Shown here: positions 1-64,000 of the stretch, piece by piece
How the letters are laid out: each line of letters opens with the position of its first letter
How positions within the stretch are numbered: position 1 is the stretch's first letter
From: Hyphomicrobiales bacterium
Lineage (GTDB): Bacteria; Pseudomonadota; Alphaproteobacteria; Rhizobiales; Rhizobiaceae
Direction: 5' to 3'
DNA: 64,000 nt
Assembly: GCA_900468805.1 (NCBI GenBank)
Contig: UEIF01000009.1
Coordinates: forward strand, 186,001 to 250,000
Position numbers and translations under genes: made by a program
The notes under the pieces: generated by a model
Databases searched by the model: none
What the model was told of the DNA's origin: nothing
Seen by the model: only the letters and a program-made list of their open reading frames with translations

Positions 1-861
1 GCGGTCAATTTTGCTGATGCCGTTCAGGCGTTGATCGGCAAGCTGCGGACGGAAGACTTTATCTTGCCTGCAGCGCCGGCAGCCATCAAGGAATGGCCGG
101 TCATCGGCGAGCGTATCCATGACACCTGGAACCAGATTGCCGGCGACCTGGCGTCCACGATCATCAAATTTCAGGCGCCCATCCGCGAAGTGATGGGCGT
201 TGTCGTCGCAAAGCTCGCCTCGGTCGGCGGCGGCGTCTTGAGCTTCGTCGCCTCGATTCTGCTTTCCGGCCTGTTTCTCACACGGGCGACGCGACTTGCG
301 GCAACAGTACAGCTTCTGGCAAATCGGATCGGCGGCGAAAAGGGTGTGGGTTTTGCCCGGCTTGCCGGGAGTACGGTGCGAAATGTCTCGCGGGGTGTCA
401 TCGGCGTCGCCTTCCTGCAGACGCTGCTTTGCGGTTTGTGCTTTGCCTTCTTCGACATTCCCGCACGCGGTGCACTAACCTTCGCGGTCTTCATGCTCTG
501 CTTGATGCAGCTCGGCCCGGGGCTGGTGCTCCTGCCAATGATCATCTGGGCGTGGTTCTCCTGGCCATTTGCCGTCGCTCTTGTCTTTACCTGTCTCGCG
601 GTGCCGATCACGGTGGTCGACAATGTCCTGAAGCCCGTATTGATGGCGCGCGGTCTCTCGACCCCGATGCCCGTCATCCTGATCGGGGTCATCGGTGGTA
701 CGCTCTCGCATGGACTTCTCGGCCTATTCCTGGGGCCGGTGGTCCTCAGTGTATTCTATGAATTGTTGCGAGCCTGGGCCTGGCCAGCGGCGACAGCAAG
801 CGGGCATGAACATGGGCCTACCGCCAGCTTGGACGGAAAGGTTCAGCGGTCGGCGCAGTAG
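1..861 (+). CDS. AI-2E family transporter (5' truncated by window edge)
   Basis: The reading frame is open to base 1 (codons before the TTG at 31 continue in frame), so the N-terminus lies outside the window. What remains is about 285 residues of a polytopic membrane protein. It has long hydrophobic segments around VLSFVASILLSGLFL, GVAFLQTLLCGLCFAFF and VILIGVIGGTLSHGLLGLFL. The GPVVLSVFYELLRAW ending is typical of the AI-2E/PerM family (PF01594). Family members are usually about 350 residues and act as exporters or ion antiporters; the substrate cannot be read from sequence. The last 19 bases overlap the 3' end of the convergent small gene at 843-1079. Confidence 0.8.
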   Translation, partial: AVNFADAVQALIGKLRTEDFILPAAPAAIKEWPVIGERIHDTWNQIAGDLASTIIKFQAPIREVMGVVVAKLASVGGGVLSFVASILLSGLFLTRATRLAATVQLLANRIGGEKGVGFARLAGSTVRNVSRGVIGVAFLQTLLCGLCFAFFDIPARGALTFAVFMLCLMQLGPGLVLLPMIIWAWFSWPFAVALVFTCLAVPITVVDNVLKPVLMARGLSTPMPVILIGVIGGTLSHGLLGLFLGPVVLSVFYELLRAWAWPAATASGHEHGPTASLDGKVQRSAQ

Positions 862-1079
862 ACGGCAACCTCCTGCTCTATTTCAAGGCATAGCTGCTCA
901 TATTCGGTGATCAGCTTGTCTTCTCTCGGGCACCCGTTGCGAAAACGGTCCAGCGCATCGACGGCCAGATCATAGGCCTCGAAGATTTCGCCAAGCGTCT
1001 CGCCGGTTATGCCCACGAGACGATGACGGATATCGGGAAGTCGGAGCATCAATTTCCGTCGTCCACGTTCTCGGCTCAT
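843..1079 (-). CDS. small hypothetical protein (78 aa)
   Basis: A 78-residue soluble protein that I do not recognise. It is charged, predicted mostly helical (GETLGEIFEAYDLAVDALDRF, EYEQLCLEIEQEVAVY), and has no signal peptide or membrane segment. The ATG at 1079 is chosen because GGAGCTACTTG lies directly before it; a TTG codon one position upstream is less likely. It is convergent with the AI-2E gene and overlaps its last 19 bases. Coding status rests on the ribosome binding site and protein-like composition only. Confidence 0.45.
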   Translation of the reverse strand: MSRERGRRKLMLRLPDIRHRLVGITGETLGEIFEAYDLAVDALDRFRNGCPREDKLITEYEQLCLEIEQEVAVYCADR

Positions 1080-1247
1080 CAAGTAGCTCCGTATATCTGC
1101 GCACCCCGCAAATCGTACGAACTCAGGGGAACGCCGCTCGTTCCCGATTGGTTGCCCGAGATTATTCGTAAGAACGGTTCCGTTGGATCACGTCGCGTCA
1201 GATCGAGTTGCGAGGTCCAGAGAGCGGGAGCGTAGCCGAACTCGGAA

Positions 1248-1592
1248 TTAAGGCTTCCAATCGTCGGCATTCAAAGCTTTTACGGTAACGGCAGCGACAA
1301 TGCCGGTCAGCACAATCCCGGCAAAGCCGATTATCAATGACAATATCCGCGCCGAAACATGTTTGGGGGTAAAGTCGCCGTAGCCGATGGTCAGGCCCGT
1401 GACGAACGTGAAATAGAGAGCTTCGTCGAGGCGCCAATCTTCGATGCGCCAGATTGCAAGCCCGCATCCGATCATCACCAGGACCACCCCGGACACGATT
1501 GGCCAGATCACGCGAAGCTGCCTTACCAAGGCGACGAAGAAGAGACGCCGCATTTGCCGATGGGTCAATTCATGGCCAGGTTTCATTGGCAT
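1248..1592 (-). CDS. two-TM potassium channel-like protein
   Basis: A 114-residue protein with the architecture of the Ion_trans_2 (PF07885) family: TM helix 1 (VIWPIVSGVVLVMIGCGLAIW), a pore loop with the selectivity-filter sequence TGLTIGYGDFTP, and TM helix 2 (ILSLIIGFAGIVLTGIVAAV). No regulatory RCK domain follows, so it is a minimal two-TM subunit, probably functioning as a tetramer in the inner membrane. The start at 1592 follows GCGGGTG. An upstream in-frame ATG at 1640 has no ribosome binding site and would overlap the preceding antiporter gene. It lies 22 bases downstream of the Ca2+/H+ antiporter gene and is likely co-transcribed, suggesting a joint role in ion or pH homeostasis. 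Confidence 0.75.
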   Translation of the reverse strand: MPMKPGHELTHRQMRRLFFVALVRQLRVIWPIVSGVVLVMIGCGLAIWRIEDWRLDEALYFTFVTGLTIGYGDFTPKHVSARILSLIIGFAGIVLTGIVAAVTVKALNADDWKP

Positions 1593-1614
1593 GTTTTGCA
1601 CCCGCAGATCCGCC

Positions 1615-2718
1615 TCATAGTGTCTGATCGGGCAAAACATATAGCGTCATCGCGAAAATCATGTAGACCATCAGCACCAACACGCCGACGAACCAGGCCG
1701 AGCGTCCGCTATTGGTGACGAACATCGCCGTGATGGTCGCCAGGAAAACCATCACCACGACGCCGGGCGCAAACTGCAGATCCATCGGTGTCGGACCAAT
1801 CAGATAGCTCAACAAGATCAGCACGGGTGCGACGAACAGAGCGATCTGCGAGGCGCTTCCGAGCGCAATGCCCACACTCAAATCGAGACGGTTCTTGCGC
1901 GCACCGGAAAAGGCCGAAGCCATTTCGGCTGCACCTCCGACCAGTGCAACGACGATGAAACCGACAAAGGCAGGCGTCATACCGAAAACCTTGGCGGCCT
2001 CCTGCACGGACTCGACGAAGATCTCGCTGACCAGGGCGACCAGGATCGTGACACCGGCCAGCGTGGCCAGCGCCATCCCGATTGGCCACGGTGGTTCCTC
2101 CGACTGTGCGTGCTCGGCTGCAGCAAAAAATTCGCGATGTGTTTTAAGCGTGAACAGCAACCCCAGCCCGTATCCGATGATGAGCAAGATCGCGAGCCCG
2201 AAGCTGAGTTTGTGGATGATGGCAGTCGCCGAGGCCGAATCCATCGAAGCAACAGCTGACGGCATCAGCAGGCCGATCGTGGCGAGGAAGAGTAGTCCCG
2301 CCTGAAGGCGCGCATTGGCTCGGTTGAACTCCTGACTATGATGTTTGAGGCCGCCGAGCAAAAACGACGCGCCCAGCATGAACAACGTGTTCGTGACGAT
2401 CGCACCGGCAATGGATGATTTTACCAAAGTATATTGTCCGGCACGCAGGGCAGTCAGTGCGATGACCAGTTCGGTCAGATTTCCCAGCGTGGCATTGAGC
2501 AACCCGCCGGCGGCGTCGCCCGTTTTTGCTGCCACGGACTCGGTCGCATGGCTGAGGAGACCGGCGAGCGGTATGACGGCTAGCACCGACAGGATGAAGA
2601 GCAGAGTATGAGCCTCGGGTGCGACCTGCGCAGCAATGAAGACCACCGGTACCGCGACGAGCAGCCACAACATCGGGTTGTCACGAATTTCTTTCCAAAG
2701 GAGGCTCACCCCCGTCAC
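1615..2718 (-). CDS. CAX-type calcium/proton antiporter
   Basis: A 367-residue inner-membrane cation/proton exchanger of the Ca2+:cation antiporter superfamily (PF01699 duplicated). Alpha repeat 1 is seen as GNLTELVIALTALRAGQ at about residues 79-95. Alpha repeat 2 is seen as GGAAEMASAFSGARKN followed by IALGSASQIALFVAP. These carry the acidic residues that bind Ca2+ in this family. The frame opens with GTG at 2718, but the SD-like GGAG sits too close to it. A GTG three codons in (2709) has better spacing and may be the true start. It lies 123 bases downstream of the binding-protein gene on the same strand, so read-through from the decarboxylase operon is possible. A role in pH or Ca2+ homeostasis is inferred. 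Confidence 0.85.
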   Translation of the reverse strand: MTGVSLLWKEIRDNPMLWLLVAVPVVFIAAQVAPEAHTLLFILSVLAVIPLAGLLSHATESVAAKTGDAAGGLLNATLGNLTELVIALTALRAGQYTLVKSSIAGAIVTNTLFMLGASFLLGGLKHHSQEFNRANARLQAGLLFLATIGLLMPSAVASMDSASATAIIHKLSFGLAILLIIGYGLGLLFTLKTHREFFAAAEHAQSEEPPWPIGMALATLAGVTILVALVSEIFVESVQEAAKVFGMTPAFVGFIVVALVGGAAEMASAFSGARKNRLDLSVGIALGSASQIALFVAPVLILLSYLIGPTPMDLQFAPGVVVMVFLATITAMFVTNSGRSAWFVGVLVLMVYMIFAMTLYVLPDQTL

Positions 2719-2841
2719 TCCGTCCGGTTACCAGAATCCATGTTCGTCACATCGGTATGCAGGCGGGGTGCGGGTCGGAAGGACCTGCTCCGGAGCACGC
2801 CGTTTTCTTCGACGGTCGATGATCGGCCGCAATGCGCAGTG

Positions 2842-3765
2842 CTATTCCGGCAGCGCCGTCTGCCGGAAGAATGTCACGGTCGGTTCGTCCGGCGGTCCGA
2901 ACCAGGTGGTGAAGAACGTCCGGAAATCCTGCGCGGCATAGGCCTGGCTCAGCGCGCGATCGACAGCAAGACGGAAGTCCTCATCTCCGCGCGCCAGCTC
3001 AAGGCCGAGCGGCTCATAAGTGAAATGCCGCTGCAGGACAATGAAATTACCGGAATTGTCGCTGCGGGCGGCAGCATCCATAAGGATCGGCATGTCGCCG
3101 AAGAGGACTGCCGAACTGCCGTCCAGGACACGCTCGATCCCCTGCTGATAGTTGTTGACGGGCGTTGCGGTCGCTGCGAGCTGGAAAGTCTTGATCCTGT
3201 CGGAGAGCCAGCCCTCGCTCGTCGTACCGGCGATCGATGAGAATGTCTTGTGTTCCAGGATCGTTCGGGCCGGTGAACCACGCCAGACGGGGCGGTTTGA
3301 TGGTTCGCCATATTGCAGCACTTCCCGCAGCGCCAGCGGAGCGCTGGCGCTGAGGAGCGCGCCGGTGCCGCTCGGGAAAATCGGAATAGAGAACGACACT
3401 TGTTGTCGGCGCGTCAGCGTTACCGGCTCTGCCCCGCAGACAAGATCCGCAGCGCCGGCCTGTATGGCCTGCGCTTTCTCGTCACCGGAAAGAGGGACCC
3501 ATTCCACGTCGAGCTTCGGCAGATTCAGCTGCGCCCGCAGGCTATCGGCGATCTTGTTGCAGATTGCAACCGCGTAGCCGTTCGGCTTGCCCTGCTCGGC
3601 GAAGGAAAAGGGCCTCGCATCCGGATCGTAGCCAAGCTTCAGCGCACTGCTTGTCCTGACGCGGTCGAGTGTTTGAGCCACCGCGGGCGTGCTGAGAGCC
3701 GACGTTGCCGTCGCGGCGAGGACAGAGACGGCGATAACCGCCCAGTGATCATTTTTTCCTGACAT
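2842..3765 (-). CDS. periplasmic amino-acid-type solute-binding protein
   Basis: A 307-residue family 3 extracellular solute-binding protein (PF00497). A Sec signal peptide (hydrophobic AVIAVSVLAATATSALS, cleavage near STPAVAQ) precedes typical blocks: LKLGYDPDARPFSFAEQGKPNG, YAVAICNKIADSL, and GAADLVCGAEPVTLTRRQ. This family binds polar amino acids or polyamines for ABC importers, but no matching ABC permease or ATPase is nearby. It sits 17 bases after potE in the decarboxylase operon, so arginine, ornithine or a polyamine is a reasonable but unproven ligand. It may serve an importer encoded elsewhere or act as a sensor. Confidence 0.75.
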   Translation of the reverse strand: MSGKNDHWAVIAVSVLAATATSALSTPAVAQTLDRVRTSSALKLGYDPDARPFSFAEQGKPNGYAVAICNKIADSLRAQLNLPKLDVEWVPLSGDEKAQAIQAGAADLVCGAEPVTLTRRQQVSFSIPIFPSGTGALLSASAPLALREVLQYGEPSNRPVWRGSPARTILEHKTFSSIAGTTSEGWLSDRIKTFQLAATATPVNNYQQGIERVLDGSSAVLFGDMPILMDAAARSDNSGNFIVLQRHFTYEPLGLELARGDEDFRLAVDRALSQAYAAQDFRTFFTTWFGPPDEPTVTFFRQTALPE

Positions 3766-3782
3766 TTCTGGTCCTCCCTCTG

Positions 3783-5141
3783 CTACTCAGCCGGAACCCG
3801 GTTCACGCCGCTGGCGAAACGCGGGGCGATCAGGCCGTAAATGATGAAACCTATCCCTGTGACGATCATGCCGCCGAGCACTGCATCCTTGCCGGAGGCG
3901 TAGATGGCGAAGACGCTGTAGGCCATGCCGATAAGAGCGATCGTGGCATTCAGCCGGTATTTCGCTGGGGGCACGCGGGCTGCCTTCATCATCACGAACA
4001 GGGCAGACAGCGCGATGATATAAGGCAGTACGTTCGTGACCACCGCGAGATTGACCAGTGCAGAGAACTGTTCGCTCAGCGTCGGCGATATGGTCATCAA
4101 GGCAAGGCAGGTCTGTACGATGCCCAGAATGATCATGCCCCTGACAGGCGCACCCATCTCGTTCACCCGCGAAAATAGGGATGGGAACATCCGCTCGTCG
4201 GCAGCGGTTTTCGCCGTCTGGGCGATTGTAAACTGCCAGCCGAGTAGCGAACCAAGGCAGGCCAGCACAGCGAGCGCCATGATGATCGAACCGATCGTCG
4301 GATTGAACATCGTGGCATAGGCGAGTGCGAATGGCCCAGTAGAGGTGGCGAGATCCGCGTTCGGCACGATGCCCTGAATAACCGTCGTCGACAGGATGTA
4401 GATGACGGCCGCTCCCAGCGTGCCGAACATGCAGGCGAGCGGCACGTCTCGCTTGGGGTTTTCAACCGCATCGGAGTTCTGTGCCGCGGACTCCATGCCG
4501 AGGAAAGCCCAGAGCGTGAGCGAGATGCTCGATCCCATGCCCTGCGCGAGCGATAGTCCTTTCGGGTTCCAGGCAGCTGCGAACGTGCTGGAGCTGAACC
4601 AGAGCCAGCCGATAATCGACAGCAGCCCGACGGGAAGGATGACGCCCCAGACGGTGATCGAGCCGATACGGCCGGTGATGCGCGGACCGCCGAAATTGGC
4701 GGCCGTGGTGAGCCACAGGAGCACGATCAGCGCCAGGCAGGTCATGATCGGTGTTGAGGTCAGCACCGGAAAGAAGCCGGCAAGATAACCGACGGCCGAG
4801 ATGCCGATCGCCACGTTGCCGACGGCGAGCGAGAGGAAATACAGGAAGAACACCATGAAGTAGCCGTCTTTCCCATAGGCATCTTCCGCGTAAGCGGACA
4901 TGCCACCGGGGCGTTGATTGAACAGCCCCGCCTGGGCAAAGCCATAGGCGATTGCCATCGAGCCGACAGCGGTGACCAGCCAGGACAATAGCGAGATCGC
5001 GCCGACCTGGGCCATATTGGCGGGCAGCATGATGATACCCGAACCCATCATGTTGACGGCGACGATGAAGGTGAGTTGCACAAGGTTCATCTTCTTCTTG
5101 GCCGTGGTCTCGGCCGCGAGATGCATCGTGTTATCGGTCAT
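3783..5141 (-). CDS. potE: putrescine/ornithine antiporter PotE
   Basis: A 452-residue APC superfamily transporter with about 12 membrane segments. From memory it matches E. coli PotE closely along its length: VNMMGSGIIMLPANMAQVG (substrate-binding TM1), SWLVTAVGSMAIAYGFA, ANFGGPRITGRIGSITVWGV, LTLWAFLGMESAAQNSDAVE (TM6), GSLLGWQFTIAQTAK and LVNLAVVTNVLPYIIAL. PotE exchanges external ornithine for internal putrescine, consuming a proton with the decarboxylase. The start at 5141 follows GGAGGATTTCATC. The gene lies 27 bases downstream of the ornithine decarboxylase gene, the same pairing as speF-potE in enterobacteria, which supports the assignment. Confidence 0.92.
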   Translation of the reverse strand: MTDNTMHLAAETTAKKKMNLVQLTFIVAVNMMGSGIIMLPANMAQVGAISLLSWLVTAVGSMAIAYGFAQAGLFNQRPGGMSAYAEDAYGKDGYFMVFFLYFLSLAVGNVAIGISAVGYLAGFFPVLTSTPIMTCLALIVLLWLTTAANFGGPRITGRIGSITVWGVILPVGLLSIIGWLWFSSSTFAAAWNPKGLSLAQGMGSSISLTLWAFLGMESAAQNSDAVENPKRDVPLACMFGTLGAAVIYILSTTVIQGIVPNADLATSTGPFALAYATMFNPTIGSIIMALAVLACLGSLLGWQFTIAQTAKTAADERMFPSLFSRVNEMGAPVRGMIILGIVQTCLALMTISPTLSEQFSALVNLAVVTNVLPYIIALSALFVMMKAARVPPAKYRLNATIALIGMAYSVFAIYASGKDAVLGGMIVTGIGFIIYGLIAPRFASGVNRVPAE

Positions 5142-5149
5142 GATGAAAT

Positions 5150-5169
5150 CCTCCCTACCCCCTACCCCC
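5150..5169 (-). promoter_or_regulatory. G-tract repeat over the potE leader, possible G-quadruplex
   Basis: Immediately after the first two bases of the ornithine decarboxylase stop codon, the minus strand reads GGGGGTAGGGGGTAGGGAGG. This is two TAGGGGG-type repeats with four runs of G (5, 5, 3 and 2) separated by loops of one or two bases. The last run is part of the potE Shine-Dalgarno sequence. Four closely spaced G-runs in mRNA can fold as a G-quadruplex, though the last run of only two Gs limits it to a two-tetrad structure in the simplest model. Any effect on potE translation is inference; it may only be an expanded ribosome binding site. Confidence 0.4.
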
Positions 5170-7532
5170 TACTCGCGCACGACATATGTGTGGAACTTGA
5201 TCCGCCCATCGATCCGCTCCTGGAACACGCCCTGGACCTCGTAATTGAAGCCGGGGAAGCGATTGAAGGATTCTTCGAAGGCGAGGAAATAGTCCCGCAT
5301 CGGCCGCGCCCGGTCGTCCCAGCGTTCTCCCGGCACGATCACGCCGATACCGGGCGGGTAGATCAGCGCCAGCGTCGCCGAGATGCGGCCGGCGGCTTCC
5401 GCCAGCGGCACGTAATCGACATTGTTGGCGACCAGCGCCTCATAGGCCTGCTTGGGTGCGATTGCCGGTTCCGGGAAGCTCTCGGAGCGGAAGCAGAGGC
5501 GCTGCAACTCCTTGACGCCCGCCTCGCGATAGAAGGAATGCATCTCCCGGCAGACCTGGCGAACGGAATAATCGGCATAACGCTCGCGATTGGCCGCGAA
5601 GACGGTCGGCAGCACCTCCTGCAGCGGCGCATCGCGGTCCCAGAGGTTCTTGAACTTGACGAGCTTGGCGACCAGCGTGTTCAGCTTGCTCTCGTCCTCG
5701 GCCGGGGTCAGTAGGAAGAGCAGGCTGTTCAGATCGCATTTCTCCGCCACGACCCGCTGCTCGCGCAGGTAGTTGGCAACGACCGTCGCCGGGATGCCGA
5801 ATTCGCGATACTCGCCGGTGTTCCGGTCGATGCCGGGTGTCAGTATCGCAAGCTTGTTTGGATCGACCATGGTGTAGCCGGGCGCATAACCCGAATAGCC
5901 ATGCCACTTCGCCTGCGGATCGAACCGCCAGCATTGCTGCTCACGCTTCAGCACATCGGTCGGAATATCTTCCCATCTGGTATCGGCGAGATCGCCGGTG
6001 TGCTTGGAGCCCGAAACCGACACCCTGTCTGGCACGAAGGGATCGAAGAACCATTGCTCTTCGGGGCTTGCCGCTTTGGTCTCGTAATGATCGACGAACC
6101 CGCGCAGCTTCTTGCGCACCTCGATCCCGAGTTCGATGCAGCGGTCCCACAGCATCTCTCCTGCCTTGCCTTCATGCACCTTGGCATTGACATCAAGCGA
6201 GGCAAACAGGGGATAAAAGGGTGATGTCGAAACATGCATCAGCAGCGATTCATTGAAGCGCTTGTGTTCGACGAACCGGCGCTGTCCGCTGATATGTTCG
6301 TCCCGTTTGTGGATCTGAGATGCCTGCGAGAAGCCGGCGCCCTGCTTATGGACCGATTGGGTGGAAAACAGACCCGGCATGTCCGCCGACAAGTCCTTCA
6401 GCCGCATCGGGCTATGGCCCTCGAAGAGCGGATGGAAGGCGTTGTAGCCGATCCAGGCTTCGTCCCAGAGCACGTAGTCGCAGAGATGGCCGATCTTCTC
6501 CATCACCTGCCGGACATTGTAGATCGTGCCGTCATAGGTCGCGAGCTGAATGCAGGCCAGACGGAAAGGCCGCTCGGCCTTGGCACGGCTCTTGTCGGTG
6601 ACCAGCGGGTGTTCCTCTATCTTTTGCCGCAGCCAGGCTTCGTCCCAAGCCGCCCAATCGACGGCCCCGATCATGCCAAAGGAATTGCGGGCGGTCGGCA
6701 GATAGATCGGGATGGCGCCTGCCTGCACGAGGGCTCCCTGATGCAGGGATTTGTGATTGTTGCGATCGAAGAGCACAAGGTCGCCGTTGCGCAGCACCGC
6801 ATTGGCAACCACCTTGTTGGAAGTGCTCGTTCCGTTGAGGATGAAATAGGTCCTATCAGCGCCGAAAATGCGCGCCGCCTGTTTCTGGGCTTCGACTGCG
6901 GGACCTTCATGGATCAGGAGATCGCCGAGATCGACATCGGCATTGCAGAGGTCGTTGCGGAAAATGCTCTCGCCGAAATATTTGAAGAAGAGCTGTCCGG
7001 CCGGCGATTTCCGATAGAATTGGCCGCCCTGATGCCCCGGGCAATCGAAGGCGATGTTTGCCTCGCCGTCATAGGCCATCATGCCGCCGAAGAAAGGTGG
7101 CAGCAGCGATTTGCCGTAGTTGACCGCGCTGGAAACGATCTGCTTGGCATAGAAGGTCGGCGTCTGCTGGCCGAGATAGACGAAACCATCCACCTCACCG
7201 GCCATCTCGACGACATCCATATCGGCGATCGTCAGCGTATCGGCCATCGCCCAGATCGGCGTTCGGAAGCCTATGTCTCTCACAGCGCGAAGGAAGCTCC
7301 GTGCCGCCGGCAACTGCCCGCCTTCGACCGAGCCGATATAGGCGCCGACGTCAGCATCTTCCGACACATCAGCGGAATAGTCGTCGCGTAGCTCCACCTC
7401 AAAACCCTGGGCGGTGATCTGCGCCACCAACTCCTGCGCCTGAGAATTGTCGCGGTCGATAACGGCCACGATCTTCAGCATCTTATGGAACGGTATGGCG
7501 ACCGTCGGCGACTTCACATCACGCGGGATCAT
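5169..7532 (-). CDS. speF: ornithine decarboxylase, inducible SpeC/SpeF type
   Basis: A 787-residue fold-type I PLP decarboxylase (Orn/Lys/Arg family, PF03709-PF01276-PF03711) converting ornithine to putrescine and CO2 with consumption of a cytoplasmic proton. The PLP-lysine motif is QSVHKQGAGFSQASQIHKRD (Lys near residue 396). The variant QSVHKQ...SQIHK followed by STSPFYPLFASLDVNAKVHEG is the ornithine-specific form seen in SpeC/SpeF, rather than the STHKLL form of arginine and lysine enzymes. The N-terminal wing domain (IVAVIDRDNSQAQELV) is present. Start 7532 is chosen because GGAGG lies 7 bases upstream and its ATG overlaps the previous stop as ATGA; a longer frame to 7556 lacks this. 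It is translationally coupled to the upstream decarboxylase. Confidence 0.92.
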   Translation of the reverse strand: MIPRDVKSPTVAIPFHKMLKIVAVIDRDNSQAQELVAQITAQGFEVELRDDYSADVSEDADVGAYIGSVEGGQLPAARSFLRAVRDIGFRTPIWAMADTLTIADMDVVEMAGEVDGFVYLGQQTPTFYAKQIVSSAVNYGKSLLPPFFGGMMAYDGEANIAFDCPGHQGGQFYRKSPAGQLFFKYFGESIFRNDLCNADVDLGDLLIHEGPAVEAQKQAARIFGADRTYFILNGTSTSNKVVANAVLRNGDLVLFDRNNHKSLHQGALVQAGAIPIYLPTARNSFGMIGAVDWAAWDEAWLRQKIEEHPLVTDKSRAKAERPFRLACIQLATYDGTIYNVRQVMEKIGHLCDYVLWDEAWIGYNAFHPLFEGHSPMRLKDLSADMPGLFSTQSVHKQGAGFSQASQIHKRDEHISGQRRFVEHKRFNESLLMHVSTSPFYPLFASLDVNAKVHEGKAGEMLWDRCIELGIEVRKKLRGFVDHYETKAASPEEQWFFDPFVPDRVSVSGSKHTGDLADTRWEDIPTDVLKREQQCWRFDPQAKWHGYSGYAPGYTMVDPNKLAILTPGIDRNTGEYREFGIPATVVANYLREQRVVAEKCDLNSLLFLLTPAEDESKLNTLVAKLVKFKNLWDRDAPLQEVLPTVFAANRERYADYSVRQVCREMHSFYREAGVKELQRLCFRSESFPEPAIAPKQAYEALVANNVDYVPLAEAAGRISATLALIYPPGIGVIVPGERWDDRARPMRDYFLAFEESFNRFPGFNYEVQGVFQERIDGRIKFHTYVVRE

Positions 7533-9790
7533 TCTTGTGCCTCCGCTACAATGCAATCAACCAGATAGCGGCGTCCGTTATCACCGGGTGTGAAGCGCAG
7601 GCCGTGGATATCAGTCTCGAAACCGGGGAACTTGCGGTCGAAATCACGGGCGTAAAGAAGGTAATCCTGAATGGACTTCGTCGACAGCGTGATCCGCTCG
7701 CCCGGCATGATCAGCGGAATTCCGGGCGGATAGGGAACGATCATCACGGCAAGGATGCGATCCATGAGATCGTCGATCTCGACGCTCTCGATCCGGCCTT
7801 TGACCAGCCGGTCGTAGGCATCGGCAGGACGCATCGCCATTTCCGGCAGCACCGTATACATTTCGCGTTGCGCCTTCGGCACGTCGTCCTTGCGATAGAT
7901 CGCGTGGATCTGTTCACAGAGATCTTTCAGCCCCATGCCGGCATAGGCTTCCGGATGCGCTGCTGCGAGCGCCGGCAGCGCCCGGGTCAGCGGCGTGTTG
8001 GCGTCATAGAGATCCTTGAAATTGAGAAGTTCGGTGACAAGCGTGCTCCACTTGCCGCGGGTAATGCCCATCGAGAAAAGCACGAGGAAGGAATAGAGGC
8101 CGGTCTTTTCGATCTCGATGCGCCTGGAGGACAGGAACTTCGTGATGACGGCGGCCGGTATCCCGTGCTCATCCATGACACCGCTTGCAGATAGGCCCGG
8201 CGAGAGGATGGTGACTTTGATCGGGTCGACCATGACGTGGTTTTCGGCAAGTCCGGTAAACCCATGCCAGGCATCGTCCGGTTTCAAGACCCAGTCGGCA
8301 TGGGTGTCGCTCGGCGTCTGCTCGGCAACCGTCGGCTCCCAGACGTCGAACCACCAGTTGCCTTCCGTCTGTTTCCTGACCGCATTCATCGCCCGGCGGA
8401 AGCTGATCGCCTCGTCGATCGTTTCCTGCACCAACGCGCGGCCAGCCGGCTGTTCCATCATGGCGGCAGCGACATCGCAGGAGGCGATGATGCCATATTG
8501 CGGCGAAGTCGAAGTGTGCATCATGAAGGCTTCGTTGAAGCGGGTTACGTCGAGACGTTTGTTCTCGGCATGCTGGATATGGATCATCGATGCCTGAGAA
8601 AGGGCTGCCAGCAGCTTGTGCGTCGAGTGCGTCGCAAAGGTGATGGCGTTCTGCGATCGCGCAGGCTGGTTCGACGAGATCCCGTGGAAGCCATCATAGA
8701 ATTCGTGAAAATTGGCATAGGCATACCAAGCCTCGTCGAAATGCAGCACTTCGACTGCATCGCCAAGTGACGCCTTGATGGCATCGACATTGTAGCAGAG
8801 ACCGTCATAGGTCGAATTGGTGATGACCATCAGCCGGACCTTGCCGCTCGTTTGCCCGGCAAAGGGGCTGGCGGCAATCTTGCGGGCAATCGATTCAGGC
8901 GTGAACTGATCCTTGGAGATCGGGCCGATAATGCCTAGCCCGTTGCGCGACGGCGTCAGATAGATCGGCGTCGCACCCGTCATGATGAGCGAGTGCAGGA
9001 TCGACTTGTGGCAGTTGCGGTCGCAGAGCACGAGATCGCCCCGCCCGACCATGCCGTGCCAGACGATCTTGTTGGCTGTCGACGTGCCGCCGACGACGAA
9101 GAGGGTTTCGTCTGTGCCGAAGATGCGCGCCGCATTGCGCTCGCCCTCCGCGATCGGCCCGACATGATCGAGAAGGGAGCCGACGCTGCCGACCGATACG
9201 GAGATATCAGAGCGAAGTGTGTTTTCGCCAAAGAACGTATAGAAGAGCTGGCCGACCGGGCTTTTGCGGAAAGCAACACCGCCGCCGTGACCGGGCGTAT
9301 GCCAGGAATAGGCGCCCTCCAGCGTGTAATCCATCAGCGCCTTGAACATCGGCGGCGGCAGCCGGTCGAGATAGTTGCGGGCGGCCTGCGCGATGGCGCG
9401 GGCCATGAATTCCGCGGAATCCTCAAACAGCCGGAAGAAGGCATTGGCGTGGCGTAGCACTGCCGCCGGAACATCTTCGGCGGTCGTATCATCACCGAAG
9501 AGAAAGATCGGCAGCCGGTCGTTTCTTTGTCGCTTTGCAGCCAGCACCTCTCCGAGCACTTGCCAGCGTGTGGCCTTGTCCTCGGTACCGTCGACGGAGA
9601 CCAGCCAGCAGGATTCGGTATTGAAGACATGGACCAGACGACGGGCGTCTTCGTAGGAAACGCCGGAGACGATCCGGAAGCCTTCCTTCTCGATGGCTGC
9701 TGCCAGATCGCGCATGCCGCGTCCGGCGGCGCTTTTTCCGTCAAAATCTTCGTCAATAACAGCGATAGGAAATGCCGTCTGGAATTCCAT
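7529..9790 (-). CDS. adiA: arginine decarboxylase, AdiA-like (lysine possible)
   Basis: A 753-residue PLP decarboxylase, about the length of E. coli AdiA. Domains run from the N-terminal response-regulator-like wing domain through a PLP domain with WHTPGHGGGVAFRKSP, GGTSTANK, HFDEAWYAYANFH and the Schiff-base motif HSTHKLLAALSQASMIH (Lys near residue 392) to a C-terminal domain. LFSMGITRGKWSTLVTELLNF and YDANTPLTRALP resemble AdiA more than CadA, so arginine to agmatine is favoured; lysine specificity cannot be excluded. Start 9790 follows GGAGGAACTC. It is first in the operon with speF, potE and a binding protein, and a perfect FNR/FixK box lies 98 bases upstream. Confidence 0.82.
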   Translation of the reverse strand: MEFQTAFPIAVIDEDFDGKSAAGRGMRDLAAAIEKEGFRIVSGVSYEDARRLVHVFNTESCWLVSVDGTEDKATRWQVLGEVLAAKRQRNDRLPIFLFGDDTTAEDVPAAVLRHANAFFRLFEDSAEFMARAIAQAARNYLDRLPPPMFKALMDYTLEGAYSWHTPGHGGGVAFRKSPVGQLFYTFFGENTLRSDISVSVGSVGSLLDHVGPIAEGERNAARIFGTDETLFVVGGTSTANKIVWHGMVGRGDLVLCDRNCHKSILHSLIMTGATPIYLTPSRNGLGIIGPISKDQFTPESIARKIAASPFAGQTSGKVRLMVITNSTYDGLCYNVDAIKASLGDAVEVLHFDEAWYAYANFHEFYDGFHGISSNQPARSQNAITFATHSTHKLLAALSQASMIHIQHAENKRLDVTRFNEAFMMHTSTSPQYGIIASCDVAAAMMEQPAGRALVQETIDEAISFRRAMNAVRKQTEGNWWFDVWEPTVAEQTPSDTHADWVLKPDDAWHGFTGLAENHVMVDPIKVTILSPGLSASGVMDEHGIPAAVITKFLSSRRIEIEKTGLYSFLVLFSMGITRGKWSTLVTELLNFKDLYDANTPLTRALPALAAAHPEAYAGMGLKDLCEQIHAIYRKDDVPKAQREMYTVLPEMAMRPADAYDRLVKGRIESVEIDDLMDRILAVMIVPYPPGIPLIMPGERITLSTKSIQDYLLYARDFDRKFPGFETDIHGLRFTPGDNGRRYLVDCIVAEAQE

Positions 9791-9859
9791 GAGTTCCTCC
9801 AGAAACCTGATGTCAAAGGCTCCGGCCGCCATGCAGCCGTGTGCATCTCAGGTAGAAGG

Positions 9860-9865
9860 ATCGTA
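9860..9865 (-). promoter_or_regulatory. predicted -10 element of the decarboxylase operon promoter
   Basis: The minus strand reads TACGAT here, a 4/6 match to TATAAT. If the FNR/FixK palindrome at 9888-9901 is centred at -41.5, as in class II FNR/FixK promoters, the start of transcription falls near 9853 and this hexamer occupies exactly -12 to -7. The leader would then be about 63 nucleotides. The geometry is read from the sequence; promoter activity is inferred. Confidence 0.55.
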
Positions 9866-9887
9866 CATGAGGGGTAGTGCGGCGTCG

Positions 9888-9901
9888 TTGATTGCAATCA
9901 A
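9888..9901 (-). promoter_or_regulatory. perfect FNR/FixK box (anaerobox) upstream of adiA-speF-potE
   Basis: The 14-base palindrome TTGATTGCAATCAA matches the FNR/FixK consensus TTGAT-N4-ATCAA at every defined position. It is intergenic, 98 bases before the adiA-like start codon. In rhizobia such boxes are bound by FixK or FnrN under oxygen limitation. A suitable -10 hexamer is found at the spacing expected for a class II activator site. Confidence 0.8.
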
Positions 9902-9954
9902 CGTGACGCAAAGCATTTAGGCAGTGGAGACGGCCCGGATGCTTCCAGCTGACG

Positions 9955-10881
9955 TTACTCCGCCCATTCTGTGTCGGTGGTGAAGGCAATCGTCAGCCAG
10001 CGATTGGCACTCTCGTCGCCGATCGCATTCCCAATCTCGTCGCGCAACGCATCCCACTCCTCCAAAGTCTTTGGGGGAAGTCCTTCGGGTACGATGAAGT
10101 AGAGCTCAATCTGCTTGGCGCGGCCGACCTGGGCAACATAGGCGCGGTGAGAGAGGAAGCCGAGGCGGTGGACAGTTTCCGATGCAATGCGATCGACATG
10201 GTTTTGCAAATCGACAGGGGCAATCAACAGGACTTCGCTCAGCGCCTTCCATACGGTGGTGATCGGAAGCGGGATCATGACGAGGCAGACGAGTGCTAGG
10301 ACCGCGGGGTCCATATAGCTTGCGACCCATGCAACCGGCGTCGCCTGCACGGCCATGCCGATGAGAAAAGCGATGAGCAATGCAAGTGCGATTCCGCCAG
10401 ACATGATCCAGGCCTTGATGTCGAGCGATATGAAATCGGATTTGATGCGGCGGTTCAGCCTGATGCCCATGATAGCCATGACCATACAGACGAGCACCGT
10501 CGCGGCGGAATAAGCCACTGCCATGCCGAAACGGAGTTCGTGGCCGCCGTTCAAAATGCTGATGATCGCGCTGATCAGCGCATAGACGCCGACCGTCATC
10601 AGCAGGCAGCCATTGAGCATGAGTACGATCGGCTCCAGATGCCAGAAGCCCATCGTGAACCGGTTTCGAATTCTGCCGGATTGCGCATCGCTCTGCGTCG
10701 ATTTCAGGATCAGGCTCGAAACCCACAGCGCAAGTCCGGTCATTGCCGCATCGGCCAGCGAATAAACACCATCGAAGGCAATGGAAAATGAGCCGGAAAG
10801 AATACCGAAAACCACGCCGAGGGTCGCGACCACCACGGTCGCTGCAATCGAGATCCTGAGAAACCCCTGCTCGCTTAACAT
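9955..10881 (-). CDS. CDF-like cation efflux protein with atypical metal site
   Basis: A 308-residue membrane protein of the cation diffusion facilitator superfamily (PF01545): six hydrophobic segments, then a soluble C-terminal domain (YVAQVGRAKQIELYFIVPEG). The usual TM2 motif is replaced by FDGVYSLADA, with Tyr where Zn-type proteins carry His. The TM5 region reads LDIKAWIMSGG instead of the usual H/D-x3-D pair. Substrate is therefore uncertain. Start 10881 is preferred because GGTGGGGTGACG precedes it; the frame extends to 10962 without a convincing ribosome binding site. It diverges from the AdiC-like transporter gene. Its link to arginine metabolism is only positional. Confidence 0.7.
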   Translation of the reverse strand: MLSEQGFLRISIAATVVVATLGVVFGILSGSFSIAFDGVYSLADAAMTGLALWVSSLILKSTQSDAQSGRIRNRFTMGFWHLEPIVLMLNGCLLMTVGVYALISAIISILNGGHELRFGMAVAYSAATVLVCMVMAIMGIRLNRRIKSDFISLDIKAWIMSGGIALALLIAFLIGMAVQATPVAWVASYMDPAVLALVCLVMIPLPITTVWKALSEVLLIAPVDLQNHVDRIASETVHRLGFLSHRAYVAQVGRAKQIELYFIVPEGLPPKTLEEWDALRDEIGNAIGDESANRWLTIAFTTDTEWAE

Positions 10882-10961
10882 CGTCACCCCACCTTCGGCA
10901 CCCGTCATTCTAACGGCTTTACGACAATCGGGAAGGCTAGACGAGGCCCGGCGACTACGCA

Positions 10962-10975
10962 TTGATCCGGATTGC
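10962..10975 (+). promoter_or_regulatory. degenerate FNR/FixK-like half-box upstream of the APC transporter
   Basis: TTGATCCGGATTGC has a perfect left half-site (TTGAT) and only a partial right half (ATTGC against ATCAA). It lies 89 bases before the start codon at 11064, and GACAAT at 10995-11000 could be a -10 element about 3 bases off the ideal class II position. The match is weak and would not stand alone; it is noted because neighbouring operons carry better boxes. Confidence 0.25.
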
Positions 10976-11063
10976 GGCTGTCCGTTTTTGCAACGACAAT
11001 CACGGCTCGAAGGCAGTCCGAAGAGCCATCGGCTCCCGGAAGCCGGCTCACGGGAGGGACCTT

Positions 11064-12419
11064 ATGACAACCTCGTCGAATGGCAAAAGTCTCGGACTTG
11101 CCGCCTGCACCGCCATCGTGGTCGGAAACATGGTGGGATCCGGCTTCTATCTTTCACCAGCCGCAGTGGCCCCCTATGGCAACCTCGCAATCATCGTCTG
11201 GATCATCATGGGCGCCGGCGCAATCTGTCTCGGCCTCACCTTCGCGCGTCTGGCGCGCCTCGTGCCGGTCACCGGCGGGCCCTATGCCTATACGAGGCTG
11301 GCCTATGGAGATTTCGCCGGTTTTCTGATCGCCTGGGGCTACTGGATTTCCATCTGGACGTCGCTGCCCGTTATCGCCATTGCCTTTACTGGTGTGATGG
11401 TCGACCTCTTTCCGGCCCTCAGCAACCGCTTTACCGCGACAGTTCTGACGCTCGGTGTGATCTGGGCGATCGTGCTGGTCAATCTTCGTGGCGTTCACGC
11501 GGCCGGTCTTTTCGCGCAGGTCACGACGTATGCCAAGCTGCTTCCCTTCGGCGCCGTCGCCATTATCGGCCTTCTCTACATCGACACTTCGCATTTTTCC
11601 GAGTTCAACCCGAGTGGCCAGCCGCTGCTGCAGTCGATCGCAACGCTGGCACCGCTGACTATGTTCGCCTATCTGGGCTTGGAATCAGCGACCGTGCCCG
11701 CCGGCGACGTCGAGAACGCCGAGCGGACCATTCCCCGCTCCACCGTCCTTGGGATCTCAATCGCCGCCACCCTCTATGTACTCGGCACCATTGTCGTCAT
11801 GGGGCTCATGCCGCGTGAGCAACTGGTTCACTCAATCGCGCCCTTCTCGCAAGCCGCCGGAATCATGTGGGGCCGCCCCGGAGAGCTGGCGATCTCGATC
11901 GCCGTACTGCTCTCCTCGATCGGTGCCCTGAACGGCTGGACCCTGTTGATGGGCCAGGTGCCGATGGCCGCTGCGCGCGACGGATTGTTTCCGCCGCTTT
12001 TCGCGCGGCTCTCCTCGCGCGGCGTACCTGCATGGGGGATGGTCGTTTCGGCATTGTTTGCAACGCTGCTGGTACTCGTCCAGGCTCTCGGCTCTGAAGG
12101 CTTTGCGGCGGTTTACCGGCTGATGGTCGGGCTGAGCACGATGGCGGCCGTTGTTCCCTATGCCTTCTGCGCGCTTGCCGGAAGCCTGGTTGCCGGCGCG
12201 ACCCAGGGACGGATGCCACGGGTGAGTGCGATCGAGCTTATCGCCTTCGTCTTTGCGATCTTCACCCTGTATGGCTCCGGCGCCGAGCCGGTGCTTTATG
12301 GGCTCGTTTTGCTGATGCTCGGAATTCCCGTCTATGTCTGGCAAAGGCGAAACGCGGTCGAAGTCACAAACAAACAGACGGCAGCGGGTGCAGCAACGCA
12401 CCCGGCCGTCTCAGGATAA
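11064..12419 (+). CDS. APC family amino acid antiporter, AdiC/ArcD-like
   Basis: A 451-residue transporter with 12 predicted membrane segments. Conserved APC blocks are VVGNMVGSGFYLSPAAVA (TM1), TGGPYAYTRLAYG, LTMFAYLGLESATVPAGDVE (TM6) and LNGWTLLMGQVPMAAARDGL (TM8), followed by FPPLFARLSSRGVPAWGM. The TM6 and TM8 blocks resemble the arginine/agmatine antiporter AdiC of enterobacteria. With an AdiA-like enzyme on one side and arcABC on the other, it probably exchanges arginine for agmatine or ornithine; which product it exports cannot be read. Start 11064 follows GGGAGGGACCTT; an upstream in-frame ATG at 10962 lies in the promoter region. It is convergent with arcC, with 15 bases between the stops. 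Confidence 0.8.
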   Translation: MTTSSNGKSLGLAACTAIVVGNMVGSGFYLSPAAVAPYGNLAIIVWIIMGAGAICLGLTFARLARLVPVTGGPYAYTRLAYGDFAGFLIAWGYWISIWTSLPVIAIAFTGVMVDLFPALSNRFTATVLTLGVIWAIVLVNLRGVHAAGLFAQVTTYAKLLPFGAVAIIGLLYIDTSHFSEFNPSGQPLLQSIATLAPLTMFAYLGLESATVPAGDVENAERTIPRSTVLGISIAATLYVLGTIVVMGLMPREQLVHSIAPFSQAAGIMWGRPGELAISIAVLLSSIGALNGWTLLMGQVPMAAARDGLFPPLFARLSSRGVPAWGMVVSALFATLLVLVQALGSEGFAAVYRLMVGLSTMAAVVPYAFCALAGSLVAGATQGRMPRVSAIELIAFVFAIFTLYGSGAEPVLYGLVLLMLGIPVYVWQRRNAVEVTNKQTAAGAATHPAVSG

Positions 12420-12434
12420 GTTTGCCTTGGAAGT

Positions 12435-13370
12435 TCAGTGCCAGCTCAGCCCATCAAAACTTTCGTTGATGATCGTACCGCGCTCGCCGCGTACCATTCC
12501 GGCAATATCGGCAAGGGAGCCGATGGCGGCCGTCTTGCCGTTTGCCCGTGCGAAGTGGCAGGCGGCATCCACCTTCGGCCCCATCGAGCCGGCCGGAAAT
12601 GAGAACTGCCTGAAATCATCGGGACGAGCGCGGTGGATCGCCTTCTGGGACGGCTTGCCCCAGTCGATGCAGACGGCCTCGGCGTCCGTTGCCATGATCA
12701 AAAGATCTGCATAGAGCTCGCGCGCCAGAAGCTCCGAGCAAAGGTCCTTGTCGATGACGGCTTCGACGCCGATCAGTTTTCGGTCGGCACCCTTTTCGTA
12801 CATGGTCGGAATACCTCCTCCACCTGCGCAGATGACGATCGTGTGCTCTTCCAAGAGCCAGCGGACTGGACGAATTTCAAAGATGCGCTTCGGTGCCGGC
12901 GAAGCTACGACGCGCCGCCATTTTTCGCCATCCTGCTTGAAGACCCAGCCCTTTTCAGTGCGGATCCGGTCGGCCTCGGCCTTTTCGTAGACCGGACCGA
13001 CGAACTTGGTCGGGTTTTGGAAACCAGGATCATCGGCATCGACTTCCACCATGGTTAGAAGCGTCGCCAGCGGCTGCTCGAAAGGCAGGAGATTGCCGAG
13101 TTCCTGCTCCAACATATAGCCGATCATGCCTTCGGTTTCGGCGCCGAGAACATCGAGCGGATAGGCCTCCTCCGGCTTGTAAGCGGCTCCCTGGAGCGCG
13201 AGCAGCCCAACCTGCGGCCCGTTGCCGTGCGTGATGACGATCTCATGTTCGGCCGCCAATGGCGCAATGGCCTGAGCAGCGACGCGCGCGTTCCGCCTTT
13301 GGGTATGGGCAGTCATGGGCTCCCCGCGCCGGAGAAGCGCATTGCCGCCAAGCGCAATGACCACACGCAT
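12435..13370 (-). CDS. arcC: carbamate kinase
   Basis: A 311-residue amino-acid-kinase family enzyme (PF00696) catalysing carbamoyl phosphate + ADP to ATP + NH3 + CO2, the ATP-forming step of the arginine deiminase pathway. It begins [19 protein letters not shown], the family's N-terminal phosphate-binding block, and contains [36 protein letters not shown] and [17 protein letters not shown]. The start at 13370 has GGGAG just upstream, inside the end of arcB, leaving one base between the arcB stop and the arcC start. A longer open frame to 13469 is discounted because it runs into arcB. It is the last gene of arcA-arcB-arcC. Confidence 0.93.
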
Positions 13371-13371
13371 G

Positions 13372-14376
13372 TCAATCTCCCAAAGTAGCGACGAGCAGGG
13401 CCTTGATCGTGTGCAGGCGATTTTCCGCTTGCTCGAAAGCGACATTGGCCTCGGATTCGAAGACGTCATCGGTGACTTCGAGGCCGTTTTCCATGCCGTA
13501 ATCTTCGGCGATCTGTTTGCCGAGCACGGTTTCAGTGTCGTGGAACGCCGGCAGGCAATGCATGAATTTGGTCTGCGGATTGCCGGTCGCTTTCATCAGC
13601 TCCTGATTGACCTGATAGGGCGTGAGCAGCTTGATCCGTTCGCGCCAGACATCTTTTGGCTCGCCCATCGAAACCCAGACATCCGTGTGGATGAAATCAA
13701 CATCCTTGACCGCTTCCTTCGGATCTTCGGTGACCAGCAGCCGCGCGCCCGAGGCCTGCTGCAGATCCTTGGCGATGTTCATATATTCATCCGACGGCCA
13801 CAGTGATCTCGGACCGCAGATGCGCACATCCATGCCGAGCAGGCAGCCGACGATCAGCAGCGAGTGCCCCATATTCGAGCGCGTGTCGCCGACATAGGCA
13901 TATTTGATCTGGGTGATCGGCTTATCGCTATGCTCACGCATGGTCATGACGTCGGCAATCATCTGCGTCGGATGATATTCGTCCGTCAGGCCGTTATAAA
14001 CGGGCACTCCGGCGTAACGTGCCAGCGTCTCCACGCCTTTTTGCGCGGAGCCGCGATACTCGATTGCGTCATACATGCGGCCGAGCACCCGCGCCGTATC
14101 CTTGAACGATTCCTTGTGTCCGATCTGCGAGCCGGACGGATCGAGATAGGTCACGTTGGCGCCCTGGTCCGAGCAGGCAACTTCGAAGGCGCATCTCGTT
14201 CTCGTCGAGGTTTTCTCGAAGATCAGGCAGATTTCCTTGCCTTTCAGGTGCTCCTGTTCGGTGCGGGCGTATTTGGCCCGTTTCAGGTCGCGTGCGAGAT
14301 CGAGAAGGTAGCGGAATTCCCGTGGCGTATAATCCTGCACGGTCAGAAGCGAGCGATTGCGCAGATTGAAGCTCAT
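13372..14376 (-). CDS. arcB: ornithine carbamoyltransferase, catabolic
   Basis: A 334-residue aspartate/ornithine carbamoyltransferase. The carbamoyl-phosphate-binding motif [11 protein letters not shown], the HPTQ motif ([14 protein letters not shown]) and the ornithine-binding HCLPAFHD motif are all present. In the deiminase pathway it works phosphorolytically: citrulline + Pi to ornithine + carbamoyl phosphate. Position between arcA and arcC, 36 bases after arcA and one base before arcC, supports the catabolic rather than the biosynthetic (argF) role. Ornithine formed here could feed the SpeF-type decarboxylase encoded 6 kb away. Confidence 0.93.
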
Positions 14377-14412
14377 GGTCTTGCTCCGTCGGTCTGGTTC
14401 GTGAGTGAAACG

Positions 14413-15642
14413 TCAGTAAGCCGGGTCGCGCCAGATGGGGCATGTCATGCAATGCCCGCCGCCACGGCCTCGGCCAAGTTCGGAACCGTGAATGGTGATC
14501 ACCTCGACGCCTGCCTTGCGCAGCAGCGTATTGGTATAGGTGTTGCGGTCGTAAGCGACGACGACGCCTGGTTCGAGTGCGACGACATTGTTGCCGTCGT
14601 CCCATTGCTCGCGTTCGGCTTGATACAAATTGCCGCCGGTCTCGACGGTGCGCAGCGGCGGCAGGTCGAGCGCCTCGCTGACGACATCGAGCATCGGCTG
14701 ATTTTCGGGATGGATCTCGAATGTGCCGTCGTCATCCACCGGATACATGCTGTAGCAGCGGATCTGGTCGACGACTTCGGCAAACAGCGTGACAAGGTCA
14801 CGATCGCAAAAGCTGAAAACCGTATCGAGATGCATGGCTGCACGGCTCTTCGGCATCAGGCAGCCGATCACCCGCTTGGCGGCCTTGTTCTTAAACAGGG
14901 CCTGTGCTACCTGGCCAACGGCCTGATAGGTGGTGCGCTCGCCCATGCCGATCAGAACGGTGCCGTTGCCGATCGGCATGACGTCGCCGCCCTCCATCGA
15001 GGCATTGGCGAACTGAGTATCGGAATCGCCCCACCAGATCTTGAAGTCACCACCGTGAAAGATCGGATGAAACTTGTAGATCGCGCGCTGGATCAATGTC
15101 TCTGCGCGTCTTGCCGGCCAGAACATCGGATTGCAGGTCACGCCGCCATAAATCCAGCAGGATGGATCGCGCTGGAATAGGGTGTTGGGGATCGGGGGGA
15201 TGACGAAATCTGTTTCCGGCAGCGCGCTCAGCATCAGCGACTTAGCCTTGACATCGGGCAGGTCGGAGATCGCGATGCCGCCGATCATAAAGGCGGCAAG
15301 CTGGTTTGCCGGCATTTCGTCAAGCCACGGACGCATGGCCTCGGCGATCTGCGAGCCGAGCACGTTCGGCGTGATACGCCGATCCAATATGAAATCGCGC
15401 GCCTGCTTGTTGGCGAGCGTCTGGCCGAGCAGCTCGTGGAGCTCAAGAACCTCGACCCCTCTTTCCTGCATCTTGAGGACAAAATCATAGTGATCCTTCT
15501 GGGCCTCATGCACCCACAGGACGTCGTCGAAAAGCAGATCATGGCAGTTTGCAGGCGTCAGGCGTTGATGAGCCAGGGATGGTCGGCAGACCATGACGGT
15601 TCTCAGCTTTCCCACTTCCGAATGAACACCGAAACCACGCAT
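14413..15642 (-). CDS. arcA: arginine deiminase
   Basis: A 409-residue amidinotransferase-fold hydrolase converting arginine to citrulline + NH3. Features include the N-terminal [39 protein letters not shown] (His of the catalytic triad region), [12 protein letters not shown] and the C-terminal [13 protein letters not shown]. The nucleophilic Cys falls at residue 398, the canonical position in the family. The start at 15642 follows GGAAGGAGGAGCGC; the in-frame extension to 15696 lacks a ribosome binding site. It is first in arcA-arcB-arcC. A near-consensus FNR/FixK box lies about 98 bases upstream, consistent with low-oxygen control. Confidence 0.94.
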
Positions 15643-15739
15643 GCGCTCCTCCTTCCAGCCATCGGGGTAGCGGCCGCGCCGCCGCTCTAAACACATTCAG
15701 CCTGGTTGGCAGCCTATTTGGGCTGACCCGCTAATGTCA

Positions 15740-15753
15740 TTGATTGCAGACAA
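15740..15753 (-). promoter_or_regulatory. near-consensus FNR/FixK box upstream of arcA
   Basis: TTGATTGCAGACAA matches 12 of 14 bases of the perfect box upstream of the adiA-like gene, including the same TGCA core. One half-site is perfect (TTGAT) and the other is GACAA instead of ATCAA. Its distance to the arcA start codon (98 bases) is the same as in the decarboxylase operon. No convincing -10 hexamer is seen at the -41.5 spacing. Confidence 0.5.
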
Positions 15754-15812
15754 GGTGCAGTGCAGCATTTGTAATTTCCGAGCCGTCCGGCCTATTAAGA
15801 ATGCAGTTCCTT

Positions 15813-16019
15813 TCACTGAAGATCGGACGGGTCGCATCGCTGCATCTGCCATGCACGCCAATGGGTCGGGTGAACGTCCAGCGTCTCGCCGGTGAGCGCA
15901 TTGGCCCATCCGCCAGGCAGACGCTGGCAGGGGAATACCAAGGCGTGGACACCTTCGTCGTCGATGACGGCGAGTTCTATATCCTCTTCGAACGGAGCTT
16001 CCACGACCAACCGCCACAT
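15813..16019 (-). CDS. small conserved-looking protein (68 aa)
   Basis: A 68-residue protein starting MWRLVVEAPFEEDIELAV with a compact sequence (DDEGVHALVFPC, GGWANALTGETLDVHPTHWRAW). I do not recognise a family. The start at 16019 is well supported by GGGGGAGGGATCGGTG directly upstream. A longer open frame to 16307 lacks such a signal, and its extra N-terminus is of low complexity. It has no signal peptide or membrane helix. It lies between arcA and a secreted protein on the same strand and may belong to the low-oxygen or acid-response group; that is positional inference only. Confidence 0.55.
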   Translation of the reverse strand: MWRLVVEAPFEEDIELAVIDDEGVHALVFPCQRLPGGWANALTGETLDVHPTHWRAWQMQRCDPSDLQ

Positions 16020-16207
16020 CACCGATCCCTCCCCCGACGATGCACGAGCGTCGACCGGACAAGAGGCCATGGTTTCGGCATGCCAGTCGCTCGGCCGGCG
16101 TGGTTTTTCCTGCCAGCGTGCGGATGCCGTGAAGACCTCCGCTATGTCCTGCCTTTCGATGGATTCTCGATAGCGCAGGCTTCTTCTTGGGAGCCCTACG
16201 TGCCCGC

Positions 16208-16558
16208 TCATTCGATGTAGAACGTCAGATTGCCGTTGCGGGCCCGTGTCACCCATTCGATCTGGTTGGGTGTCAATTTCTTGGCCTTCAATTGCTGAAC
16301 GAGCCACTGGTTGGCACGGATTGCCGTCCGGATTTCCTTGACATGTTCAGCACTGCCCGGCCTCGGCATTGCACCGACTTCAACTGCAGTTCGAAAACTG
16401 ACGATTGAAAACCGCTTGTCGTGATAGGTTCTGATGTGCTCCGGCAGGTTTTCGGCCCAGTTCATGCGCCGGAATTCCTTGCGGTTCTGTTGGGCGTCGA
16501 CAGGCGTCACAACCGACGCCGCGGTCGCAATTGCGATAGCAAGGGCAAACTTCCACAT
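16208..16558 (-). CDS. secreted hypothetical protein (116 aa)
   Basis: A 116-residue protein with a clear Sec signal peptide (MWKFALAIAIATAASVVTPVDA, cleavage near VDAQQ) and a basic mature domain with no membrane helix. The family is not recognised. A conserved-looking core is SAEHVKEIRTAIRANQWLVQQLKAKKLTPNQIEWVTRA. It is divergent from the PAS histidine kinase gene. A TTGA-N6-TCAA site lies 69 bases upstream of its start codon, and TACTCT sits at the -10 position expected if the site is centred at -41.5, so it could be a direct FixK-type target. Confidence 0.6.
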   Translation of the reverse strand: MWKFALAIAIATAASVVTPVDAQQNRKEFRRMNWAENLPEHIRTYHDKRFSIVSFRTAVEVGAMPRPGSAEHVKEIRTAIRANQWLVQQLKAKKLTPNQIEWVTRARNGNLTFYIE

Positions 16559-16626
16559 CTTCCTGATCCCTCAAATGGCGATGTACCCACGGCTCCGAAG
16601 AGTAGCGGAACAATGAGCGCGGGGCA

Positions 16627-16640
16627 TTGAGCCGGATCAA
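16627..16640. promoter_or_regulatory. TTGA-N6-TCAA FixK-type site between divergent genes
   Basis: TTGAGCCGGATCAA carries both TTGA and TCAA half-sites at FNR/FixK spacing, with one deviation (G for T) from the extended TTGAT-N4-ATCAA consensus. It lies between the secreted protein gene (minus) and the PAS histidine kinase gene (plus). Only in the minus direction is there a plausible -10 (TACTCT) at class II spacing. Confidence 0.5.
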
Positions 16641-16828
16641 TGGAGATGACGCCGAGCCGAAACGGTGGCGTACCGGACCTTCGGCCAGGCAATCTTGCGG
16701 GGAGAGACCAATAGAGTCTACGCGATACTACACCGATCATCCGTCCAAAGGTGGTAAACTTGCGTCATTGTCGTGAAAGGAGAGGCTGTCTAGGACTGAA
16801 TTACTTCTCAAAGGGCGGAGGAGACACC

Positions 16829-18061
16829 ATGTCCATCAAGGTGGAGGCATCGCAAGTTGCTGAACACGGTCCCGCTGTCTCAAACCTCGCGGGACGAACT
16901 TCGTTCACGGAATCGCGAATGGCGCGCGCTTTGTGCGAGGGAGAAAATGGGCCACGGTTGGAGTGGATCCGGCGACTTTATGAACGGATGCCGGATGCAG
17001 TGTTCTTCATCACTGACCGCCACGGAATTTCGGCCTGCAACAGGGCTGCGGTGACGCTGTTCGGCTACGAAGAAAGCGAGTTGCTCGGCCGCCAGATCGA
17101 CTTCGTCTGGTCTTCGACGCCAGATGTTCAACTCAGCGGCCGCTGGGCAAGCCAGGGAGCAGTACGCGCCGGTCTGGCAATCACGAAGAACGGCGTTCAG
17201 TTCCCAACTGTCCTGACCATCATCAGGGAACAGGGCGAAGAAGGGGCCTTCGCTGTGGCGATCGTCGAGGACTTCCGGGCCGAGCGCGAGACATTGCAGC
17301 AGGTTCAGGAGCTTCAGAGGGAGCTGGCCCGTCTCGCAAGGGTGGTTACGCTTGGGGAAATGACATCGACGCTGGCTCATGAACTTTCCCAGCCGCTATC
17401 TTCGATCGCTGCCTACTCACAAGGTTGCGGGAGGCTTATGATGAAAGATCGCCGCCGTCGCGGCGAGGAGCTTCGCGAAGCTCTATCAGAAATTACGCAG
17501 CAAGCCTTATGGGCAGGAACGGTCGTCCAGAATATCAGAGATTTCGCGAGACGCGGTGCCTGCGAGAAAAAATTGGAAGCAATGCACGCGTTAATTCATG
17601 AGGCGGCGACGCTCGCGCTCGCCGGGTCACCGCGGAATAACGTCCATGTCGAGTATCAGCTTGAGGCCGAGCGCGACATCGTCCTCGCCGACCGTGTCCA
17701 GATCGTGCAGGTGCTGACGAACCTTCTTCGCAATGCCCTGGACGCGACTGACCGTATCGAGCAACCCTATATCGTCATCCGCAGCAGAGGCGACGACTCC
17801 TCTCATCTTGTCGTCGAAGTGTCTGACAACGGTTGCGGGATTGCCGCCGAGATGGAAGAGGCGCTGTTTCGTCCCTTCGTGACCAGCAAGCCGCGAGGCC
17901 TCGGTATGGGCCTGGCATTGTCCAGGCGCATTATCGAAGCGCATGGCGGCTGTATTATCGCGCGCAACAGAATGGGGAGCGGTTCAACCCTCTCGTTTTC
18001 GCTTCCGCTAGTGGAGACAAAAGCCCATGGCGAACGACCTTACGATCCATCTCGTCGATGA
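16829..18061 (+). CDS. PAS-domain sensor histidine kinase, FixL-like without the heme histidine
   Basis: A 410-residue soluble kinase. A PAS domain covers about residues 45-160 (DAVFFITDRHGISACN, ELLGRQIDFVW). Next are a short coiled coil, an H-box (LGEMTSTLAHELSQPLSSIA, phospho-His near residue 184) and an HATPase domain with N-box LTNLLRNALDAT, VSDNGCGI and GLGMGLALSRRIIEAHGG. The layout matches FixL. However, the PAS segment that holds the heme-ligating His in FixL (RHDSYI in Bradyrhizobium) has no His, so oxygen sensing by PAS heme is unlikely. Start 16829 follows GGAGGAGACACC. It overlaps the response-regulator gene by 35 bases, indicating a cognate pair. The signal is unknown. Confidence 0.85.
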   Translation: MSIKVEASQVAEHGPAVSNLAGRTSFTESRMARALCEGENGPRLEWIRRLYERMPDAVFFITDRHGISACNRAAVTLFGYEESELLGRQIDFVWSSTPDVQLSGRWASQGAVRAGLAITKNGVQFPTVLTIIREQGEEGAFAVAIVEDFRAERETLQQVQELQRELARLARVVTLGEMTSTLAHELSQPLSSIAAYSQGCGRLMMKDRRRRGEELREALSEITQQALWAGTVVQNIRDFARRGACEKKLEAMHALIHEAATLALAGSPRNNVHVEYQLEAERDIVLADRVQIVQVLTNLLRNALDATDRIEQPYIVIRSRGDDSSHLVVEVSDNGCGIAAEMEEALFRPFVTSKPRGLGMGLALSRRIIEAHGGCIIARNRMGSGSTLSFSLPLVETKAHGERPYDPSRR

Positions 18062-18701
18062 CGAGGAGTCGCTCAGACGATCCTTGACGTTCTTGCTGGT
18101 GTCGGCAGGTTTTGCGGTCCGCGCGCACAGCTGCGCAAAGGCCTTTCTGGAACGCCTGCCCCTTTCGGGGAGAAGTTGCCTTGTGACGGACCTTTGCATG
18201 CCACATGTCGACGGCATCGAATTGCTTCACCGCCTGCGCCGTTTCGGCATGGACGTTCCGGCGATCGTCATCACCGGCCAGGGCGATATTGCTGCGGCCG
18301 TTCAGGCGATGAAAGCGGGGGCATTCGATTTCCTGGAAAAGCCTGTTCGGGAAGAGGCGCTGATCGCAGCCATCAACGGAGCAATGGCACAAGGGCGGCA
18401 CGGCAGCGCGGTGGCCGATTGCGAAAGCGTTGCTGCGCGACTTCGCCAGCTCACGGACCGCGAACACCAGGTCCTCTCCGGCGTGCTCGATGGCTTACAG
18501 AACAAGATGATTGCTTATCACCTGGGTATCAGTTCGCGCACGGTGGAGGTCCACCGCGCCAATGTGATGGCGAAGATGGGCGCGCGCAATCTGGCAGAAC
18601 TCATGCGTCTGGCCATGACCATCGAGGCGGCAGCGCAATCGATTGAAACCACGAGGAAAGCGCAGGCCGGGGACCGGTCAACGTATATGCGTCAATTCTA
18701 A
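18027..18701 (+). CDS. FixJ-like response regulator
   Basis: A 224-residue two-domain regulator. The receiver domain (residues 1-120) has the acidic pair (DDEE at 11-14), phospho-acceptor Asp55 in VTDLCMP, Thr in ITGQGD and Lys in FLEKPV. The C-terminal LuxR/GerE HTH reads LTDREHQVLSGVLDGLQNK, then ISSRTVEVHRANVMAKMGA. This is the FixJ/TtrR subfamily. It overlaps the kinase gene by 35 bases, so the two are co-translated. Targets cannot be read from sequence; fixK-type genes are the classical targets, and a FixK-like gene lies 3 kb downstream. Confidence 0.88.
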   Translation: MANDLTIHLVDDEESLRRSLTFLLVSAGFAVRAHSCAKAFLERLPLSGRSCLVTDLCMPHVDGIELLHRLRRFGMDVPAIVITGQGDIAAAVQAMKAGAFDFLEKPVREEALIAAINGAMAQGRHGSAVADCESVAARLRQLTDREHQVLSGVLDGLQNKMIAYHLGISSRTVEVHRANVMAKMGARNLAELMRLAMTIEAAAQSIETTRKAQAGDRSTYMRQF

Positions 18702-18787
18702 AGCAAGTCTTGCAACCTCAGGCTCGTGCGATAATATGCGTTAGACGAACCTTAAATAATTGCGTCATCTTTGTCGTAGGGGCGATC

Positions 18788-20551
18788 ATGAGAAGCGCAA
18801 GTGTGAATGCTTTCAGCAGTCTTGGGCCGACGGCTGACGAGATTTGCCAGCAGGTCGAACGAATTCTCACAAGCGAGGAATTCCACGCGCCGAAGCGTGG
18901 GCGAAATTTCCTGGAATTCGTTGTCAATGAGACGCTAGCAGGTCGATCGGATTTCCTGAAAGCATTTACGATAGCAAATGTGGTTTTTGGCCGGGAAGCC
19001 TCGTTCGACCCGCAGAATGATCCGGTTGTCCGGATTGAGGCCGGTCGAATACGAAAGGCGCTCGAGCGTTATTATCTCGTCGCGGGCCAGAGGGACGACG
19101 TCGTCATCACTGTGCCCAAAGGCGGATATGTCCCGCATTTCGAATATGCGCGGGGTACGCCGGCCCTGACGGCGCCCGTCGAGATCCAGGACAATGCACT
19201 GAATGCGGAGTGCGTAGATCAAAATCACTCGTTTCAGGAAACACGTCGTCCGGGGTTAGTCACCCTTCCTGGTCTCGGAACTGCGCTGGCCGTCGTCCTC
19301 GCTCTGGCGTCCGCATTGTCTTTGCGTGATGCTCCGACCGCAGCATTGCCGCCGGCCGCAGCTGAGCCAAGGGTGCTTGTCGAATTTTTTGCCGAAAGCA
19401 GCCCCGTTGACGCCGGCTCGGATATCGCGCTTGGACTCAGGGACGACATTATCGGACAACTTGCCCAGTTCGATGACATCGTCGTGGTCGCCGATCCGCT
19501 GCGTGGTGAGCACGCCGCCGAGGCCGACTACGCCCTCCAGGGCAATGTCCAGTTCGATGGGAGCAGGCTGCGTGCTGCTGCCAGGCTGGTGCGCCAACTG
19601 GATGGAGCCGTCATCTGGGCCAACAATTTCGATGCGGATCTTCAAGACCAGAACAAGCTTGCGATTCAAGGCAATGTCGCCCGGCAAGTCGCCAATGCGA
19701 TCGCACAGCCTTATGGTGCCATCTTTCAAACCGACGCGGATATGATAGCGCGACCGGCACAGACGGGAGACCGAAGTGCCTATGCCTGTACGCTCGCTTA
19801 TTCCAGCTATCGTCAGACCATGACTGCGCAAAGTCACAGTTCAGCACGCGAATGCCTGCAACAGGCGACCCAGCGTTTCCCCGATAACGCGGTGTCCTGG
19901 GCGCTGCTGTCCATGGTCTATCTCGACGAACTCAGATTCCGCCACACGCTCGGGACATCATCGTCGAGCCAGCCTCTCGCATTGGCGAGCGCTGCTGTGG
20001 AGCGGGCAACGTCGCTCGCGCCGGACAACCCCCGCGTGCTGCAAGCGCAGATGCTGGTGAGCTTTTTCAGCGGAGATATCGACAAGGCCCTGAAGGCAGG
20101 CACCGCAGCCTATGCTGCAGACCCTGACGATGTGGAAGTTGCAGGCGAATACGGTCTTCGACTGGCAATGTCGGGGAAATGGCAATCGGGCTGCGAGTTG
20201 CTGTCGATCGCCCTCAACAAGGGTGTTGGAACCAGAGGTTATTACGAGGTTGGCATGGCTTTGTGCGCGTTCATGAAAGGAGATATCGAAGAAGCCGAGC
20301 AGTGGTCGCGAAGGTCCGACCTCGACAATAATCCCATGCATCGCCTTGTGCTGCTATCCATTCTCGGAGCAGCCGGAAAGACGGATGAAGCCATGCAGGC
20401 ACAGGACTGGCTCAATATCCACGCGCCGGCTTTGATGACGAATATCCGCCGGGAGGTCTCGTTCCGCCTGCAACGGCTGGAGGACCAGGAGCGGTTCCTG
20501 AACGGGCTGCGCGCCTCGGGACTGGTCGTTGACGCCGTATCGGCAAGGTAA
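18788..20551 (+). CDS. membrane protein with regulator-like N-terminus and repeat C-terminus
   Basis: A 587-residue protein of a family common in rhizobia and often annotated as adenylate cyclase or TPR protein. The N-terminal module (about residues 15-125) contains KRGRNFLEFVVNETLAGR, VVFGREASFDPQNDPVVRIE and RIRKALERYYLVAGQ. A single TM helix (PGLGTALAVVLALASAL) follows. Next is a TolB/FlgO-like periplasmic domain (DYALQGNVQFDGSRLRAAARLV, GAVIWANNFD), then TPR-like helical repeats. No catalytic cyclase domain is visible. Start 18788 follows AGGGGC; the frame extends to 18710. It faces a shorter paralogue with 5 bases between stops. Function is unknown; signal sensing is a guess. Confidence 0.75.
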   Translation: MRSASVNAFSSLGPTADEICQQVERILTSEEFHAPKRGRNFLEFVVNETLAGRSDFLKAFTIANVVFGREASFDPQNDPVVRIEAGRIRKALERYYLVAGQRDDVVITVPKGGYVPHFEYARGTPALTAPVEIQDNALNAECVDQNHSFQETRRPGLVTLPGLGTALAVVLALASALSLRDAPTAALPPAAAEPRVLVEFFAESSPVDAGSDIALGLRDDIIGQLAQFDDIVVVADPLRGEHAAEADYALQGNVQFDGSRLRAAARLVRQLDGAVIWANNFDADLQDQNKLAIQGNVARQVANAIAQPYGAIFQTDADMIARPAQTGDRSAYACTLAYSSYRQTMTAQSHSSARECLQQATQRFPDNAVSWALLSMVYLDELRFRHTLGTSSSSQPLALASAAVERATSLAPDNPRVLQAQMLVSFFSGDIDKALKAGTAAYAADPDDVEVAGEYGLRLAMSGKWQSGCELLSIALNKGVGTRGYYEVGMALCAFMKGDIEEAEQWSRRSDLDNNPMHRLVLLSILGAAGKTDEAMQAQDWLNIHAPALMTNIRREVSFRLQRLEDQERFLNGLRASGLVVDAVSAR

Positions 20552-20556
20552 GGCAG

Positions 20557-21522
20557 CTATGGATCGGCGCCTGCGCCGTTCAGTTTGCGGCTGTTCGAAA
20601 TCTCCATAGCGATCTGTGCGGCGATCTCGTCCTCAACATCAAGAATGGTCTGACCACGCAAGTCTCGATCATATTGATTTGCCCAGATAACCGTGCCGTC
20701 GGCGTCATTTATCATGCGGACATGCAGATGAAGGATCATGCCCTCGACGGTCGCACTTCCCTCCAGGTTGAAAAGCGAGCCGGGGATTTCCGTCCCGGAC
20801 CGGCCCGGGGCAAACACGATAAGGTTCTCTACCCTCATCAGCTTTGCAATCAGCTGATCAGCCAATCCCTTCACGAAATCGGCTCCCTGCGCAGTGCCGC
20901 CGAGAGCGACGAAGGGTGCGACAACAATCCTGGTCTTGCTCTTCAACGTTGATGTGGCAGGGGCCGGTAACGTTCTTGGTGGGGAAAGATAGGCTTCGAG
21001 CGGACGGACAAGGGCGAGTATTGCCATTGCCCCAAACAACGCAGGGACGCCGATCGGCAACAGGAAATCTCGATAGCTCACCCGCCGCTCCTGACCGAGA
21101 GGCCGCCGCTTATTCTCGCGGTTCTGCGGGGCGGAAACCTCGCCTGCATTCGAACTGTCTTCCCCATTGGAAAACTGCGGCGCATAGCCTCCTTTGGGGA
21201 CGGTAATCCGGATCCGGTCACCATGTCCGCTGACGAGGTAGTATCGTTCGAGCGCGCGACGGATCCGCCCCGCTTCGATGCGGACAACCGGATCATTCTG
21301 TGCGTCGAAGGATGAATCGCGTCCAAAAACAGCCTGTGCAATCGTATAGGCCTTTAGCTGTTCGCTGCGCCCTTCAAGCGTCTCTTCAACAATATATTGC
21401 AGGAAGCGGCGCCCTCGCTCAGGGGCAAGGAACTCCGGACTGGCGAGTATCAGGTCAAGTTGCGCCCGCACGCTTGCCGGGTCTTGAAGTGCGCGGTTGT
21501 CCCCTCCCTCTTCCGATGCCAT
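20557..21522 (-). CDS. short paralogue of the adjacent regulator-like membrane protein, no repeats
   Basis: A 321-residue protein sharing three modules with its convergent neighbour. These are the N-terminal domain (ERGRRFLQYIVEETLEGR, DSSFDAQNDPVVRIEAGRIR, RALERYYLVSGHGDRIRIT), a TM helix (IGVPALFGAMAILALV) and the TolB/FlgO-like domain (NLEGSATVEGMILHLHVRM, DGTVIWANQYDRDL). It ends where the neighbour's repeat region begins. Start 21522 follows GGGAGGTATCG. A much longer open frame reaching 22275 is rejected because it crosses the opposite-strand regulator gene. It diverges from the FixK-like regulator gene, which suggests shared control. Function is unknown. Confidence 0.75.
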   Translation of the reverse strand: MASEEGGDNRALQDPASVRAQLDLILASPEFLAPERGRRFLQYIVEETLEGRSEQLKAYTIAQAVFGRDSSFDAQNDPVVRIEAGRIRRALERYYLVSGHGDRIRITVPKGGYAPQFSNGEDSSNAGEVSAPQNRENKRRPLGQERRVSYRDFLLPIGVPALFGAMAILALVRPLEAYLSPPRTLPAPATSTLKSKTRIVVAPFVALGGTAQGADFVKGLADQLIAKLMRVENLIVFAPGRSGTEIPGSLFNLEGSATVEGMILHLHVRMINDADGTVIWANQYDRDLRGQTILDVEDEIAAQIAMEISNSRKLNGAGADP

Positions 21523-21660
21523 CGATACCTCCCACGATATTTTCGTATCGCTCTCATCAAGGGGAACAGCTTTATACACCTGTCGGTGGTCGCGGGCTTC
21601 CGTAACAATACGTAAGGAGTATCTCGAATACCCGGGCGGGCAGCGATTGCTTATGCTGCG

Positions 21661-22326
21661 ATGCGGATGGGGACGGCACACATGCTTCAAAACCAGACGA
21701 TCGTAAAGCACACGACAGTTACAGGCCACCGCTATGGTAGTGCTGCCAGAACGGCGAAGGATCAATCGATCCGTCTCAAGGCCGACGAGACGATCTATAG
21801 CGAAGGCGAACACGCTCTTACGATCTACCAGGTCGAATCGGGCGCGGTGCGGATATACCGCCTCACGGCAAGCGGGCAGCGATATATTCTGTCTTTTTGC
21901 GGCAAGGGTGAATGGTTCGGACTCGAAACAGGCACTGTGCGAACCGATTTTGCAGAGACCGTCTGCGAAACCTGCATCAAGCCCTTTCGTGCCAATCAAA
22001 ACGCAGTCATTCCCGTAGACCTTCTCCACATTGCCCTGACGAACCTCGCAAAGGCACAGCACAAACAGCTCGTCATCACCGAGCAAAGCGCATTGAAGCG
22101 CGTCGCCGCCTTTGTCTACGAAATGGCCGATCGTCATCCGGCAGATTGCGAATTCGATATGATGATGTCGCGCAGCGATATCGCCGATTATCTCGGACTG
22201 ACGGTCGAAACCGTCGCCCGCTGCTTCACGAAACTTCGCAAAAAACGCATCCTGTGCCTGAACGGCAAACTGCAACGCATTGTTCGCCTTGTTGACCGCG
22301 ATGCACTCATCGCAATGGCGATCTAG
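21661..22326 (+). CDS. Crp/Fnr-family transcriptional regulator, FixK-like
   Basis: A regulator of up to 221 residues: cyclic-nucleotide-binding-fold domain (GEHALTIYQVESGAVRIYRL, GEWFGLETG) and C-terminal HTH (MSRSDIADYLGLTVETVARC). The GLE after the beta-roll and the DIADYLGLT-VET helix resemble rhizobial FixK. It lacks the N-terminal Cys cluster of FNR/FnrN, so it should not sense oxygen by an Fe-S cluster. In the recognition helix the FNR/FixK E-x-x-S-R becomes E-T-V-A-R, with Ala replacing the Ser that contacts the TTGAT half-site. Start codons at 21661, 21667 and 21682 are all possible; GGGGAC before 21682 favours the shortest (214 residues). It may act on the boxes found in this window. 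Confidence 0.85.
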   Translation: MRMGTAHMLQNQTIVKHTTVTGHRYGSAARTAKDQSIRLKADETIYSEGEHALTIYQVESGAVRIYRLTASGQRYILSFCGKGEWFGLETGTVRTDFAETVCETCIKPFRANQNAVIPVDLLHIALTNLAKAQHKQLVITEQSALKRVAAFVYEMADRHPADCEFDMMMSRSDIADYLGLTVETVARCFTKLRKKRILCLNGKLQRIVRLVDRDALIAMAI

Positions 22327-22374
22327 CGGCAGCGATTTCGGACCAGTTGATCTTGCAAAAGGAGGGATTGAGCA

Positions 22375-22722
22375 ATGAAGTACACATCCGGCCGAAGATC
22401 AAACGGATTGGCCAAAACGCTCCTTGCAGGCCTGGTCTCGCTGGTCGGGCTTCCACTCACCACGATCGAGGCGCAGGAAGATCCGTTCGATCAATTTCCA
22501 TTGCTCATCCAGTGCAAGCACAAAGAAACCTATCACGCCTTCTATATATCGCGTATCTCCCCGGACGGTGTCGCGACGTATGTGGCATCTGAACGGATGG
22601 CAGGGACGATCACCCTGGACGGCCACGCGAAGGCAACCGGCGGCGCGGAGGGCGGCAGCTGCGTCGGCAAGACCTTGGCAGAGCTTCGCGCATCTCATCA
22701 AACCTATGACCTGAAACGTTAG
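22375..22722 (+). CDS. secreted hypothetical protein (115 aa)
   Basis: A 115-residue protein with a Sec signal peptide (LAKTLLAGLVSLVGLPLTTIEA) and a small mature domain of about 80 residues containing two Cys (LLIQCKHKE and GGSCVGKTL) that could form a disulfide. No family is recognised. The start follows AAAAGGAGGGATTGAGCA, a strong ribosome binding site. It is 48 bases downstream of the FixK-like regulator on the same strand and probably co-transcribed with it. Confidence 0.6.
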   Translation: MKYTSGRRSNGLAKTLLAGLVSLVGLPLTTIEAQEDPFDQFPLLIQCKHKETYHAFYISRISPDGVATYVASERMAGTITLDGHAKATGGAEGGSCVGKTLAELRASHQTYDLKR

Positions 22723-23020
22723 AGCATGCCGCGGGCGCGCGATTTTGCAAAAACGACATACGTCAAACAAGGACTTAAAGCGTAACAAGCCGATCTGCGA
22801 GATCGCGATACGCTTTCGCGCCTTCCGCGTGAACTGGCCTACAGCTCGATCATTTCACTTGCTCACCGGCGTGACCGGCACGATAACGACTGAGTTGCGG
22901 AATGCCTTCGGTTTCGCGGCGCGTCCGCCGTCACCAGGAAACACATCGTTTCTCATCATCTTTCTTTGTCTCAGGCGCAGAGAAAGGTGGGAGTTGTGAT
23001 TTCATCTTCGTGGGCTTCGA
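22723..23020. other. intergenic stretch, nothing recognised
   Basis: 298 bases between the secreted protein gene and the flavin reductase-like gene. Short open frames exist on both strands but lack ribosome binding sites and protein-like composition. I see no clear terminator, promoter hexamer pair or FNR-type box. Confidence 0.4.
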
Positions 23021-23626
23021 ATGAACGAGCATATGAAAGCCGTTGAACTCAAAAAGGCCTTTCGCCTGATCAACCATGGCCCAACAGTCCTGGTGTCGGC
23101 GCGCCATGACGGTGTCGACAATGTCATGGCTGCCGCATGGTGCTGTGGTCTCGACATCGATCCGCCGAAGCTCACCGTCGTCGTCGACAAGATTGCTCAA
23201 ACACGCACCCTGATTGAGGCGAGCGGACGCTTCGTCATCCAGGTGCCAACGGTCGCCCAGCTCTCGCTGACACGCGAAGTCGGGAACCGCACCTTGTATG
23301 AAGAGCCGGACAAGCTGCGCAAGTCGGGCGTGTCGATTTTCGATATGTCGGGACAGGACCTGCCCTTCGTGGAAGGCTGCTCGGCCTGGCTCGCCTGCAA
23401 GCTGATCAATGAGCCTCATAACCAGGATGCCTACGACCTGTTTATCGGTGAGGTGACCGCGGCCTGGGCCGACGATCGTGTGTTCCGCAATGGGCATTGG
23501 CACTTTGAAACGGCCGGTCCTGAGTGGCGCAGTCTGCACCACGTCGCCGGCGGCCATTTCTACGCGATCGTAGAAGCCCTTTCGGCTGAAGTCCAACCCA
23601 CTGAAAGTGCATCGTCCTCACTCTGA
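23021..23626 (+). CDS. flavin reductase-like, FMN-binding split-barrel protein
   Basis: A 201-residue protein of the flavin reductase-like family (PF01613). The N-terminal barrel strands include HGPTVLVSARHDGVDNVMAAAW, followed by LDIDPPKLTVVVDKIAQTRT, SGRFVIQVPT and CKLINEPHNQDAYDLFIGEV. Members bind FMN and reduce it with NAD(P)H or act as small oxidoreductases; the partner and substrate are not evident. An ATG four codons downstream (23033) is an alternative start, and neither has a strong Shine-Dalgarno sequence. It appears monocistronic, and its 3' end faces the degraded permease remnant. Confidence 0.8.
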   Translation: MNEHMKAVELKKAFRLINHGPTVLVSARHDGVDNVMAAAWCCGLDIDPPKLTVVVDKIAQTRTLIEASGRFVIQVPTVAQLSLTREVGNRTLYEEPDKLRKSGVSIFDMSGQDLPFVEGCSAWLACKLINEPHNQDAYDLFIGEVTAAWADDRVFRNGHWHFETAGPEWRSLHHVAGGHFYAIVEALSAEVQPTESASSSL

Positions 23627-23639
23627 TGGGGAGATCAAT

Positions 23640-23830
23640 TTACCCCTTGATCGCTCCTGCCGTCAGCCCGCCCGGAAGAAGAGGAACAGGAGGGCGATCG
23701 GGACCGTCATCACCATGGAGGTGGCCATGACCGCTCCCAATCGGTGTTGAACTCGGTCGAGAACTCCGCAAGCCCGATCTGCAGTGAGCGTCGATCTCGT
23801 GCCTGAGCGGGCGAGACAGTATCTCCCGGA
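23640..23830 (-). pseudogene. remnant of a sugar ABC permease C-terminus
   Basis: Reading the minus strand across two frames reconstructs the end of a MalG-type permease. LQIGLAEFSTEFNTDW is followed, after an apparent one-base loss, by GAVMATSMVMTVPIALLFLFF. After a further frame change and loss comes GGLTAGAIKG and a stop. GxTAGAIKG is also the C-terminus of the intact permease ending at 25822. No intact reading frame remains and the upstream two-thirds of the gene is missing. This looks like a relic of an older or rearranged sugar transporter locus. Confidence 0.6.
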
Positions 23831-23961
23831 AGACGACCAAGCCTTCTTCGATTGATCGGCTGCGGCCGCCCTCCTATCCAACTTCAGCGTGAGCAATACC
23901 TCCGGGCTCAGCCAATTCTCATTGACATCGCCATTTTTTGGTCCCTATAGTTGATGCGTTA

Positions 23962-23988
23962 TGAACTATATCCTGTTCATATAAGAAC
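23962..23988 (+). promoter_or_regulatory. three-half-site operator-like element before the ABC operon
   Basis: The element reads TGAAC-N8-GTTCA-N4-AGAAC. The first two half-sites form one palindrome, and the second and third form another (CTGTTC-N6-GAACAG at 23973-23990). The same arrangement with identical spacing appears at 29278-29304 upstream of the IclR gene. It lies 54 bases before the first permease start codon, so it is a candidate operator for that IclR regulator. Confidence 0.6.
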
Positions 23989-24041
23989 AGATTGACAGCG
24001 AGCTGGAGGAGCGGAGCGCTGGTGATCTGAGGAGGAGGCTC

Positions 24042-24917
24042 ATGGGAATCCGATGGAGCCGCGTCATCCCGCATCTGGCCGTTGCGCCTGCGGCGCTGTT
24101 GACGCTTGTCTTTTTCATTGGGGCGATAGGCTGGACCGTCTATCTCTCGTTCACGGCGTCCAGACGCTTCCCCGACTATGAATTGGTCGGCTGGAAGCAA
24201 TATTGGCGGCTGTTTCACGATCCCTCCTGGACCCTGGCGTTGCAGAACCTCGTCATCTTTGCCGTTGGCAGCCTGTTGTCGATCGTGATGGGTTTCATTC
24301 TCGCTGCGCTGATCGACAAGGAAGTGCATGGCGAAGGCATCTTCCGCACTGTTTTTCTCTATCCGCTTGCCGTCTCGCTGATCGTTACTGGCCTCGTCTG
24401 GCGCTGGCTCTTCAATCCGGGCCTCGGCGTCGAGAACGTGCTTCATTCGATGGGCTGGGAGAGCGCCTCCTTCAACTGGCTCGCGAGCCAGGACACGGTG
24501 ATGTTCGGCGTCATCCTGGCGGCTGTCTGGCAATCGACCGGCTTCTTCATGGCGCTGATGCTCGCCGGCCTGAAATCGATCAATACCGAGATCTGGCAGG
24601 CCGCCCGCCTCGACGGCGTGCCCTTCTGGCGGCTCTATATCGAGGTCATCATTCCCATGATGAAACTCACCTTCCTGACCTGCATCATCCTGCTCTGCAT
24701 CGGCGTGGTGAAGGCCTATGACATCATCGTTGCCATGACCAATGGTGGACCCGGCGGCGCATCGGTCATGCCTGCCTATTTCGTCATCGACGCCTATTGG
24801 CAGAAGCAGAATCTCGGCTTCGCCTCGGCAGGTGCCACCGTCATGCTGCTCACGACCCTCGTGCTCTTCCTACCGCTCGTCATCCTCACCGCCATCCGGC
24901 AAAGGAGGGAGGCATGA
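24042..24917 (+). CDS. sugar ABC transporter permease, MalF/UgpA type
   Basis: A 291-residue inner-membrane permease (PF00528) with six predicted helices. The cytoplasmic EAA loop that contacts the ATPase reads EIWQAARLDGVPFWRLYIEVIIPMM in outline (residues about 186-210). The start follows AGGAGGAGGCTC. It is the first gene of a four-gene importer operon and overlaps the next permease by 4 bases (ATGA). The substrate is unknown; class 1 carbohydrate importers of this layout take up sugars, polyols or glycerol phosphates. The IclR-type element upstream suggests induction by a catabolite. Confidence 0.88.
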   Translation: MGIRWSRVIPHLAVAPAALLTLVFFIGAIGWTVYLSFTASRRFPDYELVGWKQYWRLFHDPSWTLALQNLVIFAVGSLLSIVMGFILAALIDKEVHGEGIFRTVFLYPLAVSLIVTGLVWRWLFNPGLGVENVLHSMGWESASFNWLASQDTVMFGVILAAVWQSTGFFMALMLAGLKSINTEIWQAARLDGVPFWRLYIEVIIPMMKLTFLTCIILLCIGVVKAYDIIVAMTNGGPGGASVMPAYFVIDAYWQKQNLGFASAGATVMLLTTLVLFLPLVILTAIRQRREA

Positions 24918-25822
24918 CGGCGATCTCAGCGACATCACAATCGCGCCGCGAGACGAGAGTGCGCCGGCGTCCGCTGATCCGGCCGAACCGGGTGGTGATC
25001 TTCGTCTTCCTGCTGATGGCGGCCGCCTTCTTCGCGGTCCCGCTCTACGTCATCATCGTGACATCCTTCAAGACGATGGATCAGATCCGCGAAGGGCAAA
25101 TATTCTCCCTGCCCTCGCCCTGGACGACTGATGCGTGGTCCTACGCCTGGATGCAGGCTTGTTCGGGTATGAACTGCAACGGCGTGCGCATCGGCTTCAT
25201 CAATTCGCTCTATATTCTTGCTCCCAGTCTGGTCCTGACGATCTCGCTGTCGATCGTCACCGGCTACGGGCTGGCCCTCTGGAACATCAAATGGGCGAAC
25301 GGCTTCCTGTTCGTGCTTTTCATCTGCGCCTTCGTGCCGTTCCAGATCATCATGTATCCGTTGATCAAGATCGCCGGCGCGCTGCATATCTACGGTACGA
25401 CATTCGGCATCGCCGTCATTCACAGCGTCCTGTCGCTGCCCTTCCTCACATTGATCTTCCGAAATTATTTCAAGGGAATGCCGCCGCAGATCATCGCTGC
25501 GGCGATGATCGATTCCGGTTCTTTCTGGCGGATCTTCCTCGAGATCGTCCTGCCGATGTCCGGCAATATCATGATCGTCGTGCTGATCCTGATGATCACG
25601 GGAATCTGGAACGACTTCCTGGTCGGACTCACCTTCGGCGCCCAAGACACGCAGCCGATGACGGTTGTGCTCAATAACATCACGGTGACGACGACGGGCG
25701 CCAAGAATTACGCGGTCGACATGGCCTCGGCGCTGCTGACCGCCCTGCCGCCGCTCGTCATCTACTTCGTTCTCGGCAGGTTCTTCGTGCAGGGCATCAC
25801 TGCCGGCGCCATCAAGGGATAG
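24914..25822 (+). CDS. sugar ABC transporter permease, MalG/UgpE type
   Basis: A 302-residue permease with six predicted helices. The N-terminal basic stretch (RRETRVRRRP) precedes TM1 (VVIFVFLLMAAAFFAVPLYVI). The EAA loop is seen at IIAAAMIDSGSFWRIFLEIVLP, and the protein ends GITAGAIKG, the usual MalG-family ending. It has an unusual periplasmic insertion with two Cys (QACSGMNCNG). Start 24914 overlaps the previous stop as ATGA with GGAGGGAGGC before it. It pairs with the upstream permease to form the membrane channel. Confidence 0.88.
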   Translation: MTAISATSQSRRETRVRRRPLIRPNRVVIFVFLLMAAAFFAVPLYVIIVTSFKTMDQIREGQIFSLPSPWTTDAWSYAWMQACSGMNCNGVRIGFINSLYILAPSLVLTISLSIVTGYGLALWNIKWANGFLFVLFICAFVPFQIIMYPLIKIAGALHIYGTTFGIAVIHSVLSLPFLTLIFRNYFKGMPPQIIAAAMIDSGSFWRIFLEIVLPMSGNIMIVVLILMITGIWNDFLVGLTFGAQDTQPMTVVLNNITVTTTGAKNYAVDMASALLTALPPLVIYFVLGRFFVQGITAGAIKG

Positions 25823-25826
25823 AGGC

Positions 25827-26930
25827 ATGCCTTCCATCGCATTCAACAATATCGTCAAGAAGTTCGGTGCACTGACGGTTATCGAGAACCTGAACCTCAG
25901 CATCGGCGATGGAGAATTTCTGGTCCTGCTCGGGCCGTCCGGCTGCGGCAAGACTACGCTGCTCAATCTTCTGGCCGGCCTACTGGAGATCGACGACGGG
26001 GAAATCCTGATCGACGAGCGGGATGTCAGCTATCTCGATCCCAAGGATCGGGGCCTTGCCATGGTCTTCCAGTCCTACGCGCTCTATCCCACCAAAACTG
26101 TGCGCGGAAACATGAATTTCGGGCTGACGTCGCGCGGCATCTCGCGGGCGGAAGCAGACAAACGGATCGCCTGGGCAGCCAAGCTGCTGCAGATCGAACA
26201 CCTGCTCGATCGCAAGCCATCGCAACTCTCTGGCGGCCAGCGCCAGCGCGTGGCGATCGGCCGGGCGCTGGTCAAGCAATACGGGGTATGCCTGTTCGAC
26301 GAGCCACTTTCGAACCTCGATGCCAAGCTGCGCAACGAGATGCGCATGGAGATAAAAAAGCTCCACAACCAGCTCAGGAACACCGTTGTCTATGTCACCC
26401 ACGACCAGGTGGAGGCCATGACGATGGCCACCAAAATCGCCGTAATGAACAAGGGCGTCATCCAGCAATTCGGCACGCCGGACGAAATCTACAACGAACC
26501 GGCCAATCTCTTCGTCGCCGACTTCGTCGGCTCACCGGCCATGAACCTGCTCGACTGCGTCGTTAGACAGGAAGGCAGCGATCTCGTCGCGGTGGATGAG
26601 AAGGACAGCATCCGCATCAATCTCGGCGAATATAAATGGAAGGTTGGCGCCGACGACGGCAAGCCAGTCAAGATCGGTTTCCGTGCCGAGGAATTGCTGA
26701 TCGAGGAGCGCGTGGATGCAGGCAACACCGTCCGCTTCGACTGCCCAGTCGAATATTTCGAAAAATCGGGGCCTGACGCCTTCGCGTTCCTGACCATGTC
26801 GGGAAAGAGCATCGCCGTGCGCATCGATGGTCGTGATGCAAACCGCTATCGAGGCAAACCGGCTCTGCCGGTTTATCTGCCGCTGACCAAGTTGAACGTC
26901 TTCGATGCGCCGACCGGCCGGCGGCTGTGA
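25827..26930 (+). CDS. sugar ABC transporter ATP-binding protein, UgpC/MalK type
   Basis: A 367-residue ATPase: Walker A GPSGCGKTT, Q-loop VFQSYALYPTKTV, signature LSGGQRQRVAIGRAL, Walker B VCLFDEPLSNLDA and switch His VTHDQVEA. A C-terminal TOBE/OB region (about 240-367) is typical of MalK/UgpC-type subunits that can energise several importers. Intergenic distance to the permease is 4 bases. It could also serve the second importer in this window (35787-38967), which has no ATPase of its own; that is inference. Confidence 0.92.
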   Translation: MPSIAFNNIVKKFGALTVIENLNLSIGDGEFLVLLGPSGCGKTTLLNLLAGLLEIDDGEILIDERDVSYLDPKDRGLAMVFQSYALYPTKTVRGNMNFGLTSRGISRAEADKRIAWAAKLLQIEHLLDRKPSQLSGGQRQRVAIGRALVKQYGVCLFDEPLSNLDAKLRNEMRMEIKKLHNQLRNTVVYVTHDQVEAMTMATKIAVMNKGVIQQFGTPDEIYNEPANLFVADFVGSPAMNLLDCVVRQEGSDLVAVDEKDSIRINLGEYKWKVGADDGKPVKIGFRAEELLIEERVDAGNTVRFDCPVEYFEKSGPDAFAFLTMSGKSIAVRIDGRDANRYRGKPALPVYLPLTKLNVFDAPTGRRL

Positions 26931-26956
26931 CCAGATTCAAAAGGGAGGAATGTTGC

Positions 26957-28204
26957 ATGACAAAATGGAAATCGCTGAAGGGGCTATCGCTCCTGCTTGC
27001 CGCGACGACACTTGCCGCAAACGCCTGGGCAGATGAAGTCGTCGTCTATCACACCTGGTCAAAGCCCTCGGAAATCGCGGCTCTCGGCGTTCTCAGAGAT
27101 GCCTGGGCAAAGGACGGTCACCAATGGAAAGACCTGTCCATCGCCCATGACTCCGGCGCCAATGTCAGCCTCATGAACATGATCACCGGCGGCAATCCGC
27201 CTGCGATCTTCATGAATTCCGATCCCGGCATCTATCGGGATCTGAACAAGCAGGGCCTCGGCGTGCCGCTCACCAAGCTGTTCGACAGCATCGGCGCCAC
27301 GAAGAATTTCCCGCCCTCGGTTCTGAAAAACATCACCGTCGACGGTGAGATCATGAAGGCGCCGGCGACAGTGCATATCGACGGCATGGTCTATTACAAC
27401 AAGCATGTGGCGGAAGCCGCCGGTGTCGATCCGAAGTCCTGGAAATCGCTTGACGACCTCTTCGCGGATTTCGACAAGGTCAAGGCGGCCGGTTACATCC
27501 CGATTGCACAGGGCGGCGACCAATTCCAGAAGGCCTATCTGCTGCAGGCCTTGATCGCTTCCGAGGAGGGTCCCGCGATCTACGATCGTTTCTATGGTGA
27601 AAAACCAGACCGCACAGTGATCGATACGCCTGAGATGCGGGCGGCGCTCAAACGCTTCCGCCAGATCGCCGACCACACGGATCCGGGCTCCCCGAACCGC
27701 CAGTGGAACGACACGACCAATCTCGTGATCACCGGCAAGGCCCTGCTTCAGATTCATGGCGACTGGATGAAAGGCGAGTTCGTCGCCGCGCAGAAGAAGC
27801 TGGGCACGGATTTCGACTGCATCAATATTCCCGGCACCAAGGCTGTCGTTGTCACCGTCGATTCCTGGGGTTTCCTCAACACCAACAATGCTGAGACAGC
27901 AAAAGCCCAGGAAGATTTCGCCAAGCTTGATGTCGATCCGAAGCTCAATGCCGAGTTCGTCTTGAAGAAGGGTGCAAGCCCTGTTCGTACCGATGCCGAT
28001 ACGACGAATCTCGATGCGTGCAACAAGCTCGTTCTCGATACGCTGAAGGATCCGACGAAGCAGGTTTCCAACCCCTTCAATACGGCAGACGCCGACTGGT
28101 ATCGCACCATCTGGCAAGAAGCCGACAAATATTGGAGCGACCCGAAGCGCACAGATGACGAGTTCGTGCAGGCGATGCAAGACGCCTACGACCAGATCTT
28201 CTGA
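26957..28204 (+). CDS. sugar ABC transporter substrate-binding protein
   Basis: A 415-residue family 1 extracellular solute-binding protein (PF01547/PF13416). A Sec signal peptide (LKGLSLLLAATTLAANAWA) precedes EVVVYHTWSKPSEIAAL. Further blocks are NPPAIFMNSDPGIYRD, GEIMKAPATVHIDGMVYYNK, QIHGDWMKGEF and VDSWGFLNTNNAE, typical of oligosaccharide or sugar binders. The start at 26957 follows GGGAGGAATGTTGC; a frame opening at 26927 overlaps the ATPase gene. Unusually the binding protein is last in its operon. A strong intrinsic terminator follows the stop by a few bases. Confidence 0.88.
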   Translation: MTKWKSLKGLSLLLAATTLAANAWADEVVVYHTWSKPSEIAALGVLRDAWAKDGHQWKDLSIAHDSGANVSLMNMITGGNPPAIFMNSDPGIYRDLNKQGLGVPLTKLFDSIGATKNFPPSVLKNITVDGEIMKAPATVHIDGMVYYNKHVAEAAGVDPKSWKSLDDLFADFDKVKAAGYIPIAQGGDQFQKAYLLQALIASEEGPAIYDRFYGEKPDRTVIDTPEMRAALKRFRQIADHTDPGSPNRQWNDTTNLVITGKALLQIHGDWMKGEFVAAQKKLGTDFDCINIPGTKAVVVTVDSWGFLNTNNAETAKAQEDFAKLDVDPKLNAEFVLKKGASPVRTDADTTNLDACNKLVLDTLKDPTKQVSNPFNTADADWYRTIWQEADKYWSDPKRTDDEFVQAMQDAYDQIF

Positions 28205-28211
28205 TATACGA

Positions 28212-28245
28212 AAAAGAACCCAGCAGATCGCTGCTGGGTTCTTTT
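28212..28245. terminator. rho-independent terminator, bidirectional
   Basis: A 15-base-pair perfect stem: AAAAGAACCCAGCAG, loop ATCG, CTGCTGGGTTCTTTT. The T-run on one side and the A-run on the other make it functional in both directions. It ends the ABC transporter operon (plus strand) and sits just beyond the 3' end of the VOC gene pair (minus strand, stop at 28275). Confidence 0.92.
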
Positions 28246-28274
28246 AATTATCAACTTGCCGCTAAACAGTCTAA

Positions 28275-28718
28275 TCAGACTGATTCTGAATGCAGCCTCT
28301 TGATGGCCTGTAGCTGAATGCAATCGGGCGCCATCTCCATAACTTCGATCTGCGTGCCATCAGGGTCCTCGATCCATGCCCCGCGATTGCCGTCGATGCC
28401 GATTTTGGTCGGCCGCGGCTTGCTTGGCTGGATGCCGACTTTCGCAAGCTCCTCGAACGTCTTGTCGATATCTTCGACAGTGAGGCAGATATGGAAGATG
28501 CCGATAACGTCTGGGCCGGCTTCCGGCCGCTTTACGCCCTTCGGGAAAAGCTCCAGATACTGATCATCGTTGATGCGCAGATAGACGATCCAGGCCTCTC
28601 CCTGATCGTTGAGCAGACGCGTCATCTCGCGAAAGCCGAGCTTCTGGTAAAACGCCAGGGACTTATCGAGGTCGTTGACGCGCAATGCGATATGGCCGAG
28701 ATGCTTGAAAAGATCCAT
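28275..28718 (-). CDS. VOC (glyoxalase/dioxygenase fold) protein
   Basis: A 147-residue vicinal-oxygen-chelate protein (PF00903). It has two beta-alpha-beta-beta-beta modules: GHIALRVNDLDKSLAFYQKLGF, then IFHICLTVEDIDKTFEEL and GAWIEDPDGTQIEVME. The metal-ligand positions His (GHIAL), His (IFHICL) and Glu (IEVME) are present, as in glyoxalase I and extradiol dioxygenase relatives. The start follows GAGGCTGAGCT. It is 3 bases downstream of a paralogue. Proximity to the sugar importer and the IclR gene suggests isomerase, epimerase or lyase action on the imported compound; the reaction is unknown. Confidence 0.82.
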   Translation of the reverse strand: MDLFKHLGHIALRVNDLDKSLAFYQKLGFREMTRLLNDQGEAWIVYLRINDDQYLELFPKGVKRPEAGPDVIGIFHICLTVEDIDKTFEELAKVGIQPSKPRPTKIGIDGNRGAWIEDPDGTQIEVMEMAPDCIQLQAIKRLHSESV

Positions 28719-28721
28719 AGC

Positions 28722-29156
28722 TCAGCCTCGTCCGTTGATACGGCGAACGGCAGCCGTCTGCATGGCGTCTGCGCCGAGCTGCATCAGCTCGATGCGGTTG
28801 CCTTCCGGATCTGCGATCCATGCCTGATAATTGTTGTCGACGCCGAGCTTCTTTTCAGCCGTCAGGACCACGCCGCGGCCGGTGATATCGGCGATCGCCT
28901 CGTCGATGTTTTCGACTTCGAGGCAGAGATGATTATAACCGACATTGGCAAAAGGCGGCGCACTATCGCCGACACCCTCGGGGAACAGTTCGATGAACTG
29001 CGTATCGGTGATTTTGAGGTAGACGATCCACAGGCGGCCGTCGCGCTCCAGCCGGAACATTTCGTCGAAGCCCAGCTTGTTGACATAGAAGTCGAGCGAG
29101 CTGTCGATGTTCTTCACACTGACGGCCACATGTCCGATCGATTTCACGCTCTTCAT
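28722..29156 (-). CDS. VOC (glyoxalase/dioxygenase fold) protein, paralogue
   Basis: A 144-residue VOC protein similar along its whole length to the gene downstream: GHVAVSVKNIDSSLDFYVNKLGF, YNHLCLEVENIDEAI, and YQAWIADPEGNRIELMQ, with His, His and Glu at metal-ligand positions. The start at 29156 follows ACGGAGGAGGATGCA. The two genes probably arose by tandem duplication and are co-transcribed from the promoter region shared with the divergent IclR gene. They may form a heterodimer or act on successive intermediates; this is not shown by the sequence. Confidence 0.82.
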   Translation of the reverse strand: MKSVKSIGHVAVSVKNIDSSLDFYVNKLGFDEMFRLERDGRLWIVYLKITDTQFIELFPEGVGDSAPPFANVGYNHLCLEVENIDEAIADITGRGVVLTAEKKLGVDNNYQAWIADPEGNRIELMQLGADAMQTAAVRRINGRG

Positions 29157-29277
29157 TGCATCCTCCTCCGTATTTCCGTTTCACCTGCGCGTGCTGAAGC
29201 AGCCGCGCGCCGAACCTCCGATCCGGCACATTTCAGGAAGGCCGCGTCGGGAATATTACGACGTGACGTTTCCTATT

Positions 29278-29304
29278 TGAACTGATATAAGTTCATTTAA
29301 GAAT
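29278..29304. promoter_or_regulatory. three-half-site operator-like element between VOC genes and IclR gene
   Basis: TGAAC-N8-GTTCA-N4-AGAAT, the same layout as the element at 23962-23988 (AGAAC there). It lies between the divergent VOC pair (start 29156) and the IclR gene (start 29415), where it could control both. IclR proteins such as PcaU and PobR bind three-repeat operators, so the layout fits the linked regulator. Confidence 0.6.
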
Positions 29305-29414
29305 TTATCGGCATTCTCATGCCGGAGTCAATCGGAAGGAGCCGCGATTGCGTGAACTCCATGCATTGCTTATGGAAGGCGAAGCATTGCCTGATGGGGT
29401 TCGCAGGATTTTCA

Positions 29415-30287
29415 ATGACGGACATTAGTGAAGACGCAGCGCAGAAGTATCGTATCCCCGTCATCGAGCAGATGGTGGAGGTCTTTGCCCTCCTGGAACG
29501 CACGCCGGAGGGAGCGACGATCCGCGATGTGGTCAAAGCTGTGCGGCTGTCACGCACCACCGTCTACCGTATGCTGAACACGCTCAGCGCCTACGATTTC
29601 GTGCATCGTTCGCCGGCCGGAAGCTACACGCTCGGCAGGCGCCTTCTGACACTTGCGGCCCATGTCGCCCCGACCGTTGCCAGTTACGATCTGCTGGCGA
29701 TCGCGCAGCCGCATCTGAACAAGATCTCCGAGCTTCTGGGTGAAGGCAGCAAGCTGACGGTGCCATCAGGCGACAATATTTTGGTCGTTGCTTCGGCGCA
29801 GGGGCATGGCCAATATGCGCTGTCGGCGACGGCTGGCCAGCGGCTGCCGTTTCATGCCGGTGCTGCCGGTAAAATCCTGCTTGCCTTTTCGTTGCAGGAG
29901 GACATCGAGCGGCGCCTGACCAAGCTCGAACGCTTTACCAACCAGACGATCACCGATCCCACGAAGATGCTTGAGGAGCTTGCGCTGATCCGCAAGCAGA
30001 ATTGGGCACGGGACATGGGAGAGCAGATGTCAGGTGTTCATGCGATCGCAGCCCCGGTGAGGGATCACCAGGACACGGTCATTGCAGCCGTCAGTGTTCC
30101 CTTCGTCACGGGCGTGGACGAAAAACGCGTGACTGATATCCGGCAAGCGGTGATCGCCGCTGCACAATCGATCACCAACGACATCCGATCGGCGACCCCC
30201 GCAATGCCGTCAGTCGATCTGATCGACGAGAAGCCGGTGCCAAGGCGCGCGCCCGCGAAGACGGCGGCCAAACCGAAGCAGAGATAG
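29415..30287 (+). CDS. IclR-family transcriptional regulator
   Basis: A 290-residue regulator: N-terminal winged helix (VEVFALLERTPEGATIRDVV, VRLSRTTVYRMLNTLSAYDF) and a C-terminal effector domain (LTVPSGDNILVVASAQGHG, LPFHAGAAGKILLAFS, GVHAIAAPVRDHQDTVIAAV) typical of IclR (PF09339, PF01614). The C-terminal tail is basic and proline-rich (VPRRAPAKTAAKPKQR). Start 29415 is chosen because the family N-terminus begins there; the frame opens at 29319 with residues atypical for the family. It likely controls the importer, the VOC pair and itself through the shared element at 23962 and 29278. Confidence 0.85.
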   Translation: MTDISEDAAQKYRIPVIEQMVEVFALLERTPEGATIRDVVKAVRLSRTTVYRMLNTLSAYDFVHRSPAGSYTLGRRLLTLAAHVAPTVASYDLLAIAQPHLNKISELLGEGSKLTVPSGDNILVVASAQGHGQYALSATAGQRLPFHAGAAGKILLAFSLQEDIERRLTKLERFTNQTITDPTKMLEELALIRKQNWARDMGEQMSGVHAIAAPVRDHQDTVIAAVSVPFVTGVDEKRVTDIRQAVIAAAQSITNDIRSATPAMPSVDLIDEKPVPRRAPAKTAAKPKQR

Positions 30288-30430
30288 AGGTCTGGCGAAC
30301 CTCCACGCTCAAAGCAGGCCGCGTTCAAAGATCACCTCGACGGCTAGCCGCAATCTCCGAAAGCTTGGCTTCTTCCCGGAGACGAATGGTGCATTCGCGC
30401 ATCGCTCGCCTGACCGTCCGGGAGGAAGAC

Positions 30431-31555
30431 TTACGTGAATTTGCCTTCCTTCAAATGCCGGGGAATCGGGTCCGGACGGCCGCAGCTGCTGCGGATGGTA
30501 ACCGCTCGTTTCGATTGGGCTGACCGTTCAAAAGCAGTCATGACTTCAAGGGCATGGAAGGCGAGTTCCGAGGAGACGCGATGCGGCCTGCCGGAGCGCA
30601 GCGAATCCACCATTTCGGCAGCACCCAATCCCCTAAGACCCAGATGGCCTGGAACACCTTCGACATAGGGATGGTCGACGGCCACCTCTTCCCAGGCTTC
30701 GTCGCCCTCGGTGAAGATCTCGACCTTGCCGGTGAAGTTGTTCGGGTCCGGCGTCACCATCGAGCCCTTGGAACCATAGATCTCGATCTGGTTGTGCTTG
30801 TGCCTGATGACGTCAAAGCTCGTGGCGATCGTTACGGTCGCGCCGCTATGGAATTCCATGACGCCGGTCAGATGCGTCGGCGTCAGCACCTTGATCGTCT
30901 CGCCGAAACGTGGCTGCGTCTTCACAGTCCGCTCTATGCGGGTGACCTTGGCAGCGCCGAAGACCTCGCGGACCGGCCCGAGAAGGGCAATCAGATTGGT
31001 GACGTAATAGGGGCCGACATCGAGCATCGGCCCGCCGCCGCGACCGTAGAAGAAGGCCGGATTGGGATGCCAATGCTCATGACCTGGCAGAAGCAGCATG
31101 GCGGTTGCGGAAATCGCCGTACCGATGCGGCCTTCGTCGTAAAGGCGGCGCGTCAACTGATGACCGCCGCCAAGGAACGTATCGGGCGCGCAGCCGAGCC
31201 GCAGATCACCAGCGCGGGCAAGCGCCATCAGTTCCTCGGCTTCCTCCATGGAAACCCCGAGCGGCTTTTCCGAATAGACATGTTTGCCGGCAAGCAGCGC
31301 CCTCTTGCTGATCGAATAATGGGCGGTCGGCGTGGTCAAGTTGATGATGAGGCCGATCTCGGGATCGGCGAACATTGCGTCAAGCGACGCCGATTGAACG
31401 CCGAACTGCTCGGCGAGCTTGCGCGCCGGTTCCTCATAGAGGTCGTAGATCGACTTCACACGGATGAAGTCGAACATATGCAGCGTCGCGACATAGGTGG
31501 CGCTGATGTTTCCGGCACCGACAATGCCGACTTTCATGGGGCTGCTCCCGCTCAT
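30431..31555 (-). CDS. Gfo/Idh/MocA-family oxidoreductase
   Basis: A 374-residue NAD(P)-dependent sugar or polyol dehydrogenase. The Rossmann motif is KVGIVGAGNISATYVATL. The EKP motif is KHVYSEKPLGVSMEEAEEL, and the C-terminal (PF02894-like) domain includes GGGPMLDVGPYYVTNLI, which contains the D-x3-[H/Y] catalytic region. The start at 31555 follows GAGGAGCCAGA. It is 9 bases downstream of a sugar isomerase gene and probably in its operon, under the LacI-type repressor encoded beyond it. Such pairs oxidise and isomerise cyclitols or uncommon sugars; the substrate is unknown. Confidence 0.85.
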   Translation of the reverse strand: MSGSSPMKVGIVGAGNISATYVATLHMFDFIRVKSIYDLYEEPARKLAEQFGVQSASLDAMFADPEIGLIINLTTPTAHYSISKRALLAGKHVYSEKPLGVSMEEAEELMALARAGDLRLGCAPDTFLGGGHQLTRRLYDEGRIGTAISATAMLLLPGHEHWHPNPAFFYGRGGGPMLDVGPYYVTNLIALLGPVREVFGAAKVTRIERTVKTQPRFGETIKVLTPTHLTGVMEFHSGATVTIATSFDVIRHKHNQIEIYGSKGSMVTPDPNNFTGKVEIFTEGDEAWEEVAVDHPYVEGVPGHLGLRGLGAAEMVDSLRSGRPHRVSSELAFHALEVMTAFERSAQSKRAVTIRSSCGRPDPIPRHLKEGKFT

Positions 31556-31564
31556 TCTGGCTCC

Positions 31565-32494
31565 TCAGGCGATGATGATGTCGAGTTCGGCGGCACAGTC
31601 GCGCAGATAGCGAATGCCGCGTCTCATTTCGGAATCGAATTCCGGCGTCGCTTCACGAAAATGCGTCCAGTGCGACGCGCCGGGCGCATCCTCAAGCTCC
31701 AGCGTGATTGGGCCGGAATAGCTTATGGTGCGCAGGGCTGCAAAAATCGCCTTCCAGTCGATCTTGCCGCGACCGGGGCGCCAGTGGGCATTGGTGTGCC
31801 CTTCATTGTCGGAGAAGTGCGTGTTGTAGATCCGGTCGCCGAGTTGCAGCACCACGTAATGCGGCATGTCGCCTGCGGGGAAGAGATGGCTGGGGTCGAA
31901 ATTGAGGCCGAGATTGGGAGCGCCGGTACGCTCGATCAATCGCAGCATGCCCTGCCCCGAACTGACCCAGCGATAAGGATGTGGCTCGATGGCGACACGC
32001 AGCCCGGCATCCGCGGCAATGGCGCAGGCGGCCGCAAAGCCTTCGACGACGACCTCATATTCCTGTGCCCAATCCCATTCGGGCTTCACGGCAGCCGACC
32101 ATTCCTGGGCCGTCGGTCGCTGCAGGATCGGCCTGATATCCGATTGGAAAGGGTAAGGCGTCATGCTTGTCATGATCGGTGTGCCGATCTTTGCTGCCAG
32201 CTCGACGCCGCGCTTATAGGCATCGAGGTCCACACGGGAGACAGGCGCGCCGTCATCACGCGAAAATGGCAGATTGTAGAAGAAGTTGGTCAGCGTCAGC
32301 CCTTCACCGTCGGCGATCGACTTGAGTTCACGGATCGTCTCGTCGGTGTAATAGCCGAGCATGTCGACCGACCATGCAGTCAGCTCGAACCCTTTGCAAC
32401 CGGTGGCCGCCAGCCGCCGCAAAGGCGCTGCATAAGGCGGATTCCAGTTGAACGTCCAAATTGGCGAGCCGAAAAAAAGTGCTTGAGCACCCAC
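31565..32494 (-). CDS. sugar phosphate isomerase/epimerase (TIM barrel)
   Basis: A 309-residue xylose-isomerase-like TIM barrel (PF01261). Conserved blocks are GFELTAWSVDMLGYYTDET, LRVAIEPHPYRWVSSGQGML, LGLNFDPSHLFPAGDMPHYV and GPITLELEDAPG, which include the family's metal ligands (Glu, Asp, His, Glu). The GTG start at 32494 follows GGGAGGACGGC. It is first in the operon with the downstream oxidoreductase. Its promoter holds two copies of a LacI-type palindrome, one of them overlapping the predicted -10 region, so repression by the adjacent LacI protein is likely. Confidence 0.85.
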   Translation of the reverse strand: MGAQALFFGSPIWTFNWNPPYAAPLRRLAATGCKGFELTAWSVDMLGYYTDETIRELKSIADGEGLTLTNFFYNLPFSRDDGAPVSRVDLDAYKRGVELAAKIGTPIMTSMTPYPFQSDIRPILQRPTAQEWSAAVKPEWDWAQEYEVVVEGFAAACAIAADAGLRVAIEPHPYRWVSSGQGMLRLIERTGAPNLGLNFDPSHLFPAGDMPHYVVLQLGDRIYNTHFSDNEGHTNAHWRPGRGKIDWKAIFAALRTISYSGPITLELEDAPGASHWTHFREATPEFDSEMRRGIRYLRDCAAELDIIIA

Positions 32495-32548
32495 GCCGTC
32501 CTCCCTCTTTTTCGCCCTTTGGGCGCTCCAACCCGCTCCAAAAGTCGA

Positions 32549-32564
32549 TTTGTAACGTTACGAA
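32549..32564. promoter_or_regulatory. LacI-type operator O1 (promoter-proximal)
   Basis: TTTGTAACGTTACGAA, one mismatch from a perfect 16-base palindrome and identical to O2 at 15 of 16 positions. The core GTAACGTTAC has the central CG typical of LacI/GalR operators. It lies 55 bases before the isomerase start and overlaps the expected -10 region of the promoter with -35 at 32584-32589. Confidence 0.75.
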
Positions 32565-32583
32565 TGCATCGCAAACCCTATGT

Positions 32584-32589
32584 TGTCAA
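32584..32589 (-). promoter_or_regulatory. predicted -35 element of the isomerase-oxidoreductase operon
   Basis: The minus strand reads TTGACA, a perfect sigma-70 -35 hexamer. Seventeen bases downstream lies CATTCG, a poor -10 that borders operator O1. The promoter is thus flanked by O1 and O2. Confidence 0.45.
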
Positions 32590-32636
32590 TGTTATCAGCT
32601 AAGGAATTTTAGCCGCATGGGGCAAAGAAATGTGAA

Positions 32637-32652
32637 TTCGTAACGTTACGAA
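32637..32652. promoter_or_regulatory. LacI-type operator O2 (upstream)
   Basis: TTCGTAACGTTACGAA is a perfect 16-base palindrome with the LacI/GalR central CG. It is 88 bases centre-to-centre from O1, and lies between O1 and the 3' end of the LacI-type gene. Two sites at this distance could be bridged by a tetramer through DNA looping, or bound independently. Confidence 0.78.
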
Positions 32653-32686
32653 CGACTTGAACTGCACAGGATTTCTTGGGGGATTT

Positions 32687-33745
32687 TTAGCGAAGGCTGA
32701 ATTCGCTACGGCGCTCAAGAAAGCTGGCGCGAACGACCTCGTTCAGGCCCGACGCCGCCTCCCCCCGCATCGATCTGTAGAGAAGATCGCCAAGGCGCTG
32801 TCCGATGATGAAATTTGGAAAATAATAGGTGCTGAGAGGGGGAGTATAGAAGTCATGAAGGCGGCTACCGGAATAGGTCAGGATTGAAAAATCCTCTCCA
32901 ACCTTTCGGCCGAGATCGGCAAGGCCGGAGACAAAACCGAGGGCTGCCTCGTCGCTTGCGACGAACGCACTGGTGACCCGGGGATATTTAGCAAGCGCAT
33001 CCACGGCGATCTTCTTGCCGCTGTCAGGCGTGGTTGCGGTGAAGAACATCCGCTCGTCGGGAACGGTCAAGTTCCTGCGGTTGAACTCCGCTGTCCAGCC
33101 TTTGATGAATTGCAGGCTGTAGGTGAATTGGCTCGATGGGGCAACGAGCAGTGGCGCCTTGTGCCCGGCATCGAGCAAACGCGCCGCCGCAGCTGCGCCG
33201 ATCTCCTCGTGATCGATATCGATGCTCGGATGTTTGCTGAGCAGTTCGGTCCGGCCGAAGGTGACGAAGGGCATTCCGACTTCCAGCAGGTATTTCACCC
33301 GGTCGTCCTGCGGCCGCGTATGCGTGAGGATGACGCCGTCGACCGTTCCTTCCTCGACGAGATCCCTCACCGTTGCGAGCGGGTCGTCAGCCTGAAACTG
33401 CGGGACGACCGTCGTGCGGTAGCCATATTGTTTCATCGCGCCGCAAAAACCCTCGATCAGCGAAGCGACGACGATATTCATCTCGCCATCCCGATAAAAC
33501 GGCATGATGACGCCGACGGCATGGGTCTTGCCCGTTCTCAGATTGATGCCGCCGAGATTCGGACGGTAACCGAGCTCGGATGCAGCTTTCTTGACGAGGT
33601 CGATCGTCTCGCGATTGACCTCGGGGCCATCCTTCAATGCGCGACTGACGGTCGTGACGGAGAGGCCGAGCGATTTCGCCACGGTGCGCAGGGTCACCCG
33701 CTGTGCAGCCCTGCGGGATGCCGCCAGTTTCGCTTGATCCGCCAC
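32687..33745 (-). CDS. LacI-family transcriptional repressor
   Basis: A 352-residue regulator. The HTH and hinge helix read VTLRTVAKSLGLSVTTVSRA with SELGYRPN, followed by a periplasmic-binding-protein-like effector domain (AVGVIMPFYRDGEMNIVVAS, GTVDGVILTHTRP, SAFVASDEAALGFVSGLADL). The GTG at 33745 is preferred because GGAGGAAACCTGC sits directly before it; a GTG ten codons upstream lacks a ribosome binding site. It is transcribed toward the isomerase operon, and the two palindromes at 32549 and 32637 are its likely operators. The effector is probably a sugar or polyol processed by the adjacent enzymes. Confidence 0.88.
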   Translation of the reverse strand: MADQAKLAASRRAAQRVTLRTVAKSLGLSVTTVSRALKDGPEVNRETIDLVKKAASELGYRPNLGGINLRTGKTHAVGVIMPFYRDGEMNIVVASLIEGFCGAMKQYGYRTTVVPQFQADDPLATVRDLVEEGTVDGVILTHTRPQDDRVKYLLEVGMPFVTFGRTELLSKHPSIDIDHEEIGAAAAARLLDAGHKAPLLVAPSSQFTYSLQFIKGWTAEFNRRNLTVPDERMFFTATTPDSGKKIAVDALAKYPRVTSAFVASDEAALGFVSGLADLGRKVGEDFSILTYSGSRLHDFYTPPLSTYYFPNFIIGQRLGDLLYRSMRGEAASGLNEVVRASFLERRSEFSLR

Positions 33746-33973
33746 GCAGGTTTCCTCCACTTCGACAGCCAACACCGTTACAGCAATACCGCGATGTCTA
33801 ACCTATCGCGCGAGTTGCGTCCAAAGGGAGCTGTCAGATCCGAAGCTCGCTACGTTGGATACTCAACGATGTCGGTCGTTGAGAGCAGCAGCTTCAGCTA
33901 GCCACGCGACCCCCGTTCCCGTAAAAGCTGATAACCATTTAGTTATTTCGCAACCCCGCCTGAGGTACTCGTC

Positions 33974-34903
33974 ATGAAATTCTACAAGCTTCCGCAGACT
34001 GATCTCGAAGTGTCAAGCATCATCCTCGGCATGATGCGGATCGCCAATATGAGCAATGGCGAAATCCAGAAATTGATCGGCGGCGCACGCGATGCCGGCG
34101 TGACCTTTATCGATCACGCGGACATTTATGGCGGCGCACCGCATCGCTGCGAGGCCCGTTTCGGCGAAGCGATCTCCCTGACGCCTGCCGAGCGCGAGAA
34201 GCTTCTCATCCAGAGCAAAGTCGGCATCCGCAAGGGATTTTTCGATTTCTCCGCCGAACATATTCTGGCCTCGGTGGATCAGTCGCTTGCGGCGCTGAAG
34301 ACCGACTATCTCGACGTGCTTCTGCTGCATCGCCCTGATACGCTTGTCGAACCCGAGGACGTGGCCGCAGCCTTCGACACGCTCAAATCTTCCGGCAAGG
34401 TCCGGCATTTCGGCGTTTCCAACCACACGCCGGGTCAGGTCGAATTGCTCAAGACCGCGGTCAAGCAACCGCTCATCGTCAACCAGGTACAGCTCAGCAT
34501 CACCCATGCGCCGCTGATTGCATCAGGCGTTGCCGCCAATATGGCGGGACTCGATCAGTCGGTCGACCGCGATAACGGTCTCCTCGACTATTCCCGTGTC
34601 AACGGCATGATGTTGCAGGCCTGGTCGCCGTTCCAGAAGGGTTTTTTCGACGGCGTATTCCTTGGCGATCGCGAAAATTTCGCCGATTTGAACGACGCCA
34701 TCGACGAACTCGCGAAGGCTTATGGCGTAACGCCGACAGGCATTGCCGTCGCCTGGATCACCCGTCACCCGGCAAAGATCCAGGTTGTCCTCGGCACCAC
34801 GAAGCCGGAGCGTGTCGCCGAAGCAGCAGCCGGCTCTTCTGTCCCGCTGACCCGCGAGGAATGGTATCGGCTGTTCAGGGCTGCGGGACACACGCTGCCT
34901 TGA
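33974..34903 (+). CDS. aldo/keto reductase
   Basis: A 309-residue NADPH-dependent TIM-barrel reductase (PF00248), YdhF-like. The catalytic tetrad is visible: Asp and Tyr in FIDHADIYGG, Lys in LIQSKVGIRKG and His in VLLLHRPD. VRHFGVSNHTPGQVELL and the C-terminal VVLGTTKPERV cofactor-binding segment complete the fold. The start follows TGAGGTACTCGTC. It is monocistronic, divergent from the LacI gene (228 bases between starts), and followed by a hairpin. The substrate is unknown; it could reduce an aldehyde or ketose arising from the adjacent sugar pathway. Confidence 0.88.
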   Translation: MKFYKLPQTDLEVSSIILGMMRIANMSNGEIQKLIGGARDAGVTFIDHADIYGGAPHRCEARFGEAISLTPAEREKLLIQSKVGIRKGFFDFSAEHILASVDQSLAALKTDYLDVLLLHRPDTLVEPEDVAAAFDTLKSSGKVRHFGVSNHTPGQVELLKTAVKQPLIVNQVQLSITHAPLIASGVAANMAGLDQSVDRDNGLLDYSRVNGMMLQAWSPFQKGFFDGVFLGDRENFADLNDAIDELAKAYGVTPTGIAVAWITRHPAKIQVVLGTTKPERVAEAAAGSSVPLTREEWYRLFRAAGHTLP

Positions 34904-34916
34904 TCTGCTGCGAGGA

Positions 34917-34943
34917 ATAGCCGTCCGATAATCGGGCGGCTAT
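34917..34943 (+). terminator. probable terminator hairpin after the aldo/keto reductase gene
   Basis: ATAGCCGTCCGA, loop TAA, TCGGGCGGCTAT forms a 12-base-pair stem with one G-T wobble, starting 14 bases after the stop codon. It is followed by CCTTCC rather than a T-run, so the intrinsic terminator call is tentative. Confidence 0.45.
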
Positions 34944-35025
34944 CCTTCCAGGGCGGAGGTGCAGCTGTGATGACGGATGGCGCCCGAAGCCTAACAAACG
35001 GAGCTGGCATCACGCCAAGTTGCTT

Positions 35026-35784
35026 TTAACTAGACAGAGAAGCCTCAGACAAGCCGCCGCTCGAGACTGGTGATTTCCGATTGGCCCAAGCCCACCTGCG
35101 CGAGATAGGCGCCAACGCCGCCGTAACGTGTGGCGAGGTGCCCGAGTGTGCGGCCATGCTGTGCGGTGCCGACGCGAGGATCACTTCCGCAAGGCTCGAA
35201 GGAATACCGCGTGCGATCGCCCGTGCATGGAAGTCGGCAAGCAAGGGAGCGAATATCGATCCGGTCAGCGCGTAATCTTCGATGATAACAGCGTCATCGA
35301 CGCCGGCCTGTGCGAGCATCAGAGCCGCAATGATGCCGGTGCGATCCTTGCCGGCCGAACAATGGAAGAGGACGATCCCATCAGGTGCGTGTGCGATCGT
35401 CGTCAGCACTTTGGCGATCGCTGGCTGACAATTGTCGAGTGCCTGGCAGTATCGGTCGCCCATATCGAAATCGGACAATTGCGCTGCCATCATTTCAACC
35501 GGCGCCAAAGCCGAAAATAGCGGGACGTTGTCGTAACGAACCCGCGCATCCTCCGTGAAAGGATTGGCCTCCTGAGCGAGTTCCTGCGGATTGCGCAAGT
35601 CGATCACTGTCGTCACCCCATAAGCGATCAGCGCCTCGATATCGGCCGCGCTCAGCGCATGCAGTGCGTCGCCGCGCAAAACCGAGCGCCAACGCGTCAG
35701 CCCACCGTGGCCCGCCGGATAGCCGCCAAGGTCGCGCACGTTGCGAGCGCCGGTAAGCGCGATAAGTCTCTCATAATTTTGCAT
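35026..35784 (-). CDS. protein tyrosine phosphatase-like, C-terminal frameshift
   Basis: A 252-residue product of the Y_phosphatase3 type (PF13350). Its catalytic loop HCSAGKDRTG matches the C-x5-R signature, and ARNVRDLGGYPAGHGG and VTTVIDLRNPQE are typical N-terminal blocks. After about residue 212 (near base 35150) the normal C-terminus continues in another frame: TLGHLATRYGGVGAYLAQVG, then LGQSEITSLERRLV and a stop at 35045-35047. One base appears to be missing there. The catalytic core is intact, but about 35 native residues are replaced by an unrelated tail. A sequencing error is possible. It is the last gene of an ABC importer operon, 2 bases after the permease. Confidence 0.7.
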   Translation of the reverse strand: MQNYERLIALTGARNVRDLGGYPAGHGGLTRWRSVLRGDALHALSAADIEALIAYGVTTVIDLRNPQELAQEANPFTEDARVRYDNVPLFSALAPVEMMAAQLSDFDMGDRYCQALDNCQPAIAKVLTTIAHAPDGIVLFHCSAGKDRTGIIAALMLAQAGVDDAVIIEDYALTGSIFAPLLADFHARAIARGIPSSLAEVILASAPHSMAAHSGTSPHVTAALAPISRRWAWANRKSPVSSGGLSEASLSS

Positions 35785-35786
35785 GA

Positions 35787-36647
35787 TCAGCGGATTCCAG
35801 ATTTCATGAAGGATTCGATGACGTGACGCTGGAGAACGAGATAGATCAGAAGGATCGGCAAGCTGGCGAGCGCTGCCGCCGCCATCAGCGGTCCCCAGAG
35901 GTTGCCCTCCTGGGTCATGAACATTTGCAAGCCGATCTGCACGACCGAATTCTCGGGCTTGCGCGACAGCAGCAGCGGCCAGAAATATTCGTTCCAGGCG
36001 GAAATAAAGGCGATGATCGACAAAGACGCGATGGGCGCGCCCATGTTGGGTATGACGATCTGCCAGAGGATGCGCAGGCTTCGCGCCCCATCCATGCGCG
36101 CAGCCTCCAGCACTTCGGTCGGGAAGGCCCGCATGGCATGATAGAGCAGCAGGATCGCGAATGCGTGGGCGGCATTCGGCACGACCAGACCCGCCAAGGT
36201 GTCGAGCAGCCCGAGCCTCGAGGCGAGCACATAGTTCGGGATCATCGTGACCTGGAAAGGCACGAGCCAGGACAAGGCAACCAGACCGTGAACGACGGCT
36301 GACAGCCGCATGCGCCAACGTACCAGTGCATAGGCGGCGAACATGCCGGTGGTTACCTGCAGCAAGGCGGTTGCGGCAGCTACGATCGTCGTGTTGAAGA
36401 GCATCTGCAGCATCGGCACGCGTGTCAAAACAAAGAGGTAATTGTCGAACGTCGGATCGGACGGCCAGAGCGCCGTCGAAAAGATTTCGTTCTCCGGTCG
36501 CAACGATGTGACGATCATCCAGTAGATTGGAAAGATCGAAATGAACGAGAGCACGATCATGACGGCGTGCACGCCGAACTTGCGCCCGAATCCGCGGGAC
36601 GGCGCTGATCGGCCCGGCCGGTGGTCGTCGAGGGCATCAGTTGTCAT
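35787..36647 (-). CDS. sugar ABC transporter permease, MalG/UgpE type
   Basis: A 286-residue six-helix permease. TM1 (AVMIVLSFISIFPIYWMIV) is followed by TSLRPENEIFSTALWP. The EAA loop is seen at EVLEAARMDGARSLRILWQI, and the C-terminus ends RHVIESFMKSGIR. The ATG at 36647, preceded by GAGG, is preferred over a TTG at 36656. It overlaps the upstream permease stop by 11 bases. Together with 36637-37590 and 37672-38967 it forms an importer without an ATPase gene in the locus. Confidence 0.87.
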   Translation of the reverse strand: MTTDALDDHRPGRSAPSRGFGRKFGVHAVMIVLSFISIFPIYWMIVTSLRPENEIFSTALWPSDPTFDNYLFVLTRVPMLQMLFNTTIVAAATALLQVTTGMFAAYALVRWRMRLSAVVHGLVALSWLVPFQVTMIPNYVLASRLGLLDTLAGLVVPNAAHAFAILLLYHAMRAFPTEVLEAARMDGARSLRILWQIVIPNMGAPIASLSIIAFISAWNEYFWPLLLSRKPENSVVQIGLQMFMTQEGNLWGPLMAAAALASLPILLIYLVLQRHVIESFMKSGIR

Positions 36648-37590
36648 AGAAGGCAAACCTCTTCGTCAGCCACATGCAGAGAGCGGCAAGCACCGCGAAG
36701 CCGGCGAAAGCGATCATGCCGGCGGCCGAGCTCCAGCCGGCCGAAAGCGTCTGGAAACCGTATTCCCAGAGCAGGTAAAAGATGTTGGTCGTCGACTTTA
36801 GCGGGCCGCCATTGGTCAGCACGTTGATATAGGCAAAGCTCCATTGTGCGCCGAAAAGTACCGTCATCATCGACAGCAGCAGGATCGTCGGCGAGAGCAA
36901 CGGCAGCCTGATATCGCAGATGATACGCCAGCGGCTGGCACCGTCGATGCGCGCGGCTTCGATATAGGACGGGTTGATACCCGCATTGGCGGCCGAAAAG
37001 AGCAGTGTCGAAAAGCCGATCAGCTTCCAGCCGGTGATCCATGTCAGCGTCGGCAGGGCATAGAGGGGATCGGTCAGAAAGCCGATGCGGCCGAGCCCCA
37101 GGCCCTCGAGGGAAAGCGTAATAAGCCCTTGATCCTCATTCAGCAGCCAGCGCCACAGGATGGCCGCGACGACAGGAGCGATGATCATCGGCACGAAGAT
37201 CAGCGACCGGTAGATCGTCCGGGCGCGGCCGCCGAGATCCTGCGTCCAGATTGCCACGAACAGGGGAATGATCACCGACATCGGAAACAGGCCGATCGTG
37301 TAATAGAGCGTGTTCCAGAGAGCGTTGCGCATTTCCGGCAGCGCCAGCAGCCGCTGGTAGTTGGTCAGCCCGACAAAGCGTTGCGGCGACGTCGGCAGCA
37401 TGTTCCACTGATAGAAAGACAGGCGGAACGTCTCGGCAAGCGGGATGTAGGTCCAGACCATCAGCAGGATGAGCGCGGGCGTAAGATACAGCCAGGGTGA
37501 AATGGTAAAGCGTTCGCGGGTGATTTCCGATTGCACCGAAGCCGTTTTCGTTAAGGCGGCGCCGGCCACCTCTGCCTGGATATCTGTCAT
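36637..37590 (-). CDS. sugar ABC transporter permease, MalF/UgpA type
   Basis: A 317-residue permease with an N-terminal cytoplasmic extension of about 30 residues, then TM1 (WLYLTPALILLMVWTYIPLA). The EAA loop is at SYIEAARIDGASRWRIICDI, followed by RLPLLSPTILLLSMM. LSFYQWNMLPTSPQRFVGL is typical of UgpA-like permeases. The start follows GGAGCTTTCGTCA. It lies 81 bases downstream of the binding-protein gene and is translationally coupled to the second permease. Confidence 0.87.
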   Translation of the reverse strand: MTDIQAEVAGAALTKTASVQSEITRERFTISPWLYLTPALILLMVWTYIPLAETFRLSFYQWNMLPTSPQRFVGLTNYQRLLALPEMRNALWNTLYYTIGLFPMSVIIPLFVAIWTQDLGGRARTIYRSLIFVPMIIAPVVAAILWRWLLNEDQGLITLSLEGLGLGRIGFLTDPLYALPTLTWITGWKLIGFSTLLFSAANAGINPSYIEAARIDGASRWRIICDIRLPLLSPTILLLSMMTVLFGAQWSFAYINVLTNGGPLKSTTNIFYLLWEYGFQTLSAGWSSAAGMIAFAGFAVLAALCMWLTKRFAFYDN

Positions 37591-37671
37591 TGACGAAAGC
37601 TCCGATCGACTGTCGGTGAAGGGCGGCCCTCGCCGCCGCCCCTCACCTTCCTCGTGAAGACTGCGGAGGAC

Positions 37672-38967
37672 TTACGGCATCAGGTCCTGACCCTGCTCCT
37701 GCGCACCCTTCAGCGCTTCGACCGGGTCGCCGCTTCCGAAGACGGCTTCGCGAACGCCGTCCATCATCATCTTCTCGACCTGGCGATAATTCGGTCCGGG
37801 AAAGGCGATATTGGCGGTCAGACGGTCGAGCTGTTTGATGTTTGCCCGGAACATCGGGTTTTCCTTGAGCCAGGGGCCGAGATAGTTCGGGTCGTCGACG
37901 ATATCGAGGCGCAACGGCAGGTAGCCGATCTTGCTGGTGATGATCGTGTAGGCTTCCTTGCTCGTCAGATATTTGAGGAGCTCATCGGAGGCGCGCTGCT
38001 TGTCGGGGTCCTTGCTGAAGACGAAGAGGGCGCTGCCGGAATTGGTCGGCGCCGTCGGCTTGTCGCCAAAGGAGGGCATCGGTGCAAGCCGCAGCTCGAA
38101 CTTGCCCTGAGCCGACTTCTTGACGCTGGAAAGCAACGCGCTTGTATAGAGGAACATGCCCATATTGCCCGCGGCAAACGTATCGGATGCACTCGCCGGA
38201 TCGATCTTGGCATGGGCGCCGCTGTCGACCATGTTGCGCAGCATCTTCACGGCGTCCGCCGCGTCTTTGTCGGCAAAGGTCAGCGTGTTGCCGTCGCGCA
38301 CCCTGCCGCCATTCGACATGACGATCGACTGATAGACGAAGGTGCCGTCGGTCGGACCATAGGCGCCGGGGAAGAAGCCGTTCTTGCCGGTCTTCTCCTT
38401 GATGGCCTTGCCGGCAATGTTGATATCGTCCCAGGTCCTCGGTGGCTTGTCCGGATCGAGGCCCGCCTGCTTGAAGAGGTCGGCATTGTAAAACAGGATT
38501 GGCGTCGAGAAGGTATAGGCAAGGCCATAGGTCTTGCCGTCGACCTTTCCGAGCTCAAGTCCCTGCGGGATCATGCCGGTGAGCTGATGCTTCAATTCGT
38601 TCGCATCGACCATGTCTTCGAGGGCATTGGCGCCAAGGTCGCTGGAGATATAGATCAGGTCACGGAATACCAATTGCGCCACGTCCGGCTGCTTGCCTGC
38701 AACGATGTCGGCCTGCACGCGCGACATGATCTCATTGGACGGGACGGCAACGGTCTCGACCTTGATGTTGGGGAATTTCTTTTCGAAACCGGCGAGCAGT
38801 TCCTTGGTTGCGTCGGCCCCGGCGCTCGCCGAGGCGAGATTGTAGTTGTAGAAGCTGATCGTCACCGGCTTGTCGACAGATGCGGGCATCTCGGCAAATG
38901 CGCCTGATGGTAAGAGCGAGACGGCGGCGAGCGCTGCCGTGAACTTCAACGTGGTCCTGCGCAACAT
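37672..38967 (-). CDS. sugar ABC transporter substrate-binding protein
   Basis: A 431-residue family 1 binding protein. The signal peptide (LKFTAALAAVSLLPSGAFA) is followed by VTISFYNYNLASASAGADAT. Later blocks are GLAYTFSTPILFYNADLFKQ, SNGGRVRDGNTLTFADKDAA and NMGMFLYTSALLSSVKKS; the last region lines the ligand pocket in UgpB/MalE relatives. The start 38967 follows AGGAGACATCC. A longer open frame to 39339 is rejected because it runs into the metallophosphoesterase gene. Flanking phosphatase genes hint at a phosphorylated or phosphodiester ligand; that is inference from context. Confidence 0.87.
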   Translation of the reverse strand: MLRRTTLKFTAALAAVSLLPSGAFAEMPASVDKPVTISFYNYNLASASAGADATKELLAGFEKKFPNIKVETVAVPSNEIMSRVQADIVAGKQPDVAQLVFRDLIYISSDLGANALEDMVDANELKHQLTGMIPQGLELGKVDGKTYGLAYTFSTPILFYNADLFKQAGLDPDKPPRTWDDINIAGKAIKEKTGKNGFFPGAYGPTDGTFVYQSIVMSNGGRVRDGNTLTFADKDAADAVKMLRNMVDSGAHAKIDPASASDTFAAGNMGMFLYTSALLSSVKKSAQGKFELRLAPMPSFGDKPTAPTNSGSALFVFSKDPDKQRASDELLKYLTSKEAYTIITSKIGYLPLRLDIVDDPNYLGPWLKENPMFRANIKQLDRLTANIAFPGPNYRQVEKMMMDGVREAVFGSGDPVEALKGAQEQGQDLMP

Positions 38968-38983
38968 GGATGTCTCCTGACGT

Positions 38984-39826
38984 TTATTCGGCGGCGACGG
39001 GCACGGCCCGCGCCAACAGCATTTCGAGCGGATAGGTGTTGAGCTCGGCGCGGTCGGACGGCAGCGGCACGAAGGCCATGGTGAGACCGGACGGACGGAT
39101 GGTGCCGATGCCGAATGAGGCGCCGCGAACCATGCGCAAAATGTCGGTGCGCAGAATGTCGGTCGCGGCATGCTGGCCGGTTCCGACGACGACGGGAATG
39201 CCGTGCCAGACGGATACGCGGTCATGATGGATGTGGCCGCTGAGGATGCCGATAACATTGCGACCCTTAAGCAGAGTTCTGAAGCGTTCCGACTGCGGAA
39301 AATGAATAGTCCGCCAATGGGTTGCATCAGGATCTTCACCCAAAGCCGGCGGATGATGAACGACGATCAGCTTCGGCAGATCGGGATGCGTATCCAGTGT
39401 CGAGGCCAGCCAGTCGAACTGCTCCGGATCGATGGTGCCGCCGATCAGTCCCGGCGTCGAGGAGTCGATCGTGACGATGTGGATGCCATCGACGACGGCG
39501 TCGTGATCGTAGGGTGCATCCGGATCTTCGGTCGCAACGCCCATACCCTCGTAAAAGCCGGAGCGCGTGTCGTGATTGCCGAGCGCATAGATGACCGGCA
39601 CGTCGATGCGTGCACCCATGATCTCCTTCAGTCGGCGGAAGCTTTCGGCGTCACCGCGGTTTGTGAGGTCGCCGCTGGCGATCACGAATTGCGGCTTGGG
39701 CGTGACTGTGGCGACCAGATCTAACACCTGGTTGAGCGTCTCGGTCGTATCACTGTACAGATGATCGTCATCGGCGGTGCCGATGTGCAGGTCAGTCAGA
39801 TGAATGAAGGTGGTCTCGCGGCGCAT
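38984..39826 (-). CDS. calcineurin-like metallophosphoesterase
   Basis: A 280-residue binuclear-metal phosphoesterase (PF00149). All five metal and catalytic blocks are seen: HLTDLHIG (D-x-H), SGDLTNRGD (GD), LGNHDTR (GNHD), VVHHPP (H) and LSGHIHHDR (GHxH). The pattern fits the CpdA/GpdQ group acting on cyclic nucleotides or phosphodiesters such as glycerophosphodiesters. It has no signal peptide, so it is cytoplasmic. It lies 16 bases upstream of the binding-protein gene and is probably the first gene of the importer operon, suggesting it cleaves the imported compound. Confidence 0.87.
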   Translation of the reverse strand: MRRETTFIHLTDLHIGTADDDHLYSDTTETLNQVLDLVATVTPKPQFVIASGDLTNRGDAESFRRLKEIMGARIDVPVIYALGNHDTRSGFYEGMGVATEDPDAPYDHDAVVDGIHIVTIDSSTPGLIGGTIDPEQFDWLASTLDTHPDLPKLIVVHHPPALGEDPDATHWRTIHFPQSERFRTLLKGRNVIGILSGHIHHDRVSVWHGIPVVVGTGQHAATDILRTDILRMVRGASFGIGTIRPSGLTMAFVPLPSDRAELNTYPLEMLLARAVPVAAE

Positions 39827-39937
39827 CGGAAGGCTCCCTGACGGTTCTCTGATGAAAACCGATAGAGGGGGCGTGTTTCGCAGGCGTGACGGAATTCGAA
39901 TGCTGTTCGAAAGACGTTAGGACCTCATCCGCGAAGA

Positions 39938-40579
39938 TCAGGAAGCCCGGCGGAACATCGGCGCAATCACCTCCACCATGCGCGCGATGACGAGATCCGG
40001 ATTGTCGAGATCCATCTGATGATTGGTGAGAAGCTCGGTGCGCTGCCGGCTGCGGGTGACCTGCGAACGGATGCCGAGCGCGCAATTCAGACGCCAGCCG
40101 ATATCCACCTCGTCGAGCCAGGGCGCAATCCGCTTCAATTGCGGAATGAAGGCCCGGTGATGCTCGACATCCTCGATAATGCGACGGTAGTGAGGCGCGC
40201 CGTCACGATGGCTGTGTGCCATAGAGGTGAAGTGCGACAGCACGGGATAGCTCGACGTCGGATCGGTCGCCCAGCGGATCGACGGACCGACGAGGGCTGC
40301 AATCACCTCCTCGATATCGGGAGGATTGGGTGCTCGCCGATCGAGGGCTTTCTGCAGCAGGCTCAGGCGCTCGGCGTTCAGCCGGCGATAGACGCGCTCC
40401 GCAACTGCGGTGATCAGTTCTTCCTGGGATCCGAAATGATAGGCGATCGCCGAAGGCGTCGCCTGCGCCTGGATCGCAATCCGGCGCGCCGTCAGCTCTT
40501 CCAGGGCATGCGCCTCGCAAAGCAGCAGCTCGCAGGCATCCATGAGGCGTTTTGCAGTGACGTTTGTTCGGCTGGACAT
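39938..40579 (-). CDS. TetR-family transcriptional regulator
   Basis: A 213-residue regulator with an N-terminal TetR HTH (RLMDACELLLCEAHALEELT, TARRIAIQAQATPSAIAYHF, GSQEELITAVAERVYRRL) and a helical ligand domain. The ATG at 40579 is favoured over an upstream TTG at 40600, with GAAGG about 10 bases before it. It lies 111 bases upstream of the metallophosphoesterase gene on the same strand, so it may control or be part of the phosphatase-importer operon. Effector and operator are not evident. Confidence 0.8.
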   Translation of the reverse strand: MSSRTNVTAKRLMDACELLLCEAHALEELTARRIAIQAQATPSAIAYHFGSQEELITAVAERVYRRLNAERLSLLQKALDRRAPNPPDIEEVIAALVGPSIRWATDPTSSYPVLSHFTSMAHSHRDGAPHYRRIIEDVEHHRAFIPQLKRIAPWLDEVDIGWRLNCALGIRSQVTRSRQRTELLTNHQMDLDNPDLVIARMVEVIAPMFRRAS

Positions 40580-40782
40580 GAGGCGCACACCTTCGCCCAA
40601 TGACTAGGCCGCAAGTATGTAGCCTGGATGACGCAACGCGATGAAAGTTGGGCAACCTCCATTGCCGGCCCGATGCCGTTGCGAAAGCTGTTAGAAACAG
40701 CACGCTCTTCGGCTGACGGCGTTCAACCCATCTTTGTCGCAAACGACCGACAGAGGCGATTCCGGACAGTGCTCGCTACCCC

Positions 40783-42507
40783 TCAGTATGAGGCTAGCAG
40801 ATTCTGCCCGAAATCCGGTTCGACGCCCAGAATAGGTGCGGCGCGGCTGATGATGTCGTGGACCATGGGGGCTGCCGTATTCGTCGCGAAGGTGAGCCCG
40901 TGCTGGCCGGTCAGCGGTTCGTCGATGAAAGACAGAACGACATATTTCGGCGCATCGATCGGAAAGGCCGCGAGATAGGCGTTGAAGCTCAGTGTGTGCG
41001 AATAATGGCCGTTCACGACCTTGTTCGCCGTGCCCGTCTTGCCGCCGACATGGAAACCAGGCACGTCGGCGGTACGTCCGGAGCCTTGTTCGCCATTGAG
41101 TTTGAAGAGCGCGCGGATCGTATCGCTGGTACTTTTCTTGACGATCTGCTGCTCGGTTTTCGCCGCCTCTTCCGCTGAGCGTGGCAGGAAGGTCGGCTCT
41201 ATGAGCTCGCCACCATCGACGAGAGCGGCACCGGCAACGGCCGTCTGCAGCGGCGTGGTCGCGACGCCATGGCCGAAGGAGATGGTGATCGAGTTGATCT
41301 TCTTCCACACTTTGGGCTGTGTCGGCGTTTTTACCTCCGGCAGCTCGGTCTGCATTTTGGTCAGGAGGCCAAAACGGGTCAGATAGTCCTTCTGACGATC
41401 CATGCCGACGAGGTCCATCATTCTTGCCGTGCCGATATTGGAAGAATAGCGAAAGATTTCCGGAATGGTCAGCCAGCGGCGCGGCACGTCATGGTCGTCA
41501 TGGATGATGAAGCCGCCGTAGTGCAGCGGGCCGGTAGCGTCGAAACTGTCGGAGAGTTTGACCGTGCCGCTGTCGAGTGCCAATGCCATCGAGAAGGTCT
41601 TGAAGGTCGAGCCCATTTCGAAGGTGCCGTTTGACATGCGGTTCAGCCAGCCTTCGCTACCGGTGGCCTGAGGGTCGTTCGGGTCGAAATCGGGGGCGGA
41701 AGCCATGGCGAGCACCTCGCCCGTATGGATGTCGAGGATGACGGCGCCGGCTGCCTTGCCCTTGTAGGTGGTGATAGCATCGGTGACGACGTCATGAACG
41801 ACATTCTGCGCCCGAATGTCGATCGACAGCTTCACCGGCTCCAGATTCTCGCGCACTGCGAGCCCGGTGGATTCCAGATCCGAAAGGCCCTGCATGTCGA
41901 GATACTTCTCCATGCCGGCCATGCCCTTGTTGTCGATATCGACATAGCCGAGGATGTGAGCAGCGGTACGCCCGCCAGGATAGAAGCGCTTCACCTCGGG
42001 GCGGAAGCCAATGGCGGGAAGGCCGAGGGCCAGAACGTCGCTTTGCTGTTTCGGCGTCAGCTGGCGACGCAGCCATGTGAACTGCGAACGCTTGTCCGAC
42101 AGCTTCTGATAGAGCGTTTTCCGGTCGAGTTCCGGGAAAAGCTGCGTGAGTTTCTCGACCGCTTCATCGACATCGACCATATGGCTTGGCTCGGCAAACA
42201 TCGAAACCGTGCGGATATCGGTCGCCAGCAGCTCGCCGTTTCGGTCGAGAATATCGGGCCGGGAGGCCATGATCGGATTCGGCGGAATGCTCGATGTCGT
42301 CGTGTCGACGGCAAGGCCATAATAGATCAGCTTGCCGAACATTCCGGCGTAGACGATGCCTAGGACGCCTGCGAGGGTGACGATGCGGCTTCTGGCTTGC
42401 CGTGCCGTTCCGGTGGTCTTGCGAGCGGCCCGCGTGAAAGGGGCAGCTTCGAAGGTGAGCTTCACCAGTCGACCGCTTCTTACGCTGATACTATGAATGA
42501 TCGACAT
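40783..42507 (-). CDS. FtsI/PBP3-type peptidoglycan transpeptidase
   Basis: A 574-residue class B penicillin-binding protein. An N-terminal anchor (RIVTLAGVLGIVYAGMFGKL) is followed by a dimerisation domain (RPDILDRNGELLATDIRT). The transpeptidase domain carries all three active-site motifs: GSTFKTF (S-x-x-K), YSSNIGT (SxN) and GGKTGTA (KTG). It acts in septal or side-wall peptidoglycan crosslinking at the outer face of the inner membrane. No cell-division cluster genes are nearby, so this is probably a second, accessory copy. Start 42507 is preferred to a frame opening at 42558, but neither has a strong ribosome binding site. Confidence 0.88.
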   Translation of the reverse strand: MSIIHSISVRSGRLVKLTFEAAPFTRAARKTTGTARQARSRIVTLAGVLGIVYAGMFGKLIYYGLAVDTTTSSIPPNPIMASRPDILDRNGELLATDIRTVSMFAEPSHMVDVDEAVEKLTQLFPELDRKTLYQKLSDKRSQFTWLRRQLTPKQQSDVLALGLPAIGFRPEVKRFYPGGRTAAHILGYVDIDNKGMAGMEKYLDMQGLSDLESTGLAVRENLEPVKLSIDIRAQNVVHDVVTDAITTYKGKAAGAVILDIHTGEVLAMASAPDFDPNDPQATGSEGWLNRMSNGTFEMGSTFKTFSMALALDSGTVKLSDSFDATGPLHYGGFIIHDDHDVPRRWLTIPEIFRYSSNIGTARMMDLVGMDRQKDYLTRFGLLTKMQTELPEVKTPTQPKVWKKINSITISFGHGVATTPLQTAVAGAALVDGGELIEPTFLPRSAEEAAKTEQQIVKKSTSDTIRALFKLNGEQGSGRTADVPGFHVGGKTGTANKVVNGHYSHTLSFNAYLAAFPIDAPKYVVLSFIDEPLTGQHGLTFATNTAAPMVHDIISRAAPILGVEPDFGQNLLASY

Positions 42508-42875
42508 TGCCACACACCGAGAACAGAACGCACCAGCGCATAACCCACCCATCGGCATCGGCTATCAAGGGGATATGTGCGGATTTAAAGCCTAAGAAGC
42601 GGAACACATTCTCACGGCTCTGGTAGAGCTTTAAACCTCTCCCCATCTGGCGCCTGGATGGTTAACAAGGTCTTATCCGACTACGTGTGTTTTTGTCGCA
42701 GTTGCCCGATGCCCACCAGACCAATGGAGGCTTGCGCAATTAAAACGATTTTAAAATTTTCGCTCCAAAAGCTAATCGATTTTAATTTTATGATTAAATT
42801 TTTCTTGTTGCAGCGCAAAAGGATTCGCGCCTTTAATCGCTGCGAACGGTCAAATTGCTCTGTCGAGGAACGCAC
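42508..42875. other. AT-rich intergenic region with imperfect hairpin
   Basis: 368 bases between the penicillin-binding-protein gene and a short plus-strand frame. Bases about 42735-42805 are strikingly AT-rich for this genome (runs such as TTTTAAAATTTT and TTTTAATTTTATG). At 42810-42843 an imperfect hairpin pairs GCAGCG with CGCTGC and, inside it, AAAGG with CCTTT. The AT-rich block could be a promoter or a binding site for a silencer of the H-NS/MucR type; no hexamer pair stands out. Confidence 0.5.
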
Positions 42876-43049
42876 ATGACAATGACATTTCCGCTAACTG
42901 AAAAGCGCAATGCCGATGAGCTGTTGAAGCATCTGATCCAGCACAATCTCTCCTATCCGGGAAATTGTGCCGTTTCGCTCAAGGCTCATGTCGCCCTCGT
43001 CACTTCCTCTCATACGTTCGCGCTGGGAACCGCCCGTACGGCATGGTAG
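42876..43049 (+). CDS. possible small protein (57 aa)
   Basis: A 57-residue frame starting MTMTFPLTEKRNADELLKHL with GAGGAACGCAC directly before the ATG. No family is recognised; there is no signal peptide or membrane helix. The AT-rich block and hairpin upstream could provide its promoter or leader. It converges on the secretion-adaptor gene with 43 bases between stops. Coding status is uncertain. Confidence 0.3.
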   Translation: MTMTFPLTEKRNADELLKHLIQHNLSYPGNCAVSLKAHVALVTSSHTFALGTARTAW

Positions 43050-43092
43050 CGACCAAAAAGCCGGGCTGCGAATTCCACGATTGCATCCGATC

Positions 43093-44409
43093 TTAATCCT
43101 CCCGGAAGGCGCGCAAGATCTGGTCGGAGAGCGGTTTGACGAGATAGGAAAGCGCGGTGCGGTCATCCGTTTTGATCATGACCTCGGCCGGCATGCCTGG
43201 GACGAGCGCAAGGCTCTTCAGCTTTTCTTTTTCGGCTTGCGGGACGGCGACACGCACTAGGTAGTAGGACTGGCCGGACCGTTCGTCGGTGGCCAGATCG
43301 GCCGCAATTCGGCTGACGAAGCCGGTGAGCTCGGGTGTCGTGCGAAGATTGAATGCGGTCATGCGCAACAAGGCTGCGTGCCCGATCTGGATCTGATCCA
43401 CATCCTTCGGCGCAATCTGAACTTCAAGGGCCAGATCATCGCCGTCCGGCACGATCAGCATGATCGGATCGGCAGGAGAGATTACGCCACCGACGGTATG
43501 GACCGTCAATTGGTGTACGACGCCGGATTGCGGAGCGACAATATCGATGCGCTTCAATTCATCCTCGGCCGCCACTTTCCGCTCGACATATTCGCCGATC
43601 TGCCCCTGGATCTCCCGCAATTCGCGGCCAACCTCGGTTCTCAGATCCTGGTCTATCTGCAGGATCTGCAGCCGCGTTTCCGTGATCCGGCCAGCCGACT
43701 GGGCCTGAAAAGCAATCTTCTCACCGCGTTCTCCGCCAAAGGTCGCAGCCTGGGTCTTGAGGCCGTTCAGCCGCTGGTCGGAAACGATGCCCTGTTCGCG
43801 CAACCTGTTCAGGGCGGATATTTCGGCGTTGAGAACCTCTATTCCCTCGCCATAGGCAACTTCCTGGGCCTTCAGTCCGGCGATTTCATGCTCGAACTGC
43901 GCGATGCGCTGATTGAGCTGGGCTTTCTGCCCTTCCCTCGCGTCCCGCCGGGACTGGAATAATCGAGATTCGCTATGGATGGCAGCAGCCACCTCAGGAT
44001 CCTTTTCGTCAGCAAGCAGCCAGTCTGGAAAAGCGATGTCATCAAGATCGTCACGTTCGGCCTCCAGCCGCGCCAACCGCGCGGCCAATTCGTTCAGCCG
44101 CTTCGTGACGATCGCCAGGTTGGCGCGGGCCTGGGTAGCGTCGAGGCGCATGAGGACGTCACCAGCCCTGACCTCATCACCCTCTCCCACAAGGATTTCT
44201 CCGACGACCCCGCCCTTCGGGTGCTGGACCTTCTTGACGTAGGAATCGACGACAAAATGCCCCGGTGCCACCACCGCTCCAGAGAGATCCGTCACCGAAG
44301 CCCATGCCCCCGCACCTCCGACCATCGCCAGCGAAGCGATAACGCCCACCATCAGGTGGCGGCGGATTGAACGGCTGACTTCCCGGTCATCAATGTCTGA
44401 CATCGGCAT
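43093..44409 (-). CDS. type I secretion membrane fusion protein, HlyD/PrsE type
   Basis: A 438-residue HlyD-family adaptor. A short cytoplasmic N-terminus and one TM helix (MVGVIASLAMVGGAGAWA) are followed by a biotinyl-lipoyl half-domain (VQHPKGGVVGEILVGEGDEV). A long coiled coil (about residues 90-270) leads to the second lipoyl half (DIVAPQSGVVHQLTVHTVGG) and the RTX-adaptor C-terminus (IKTDDRTALSYLVKPLSDQI, family ending RAFRED). It bridges the ABC exporter and an outer-membrane TolC protein encoded elsewhere. It overlaps the exporter gene by 20 bases, and both follow the hemophore gene, so it should export HasA. Confidence 0.9.
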   Translation of the reverse strand: MPMSDIDDREVSRSIRRHLMVGVIASLAMVGGAGAWASVTDLSGAVVAPGHFVVDSYVKKVQHPKGGVVGEILVGEGDEVRAGDVLMRLDATQARANLAIVTKRLNELAARLARLEAERDDLDDIAFPDWLLADEKDPEVAAAIHSESRLFQSRRDAREGQKAQLNQRIAQFEHEIAGLKAQEVAYGEGIEVLNAEISALNRLREQGIVSDQRLNGLKTQAATFGGERGEKIAFQAQSAGRITETRLQILQIDQDLRTEVGRELREIQGQIGEYVERKVAAEDELKRIDIVAPQSGVVHQLTVHTVGGVISPADPIMLIVPDGDDLALEVQIAPKDVDQIQIGHAALLRMTAFNLRTTPELTGFVSRIAADLATDERSGQSYYLVRVAVPQAEKEKLKSLALVPGMPAEVMIKTDDRTALSYLVKPLSDQILRAFRED

Positions 44410-46237
44410 CCTCCTGACTATCCGATATGGCGCCGTTTGCTGGATCGGATGTCGTCTGCGCCGCGTTTGCGATCACTCGCAGCGGTGGCGTACTCACGCC
44501 GGTTGCCGGAAAGCCCCGGCCTGCCGGCAGGCCCGATCCGCTTTTCAAAACCCTGGAAAGAACCTCGTCACGCGGACCGAAAGCCTTTTGCCTGCCACCC
44601 TCGATCATCAGCACATGATCGACGATCCCAAGCGCACTCGGTCTATGGGCAACGACGACGACGATACCCTTGCGATCGCGAACCGCGGCGATGGCTCTGA
44701 CGACAGCGGCTTCGCCCTCGGCATCCAGATTGGCGTTGGGCTCGTCGAGGACGACCAGAAACGGATCGCGATAAAGGGCGCGCGCAAGGCCGATACGCTG
44801 GCGCTGACCTGTCGAGAGTGCGGCTCCGGCTTCGCCGATCTGCGTCTCGTAGCCGAGTTCGAATTTCAAGATCAGCTCATGGGCACCGGCCGTGCGCGCC
44901 GCGGCGATGATCGCTTCCGCATCGGGAGCTTCCTCGAACCTCGAAATATTTTCAGCAATGGTTCCGTCGAACAGTTCGACGCCCTGCGGGAGGTAGCCGA
45001 TGTGCTCACCGAGTGCGGCGCTATCCCATTGGTCGAGGCTGGCGCCATCGATCCGCACCTTGCCTGCCGATGGCTGCCAGGCGCCGACGAGGATACGCGA
45101 CAAGGTCGATTTTCCCGATCCGGACGGACCGATCACGCCGAGCGCGCTTCCTGCGGCCAATGAGAAACCAAGCCCGGCGAGCGTCGGTTTTCTTTCGCCC
45201 GGAGGCACGACGGTCACGGCCTCGATGCGCAGTTCACGTTCGGGGCGCGGCAGAGAGGTGACGGGGTTGGCCTCAGGGATCTTGTCGAGCAGGTCCTGAA
45301 GCCTTGCCCAGCTCTGGCGTGCCATCAGAAACGGCTTCCAGTTGCCGATTGCAAGCTCGACCGGCGCGAGCGCCCTGCCCATCATGATCGAGCTTGCGAT
45401 CATGATGCCGCCCGTGGCTTGTTGCGTGATCACGAGATAGGCGCCGACAGCAAGGATGGCGGACTGCAGCATCATGCGCAGCGATTTCGACACGCCTCCC
45501 AAGCCACCGCCGATGTCGCCGGCACGGCGGTTGGCCGCAAGATAGGCGGCGTTGACCTTCAGCCATCGTTTGGCGAGCCTCGTTTCCAGTCCCATCGCCC
45601 GGACGACTTCCGCGTTGCGACGGGTACCTTCCAGAAGGCCGTTGCGGATCATGTTCTGGGCAATGGTTTCGCGGATAGGACCTTGCGACAGCATGTTGGT
45701 GATCAGCGTCAGTGAGACAAGGATGATTGCGCCAATGAGCGCCGTCACGCCGATCCACATATGGAATAGGAAGCATATGCCGAGATAAAGCGGCATCCAG
45801 GGAAGGTCGAAGAAGGCCGTCGGTCCGGTGCCGGATAGGAAGCAGCGGACATTGTCGAGATCCCGCAACGGCTGCAGGCCGTCACCTTGGGCTCGACTGA
45901 CCAATGGAAGGCGTATCACGGCCTCATGAACGCGGGCGCTGAGCTTCCCGTCGAACCGCTCTCCGATCCGAAGCAAGACGCGGGCGCGAACGATATCGAG
46001 GACCGACTGGAACGCGTAGAGGCCGGCGGCAAGCACTGCCAGACCAATCAGCGTCGGAACGCTGCCGCTTGCGAGCACGCGATCATAGACCTGCAGCATG
46101 AACAGCGGCGATGTCAGGGCGAGCAGGTTGACGACCCCGCTGATGAGGGCAATGGCGACGACATTGCTCTTCAGGGGAAGGATCGTCGCCGCAGCAAAAG
46201 GCTGCGGCGACGTCCGAACCAAAAATTGGTTCTTCAT
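44390..46237 (-). CDS. type I secretion ABC transporter, HasD/PrsD type
   Basis: A 615-residue exporter half-transporter. The N-terminal membrane domain has about six helices (VVNLLALTSPLFMLQVYDRV is characteristic of PrtD/HasD/PrsD). The nucleotide-binding domain has Walker A GPSGSGKST, signature LSTGQRQRIGLARAL (Thr replacing the usual Gly) and Walker B FLVVLDEPNANLD. It lacks the C39 peptidase domain, as expected for RTX or HasA exporters. A low-complexity tail of about 50 residues ends the protein. It lies 7 bases downstream of the hemophore gene and overlaps the adaptor gene. Confidence 0.92.
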   Translation of the reverse strand: MKNQFLVRTSPQPFAAATILPLKSNVVAIALISGVVNLLALTSPLFMLQVYDRVLASGSVPTLIGLAVLAAGLYAFQSVLDIVRARVLLRIGERFDGKLSARVHEAVIRLPLVSRAQGDGLQPLRDLDNVRCFLSGTGPTAFFDLPWMPLYLGICFLFHMWIGVTALIGAIILVSLTLITNMLSQGPIRETIAQNMIRNGLLEGTRRNAEVVRAMGLETRLAKRWLKVNAAYLAANRRAGDIGGGLGGVSKSLRMMLQSAILAVGAYLVITQQATGGIMIASSIMMGRALAPVELAIGNWKPFLMARQSWARLQDLLDKIPEANPVTSLPRPERELRIEAVTVVPPGERKPTLAGLGFSLAAGSALGVIGPSGSGKSTLSRILVGAWQPSAGKVRIDGASLDQWDSAALGEHIGYLPQGVELFDGTIAENISRFEEAPDAEAIIAAARTAGAHELILKFELGYETQIGEAGAALSTGQRQRIGLARALYRDPFLVVLDEPNANLDAEGEAAVVRAIAAVRDRKGIVVVVAHRPSALGIVDHVLMIEGGRQKAFGPRDEVLSRVLKSGSGLPAGRGFPATGVSTPPLRVIANAAQTTSDPANGAISDSQEDADVRH

Positions 46238-46244
46238 CGGCCGA

Positions 46245-46982
46245 TCACGCGACGAAGATCAGATCGGAGCTGTCAAGCGTGCCGCCGCCTGCGAAAGCGA
46301 CGTCGATGCTGCTACCGGCGTAGGAGATCGTCGAACCGGAAATGCTGCCGCCAGCCGAGACGAAGTCGCTGTAGTCGTTCCAGCCATAGCCGTCGAGGAC
46401 GATCAGGTCGTTGCCGTCAACAAAGTCGTTGATCGCATCATCGCCCCATCCGCCGGCATTCAGATCGGCTCGATAGTAGAAAGTGTCGAAGTCGCTCGCA
46501 CCGGCACCCGTCAGCACATCGTCGCCGGCAAAGCTGTAGAGGGTCTCGCCGAGGCCGCCGCTATTGCCAGTCTGCGTCGTGCCCTGCTCACCAAGGTAGT
46601 CGTAGAGATGCGTCAGGTCGGCGAAGTTGGAGAGGTAGTAGATCGCATAGGTAAATGCCGTGGAGGTGGTCGCGTCCGACAGGTCCAACGTCAGCACGGT
46701 GCTGAGATCATAGCCCGTTGCCGTGCTGCCGGTCAGATGCGAGCCGAATTCCAGCGTGTCGAGCGAGCCGACGAAGCCGCCCGGTGGGATGTAGCTGAAA
46801 TCACCGTTGAGAACCGCGCCCGACTGGGCGGTACCAGCGTTGCCGGCGACCCACTGGTCATAAGGCGCTGAGCCCGGGCTGAACGAGCCATGGCTGCGAT
46901 ATGAGAAGGAGTTGAGCCACGTGGTTTCGAGATAGTTGACCCAATCGGGCGCACCGGCGGGGACCTGAATTCCTACACTCAT
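46245..46982 (-). CDS. hasA: HasA-like secreted hemophore with RTX-type C-terminus
   Basis: A 245-residue secreted protein without an N-terminal signal peptide. Residues 1-135 resemble the HasA hemophore: GSLDTLEFGSHLTG corresponds to GQLDSLSFGDGLSG of Serratia HasA. His31 and Tyr64 match the axial heme ligands; no His follows Tyr64 at the position of the third conserved residue. The C-terminal 100 residues (GDDVLTGAGASDFDTFYY, INDFVDGNDLIVLDGYGWND, DSSDLIFVA) resemble the RTX/serralysin secretion domain and end in an acidic-hydrophobic signal. Start follows GGAGAAAGACA. It is encoded between the receptor and exporter genes, exactly where a hemophore is expected. Confidence 0.82.
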   Translation of the reverse strand: MSVGIQVPAGAPDWVNYLETTWLNSFSYRSHGSFSPGSAPYDQWVAGNAGTAQSGAVLNGDFSYIPPGGFVGSLDTLEFGSHLTGSTATGYDLSTVLTLDLSDATTSTAFTYAIYYLSNFADLTHLYDYLGEQGTTQTGNSGGLGETLYSFAGDDVLTGAGASDFDTFYYRADLNAGGWGDDAINDFVDGNDLIVLDGYGWNDYSDFVSAGGSISGSTISYAGSSIDVAFAGGGTLDSSDLIFVA

Positions 46983-47057
46983 TGTCTTTCTCCATTGATG
47001 GTTGGTTGTCCGTCGATCGACGAACCTCGGATCCGCGGCCGGCCGGCCGGGAAATGC

Positions 47058-49694
47058 TTAGAACTTGAAGTTGAGAGATGCCGTCGCCGTGCGTCCCGGT
47101 CCGGGCAGGCTGATGGTTCCGAGCGCCGGGACGTAAGCGACATCGGTGACGTTGTTGACTGCAAAGCGAAGCTTGACGGTGTCGTTAAAGGCGTAGGAGC
47201 CGTATATGTCGTATAGCGAGTAGTCCTCGGTGACGTAGTTGCTCGCCAGCACGCCGATATTGGGTGAAGTGCCGCCGACATGGGTGGCGCGACCGCCAAT
47301 CGTCAGCTTGTCATCGAACAGCCGCATGCCCGCATCGATGGTAAACTTGTTGCGCGGCGGCACGAAAATGATCGAGGGCTCGATCTCGTAGCTCGTGCCG
47401 TCATAGCTGTAGGTCGTGCCGAAATCCGTCTTCAGATAGGTGTAGGAAAGGCCGGCATACCATTTACCTGCATCATAGCTCGCTTCCAGCTCGATGCCCT
47501 TCATGCGCGTCGTGCCGTCAACGTTGACATAGGAGGCGTAGTCGCGTCCGGTCTCGGCGCGATGAACTGTCCCGAGCGCGATATAGTTTTCGATCTCGCG
47601 ATAAAAGCCGACGGCCTTCAGGCGCAGGCTGTCATCAGCAGACAAGAGCCCGTCGGTCGTGGCATTCACGCCAAGCTCGAAAGTGTTGCCTTCTTCGGCC
47701 ACGAGATCGGGATTGGGAGCGTTTTCCACGAGATTGACGCCAGGGTGACCGCCCGTCAGGAAGGTTTCCATGATCGTCGGAGGACGGAAGCTGCGCGAAT
47801 ATTTGGCGAAGGGCTGCAGCCAGTCGACGGGTTTGACGGCGAGCATGGCGGAGGGCAGCAGCGCGCCGTCCGAATTGTCCACATCTATGACGTTTTCCGG
47901 ATAGACCGTCACGCGATCAATGGTGCCCGTCCAGATCCGGCAAGTCACGCCATCGGGGAAATACAACCGGCATCTTCGGTTGTCGATGGTCTTGACTTCG
48001 AGACCGTAGAGCGATGCGTCGCCGGAAAGATTGTAATAGTCGTAGCGCAGGCCCGCCTGCGCCATCAGCCAGTCGTCATGTTCGAACGTGGCATTGGTGA
48101 AGGCGCTGTAGACATCGCGATCGCCGGATGGGGTCGTGCCGGTATAGGTGGCCGTCATGTCGACGCCATTGAGGAAGTAGTCCTCGAGCGTCTCCGTCTT
48201 GCCGCGGTCGAAGAAGGCCTCGACACCGTAGTTCAACGAAAGCGAACCGGCTGAGGTCTCGAAGCGGCTGGTGTTGTCGATACTGAAGCCCAGCGTGCCG
48301 AGAGCATAATTGACGGGGAAACCGTCGTCGTTGATGGCGGAACCGAAACGCTTCTCGCGGTTTCGCGTGTGGTTGTACCAGAGGCGCGCATTGAGATCGA
48401 TGAGTTCGCTGTCGGGATCCCAATGAAGGCTGCTGGTGAGCGTATCGTTGAGGACCTGCTGCGTATCTTCATCAAGGTCGCCATCATTGTTGTAGGAGCC
48501 TTGGCTGAAGTCGGAATCGTTGCGAAGCCAGGTCATCGACATGTCGAGATCGTCGGTGAGCTCCGCCTCGGCCTTCAGCAGGTAAGAGTAGGAGTCCTGC
48601 CCCGTGAAGATCGCCGCTCCGTCATGCACGGAGCTGTCATAAAGCTTGATGTCGCCATTCTCGCCGATGTCATAGGCGCCAATCTTCTTGTGGCTGATGC
48701 CACCGAGCACCGAAAAGCTGTCCGACAGTCTGACCGCCGCCATGCTCGCGCCATCAAATTGGAACTCGTTGGTGCCAACGGTCGCGTTCGACTCGCCGCC
48801 CCACTGGCGGCCGTCTTCTATGAGGTCATCGGCCTCAATGGTTCGAAAGTTGACCGAGCCGCCGAGTGCGCCGGCTCCGCCAACGCCCGATGTGCCGCTC
48901 TTTTCCACGTCGATTTCACGGATAAAGGCAGTTTCGACATAGGTTCGCTGCGTCGATCCATGGCCGTTGCGCTGAAAATTCTGCCTCGCCCCATCGATCA
49001 TGGTGACGACGCGGTTCTGATCCTGGAGGCCGCGAATATTGACCGTGACGCCGGGGTTCTGCCCCTCGGAGCGGTTGGCATAGACGCCGGCGGCGTTGTC
49101 GAGCAAGTCGCGTGCGTTACGGGCGGGAGAGCTTTGAATGGCCTCCCTAGAGATGACGCTGACGCTTGCCGGCTCCTCGTAGACCCAGTCGGGCGTGCCG
49201 CGATAACCCGCACCGGAACTTGGACGTCGGCCGCCCTTGATGACGATCGGAGCAAGTTGGGTAACACCATCCTCCTGCGGAATGGCATTCACGATATCGG
49301 CGCTGCCAATCGTCGCTGCGCCACCATCTCCGGAAATATGAGCCGATACTCCCGTCCCCGACAGCATTCGATCAAGCGCGTCGGCAGGTGTCAATCGACC
49401 GGCCACGGCGCTGGTATTCACTGATCCTGTTGGCGTCGACGACAGCGTGATCTGCATGCCGGACTGACGCCCGAATGCACGGATCGCGTTCGCCAGGGGC
49501 TGGGACGGGATATCGAAGGGGAGTGTCGTGGCCGCTTGCGCTTGCGCCTTGTCGGCCGGCGCCGACTGCGCGTGAGCATTGGTTACTACAGACAAAATTG
49601 CAAAAGCGGTTGTCGCCAACAACCGTGCTCGCCACGCGTACCCACCCGCTTGGCACGCGCCGTTGAGCCTTAGAACCCCTACCCTCACTCGCAT
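47058..49694 (-). CDS. hasR: TonB-dependent heme/hemophore receptor with signalling domain, HasR-like
   Basis: An 878-residue outer-membrane receptor. A signal peptide (LLATTAFAILSVVTNAHA) is followed by an STN signalling domain (FDIPSQPLANAIRAFGRQSG, PADALDRMLSGTG). Next come a plug (ARDLLDNAAGVYANRSEGQN, VNIRGLQDQNRVVTMIDG) and a 22-strand-type barrel ending in LNFKF. GHPGVNLVENAPNPDL and YSRSFRPPTIMETF are typical of HasR/HmuR-group receptors. The STN domain signals heme-hemophore binding to the FecR-like protein encoded just upstream. Start 49694 is chosen to fit a normal signal peptide; the frame opens at 49748. The distance to the fecR stop is 137 bases, so a separate sigma-dependent promoter may lie there. 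Confidence 0.88.
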   Translation of the reverse strand: MRVRVGVLRLNGACQAGGYAWRARLLATTAFAILSVVTNAHAQSAPADKAQAQAATTLPFDIPSQPLANAIRAFGRQSGMQITLSSTPTGSVNTSAVAGRLTPADALDRMLSGTGVSAHISGDGGAATIGSADIVNAIPQEDGVTQLAPIVIKGGRRPSSGAGYRGTPDWVYEEPASVSVISREAIQSSPARNARDLLDNAAGVYANRSEGQNPGVTVNIRGLQDQNRVVTMIDGARQNFQRNGHGSTQRTYVETAFIREIDVEKSGTSGVGGAGALGGSVNFRTIEADDLIEDGRQWGGESNATVGTNEFQFDGASMAAVRLSDSFSVLGGISHKKIGAYDIGENGDIKLYDSSVHDGAAIFTGQDSYSYLLKAEAELTDDLDMSMTWLRNDSDFSQGSYNNDGDLDEDTQQVLNDTLTSSLHWDPDSELIDLNARLWYNHTRNREKRFGSAINDDGFPVNYALGTLGFSIDNTSRFETSAGSLSLNYGVEAFFDRGKTETLEDYFLNGVDMTATYTGTTPSGDRDVYSAFTNATFEHDDWLMAQAGLRYDYYNLSGDASLYGLEVKTIDNRRCRLYFPDGVTCRIWTGTIDRVTVYPENVIDVDNSDGALLPSAMLAVKPVDWLQPFAKYSRSFRPPTIMETFLTGGHPGVNLVENAPNPDLVAEEGNTFELGVNATTDGLLSADDSLRLKAVGFYREIENYIALGTVHRAETGRDYASYVNVDGTTRMKGIELEASYDAGKWYAGLSYTYLKTDFGTTYSYDGTSYEIEPSIIFVPPRNKFTIDAGMRLFDDKLTIGGRATHVGGTSPNIGVLASNYVTEDYSLYDIYGSYAFNDTVKLRFAVNNVTDVAYVPALGTISLPGPGRTATASLNFKF

Positions 49695-49831
49695 GCTCAC
49701 TCTCGTCTCTCCAGTCGTTTGCGCCGATGTCGTGCCCGGCGCTTTCAACGAAATGACGATTGGCTCTCAGAGTTTTTTCAGGGTTTTCGGCTGGAGTGAG
49801 CTAAATCTTGATAATTACAGTCAAATTTTTT

Positions 49832-50848
49832 CTAGAGTCGGCTGACGATGCGCGCGAGCGAGGAGATTGAGCGGACCTTGCCGCCATAAGGTTCGACCAG
49901 CGCGCGCAGCGCCTGATCGGGTTGTCTGAGATTGTAGAAGCCCGTGACGCGTTGGCGGGCAAGCGTAGTGTCGGGAACCGATATCCAGGCGGGGTGATAG
50001 CGCTGGATCTGCTCGATCACCGAGGCAAGCGTTGCGTCCACGACGTAGAGTTCACCATTGCGCCAGTTGGCGATCTCGTCGACCGGGATCGTGTCCTTCA
50101 TCATGACGGCGCTGTTCGGATCGACGGTCAGCAGATCTCCGGGCACCAGCCGTTCGGGCGGGGTCGCAGACGAACCCGCGATGGAGGCTTGAACGGAACC
50201 GTGCGCAAGGGCAATGCTGGTCAGCCCGTCGGCGAGCTCCACGTCGAAGGCCGTGCCGAGCACCTCGACGCGGACGCCATTTGCTTCCACCGTAAAGGGC
50301 CTGTCCTTGTCCGGCGCCACCTCGAAATACGCCTCGCCGGCAAGAAGCTTGATGCCTCGCCGTCCGTCGCCGTCGTTCAAAGCAATCGAGGTCGCGGCAG
50401 CCATCGTTACCGTGCTGCCGTCCTGAAGGGTGATCGTGCGGGTCTCCGCCGTTGACGTCGAATAGTCGGCGCTCAAGCGAAGCATCAGGCCGGGCGCAAC
50501 GACAAGCCCAAGACAGAGTGCGGCCATAGCCGCCGCTGCCACGGCAACCCGCCGCCACGGTGCGCGATGCCGAGCCGCTGCCGGCTGTCGTATGACGGGT
50601 CTGGCCGCCGATCTCGACGCATATTCCCACTGCGATTGCATGGTCGGGACAACCTGCCCCATTGCGGCCCATGTCTTCTGCGTGCGCTCCCAGGCCAGGC
50701 GGTGTTCGCGACCGCTGGTCAGCCAGTGATCGAAGCGCGCTTTGATCTCACTGTCTTCTGGCCCTTCGTGCAGGAGAAGGAGCCAATCAGCGGCCGCCTC
50801 CAGCGCCTCGTCCGAGACTTCAGGCCTTTTATCTGGTTCGACGGCCAT
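49832..50848 (-). CDS. FecR-type anti-sigma regulator
   Basis: A 338-residue inner-membrane signalling protein. The N-terminal sigma-binding domain (DUF4880-like) reads ALEAAADWLLLLHEGPEDSE and LAWERTQKTWAAMG. One TM helix (VAVAAAAMAALCLGLVVAPG) follows, then the periplasmic FecR domain (TITLQDGSTVTMAAATSI, AGEAYFEVAPDKDRPFTVEA, VLGTAFDVELADG). It receives the signal from the STN domain of the HasR-like receptor and controls the ECF sigma factor encoded 117 bases upstream, a FecI-FecR-FecA-type relay. Confidence 0.9.
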   Translation of the reverse strand: MAVEPDKRPEVSDEALEAAADWLLLLHEGPEDSEIKARFDHWLTSGREHRLAWERTQKTWAAMGQVVPTMQSQWEYASRSAARPVIRQPAAARHRAPWRRVAVAAAAMAALCLGLVVAPGLMLRLSADYSTSTAETRTITLQDGSTVTMAAATSIALNDGDGRRGIKLLAGEAYFEVAPDKDRPFTVEANGVRVEVLGTAFDVELADGLTSIALAHGSVQASIAGSSATPPERLVPGDLLTVDPNSAVMMKDTIPVDEIANWRNGELYVVDATLASVIEQIQRYHPAWISVPDTTLARQRVTGFYNLRQPDQALRALVEPYGGKVRSISSLARIVSRL

Positions 50849-50965
50849 CAGTTCCCAGTCTTTCCTGTAGCCAAACCACGTCGCATCCCCGCTGTTTTAC
50901 CGCTTCACGAACATTGACGTTTATCTCGCCCGTTTTTTTCACTCGGATTCGAGATTTTTAGCGGA

Positions 50966-51478
50966 TCATCCCATTTTTTTGGCGAATTCGACAATTGCCG
51001 CCTTGATCAGCCTGTGGACGCCGGCCACCGAAATGTCGAGGTGGCTGGCGATGTCCTCCATGCGGTATCCGCCGAAGCGATGCATTTCGACAGCGATGCG
51101 TGCCTGGTCCGGCATTGCCGAAAGGATTGCGTCAACCTGCCTGACCTGATCGCAGAAGAGCGCGTTTTCCTCAGGCGTTCCCGTGTCCAGGGGAAGTCCC
51201 CACCACGGCGTATCTTCCGGGCGAGCGCGCAAGTCTCGCTTCTGGCGCCTGCGCACGTCGAGCGCGAGGTTCCGCACCATGCGGAAGAGATAGGCTTTCA
51301 ATTTCTGAGGTGTGGCCGCATCTTCCGGCACGAATTTTATGAAGACCTCCTGGACGAGGTCTTCAGCTTCTTCTCGCGAACCGACGATGGGCGTAGCGTA
51401 TCGAATGAGGTCGGAGCGATGTGCCGCATAGACCGCGTACCGCCGGTCGTCCTCCCTGATGCCCATAGCAATATCCAT
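50966..51478 (-). CDS. ECF sigma factor, FecI/HasI type
   Basis: A sigma factor of about 170 residues. Region 2 is seen at YATPIVGSREEAEDLVQEVF and KAYLFRMVRNLALDVRRRQK. Region 4 is seen at MHRFGGYRMEDIASHLDISV and AGVHRLIKAAIVEFAKK. No region 1 or 3 is present, as in the ECF group. Start codons at 51478 and 51466 are both possible, and the frame extends to 51577; none has a clear Shine-Dalgarno sequence. It heads the sigma-FecR-HasR-HasA-exporter block and should activate the receptor promoter when heme-hemophore is bound. A RirA-like iron box lies upstream. Confidence 0.85.
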   Translation of the reverse strand: MDIAMGIREDDRRYAVYAAHRSDLIRYATPIVGSREEAEDLVQEVFIKFVPEDAATPQKLKAYLFRMVRNLALDVRRRQKRDLRARPEDTPWWGLPLDTGTPEENALFCDQVRQVDAILSAMPDQARIAVEMHRFGGYRMEDIASHLDISVAGVHRLIKAAIVEFAKKMG

Positions 51479-51885
51479 AAAGAAACGCGGAGACGAACAA
51501 TCGGCGGCCAGCCAAACGCCGGATTGCAAATTCCGCATATTTCGCAACATGAGAGGTAAACCAAAAAAACTTGACAATTTCTAGCATGTTTTTTCCAGGA
51601 TTGAATTTGCAGGAGTTTTTAAGTCGAGCGCCGCTTCGACCAGCGACCCGATGCGTGGAACCAGGATCCAGCTTCGCAAAGGCGGCACAGTTCGCGGCCG
51701 TCTCCTGTTTATCTCAGGCAATTGGGTATAGCGCCGGTCTCGCGGAGTAACGATCAGAGCAACGCAGCCACCGCATCAACAACTCGACATCGAACTCTAG
51801 GGGATGAACAGAGTTTTGTGTTGTGGCAAATGAAAAATCTGATTTACTGGCGCCGCGCTGCTTGGCTTTGAGGGGGATTTGGCCG
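51479..51885. other. divergent intergenic region between sigma factor and L,D-transpeptidase genes
   Basis: 407 bases with no supported gene. It should hold the iron-responsive promoter of the sigma gene and the promoter of the transpeptidase gene. A RirA-like motif is at 51572-51586 within an AT-rich stretch (about 51560-51600). A frame opening at 51823 leads into the transpeptidase but lacks a ribosome binding site. Confidence 0.5.
51572..51586 (-). promoter_or_regulatory. RirA/IRO-like iron box candidate
   Basis: The minus strand reads TGCTAGAAATTGTCA, matching the rhizobial iron-responsive operator TGA-N9-TCA at five of six defined bases (TGC for TGA). It lies 94 to 106 bases before the likely sigma-factor starts, in AT-rich DNA, where an iron-dependent repressor would be expected for a heme-uptake operon. 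The short consensus makes chance occurrence possible. Confidence 0.35.
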
Positions 51886-52557
51886 ATGGTGTTAACCCGC
51901 AGGAATATTCTGCTTGGTGGATTGGCGTTACTTGGCACCGGCGCGGTACAGAAGCCGGCTTTTGCCCAGGCGGCTTCCTATTTTGCCGGCACCGCCGTCG
52001 ATAATGGTGTGACATTCAGAGCAACCAACTTCGCCAAGATCGACAAGCAATGGCACCGGCAGGTTGTCAAATATTTCAGTAGCGAGCCGATCGGCACCGT
52101 TGTCGTCGATACCAGGCACCATTTTCTCTATCTGATCATGGAGAACAAGACGGCCATCCGCTACGGCGTCGGCGTCGGCCGCGAGGGTTTCAAATGGTTC
52201 GGCCGCGCCACGATCGACAGCAAATCTCTCTGGCCGCGCTGGACACCGCCACCGGAGATGCGCAAGCGCCATCCTGAACTGCCCGAATTCGTGGCCGGGG
52301 GCTCACCGAAGAATCCGCTCGGCCCCCGGGCCATGTACCTGCATCGTGACGGCGTCGATACCGGCTATCGCTTCCATGGCACGCTGGAGCCCTGGAGCAT
52401 CGGCAAGGATGCCTCCAGCGGCTGCATCCGCATGTTCAACGAAGACGCCATCGATCTTTACCAGCGTTGCCCGATCGGCACCGCGGTGCAGGTTCTGCCG
52501 CATATTGCCGATCAGGCGCCCGCCGCCGAGGTCAGCCAGGCCACCCCGGTCGAATGA
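51886..52557 (+). CDS. L,D-transpeptidase (YkuD family)
   Basis: A 223-residue exported enzyme. An N-terminal twin-arginine-like stretch and hydrophobic segment (LTRRNILLGGLALLGTGA) ends near AFAQA. The YkuD domain (PF03734) has IGTVVVDTRHHFLYLIMENK and the catalytic motif GKDASSGCIRMFNED, with His in YRFHGTLEPW and the nucleophile Cys in SSGCIRM. It forms 3-3 crosslinks in peptidoglycan or attaches proteins to it. Start 51886 follows GAGGGGGATTTGGCCG. The OmpA-like lipoprotein gene follows 13 bases later. Confidence 0.88.
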   Translation: MVLTRRNILLGGLALLGTGAVQKPAFAQAASYFAGTAVDNGVTFRATNFAKIDKQWHRQVVKYFSSEPIGTVVVDTRHHFLYLIMENKTAIRYGVGVGREGFKWFGRATIDSKSLWPRWTPPPEMRKRHPELPEFVAGGSPKNPLGPRAMYLHRDGVDTGYRFHGTLEPWSIGKDASSGCIRMFNEDAIDLYQRCPIGTAVQVLPHIADQAPAAEVSQATPVE

Positions 52558-52570
52558 GGAAATCACCCTG

Positions 52571-53107
52571 ATGTCTGTTTTGACCGCATATGCAAGGCAC
52601 CTTGCCGCCACGGCCATGCTTCTGGCACTCACGGCCTGCACCACCACCGATATCGCTTCCGTAGAGGAACCTGCGGCAGTACCGCTGACCGGCCAGACCA
52701 ACGATCCCGCGCCCGGTTTCGAGAACGTCAAGGCTGGCAGTGAAGAGGATTTCATCCTCAGTGTCGGCCGACGGATCTACTTCACGCAAGATTCCGCTAA
52801 GCTCGACACCGTCGCCATGACAACGCTGGACAACCAGGCTGCCTGGCTGAACAGGAACCCGACCTGGCTGGTCAAGCTGCAGGGATTTGCCGACGATTCC
52901 GGTTCGGAGTCGAAACTGAAGACCCTGTCGCAGCAGCGCGCCGATGCCGTCATGGCCTATCTCGTCTCGAAGGGAGTCGACACCGGACGCATGTGGGCCA
53001 AGGGTTACGGTGCGGACCGCGAAGTCCGCGACTGCACGCAACGTTCCTGCAAGGTGCAGAACAGGCGCGTCGTCGCCAATCTGCGCACGGAGCGCGATGC
53101 GACCTGA
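52571..53107 (+). CDS. OmpA/Pal-family lipoprotein
   Basis: A 178-residue protein with a lipoprotein signal (TAMLLALTACTTTD; lipobox L-T-A-C, Cys near residue 22). The OmpA domain (PF00691) includes GRRIYFTQDSAKLD, NPTWLVKLQGFADDSGSESK, QQRADAVMAYLVSKGVD and QNRRVVANL, which bind peptidoglycan non-covalently. It is 13 bases downstream of the L,D-transpeptidase gene, and both concern envelope anchoring. It is shorter than typical Pal relatives only in its linker. Confidence 0.87.
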   Translation: MSVLTAYARHLAATAMLLALTACTTTDIASVEEPAAVPLTGQTNDPAPGFENVKAGSEEDFILSVGRRIYFTQDSAKLDTVAMTTLDNQAAWLNRNPTWLVKLQGFADDSGSESKLKTLSQQRADAVMAYLVSKGVDTGRMWAKGYGADREVRDCTQRSCKVQNRRVVANLRTERDAT

Positions 53108-53382
53108 TTGCAATTTACTACGTCGATCTCTGAAATCCGCCCTCGCCCTCCTGTGATCGTTCGCGAGGCGGAAACTTATGTTCCTGCTCGACTTGGGCGG
53201 AAGTACTCTACTCCACTTCATCAATAGTGATGAAGCGAAGCATCCGACCCTCCATCTTCCTCAAGGCTCCGTCTGATTGCACACTGGCGTTGCGGCGCTG
53301 GACCTTGCGTCCGGTGTCCGCGCAACGCCTAAAGCATTGAACCTGTATCCGTTTAAGGATGCTTTGCAGGCTGGACATGTAG

Positions 53383-54693
53383 ATGAAGCTATCGTACCGC
53401 GTTCCTCGCATCTTCTTTCGTGCGACGTTTGCCATCAGTGCGCTCGTATTTCTTGCCGGACCCGCGTTGCCGGCGCTCGCCGATGACACGCCCTTTACCC
53501 CGCAGACCAAAATCCGCCTATCGATTGTCCAGTGGATGCCATCCAAAGGCCAATATGAACGATGGGATGCGCTTGGCGGCGAATACACCGTCTCGGATGA
53601 CGGCCAGGTCTTTTTGCCCTTCCTTGGACCTCTTCCCGTTGGCAATCTCGATAACGCCAGTCTCACAAACGAGATTGCCAAGCGCCTGCAGGCAAAAATC
53701 GGATTGGTTCAGGCACCTGCAGTGACCATCGAAATTCTCGAATACCCGCCAATCTACGTCGTGGGAGACGTAACCACGCCCGGGGAGTACAAATTTCGCC
53801 CCGGACTGACCGTCCTGCAATCGCTCGCGCTGAGCGGCGGCCCGCTCCGCGCCAAAGGTTCGCAGCAAACGGAGTCTATCAAGCTCGCAGGCGAATTGCG
53901 CGAGATCGATCACTCCATCCTGCGCGCCACCGCGAAATTATCGCGACTCCAGGCCGAAATGGATGGCGCGAAGGAGATTACCTTCGATCAGACGACCGGC
54001 GCCGACCAGCAATTTACCGCCGGGATATACAACGAAGAAAGGATTATCTTTCAGGCTCGTGCAAGTGCGCTTCAGAGGCAGTCAAAGGCGTTCACGGAAT
54101 TACGTGATCTTCTGACCACGGAAATTTCGACGCTGGAAGAGAAGCTGACGGGCGCAGACGATAATATCAAATCTGTCGAGGACCAACTGACCAGCGTTAA
54201 GTCCCTGGTCGAGAAAGGCCTCACGCTCTCTTCAAGGCAGATGGACCTGGAGCGGTTGCTGACGACCTACCGTTCCGACAAGCTCGACCTGGTCACCGCC
54301 ATCATGCGGGGCCGGCAGGCGATCAGCGAGACAACGCGAAATCTCGAGGGACTTTCCGACACGCGCCGGAGCGAAGTGGCGACCGAAGCGCAGTCTGAAC
54401 GGGCAAGTCTCGATCAGTTCAAGATGAAGCGCGAGATGACGCAGAAGCTGCTCCTCGAAGACCTTGCGAGCAATGACGGCGTCAAGAGCTCCGGCGAGGA
54501 ACTCCCGCTTACCTTTAGCGTGAGCCGTCGGAACGAAGGACAAATCAATCAGTTCCAGGCTTCGGAAACGACAGCATTGGCGCCGGGCGATGTGGTGAGA
54601 GTCGTTCAGCCTCGTATTTTGGATAGTTCATCTGGGATCGACCCCGACCAATCTCCCAAGAGCCAGACGCTCGCAGACCGGGCCAGCCAGTGA
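53383..54693 (+). CDS. polysaccharide export protein, ExoF-like
   Basis: A 436-residue periplasmic protein with a signal peptide (ATFAISALVFLAGPALPALA). A Wza-type Poly_export domain (IRLSIVQWMPSKGQYERWDA, GEYTVSDDGQVFLPFLGPLP) is followed by a SLBB domain (PPIYVVGDVTTPGEYKFRPG). A long coiled coil (about residues 180-340) then leads to a C-terminal SLBB-like part (TTALAPGDVVRVVQP). This architecture matches rhizobial ExoF, an outer-membrane or periplasmic partner in exopolysaccharide export. A flippase gene follows 85 bases later. No Wzc- or Wzy-like gene is in the window. Confidence 0.82.
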   Translation: MKLSYRVPRIFFRATFAISALVFLAGPALPALADDTPFTPQTKIRLSIVQWMPSKGQYERWDALGGEYTVSDDGQVFLPFLGPLPVGNLDNASLTNEIAKRLQAKIGLVQAPAVTIEILEYPPIYVVGDVTTPGEYKFRPGLTVLQSLALSGGPLRAKGSQQTESIKLAGELREIDHSILRATAKLSRLQAEMDGAKEITFDQTTGADQQFTAGIYNEERIIFQARASALQRQSKAFTELRDLLTTEISTLEEKLTGADDNIKSVEDQLTSVKSLVEKGLTLSSRQMDLERLLTTYRSDKLDLVTAIMRGRQAISETTRNLEGLSDTRRSEVATEAQSERASLDQFKMKREMTQKLLLEDLASNDGVKSSGEELPLTFSVSRRNEGQINQFQASETTALAPGDVVRVVQPRILDSSSGIDPDQSPKSQTLADRASQ

Positions 54694-54778
54694 CCGGCGA
54701 AAAGCATGTGTGCGATCAAGCTTGCTGCGAGGTAGCCTCGTGCTCCCGGCCCATAAGGCAAACGGCTAGGGGGATCTG

Positions 54779-56287
54779 ATGACTTTGCGCATGACCCCGC
54801 CAAGTGGCCATACTTATACCCAGATCCTCAAATCGACGATACTGATGGGCGGCTCCTCGCTGGTGAACGTCGCGCTCAGCATCGTCCGCAATAAGGCCCT
54901 GGCTGTCCTGCTCGGGCCGGAAGGTGTGGGACTTATCGGCCTCTACGGGTCGATCATCGATATGGCACAAGCGACCGCTGGTCTGGGAGTGAGCGGCAGT
55001 GGCGTACGCCAGGTCGCAGAGGCTGCCGGTACCGGCGATGCAGAGAGGATCGCACGATCGGCGACAGTCCTCAGGCGCATATCGATGGTGCTCGGGCTGC
55101 TTGGTGCGCTCTTGCTTGCCGCGCTGGCGTTTCCGGTCTCGAATTTCACCTTTGGCGACTACCGGCATGCCGGCGCGATAGCGCTGCTCTCCCTGGCCGT
55201 ATTTTTTCGCATGGTCTCCGCCGGGCAAACTGCGTTGATCCAGGGCATGCGGAACATTAGAAATCTTGCCCTTATCAACGTGCTCTCGGGGCTCTTCGGC
55301 ACGGTAATCAGCATCCCGCTGATCTATCTGTTCGGCGCACCGGCGATCGCACCGTCTCTCGTCGTGATTGCAGCTGCTTCAATCCTTCCCACTTGGTGGT
55401 ACAGCAGGCAGATCAGCACGCATCCTGCGCCAATGTCAGCGCGCCAGTTCGGTCGGGAAGCAACGGCTTTGCTCAGGCTCGGCTTTGCGTTCATGGCAAG
55501 CGGGCTTCTGACCTTCGGCGCCGCCTATGCTATCAGGATCATCGTGCTGAATGAGGGGGGCGTTGCTGCGTCTGGGTTGTATCAGGCGGCCTGGGCGCTT
55601 GGAGGTCTCTATGCGGGCTTCATCCTGCAGGCGATGGGCACGGACTTCTATCCGCGCCTGACTGCAACCGCAGAAAACAATGCCGAGTGCAACCGGCTGG
55701 TCAATGAGCAGGCGGAAATCAGCCTGCTGCTGGCAGGGCCCGGTCTGCTCGCCACCCTGACCCTGGCACCGCTCGTGATGAGCTTGTTCTATTCCGCGGA
55801 GTTTCATGGGGCGGTGGAGCTTCTGCGCTGGATCTGCCTGGGAATGCTGCTCAGGATTGTCGCCTGGCCGATGGGTTTCATCGTTCTGGCTAAGGGTGCG
55901 CAGACGATCTTCTTCTGGACAGAGGTCGCGGCGACGCTGGTGCATGTGGGGCTGGCGTGGCTCTTCGTGTCAAAGTTCGGCACGCCAGGGGCGGGCATGG
56001 CGTTTTTCGGCCTCTACGTCTGGCATAGTATCCTGATTTACGTGATTGTGCGGCGGTTTACCGGCTTCCGCTGGTCGGCCGCCAACCGCCGGCACGCGCT
56101 GCTCTTTCTGCCCGCCTCGGGATTGGTATTCTCTGCCTTTTTGATCTTGCCTCGATGGCCGGCGATGGTGATCGGCTCTCTCGCCGTGGCGCTCACAGGG
56201 CTCTACTCGCTGCGCATGTTGGTGGAACTGCTTCCGCCGGAGTCACTGCCCGCAATCGTCAGAGGATGGATCACGAAATCCGCGTAA
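54779..56287 (+). CDS. Wzx-type polysaccharide flippase
   Basis: A 502-residue membrane protein with about 12-14 predicted helices (MATE/MVF superfamily). The N-terminus reads ILKSTILMGGSSLVNVALSI and VRNKALAVLLGPEGVGLIGL, typical of O-antigen/exopolysaccharide translocases (PF01943/PF13440). It would flip lipid-linked repeat units from cytoplasm to periplasm for polymerisation. The start follows TAGGGGGATCTG. It converges on the sugar-biosynthesis operon, which probably supplies a component of the same polymer. Confidence 0.85.
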   Translation: MTLRMTPPSGHTYTQILKSTILMGGSSLVNVALSIVRNKALAVLLGPEGVGLIGLYGSIIDMAQATAGLGVSGSGVRQVAEAAGTGDAERIARSATVLRRISMVLGLLGALLLAALAFPVSNFTFGDYRHAGAIALLSLAVFFRMVSAGQTALIQGMRNIRNLALINVLSGLFGTVISIPLIYLFGAPAIAPSLVVIAAASILPTWWYSRQISTHPAPMSARQFGREATALLRLGFAFMASGLLTFGAAYAIRIIVLNEGGVAASGLYQAAWALGGLYAGFILQAMGTDFYPRLTATAENNAECNRLVNEQAEISLLLAGPGLLATLTLAPLVMSLFYSAEFHGAVELLRWICLGMLLRIVAWPMGFIVLAKGAQTIFFWTEVAATLVHVGLAWLFVSKFGTPGAGMAFFGLYVWHSILIYVIVRRFTGFRWSAANRRHALLFLPASGLVFSAFLILPRWPAMVIGSLAVALTGLYSLRMLVELLPPESLPAIVRGWITKSA

Positions 56288-56293
56288 CAAATA

Positions 56294-56317
56294 AGCGCGC
56301 ATCAGACGATGCGCGCT
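56294..56317. terminator. terminator hairpin between convergent polysaccharide operons
   Basis: AGCGCGCATC, loop AGAC, GATGCGCGCT is a perfect 10-base-pair stem. On the minus strand it is followed by TATTTGTT, a weak U-tract, so it probably ends the aminotransferase-epimerase operon. It lies 6 bases after the flippase stop and may also stop that transcript. Confidence 0.7.
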
Positions 56318-56359
56318 GGGCCTTGCATAATCTAAGCTCTGCAGCATGCAGATACTGCA

Positions 56360-57574
56360 TCAGGCAAGAGCGACGTCGCGATCGTGCTGTAAGATAGGGC
56401 GTCCATTGATGGCTTCAGCAAGAGATCCGCGAAGTGCCTCAACAACCCTTGCGATGTCTGACTCCGTCATCTGGACATAGAGCGGCAGGATGATCGTTTG
56501 CTGCTGCGCTGATACGCTTCGCATCAGGCTTGTGGCAGCGCGATGGGAGCTCTGGTCGGAATAGGCTCCCTCCAGATGAATGTTCATTACACCGCGCCGG
56601 GTCGAGATTCCATGATCGAGCAGTGCCTGCATAACTGTCCGCTGGTCGACAGCATCAGGCAGTCGCACGCAAAAGCTCTGCCAGTTGCTGCGCGCCCAAT
56701 GCGGCTCGACCGGCGAAAGCCCAGGAATCGTGGATAGGCCCTCGCAGTACTGCTCGGCAAGCCGTCTGCGCTGCGCAATCAGCCCCGGCAGCCGCCGTAA
56801 CTGTTCCCGTCCGACGGCGGCCTGAAGGTCGGTCATACGGTAGTTGTAGCCCAGTTCGTCATAGTCTTCGAAGATCACCTGTTTCGAGCCATGACGAACG
56901 GCATCAGTGACGCTCATGCCATGCTGTCGCCACAGCCGGAATTTTCGATCATATTCGGGATTGGCGGTGGTCAACATGCCACCATCCCCTGTCGTGACGA
57001 CCTTGCGAGGATGGAAGGAGAAGCAGGCAATGTCGCCATGCGGTTTGCCGATCTTTTCCCAACGCCCGTCCCACAGAATTTCGCTTCCCGTCGCGCAGGC
57101 TGCATCTTCGATAACCGGGAGCTGATGGCGCTTGCCGATCTCCACGATCGAGCGAAGATCGCAAGGCATGCCAAGCTGATGCACGCAGAGGATTGCCTTG
57201 GTGCGGGGCGTGATTGCCGCTTCGATCAGGCTGGCGTCGATATTGTAACCATCCGCCTCGATATCGACGAAAACCGGCACTCCACCGCAGTATCGCACGG
57301 CGTTCGCGGTGGCGATGAACGAATGGCTGACCGTGATGACTTCATCGCCAGCACTGACACCGACCGCCATTAAGGCGAGATGAAGCGCGGTCGTGCAGTT
57401 GGAAACGGCGCAGGCATGCGCGGCGCCGACAAAGGCCGCGAATTCGGTCTCGAAAGCGGCGACTTCCGGCCCTTGCGTCACCCATCCTGACAGAATAACG
57501 CGGCGCGCAGCCTCGGCCTCCTCTTCGCCAAGAACGGGCTTGGCGACTGGAATTGTAGATGGTGACGGGCTCAT
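56360..57574 (-). CDS. DegT/DnrJ/EryC1-family sugar aminotransferase
   Basis: A 404-residue PLP-dependent nucleotide-sugar aminotransferase (PF01041). The N-terminus IPVAKPVLGEEEAEAARRVI and SGWVTQGPEVAAFE, cofactor block CTTALHLALMAVGVSAGDEV, VIEDAACATGS, and the PLP-lysine region FHPRKVVTTGDGGM are all typical. It transfers an amino group from glutamate to a keto-sugar nucleotide. Start 57574 overlaps the upstream epimerase stop as ATGA; the frame extends to 57616. It is the last gene of the six-gene operon. Its sugar may be the product of the adjacent epimerase/dehydratase. Confidence 0.88.
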   Translation of the reverse strand: MSPSPSTIPVAKPVLGEEEAEAARRVILSGWVTQGPEVAAFETEFAAFVGAAHACAVSNCTTALHLALMAVGVSAGDEVITVSHSFIATANAVRYCGGVPVFVDIEADGYNIDASLIEAAITPRTKAILCVHQLGMPCDLRSIVEIGKRHQLPVIEDAACATGSEILWDGRWEKIGKPHGDIACFSFHPRKVVTTGDGGMLTTANPEYDRKFRLWRQHGMSVTDAVRHGSKQVIFEDYDELGYNYRMTDLQAAVGREQLRRLPGLIAQRRRLAEQYCEGLSTIPGLSPVEPHWARSNWQSFCVRLPDAVDQRTVMQALLDHGISTRRGVMNIHLEGAYSDQSSHRAATSLMRSVSAQQQTIILPLYVQMTESDIARVVEALRGSLAEAINGRPILQHDRDVALA

Positions 57575-58545
57575 GCGGCTTGGCCTCCTGCTGCAGCGGT
57601 CTTCGACTGCCACCATGCAACAAGGTCGCGAAGCCCCTGCTCCATCGATATTTCCGCCTTGAAGCCCAGGAGCTTCTCGGCTTTGCTGATATCGGCAAGA
57701 CGACGGGTCACACCGTTGACCGTGCGGGCCTCTTTGTGCTGCGGTTCGAGCGAGACACCCATGATGCTGCTCAGCATCTGCGCGAGCTGCAAAAGGCTTA
57801 TTTCCTCGCCGCTCGCGACATTGAAAACTTCGTCCGTGACATCGCTCTTCGCAGCCAGCAGGTTTGCCCGCGCGATGTCGCGTGCATCGACGAAATCCAT
57901 CGTCTGGCTGCCGTCTCCGTAGATGAGAGGTGGCATTCCGGCCGCCAGACGCTCCATCCAGCGGATCAGCACTTCGGTATAGGCGCCGTAGACATCCATT
58001 CGCGGCCCATAGACGTTGAAATAGCGCAATGCCACATAGCGCAGGCCATACATCTCCGCGAAGCTGCGAAGCAATCCTTCGTTGAACGTCTTGGCCGCGC
58101 CGTAGATCGTCCTGTTATTGTAGGGATGATGCGCTTCGGTGGTCGGAAAGCTCTCGGCCAATCCCAGCACAGAGGCCGAGGAAGCAGCAACGACCTTCGA
58201 CACACCTGCCTTGACGGCGGCTTCGAGAACATTGAACGTGCCCTCGGCCAGAACATCGAAGGCGAGCCGCGGATCTTCCGCGCATTGCGTAATGCGGATG
58301 GCCGCCTGATGAAAGACGATGTCGACGCCCTCGAAGGTTTTCGCGAGCAGTGCTCTGTCGCGGATATCTCCCTCGATGATGTTAACGGATCCACTGGCTA
58401 TTGCCGTGCTGAGATTGTCCCGGCGTCCGCGCACGAAATTGTCGAGGATAATGATCTCACGCGGTTTTTCCGATGCGACGAGATCGGCAATATGCGAACC
58501 GATCAGACCGGCACCGCCGGTAATGAGTACCCGTTTGTTTCTCAT
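57571..58545 (-). CDS. NAD-dependent nucleotide-sugar epimerase/dehydratase
   Basis: A 324-residue extended SDR enzyme (PF01370). The Rossmann motif is VLITGGAGLIGSHIADLV. The catalytic Ser and Y-x3-K are in VVAASSASVLGL and TIYGAAKTFNEG, and LRYFNVYGPRMDVYGAYTEV is the substrate-binding block. It resembles UDP-glucose 4-epimerase/WbpP-type enzymes. It overlaps both neighbours by 4 bases (ATGA). The exact nucleotide sugar is not evident. Confidence 0.87.
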   Translation of the reverse strand: MRNKRVLITGGAGLIGSHIADLVASEKPREIIILDNFVRGRRDNLSTAIASGSVNIIEGDIRDRALLAKTFEGVDIVFHQAAIRITQCAEDPRLAFDVLAEGTFNVLEAAVKAGVSKVVAASSASVLGLAESFPTTEAHHPYNNRTIYGAAKTFNEGLLRSFAEMYGLRYVALRYFNVYGPRMDVYGAYTEVLIRWMERLAAGMPPLIYGDGSQTMDFVDARDIARANLLAAKSDVTDEVFNVASGEEISLLQLAQMLSSIMGVSLEPQHKEARTVNGVTRRLADISKAEKLLGFKAEISMEQGLRDLVAWWQSKTAAAGGQAA

Positions 58546-59255
58546 GATCTTCCCTCACGCGACATGTTCGTCATCGGATCATTCTCCGAACGCCAACGTA
58601 TGAATTTTGCAGGTACACCCGCAGCAACTGAAAACGGTTCGACGTCGGAAACGACAACTGCCCCCGCTCCAACGATAGCCCCCTTCCCGATGGTCACGCC
58701 GGGAAGAATGGTCGCATTCGTTCCGATATCGGCCTCTGCACAGATGCGGACAGGCTTGATTTCAAGATCCGTGCGAATGATCGGCACATCCACCGGCAGT
58801 GCCGTGTGGGTCGAGCCAAGCACCTTGGCGCCAGGCCCCCACCCGACAGAATCCTCGATCACCAGATCACGCGCGTCGAAATAGGCCATCGGGCCGATCC
58901 AGACATTGTCGCCGATCACGCAAGTGCCATCGTAGCGCCCCTGGATATAGGCCTGGGCACCGATGAACACCCCATTGCCGATTTCGAACGTTTCCGGGTG
59001 TTTGAAACCGGCACCGCCTGCGACCTGCAATCCCGTGCCGCAACTGCGCGCAATCGCTTGCCAGATGGCTTTCCGCATCATGGTGTCGACGACACCATCA
59101 CCCGTCGCGAAACGACCGTAGAGTTCGATCAGGCCAGCGCGCCCGTATGATTGCCTGAGCTCTTCGGCCAACCCGGCCTGGTAGGCAGGATCTACCGGCC
59201 TTCCATGACGGCCGTGGACCGCCTGCACAACCCGGGCCTCGCGATTAGCTGACAT
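58542..59255 (-). CDS. acyltransferase with left-handed beta-helix (hexapeptide repeats)
   Basis: A 237-residue protein. An N-terminal helical part (YQAGLAEELRQSYGRAGLIE) precedes hexapeptide repeats from about residue 85: FEIGNGVFIGAQAYIQGRYD, CVIGDNVWIGPMAYFDARDL, ADIGTNATILPGVTIGKGAI, and VGAGAVVVSDVEPFSVAAGV. These fold as a trimeric beta-helix and transfer acetyl or acyl groups. The start 59255 follows GGAGTACGCTT and overlaps the upstream aminotransferase by 11 bases; the frame opens further upstream with non-homologous residues. It probably O- or N-acetylates a sugar in the same pathway. Confidence 0.83.
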   Translation of the reverse strand: MSANREARVVQAVHGRHGRPVDPAYQAGLAEELRQSYGRAGLIELYGRFATGDGVVDTMMRKAIWQAIARSCGTGLQVAGGAGFKHPETFEIGNGVFIGAQAYIQGRYDGTCVIGDNVWIGPMAYFDARDLVIEDSVGWGPGAKVLGSTHTALPVDVPIIRTDLEIKPVRICAEADIGTNATILPGVTIGKGAIVGAGAVVVSDVEPFSVAAGVPAKFIRWRSENDPMTNMSREGRS

Positions 59256-60348
59256 AAGCGTACTCCAGCGCGGCGGCGACCTGATCGACGTGCCACGCCG
59301 GCATCTCGGGATAGATCGGCAGCGAGAGGACCTCCCGTGCGGCGGCTTCCGAGATTGGGAAGTCGCCAGCCTGGTAACCAAGGTCGGCATGCGCCTTTTG
59401 CAGATGAACTGGGATCGGATAGTGCAGCCCAGACTGAATGCTCTCCGCGCTCAGTACGCGCTGAAGCGCATCGCGATCGCGACTTCTAATGGCATAGACG
59501 TGGTAGACGTGGCGCCGGTCGGTGATTTCGACAGGTGTCCTCAAATTTGCCGAACCGCCAAGCAGCGACGAGTAGCGGCGGCCATGGGCACGCCGTGCTT
59601 CTGTCCAGGCTTCGAGATGCCGAAGCTTTATGCGCAGGATCGCACCCTGAATGGCATCCATACGGTAGTTGAAGCCCTTCAGCAGATGGTGATAGCGTTG
59701 TTCCTGACCCCAGTCGCGCAGCATGCGCATCGCCTTGGCCTGATCGTCGCTGTTCGTGACTACGATACCTCCCTCGCCGCAGGCGCCGAGGTTTTTTCCC
59801 GGATAGAAGCTGAAGCAGCCTGACGTGCCGATGCTGCCAGCGCGCGCGCCTTTGTATTGGGCACCGTGCGCCTGGCAAGCGTCCTCGATGATCGGTATGC
59901 GGTAGTGGTCAGCAACCGCCTTGATCGCGTCCATATCGGCCATCTGACCGTAGAGATGGACGGGAATAATGGCCTTGGTTCGGGGCGTGATCTTTGCCTC
60001 GAGCTGAGCCGGATCCATCGTGAGCGTCACGGGCTCGACATCGACGAAGACGGGTCGTGCGCCTGCGTAGCAGATCGCAGATGCGGTCGCCACGAAGGTA
60101 AATGGCACGGTGATGACTTCATCGCCGGAGCCGACGCCTGCAGCGAGAAGCGACAGATGCAGGGCACTCGTCCCGGTGTTGACGGCTATCGCATGTCTGA
60201 CGTTGCAATAATCCGCGAATTCCTGCTCGAAGCGGGCGACTTCCTCGCCCAGAATGTATTGCCCCGAGGCCAGGACGCCGAGCACCGCGGCGTCGATTTC
60301 GTTCTTGAGCGATTGATATTGTGCTTTGAGGTCCAGAAAGGGGATCAT
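59245..60348 (-). CDS. DegT-family aminotransferase, WbpE/WlbC-like
   Basis: A 367-residue PLP enzyme. IPFLDLKAQYQSLKNEIDAA, SGQYILGEEVARFEQEFADY and the PLP-lysine block FSFYPGKNLGACGEGG match WbpE/WlbC, which aminates the 3-keto group of UDP-GlcNAc(3-keto)A with glutamate. The flanking genes encode a WlbA-like dehydrogenase and a WlbB-like N-acetyltransferase, the partners expected in this route. The start overlaps the dehydrogenase stop as ATGA. dTDP-3-amino-hexose aminotransferases of the same family remain a possible alternative. Confidence 0.88.
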   Translation of the reverse strand: MIPFLDLKAQYQSLKNEIDAAVLGVLASGQYILGEEVARFEQEFADYCNVRHAIAVNTGTSALHLSLLAAGVGSGDEVITVPFTFVATASAICYAGARPVFVDVEPVTLTMDPAQLEAKITPRTKAIIPVHLYGQMADMDAIKAVADHYRIPIIEDACQAHGAQYKGARAGSIGTSGCFSFYPGKNLGACGEGGIVVTNSDDQAKAMRMLRDWGQEQRYHHLLKGFNYRMDAIQGAILRIKLRHLEAWTEARRAHGRRYSSLLGGSANLRTPVEITDRRHVYHVYAIRSRDRDALQRVLSAESIQSGLHYPIPVHLQKAHADLGYQAGDFPISEAAAREVLSLPIYPEMPAWHVDQVAAALEYAYVS

Positions 60349-61382
60349 GCAATGCGCCTCGCCTCTTCGAGCTCGATGATACGACCGCGCTGGGCGAGCG
60401 ACCGGCTCGCTGCTTCAAGGGTGCGAACGACACGCAACCCGGCCTGGCCGTCCGTAATGGGGCGCGAATTCTGCTCGATGCACTCTACGAACTGATCCAG
60501 TTCGCGTTTCAATGCTTCGGTCATATCGAGCTTGGGCGCCCACATGTCGCCGCTGCGGTAGCCGACCATCATCTGATGCACCTTCTCGCCGTAGGCCTGA
60601 GAATTGGGGTTCAGCGTGATGCCCTTGTCGTAAACCTTGATCTTTTCGCTGGGCTCCAGATCGTCGTAGACGACCATCTTGTTGCTGCCGCCGATCAGTG
60701 TGCGGCGCACCTTGACCGGCGCCAGCCAATTGACGTGGATGTGGGCTATAAGCTTGCTTTCGAAGAAAAGCGTCAGATAGGCGATATTCTCCGGTTCGCC
60801 GAGCACATGGCTCATGCCCGTCGCTGAAACGGCCACCGGCCTTTCCTGCACAACATGGTCCAGGATGGAGAGATCATGCACCGCGAGGTCCCAGATGACG
60901 CTCACATCGTGCTGGAAGAGGCCCAGGTTGACCCGAACCGAGTCGTAGTAATACATGTCGCCCAGGCCGCTTTCGACCAGTTCGCGCATCTTGCGGACGG
61001 CGCCGGTGTGGACGAAGGTATGATCCACGGCCAGCACGAGGCCTCGGCGCGCGGCCTCGTCGACCATGCGCGAGGCCTCCTCCGTCGTCGATGCCATCGG
61101 TTTTTCGACGAAGACATGTTTTCCGGCCATCATAGCCTGCATTGCGAGCTTGAAATGGGTTGAGACCGGCGTTGCAATGGCGATTGCGTCCACTTTCGGA
61201 TCGCGCAGGACTTCCTCGAAATTATCGGTGATCTCTATCGCGGGGTAGCGGCTTTTAACTGCCGCCAACCGCTCCACATTGAGATCACAGACCGAAATGA
61301 GCTGCGCGCCGGCCGCTTCCGAAATGTTGCGAACCAGGTTTGGCCCCCAATAGCCATATCCAACAACAGCAATACCGATCAT
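60345..61382 (-). CDS. Gfo/Idh-family nucleotide-sugar 3-dehydrogenase, WlbA/WbpB-like
   Basis: A 345-residue NAD-dependent oxidoreductase. The Rossmann motif is IGIAVVGYGYWGPNLVRNIS. The EKP block is KHVFVEKPMASTTEEA, and DLAVHDLSILDHVV contains the catalytic D-x3-H-D. YGYWGPNLVRN is characteristic of WlbA/WbpB-type enzymes that oxidise C3 of UDP-GlcNAcA. It overlaps the acetyltransferase and the aminotransferase by 4 bases each, so the three are translationally coupled. The UDP-GlcNAc 6-dehydrogenase (WbpA) that supplies substrate is not in the window. Confidence 0.87.
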   Translation of the reverse strand: MIGIAVVGYGYWGPNLVRNISEAAGAQLISVCDLNVERLAAVKSRYPAIEITDNFEEVLRDPKVDAIAIATPVSTHFKLAMQAMMAGKHVFVEKPMASTTEEASRMVDEAARRGLVLAVDHTFVHTGAVRKMRELVESGLGDMYYYDSVRVNLGLFQHDVSVIWDLAVHDLSILDHVVQERPVAVSATGMSHVLGEPENIAYLTLFFESKLIAHIHVNWLAPVKVRRTLIGGSNKMVVYDDLEPSEKIKVYDKGITLNPNSQAYGEKVHQMMVGYRSGDMWAPKLDMTEALKRELDQFVECIEQNSRPITDGQAGLRVVRTLEAASRSLAQRGRIIELEEARRIA

Positions 61383-61885
61383 CGCATTCCTCCCAACGTT
61401 TGCATGTTGACTGACCGGTCATGAACGCGACCGGTGATCCTGGCCGGTACGCCGGCAACGATAGCGCCGTCAGGCACGTCCTTGGTTACGACCGCACCGG
61501 CGCCAACCTGCGCGGCCTCTCCGATGGTCACGCCAGGCAGAATGGTGGCGTTGCTGCCGATCGACGCGTGGCGCTTGACCAGAGTGGGGATGACAACCCA
61601 GTCGGCTTCGGTCTGCAGACTGCCATCGGAATTGACGGCGCGCGGATAGGTATCATTGGTGAACATGACCCCGTGGCCGATAAAAACGCCTTCTTCCAGC
61701 GTCACGCCTTCACAAAGGAAGGAATGGCTGGAGATCTTGCAGTCTTTCCCGACGAGGACGTTTTTCTGGATTTCAACGAAGGTGCCGATGCGCGTGCCGG
61801 CGCCGATCGTGCAGCCGTAGAGATTCACAAGATCTCGATGATGGATGACGCAGCTATCATCCAGCTTGACGTTCGATGCAATCAT
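61379..61885 (-). CDS. N-acetyltransferase with hexapeptide repeats, WlbB/WbpD-like
   Basis: A 168-residue left-handed beta-helix acetyltransferase: DDSCVIHHRDLVNLYGCTIG, GTRIGTFVEIQKNVLVGKDC, SSHSFLCEGVTLEEGVFIGH, and SIGSNATILPGVTIGEAAQV. FVEIQKNV and SHSFLCEGV resemble WlbB/WbpD, which N-acetylates the 3-amino group made by the aminotransferase. Start 61885 begins the homologous region; an in-frame extension to 61993 lacks such sequence. It is the first gene of the six-gene operon, preceded by a 556-base intergenic region that must hold the promoter. Confidence 0.86.
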   Translation of the reverse strand: MIASNVKLDDSCVIHHRDLVNLYGCTIGAGTRIGTFVEIQKNVLVGKDCKISSHSFLCEGVTLEEGVFIGHGVMFTNDTYPRAVNSDGSLQTEADWVVIPTLVKRHASIGSNATILPGVTIGEAAQVGAGAVVTKDVPDGAIVAGVPARITGRVHDRSVNMQTLGGMR

Positions 61886-62441
61886 TACGCATGCACCCCT
61901 ACTCTTCAACAAACCCCGATTTCCAGATGAAACCGAACAATCATATGATTGCGCCCAAGGTTTCATCGCGACGGGACAACTATTTCTTCCCATTCAAAGA
62001 GAATTGTTTTTGTTATCTGAGTAAAGAAACAAAACGTCGAAGCTTATTCACCTAAAGACGTATCTACTTAGGACGACGTACGCCGAAGTTCATAGCCCGC
62101 GATCAATTTTGGTGGTGGAGCAAATCCGGATTTGACTCAGTCATACGCCGGCGGCTGACATTATTTTCATGCGTTTAGCGGCTCGATCCGTAGCCGGGGT
62201 GCAACGTAATCAACCATTCGGGGAACGGCTTAGTATCGTATAAGTTTAGATCAAGAATTACGTCCTCTTTACACCTTCCGATGGAACTAATGTGGGCATT
62301 TAACCTATATTAGCTAGTTTAACATCACGAGAACTGTGGTATTGAATTCCTACTTTAGTGCTTCCAAACCCTCATATCTGAAGGGCTTGAGTGTTCGATT
62401 TTGTTGAGGCGTAGGGAAACTCGGCTGGGGAGGATGAGGCA
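61886..62441. other. long AT-rich intergenic region between divergent operon and luxR-type gene
   Basis: 556 bases without a supported gene on either strand. It is noticeably more AT-rich than the flanking genes, especially 61980-62060 and 62230-62360. It must contain the promoters of the sugar operon (minus) and the LuxR-type gene (plus). I could not identify a convincing hexamer pair, terminator or palindrome. Confidence 0.5.
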
Positions 62442-63266
62442 GTGAATTCAGCGCTAATACCAAATTTAGATCTTAGACAGGAAAATGTAGCTCTTCCACT
62501 TAAGGTAGAGAATAGTTCAGCGGCATCGACCTTGCTGTCGGGGCCAAAGCACTCTCTCATGATCCTGGATAACCGTGAACTTGATCGGCAATGCCTGGCG
62601 CAATGCATGGCGGCCCACAAGACGGATTTACTTATCCTGGCATTTGGAACGGTTGAAGAGTGGAAGCAAAAACGCGACGAGTATCCGCCGCTTTCGGCAA
62701 TCCTCTTGAACATTGGCGGCAAAAAAATCGACGATCCGGCCGTCTCGGAGCAAATCAGTAGCCTTTCGTCGGAATTCGGGACGATACCAGTCATCGTACT
62801 GGCTGATAGCGACGATTTCACCCAAATCGTGCGGGCGCTCGAATTTGGAGCCAAGGGCTACATACCCGCCTCGGTCAGCGTCAGCGTCTGTATGGAACTG
62901 ATCGCGCTGTCAGTGGCGGGAGGCGTTTTTGTGCCTGCGAGCACCCTATTCGCCATGCGTCATTTGCTGGAGTCCAGCAACTCGATCGCTCGCCCGTTGG
63001 CCGGCATATTCACGGATCGTCAGGCCGAAGTTGTAGAGGCTCTCCGGCGCGGAAAGGCGAACAAGATCATCGCCTATGAGCTCAATCTGCGGGAAAGCAC
63101 CGTCAAGGTTCATGTTCGCAACATCATGAAAAAGGTAAAAGCAACCAACAGAACAGAGGTCGTGTTCAAGATAAACGATCTCTTCAAGGAAAGTATTACC
63201 GCCCCCGAAAAAAGCAGAGACCGAGCAGATGCTATCGGACGATCAACTGTTGCGTCACATCACTAA
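62442..63266 (+). CDS. LuxR-type regulator with degenerate receiver domain
   Basis: A 274-residue regulator. After a 35-residue N-terminal extension, residues about 37-155 fit a receiver fold (SLMILDNRELDRQCLAQCMA, IPVIVLADSDDFTQIVRALE, FGAKGYIPASVS). The phospho-Asp position is Asn90 (AILLNIGG), and only one acidic residue remains at beta1, so phosphorylation is unlikely. The C-terminal LuxR/GerE HTH (about 195-250) reads FTDRQAEVVEALRRGKANKI, then LNLRESTVKVHVRNIMKKVK. The GTG start follows GGGGAGGATGAGGCA. It is divergent from the acetylated amino-sugar operon and may control it. Confidence 0.83.
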   Translation: MNSALIPNLDLRQENVALPLKVENSSAASTLLSGPKHSLMILDNRELDRQCLAQCMAAHKTDLLILAFGTVEEWKQKRDEYPPLSAILLNIGGKKIDDPAVSEQISSLSSEFGTIPVIVLADSDDFTQIVRALEFGAKGYIPASVSVSVCMELIALSVAGGVFVPASTLFAMRHLLESSNSIARPLAGIFTDRQAEVVEALRRGKANKIIAYELNLRESTVKVHVRNIMKKVKATNRTEVVFKINDLFKESITAPEKSRDRADAIGRSTVASHH

Positions 63267-63288
63267 CGCGGTCTTGACCTGAGCCATG

Positions 63289-63320
63289 CTCGGCGGCGCA
63301 AAGCAAAATGCGCCGCCGAG
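63289..63320. repeat. perfect GC-rich hairpin downstream of luxR-type gene
   Basis: CTCGGCGGCGCA, loop AAGCAAAA, TGCGCCGCCGAG: a 12-base-pair perfect stem beginning 23 bases after the stop codon. No T-run follows on either strand, so it may act as a transcript-stabilising or rho-assisted element rather than a standard intrinsic terminator. Confidence 0.55.
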
Positions 63321-64000
63321 GCACGATCTGGCACCAGGGCGCCAAAGCTTGGATGTGATCGCTCAGCCTGCGAAGGTCGCCATGTGCATCTCCACTTCCG
63401 GCTCTGCCCTACACGCAATAGCCCACCGCTGATTCTTCCTCGCCAATTTCCCTGGCTCGGCCTAGACTGGGCAGCCGCCTGTAGTCCTTGGGGTTGGCGG
63501 GCTGCTGAGCTCGTCTTCCAGAATAACTCAATGAAAACATGTCGTTTAAGCAATTGCCAGCGATCACGAAGGATGCCTGGAAAGCGCCGTTCGGATCCTG
63601 CGCAACGGGATCCGCTGCGAACGGGAGATCAGACCCTTTGCAAGATGCCAAAAATATCGAAACTCCGGCAGTGGTGGCACGTTTGGCCTCAAGTGATTCA
63701 AGCGCAATGCGATCATCATCTGATCGACGCCTGAGTACAACCGCTGGCGCCAGCCAATATCAAGTCCGTGATGTCTAGACGCTGTACTATCGCCGGTCTC
63801 GCTTTCTTCGAAGGGACCGTGACGAAAAACGTTCGCAAGATCTGGCTGCTGACAACGATCGAGAATCTCGGCGAAGCATGCAAGCCATTCGTGATCGCTT
63901 CGTCTGGGAAGCCGGTGAATGCTCTTTCGATCTGTGGCCGACAGTTCTAAGGCCGGCCGATTGTCTTCTCGACGGTCTCGATCGAGGACGAGGCGCGCAC
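63321..64000. other. region without a convincing gene, possibly decayed
   Basis: About 680 bases to the window end. Open frames of 60-116 codons occur on both strands (for example 63409-63651 minus and 63539-63778 plus) but overlap each other, have no clear ribosome binding sites and match no family I recognise. A short stretch on the minus strand (63540-63651, VAQDPNGAFQASFVIAG) has protein-like composition. The region may hold remnants of inactivated genes or an element continuing beyond the window. Confidence 0.4.

Follow-up and report, generated by a model that had tools for sequence, protein, structure and literature searches.

The arginine deiminase genes of Pseudomonas aeruginosa, arcDABC, are controlled by ANR, an FNR-type activator that senses oxygen itself and acts at a class II box before these genes; the operon contains no decarboxylases. 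The enterobacterial acid systems built on AdiA and on SpeF-PotE use different regulators. In Rhizobium etli, arcABC reportedly lies beside fixLJ, and the FixL of this species is said to be structurally unlike other FixL proteins. The locus described here, in a 64,000-nucleotide stretch of DNA (the window; Table 1), shares with P. aeruginosa an FNR-type class II box, here a predicted one, in company with arginine deiminase genes, but it includes decarboxylases, which lie outside the P. aeruginosa operon. It encodes the same enzyme and antiporter families as the enterobacterial systems and differs from them in being tied to arcABC and FixK-type boxes. The preliminary description of the locus set acid induction in enterobacteria against oxygen-linked control here; this contrast is false, as Adc of E. 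coli and Salmonella is maximal below pH 5 and anaerobically (PMC8983666).

Sinorhizobium meliloti arcA1BC, SMa0680, and SMa0682 are described as FixJ-activated (PMC13327599, after Bobik 2006). SMa0680 and SMa0682 are up in a tolC mutant, in the same table as fixN2, fixQ2, nos genes, fixI1, and fixS1 (PMC2912261); in a malic enzyme (tme) mutant, these putative putrescine genes show no significant change (PMC4960864). Mutants of the polyhydroxybutyrate cycle show changes in three regions, among them 37 kb of pSymA in which the arc operon lies together with SMa0662, an uncharacterised Fnr/Crp-like gene; a FixK-like motif came out of the strongest expression cluster in the same study (PMC5596199). 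Arginine and polyamine metabolism of S. meliloti has been linked to acid tolerance and to nodule nitrogen fixation (PMC7268258). An S. meliloti locus in our set (L225) has the same genes as the window at 60–88% identity, with a perfect box and a 22-base spacer; from names and context, we infer that these are the genes with the above SMa numbers. It differs in gene order, in having no FixL- or FixJ-like match within 18 kb, and in its linked FixK-like gene, which is only 45% identical and lies on the other side.

In Rhizobium leguminosarum, the pRlvA-encoded OTC, lysine decarboxylase, and ornithine decarboxylase (RLV_1136, RLV_1140, and RLV_1141) are more abundant in pea than in lentil bacteroids (PMC7950203, Table 4). 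Plasmid pRlvA of strain UPM791, whose record carries no annotation, has the box, the spacer, arcA, and the FixL-, FixJ-, and FixK-like genes, and judging by replicon, order, and names the three proteins are presumably products of this cluster; the spacing of the RLV tags fits the order arcB, arcC, permease, diffusion facilitator, ldc, speF. The fnrN, fixNOQP, and fixGHIS promoters of strain 3841 share the motif TTGAT-N4-ATCAA, and mapping of their starts puts the activating anaeroboxes at −32 to −34 (PMC7888657, Table 1). For the window, the end of the box is predicted at −35, which is close, the two values possibly referring to different points of the box. The genes that these R. leguminosarum promoters serve are respiratory or regulatory and differ from those of amino acid decarboxylation. 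Compared with the consensus of Tsoy et al., TTGANCNNGATCAANG, the box of the window differs at two of its inner positions, and the main text of that study does not contain the word decarboxylase (PMC4999443). In the open literature, to which the search was confined, no description was found of this box upstream of the decarboxylase operon in Rhizobium. FixJ-dependent related genes are already known in alfalfa symbionts, according to the text cited above, and the present locus is likely a well-conserved further case of a known kind of switch. The unexpected part is the FixL-FixJ-FixK set beside the operon, whose FixL-like protein is apparently haem-less.

The decarboxylase operon and its predicted promoter

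Four genes in a row on the minus strand, ldc-speF-potE-SBP, make up the operon. The first decarboxylase scores below the curated NCBIfam cut-offs of both LdcC (720 of 968 bits) and AdiA (688 of 1167 bits), and its nearest solved chain is 6q6i, which we take to be P. aeruginosa LdcA. On these matches it is described as LdcA/AdiA-type, with lysine or arginine as candidate substrates. The preliminary description had named AdiA-like and SpeF-like decarboxylases with PotE; the SpeF-like enzyme and the antiporter are borne out, and the first enzyme takes the broader assignment. Upstream of the diffusion facilitator, the cluster continues with the permease, arcCBA, the FixL-like kinase, the FixJ-like regulator, a TPR protein, and the FixK-like protein. 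In the loci of relatives (about 12–18 kb each), arcABC is present in 20 of 20, the FixJ- and FixK-like genes in 19, and the FixL-like gene in 18. The order ldc-speF-potE-SBP-arcA also occurs in five more distant loci (L021, L024, L028, L030, and L036).

Table 1. Positions of the genes and sites of the cluster in the window.
Feature	Position	Strand	Basis or remark
Family 3 solute-binding protein (SBP)	2842..3765	-	conserved last operon gene
Putrescine-ornithine antiporter PotE	3783..5141	-	583.7 bits, above the TIGR04299 cut-off of 560
Inducible-type ornithine decarboxylase, SpeF-like	5169..7556	-	profile matches
LdcA/AdiA-type basic amino acid decarboxylase	7529..9790	-	frame from 9832, likely ATG 9790; profile and structure matches
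Predicted transcription start	9853..9853	-	arithmetic, assuming the box centred at −41.5
Predicted −10 hexamer TACGAT, 22 bases past the box	9860..9865	-	first T, A, and final T each in 40/41 promoters
Palindromic FixK/FNR-type box TTGATTGCAATCAA, predicted site of class II activation	9888..9901	-	window sequence and conservation
Cation diffusion facilitator, upstream of the box, same direction	9955..10962	-	
Basic amino acid/polyamine permease	10962..12419	+	
arcC, carbamate kinase	12435..13469	-	
arcB, ornithine carbamoyltransferase	13372..14376	-	
arcA, arginine deiminase	14413..15696	-	
Box variant TTGTCTGCAATCAA before arcA	15740..15753	-	8/10
Box variant TTGAGCCGGATCAA before the fixL/fixJ-like genes	16627..16640	+	
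FixL-like histidine kinase lacking FixL's haem-ligand histidine	16751..18061	+	
FixJ-like response regulator	18027..18701	+	250.4 bits, FixJ cut-off 255
TPR protein between the fixJ- and fixK-like genes	18710..20551	+	in most relatives
Inverted repeat CTTCCGTA-N4-TACGTAAG, candidate FixJ operator	21597..21617	+	alignment of loci
Linked FixK-like CRP/FNR-family regulator	21661..22326	+	recognition helix ETVAR

SpeF and PotE act on ornithine, which the deiminase pathway supplies, and we infer from this that the cluster serves one route from arginine to exported putrescine. The deiminase pathway would yield ornithine from arginine, with ATP; proton-consuming decarboxylation would then convert ornithine to putrescine, to be exchanged through PotE. 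Such an output would be useful in the oxygen-poor, acidic nodule. A second type of arginine deiminase, 54–58% identical, occurs across the genus (for example G061, G143, and G134:C79), in some genomes beside the cluster type. On plasmid pB of S. meliloti LMB1 (L230:10175-14805), the decarboxylase cluster adjoins the nap nitrate reductase operon, another low-oxygen system.

The box matches TTGAT-N4-ATCAA at 10 of 10 positions and lies inside a 122-base gap between the cation-efflux gene and the decarboxylase frame; since the upstream neighbour has the same direction, the box would be aimed at the leftward decarboxylase operon. When its centre at 9894.5 is set to −41.5, +1 falls at 9853 and TACGAT at −12 to −7. 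The perfect match and this geometry, both put forward previously, agree with the window sequence (TACGAT at 9865–9860 on the minus strand). The open frame of the first decarboxylase opens at 9832, and the ATG at 9790–9788 is preceded by GGAGG. In R. lentis, the orthologue as annotated starts 42 bases into the frame match, and the annotated S. meliloti orthologue starts at residue 15 of the window frame; as the annotated relatives begin there, the gene probably starts at 9790–9788 rather than at 9832.

A perfect match turned up in 5 of 100 dinucleotide shuffles of the window. Exact matches are expected at 0.06–0.07 per 64 kb (shuffles or first-order Markov model), and the Markov expectation within the 122-base gap is 1.3e-4. 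A lone perfect match somewhere in 64 kb is thus unremarkable; one well placed before an operon is suggestive. The genome of origin (7.62 Mb) has eight exact matches, with 8.3 expected under the Markov model and none in a backwards control; with no enrichment, exact-match counting was dropped as evidence. One of the other seven exact boxes precedes a frame beginning MNLYTAPDP, presumably FixG. Two more lie 32 bases apart on C57, before an fnrN whose product has N-terminal cysteines, and resemble the dual-box arrangement known before R. leguminosarum fnrN (PMC7888657).

Conservation of the box in two genera

When 148 genomes of the genus were searched with the first decarboxylase, 57 matched, 41 of them with orthologues of at least 90% identity (one split and one truncated). 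In the other 16, which are genus members without the cluster (for example G016, G094, and G112), the match is another decarboxylase, 37–41% identical and mostly 799 aa in frame. The 41 orthologous upstream regions compared are all distinct, and each contains the box, perfect in 34 and one letter off (9/10) in seven; the forms are TTGATTGCAATCAA in 28, TTGATTGCGATCAA in six, and TTGACTGCAATCAA in seven. The TA...T hexamer stands at a spacing of 22 bases in 40 promoters and of 21 bases in one. Twelve of the 14 box columns are invariant, compared with none of 30 upstream and three of 42 downstream (GAC of a CGACG flank); averaged over pairs of promoters, identity is 0.96 in the box, 0.71 in the spacer, and 0.47 upstream. 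Conservation is thus concentrated in the box, the CGACG flank, and the −10 hexamer, and the centre bases TGC[AG] are fixed within Rhizobium promoters. A named-genome set, whose species overlap with those of the 148-genome set, consisted of 80 loci kept out of 591 confirmed candidates; its 17 Rhizobium loci all have the box (14 perfect and three at 9/10). At its 63 distant loci, from Mesorhizobium, Tabrizicola, Rhodospirillum, other MAGs, and the Pseudomonas group, no box was found within 450 bases, the best score being 8/10.

Outside Rhizobium, plasmid records contain Sinorhizobium orthologues at 80–90% identity. All six Sinorhizobium loci, from S. meliloti strains (L225, L228, L230, and L231), S. 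medicae (L229), and Sinorhizobium sp. K101 (L226), have perfect arms, and the TA-hexamer at 22 bases, around five different centres. Constant arms with a variable centre are the pattern that should be expected of a FixK/FNR site. An even sample of 297 family genomes gave eight matches at E ≤ 1e-200, two of them within the genus; in G226 and G365 (decarboxylase at 80% and 77% identity) FnrN is present and the box absent. Of four homologues at 48–49% identity, one (L197) has a 9/10 match 241 bases upstream.

The box is judged to be a functional site on account of this conservation, not of match counts. The class II spacing, a property of sequence geometry, is 22 bases in 40 of 41 Rhizobium and 6 of 6 Sinorhizobium promoters. 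Arms, spacing, and TA-hexamer kept in two genera, together with the variable N4 of Sinorhizobium, give good support to the prediction of a class II promoter under FixK/FNR-type control.

Further, weaker boxes stand elsewhere in the cluster, in which only the decarboxylase box is a full anaerobox. In all 21 loci, the window included, the arcA upstream region reads TTG-N3-GC[AG]ATCAA-TGAC (8–9 of 10), in the form TTGTCTGC[AG]ATCAA in 18 and as variants in the other three. The fixL/fixJ-like genes are preceded by a 9/10 box, mostly TTGAGCCGGATCAA, in 19 of the 20 loci having them, and by an 8/10 box in one; in L182, the box was located with the FixJ-like gene as anchor. A permease upstream box is present in 11 of 21 loci (eight at 9/10 and three at 8/10). 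A candidate before the window's own permease gene reached at best 7/10 and was rejected. Such weaker boxes would suit a regulator that tolerates changes at the outer positions. In G106 (L182, about 6617-6807), the box stands directly before the FixJ-like gene and a FixL-like match was not found at this locus; the kinase may be missing from this species.

The linked FixL-, FixJ-, and FixK-like genes and the choice of regulator

The FixK-like protein encoded about 12 kb from the box contains PF00027 and PF13545, lacks N-terminal cysteines, and has FixK2 (4i2o) as its best solved relative. The recognition helix of FNR-type proteins has the motif ExxSR; the helix of the linked protein is ETVAR in 20 of 20 aligned sequences, which keeps E and R and has A for the S that is kept in FNR and in the FixK and FnrN of the same genome. 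The FixL-like kinase has a HisKA and HATPase core like that of FixL, the whole protein scoring 259 bits against a FixL model cut-off of 850. Its PAS domain matches FixL weakly and has a proline opposite the histidine of B. japonicum FixL that is presumably the haem ligand. None of the 19 aligned FixL-like sequences has a conserved histidine at this position, and three have one nearby. With the haem-ligand histidine absent, the linked kinase may sense something other than oxygen.

Before the FixK-like gene, the inverted repeat CTTCCGTA-N4-TACGTAAG has exact arms in 16 of 20 loci and is one letter off in the other four. It emerged from alignment of the loci; the FixJ motif patterns tried gave no match before the gene in any of the 20. 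The repeat has a partial likeness to the R. palustris FixJ motif GTACGTAG (PMC13327599) and is a plausible operator for the FixJ-like regulator.

Across the 148 genomes, the FixK-like gene (at 44% identity or more) is found in all 41 that have the operon versus 14 of the 107 without, a count that leaves out two genomes with only a stop-containing fragment at higher identity. In 40 of the 41, the gene is on the operon contig, 4.9–12.6 kb off; in the draft genome G093, the two are on different contigs. FnrN (E ≤ 1e-70) is found in 38 of the 41 and 50 of the 107, and symbiotic FixK (E ≤ 1e-35) in 24 of the 41 and 69 of the 107, absences carrying some risk as the first pass in each genome scored a limited number of candidates. 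Linkage by itself could hold the FixK-like gene with the operon. Such profiles cannot single out one protein, because, besides the linked FixK-like protein, FnrN or symbiotic FixK is encoded in all of the 41; the window's own genome has all three, with FnrN on C57 and FixK on C13. Two Sinorhizobium loci (L226 and L230) have the box and no linked FixK-like gene was found within 18 kb. As the box is kept there, the linked protein would not be needed in these two, which weakens it as a strict requirement.

The palindrome at 9888–9901 is probably a FixK-type class II site, where activation would come mainly from the linked FixK-like protein, with FnrN or symbiotic FixK adding to it. The genes would likely be switched on where oxygen is low, for instance in root nodules. 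The FixL-like/FixJ-like pair would fire on the inverted repeat at 21597–21617, and the FixK-like protein so made would be the main activator in Rhizobium; a FixK-family activator bound at the box would recruit RNA polymerase to a class II promoter with the start predicted at 9853, and FnrN or symbiotic FixK, where present, would add activation at low oxygen. FixK or FnrN control had been proposed in the preliminary description. The FixK/FNR type is well supported, given the box and its spacing in two genera; the list of regulators needs extending, for it omitted the linked FixK-like gene, a good candidate, and of the 41 genomes three lack FnrN and 17 lack symbiotic FixK. Oxygen-linked control gains indirect support from the FixJ-dependent S. 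meliloti counterparts (PMC13327599) and from the probable R. leguminosarum bacteroid proteins (PMC7950203); the signal of the linked FixL-like sensor, which lacks the haem ligand, may be a different one.

FnrN, an oxygen-sensing FNR homologue, could instead be the main direct activator, the linked FixK-like protein being minor or serving other boxes. The box does have the perfect anaerobox form found before the genome's own fnrN, and most box genomes have FnrN. However, G079, G093, and G123 keep the box and show no FnrN even at a loose threshold (matches of 27–34% identity only), which weakens FnrN as sole regulator, and the two family genomes G226 and G365 have FnrN without the box; FnrN is thus an unlikely main activator. 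The three FnrN-less genomes have a symbiotic-type FixK. A further candidate for main activator is symbiotic FixK under a haem-type FixL cascade, in line with the report on the FixJ pathway of S. meliloti (PMC13327599). The adjacency of FixK and a FixL-type kinase on C13 of the window's genome and the boxes kept in L226 and L230 accord with this, but 17 of the 41 box genomes lack such a FixK at E ≤ 1e-35 and we consider the reading rather improbable. It is hardly credible that an unrelated dimeric regulator, such as an arginine- or pH-sensing repressor, binds the palindrome and that its likeness to an anaerobox is coincidental. A centre fixed as TGC[AG] in Rhizobium, needless for a plain FixK box, would suit such a protein; the five centre forms between constant arms in Sinorhizobium, a spacing that fits class II activation in both genera, and the reported FixJ dependence of orthologues would not.

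Arginine and polyamine metabolism would be tied to FixK-type regulation through a site kept across two genera and, if the haem-less FixL-like kinase is active, a FixLJ-FixK relay would answer to a different signal. A more tentative, rather doubtful possibility is that the cluster forms an island with its own regulation, its FixL-FixJ-FixK relay having separated from the nitrogen-fixation cascade. A FixL that lost its haem would then read a signal other than oxygen (redox state, pH, or a basic amino acid, for example), and the relay would command arginine deimination and polyamine decarboxylation through FixK boxes of its own, one of them a feedback box before fixL, with FnrN reading the perfect decarboxylase box as a second, true oxygen input.

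Nine genomes (G098, G109, G089, G101, G129, G110, G010, G057, and G021) retain a FixK-like gene (71–87% identity) but have neither the decarboxylase operon nor a full-length arcA of the cluster type; in these the FixK-like gene may be a relic or act on other targets. The eight loci examined from these (L210–L217) all have FixJ-like, TPR, and FixK-like matches, and seven have a FixL-like one. An arcA fragment remains in L215, and permease and cax fragments in L216, as after loss of the metabolic half.

Next to the FixK-like gene, the window has a 572-aa minus-strand frame (about 20557–22275) with no Pfam hit. At the loci of relatives, a second match to the TPR protein, at 38–44%, occurs farther along on the other strand, and a divergent TPR paralogue seems to lie beside the FixK-like gene. 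In L180, a more distant FixK-like gene stands at the operon's other end. In G128 and G114 (L222 and L223, about 6.4–9.5 kb), the operon ends next to a more distant FixK-like gene (41–44%), which is itself followed by a kinase match, an arrangement that reads as a regulator swapped in place.
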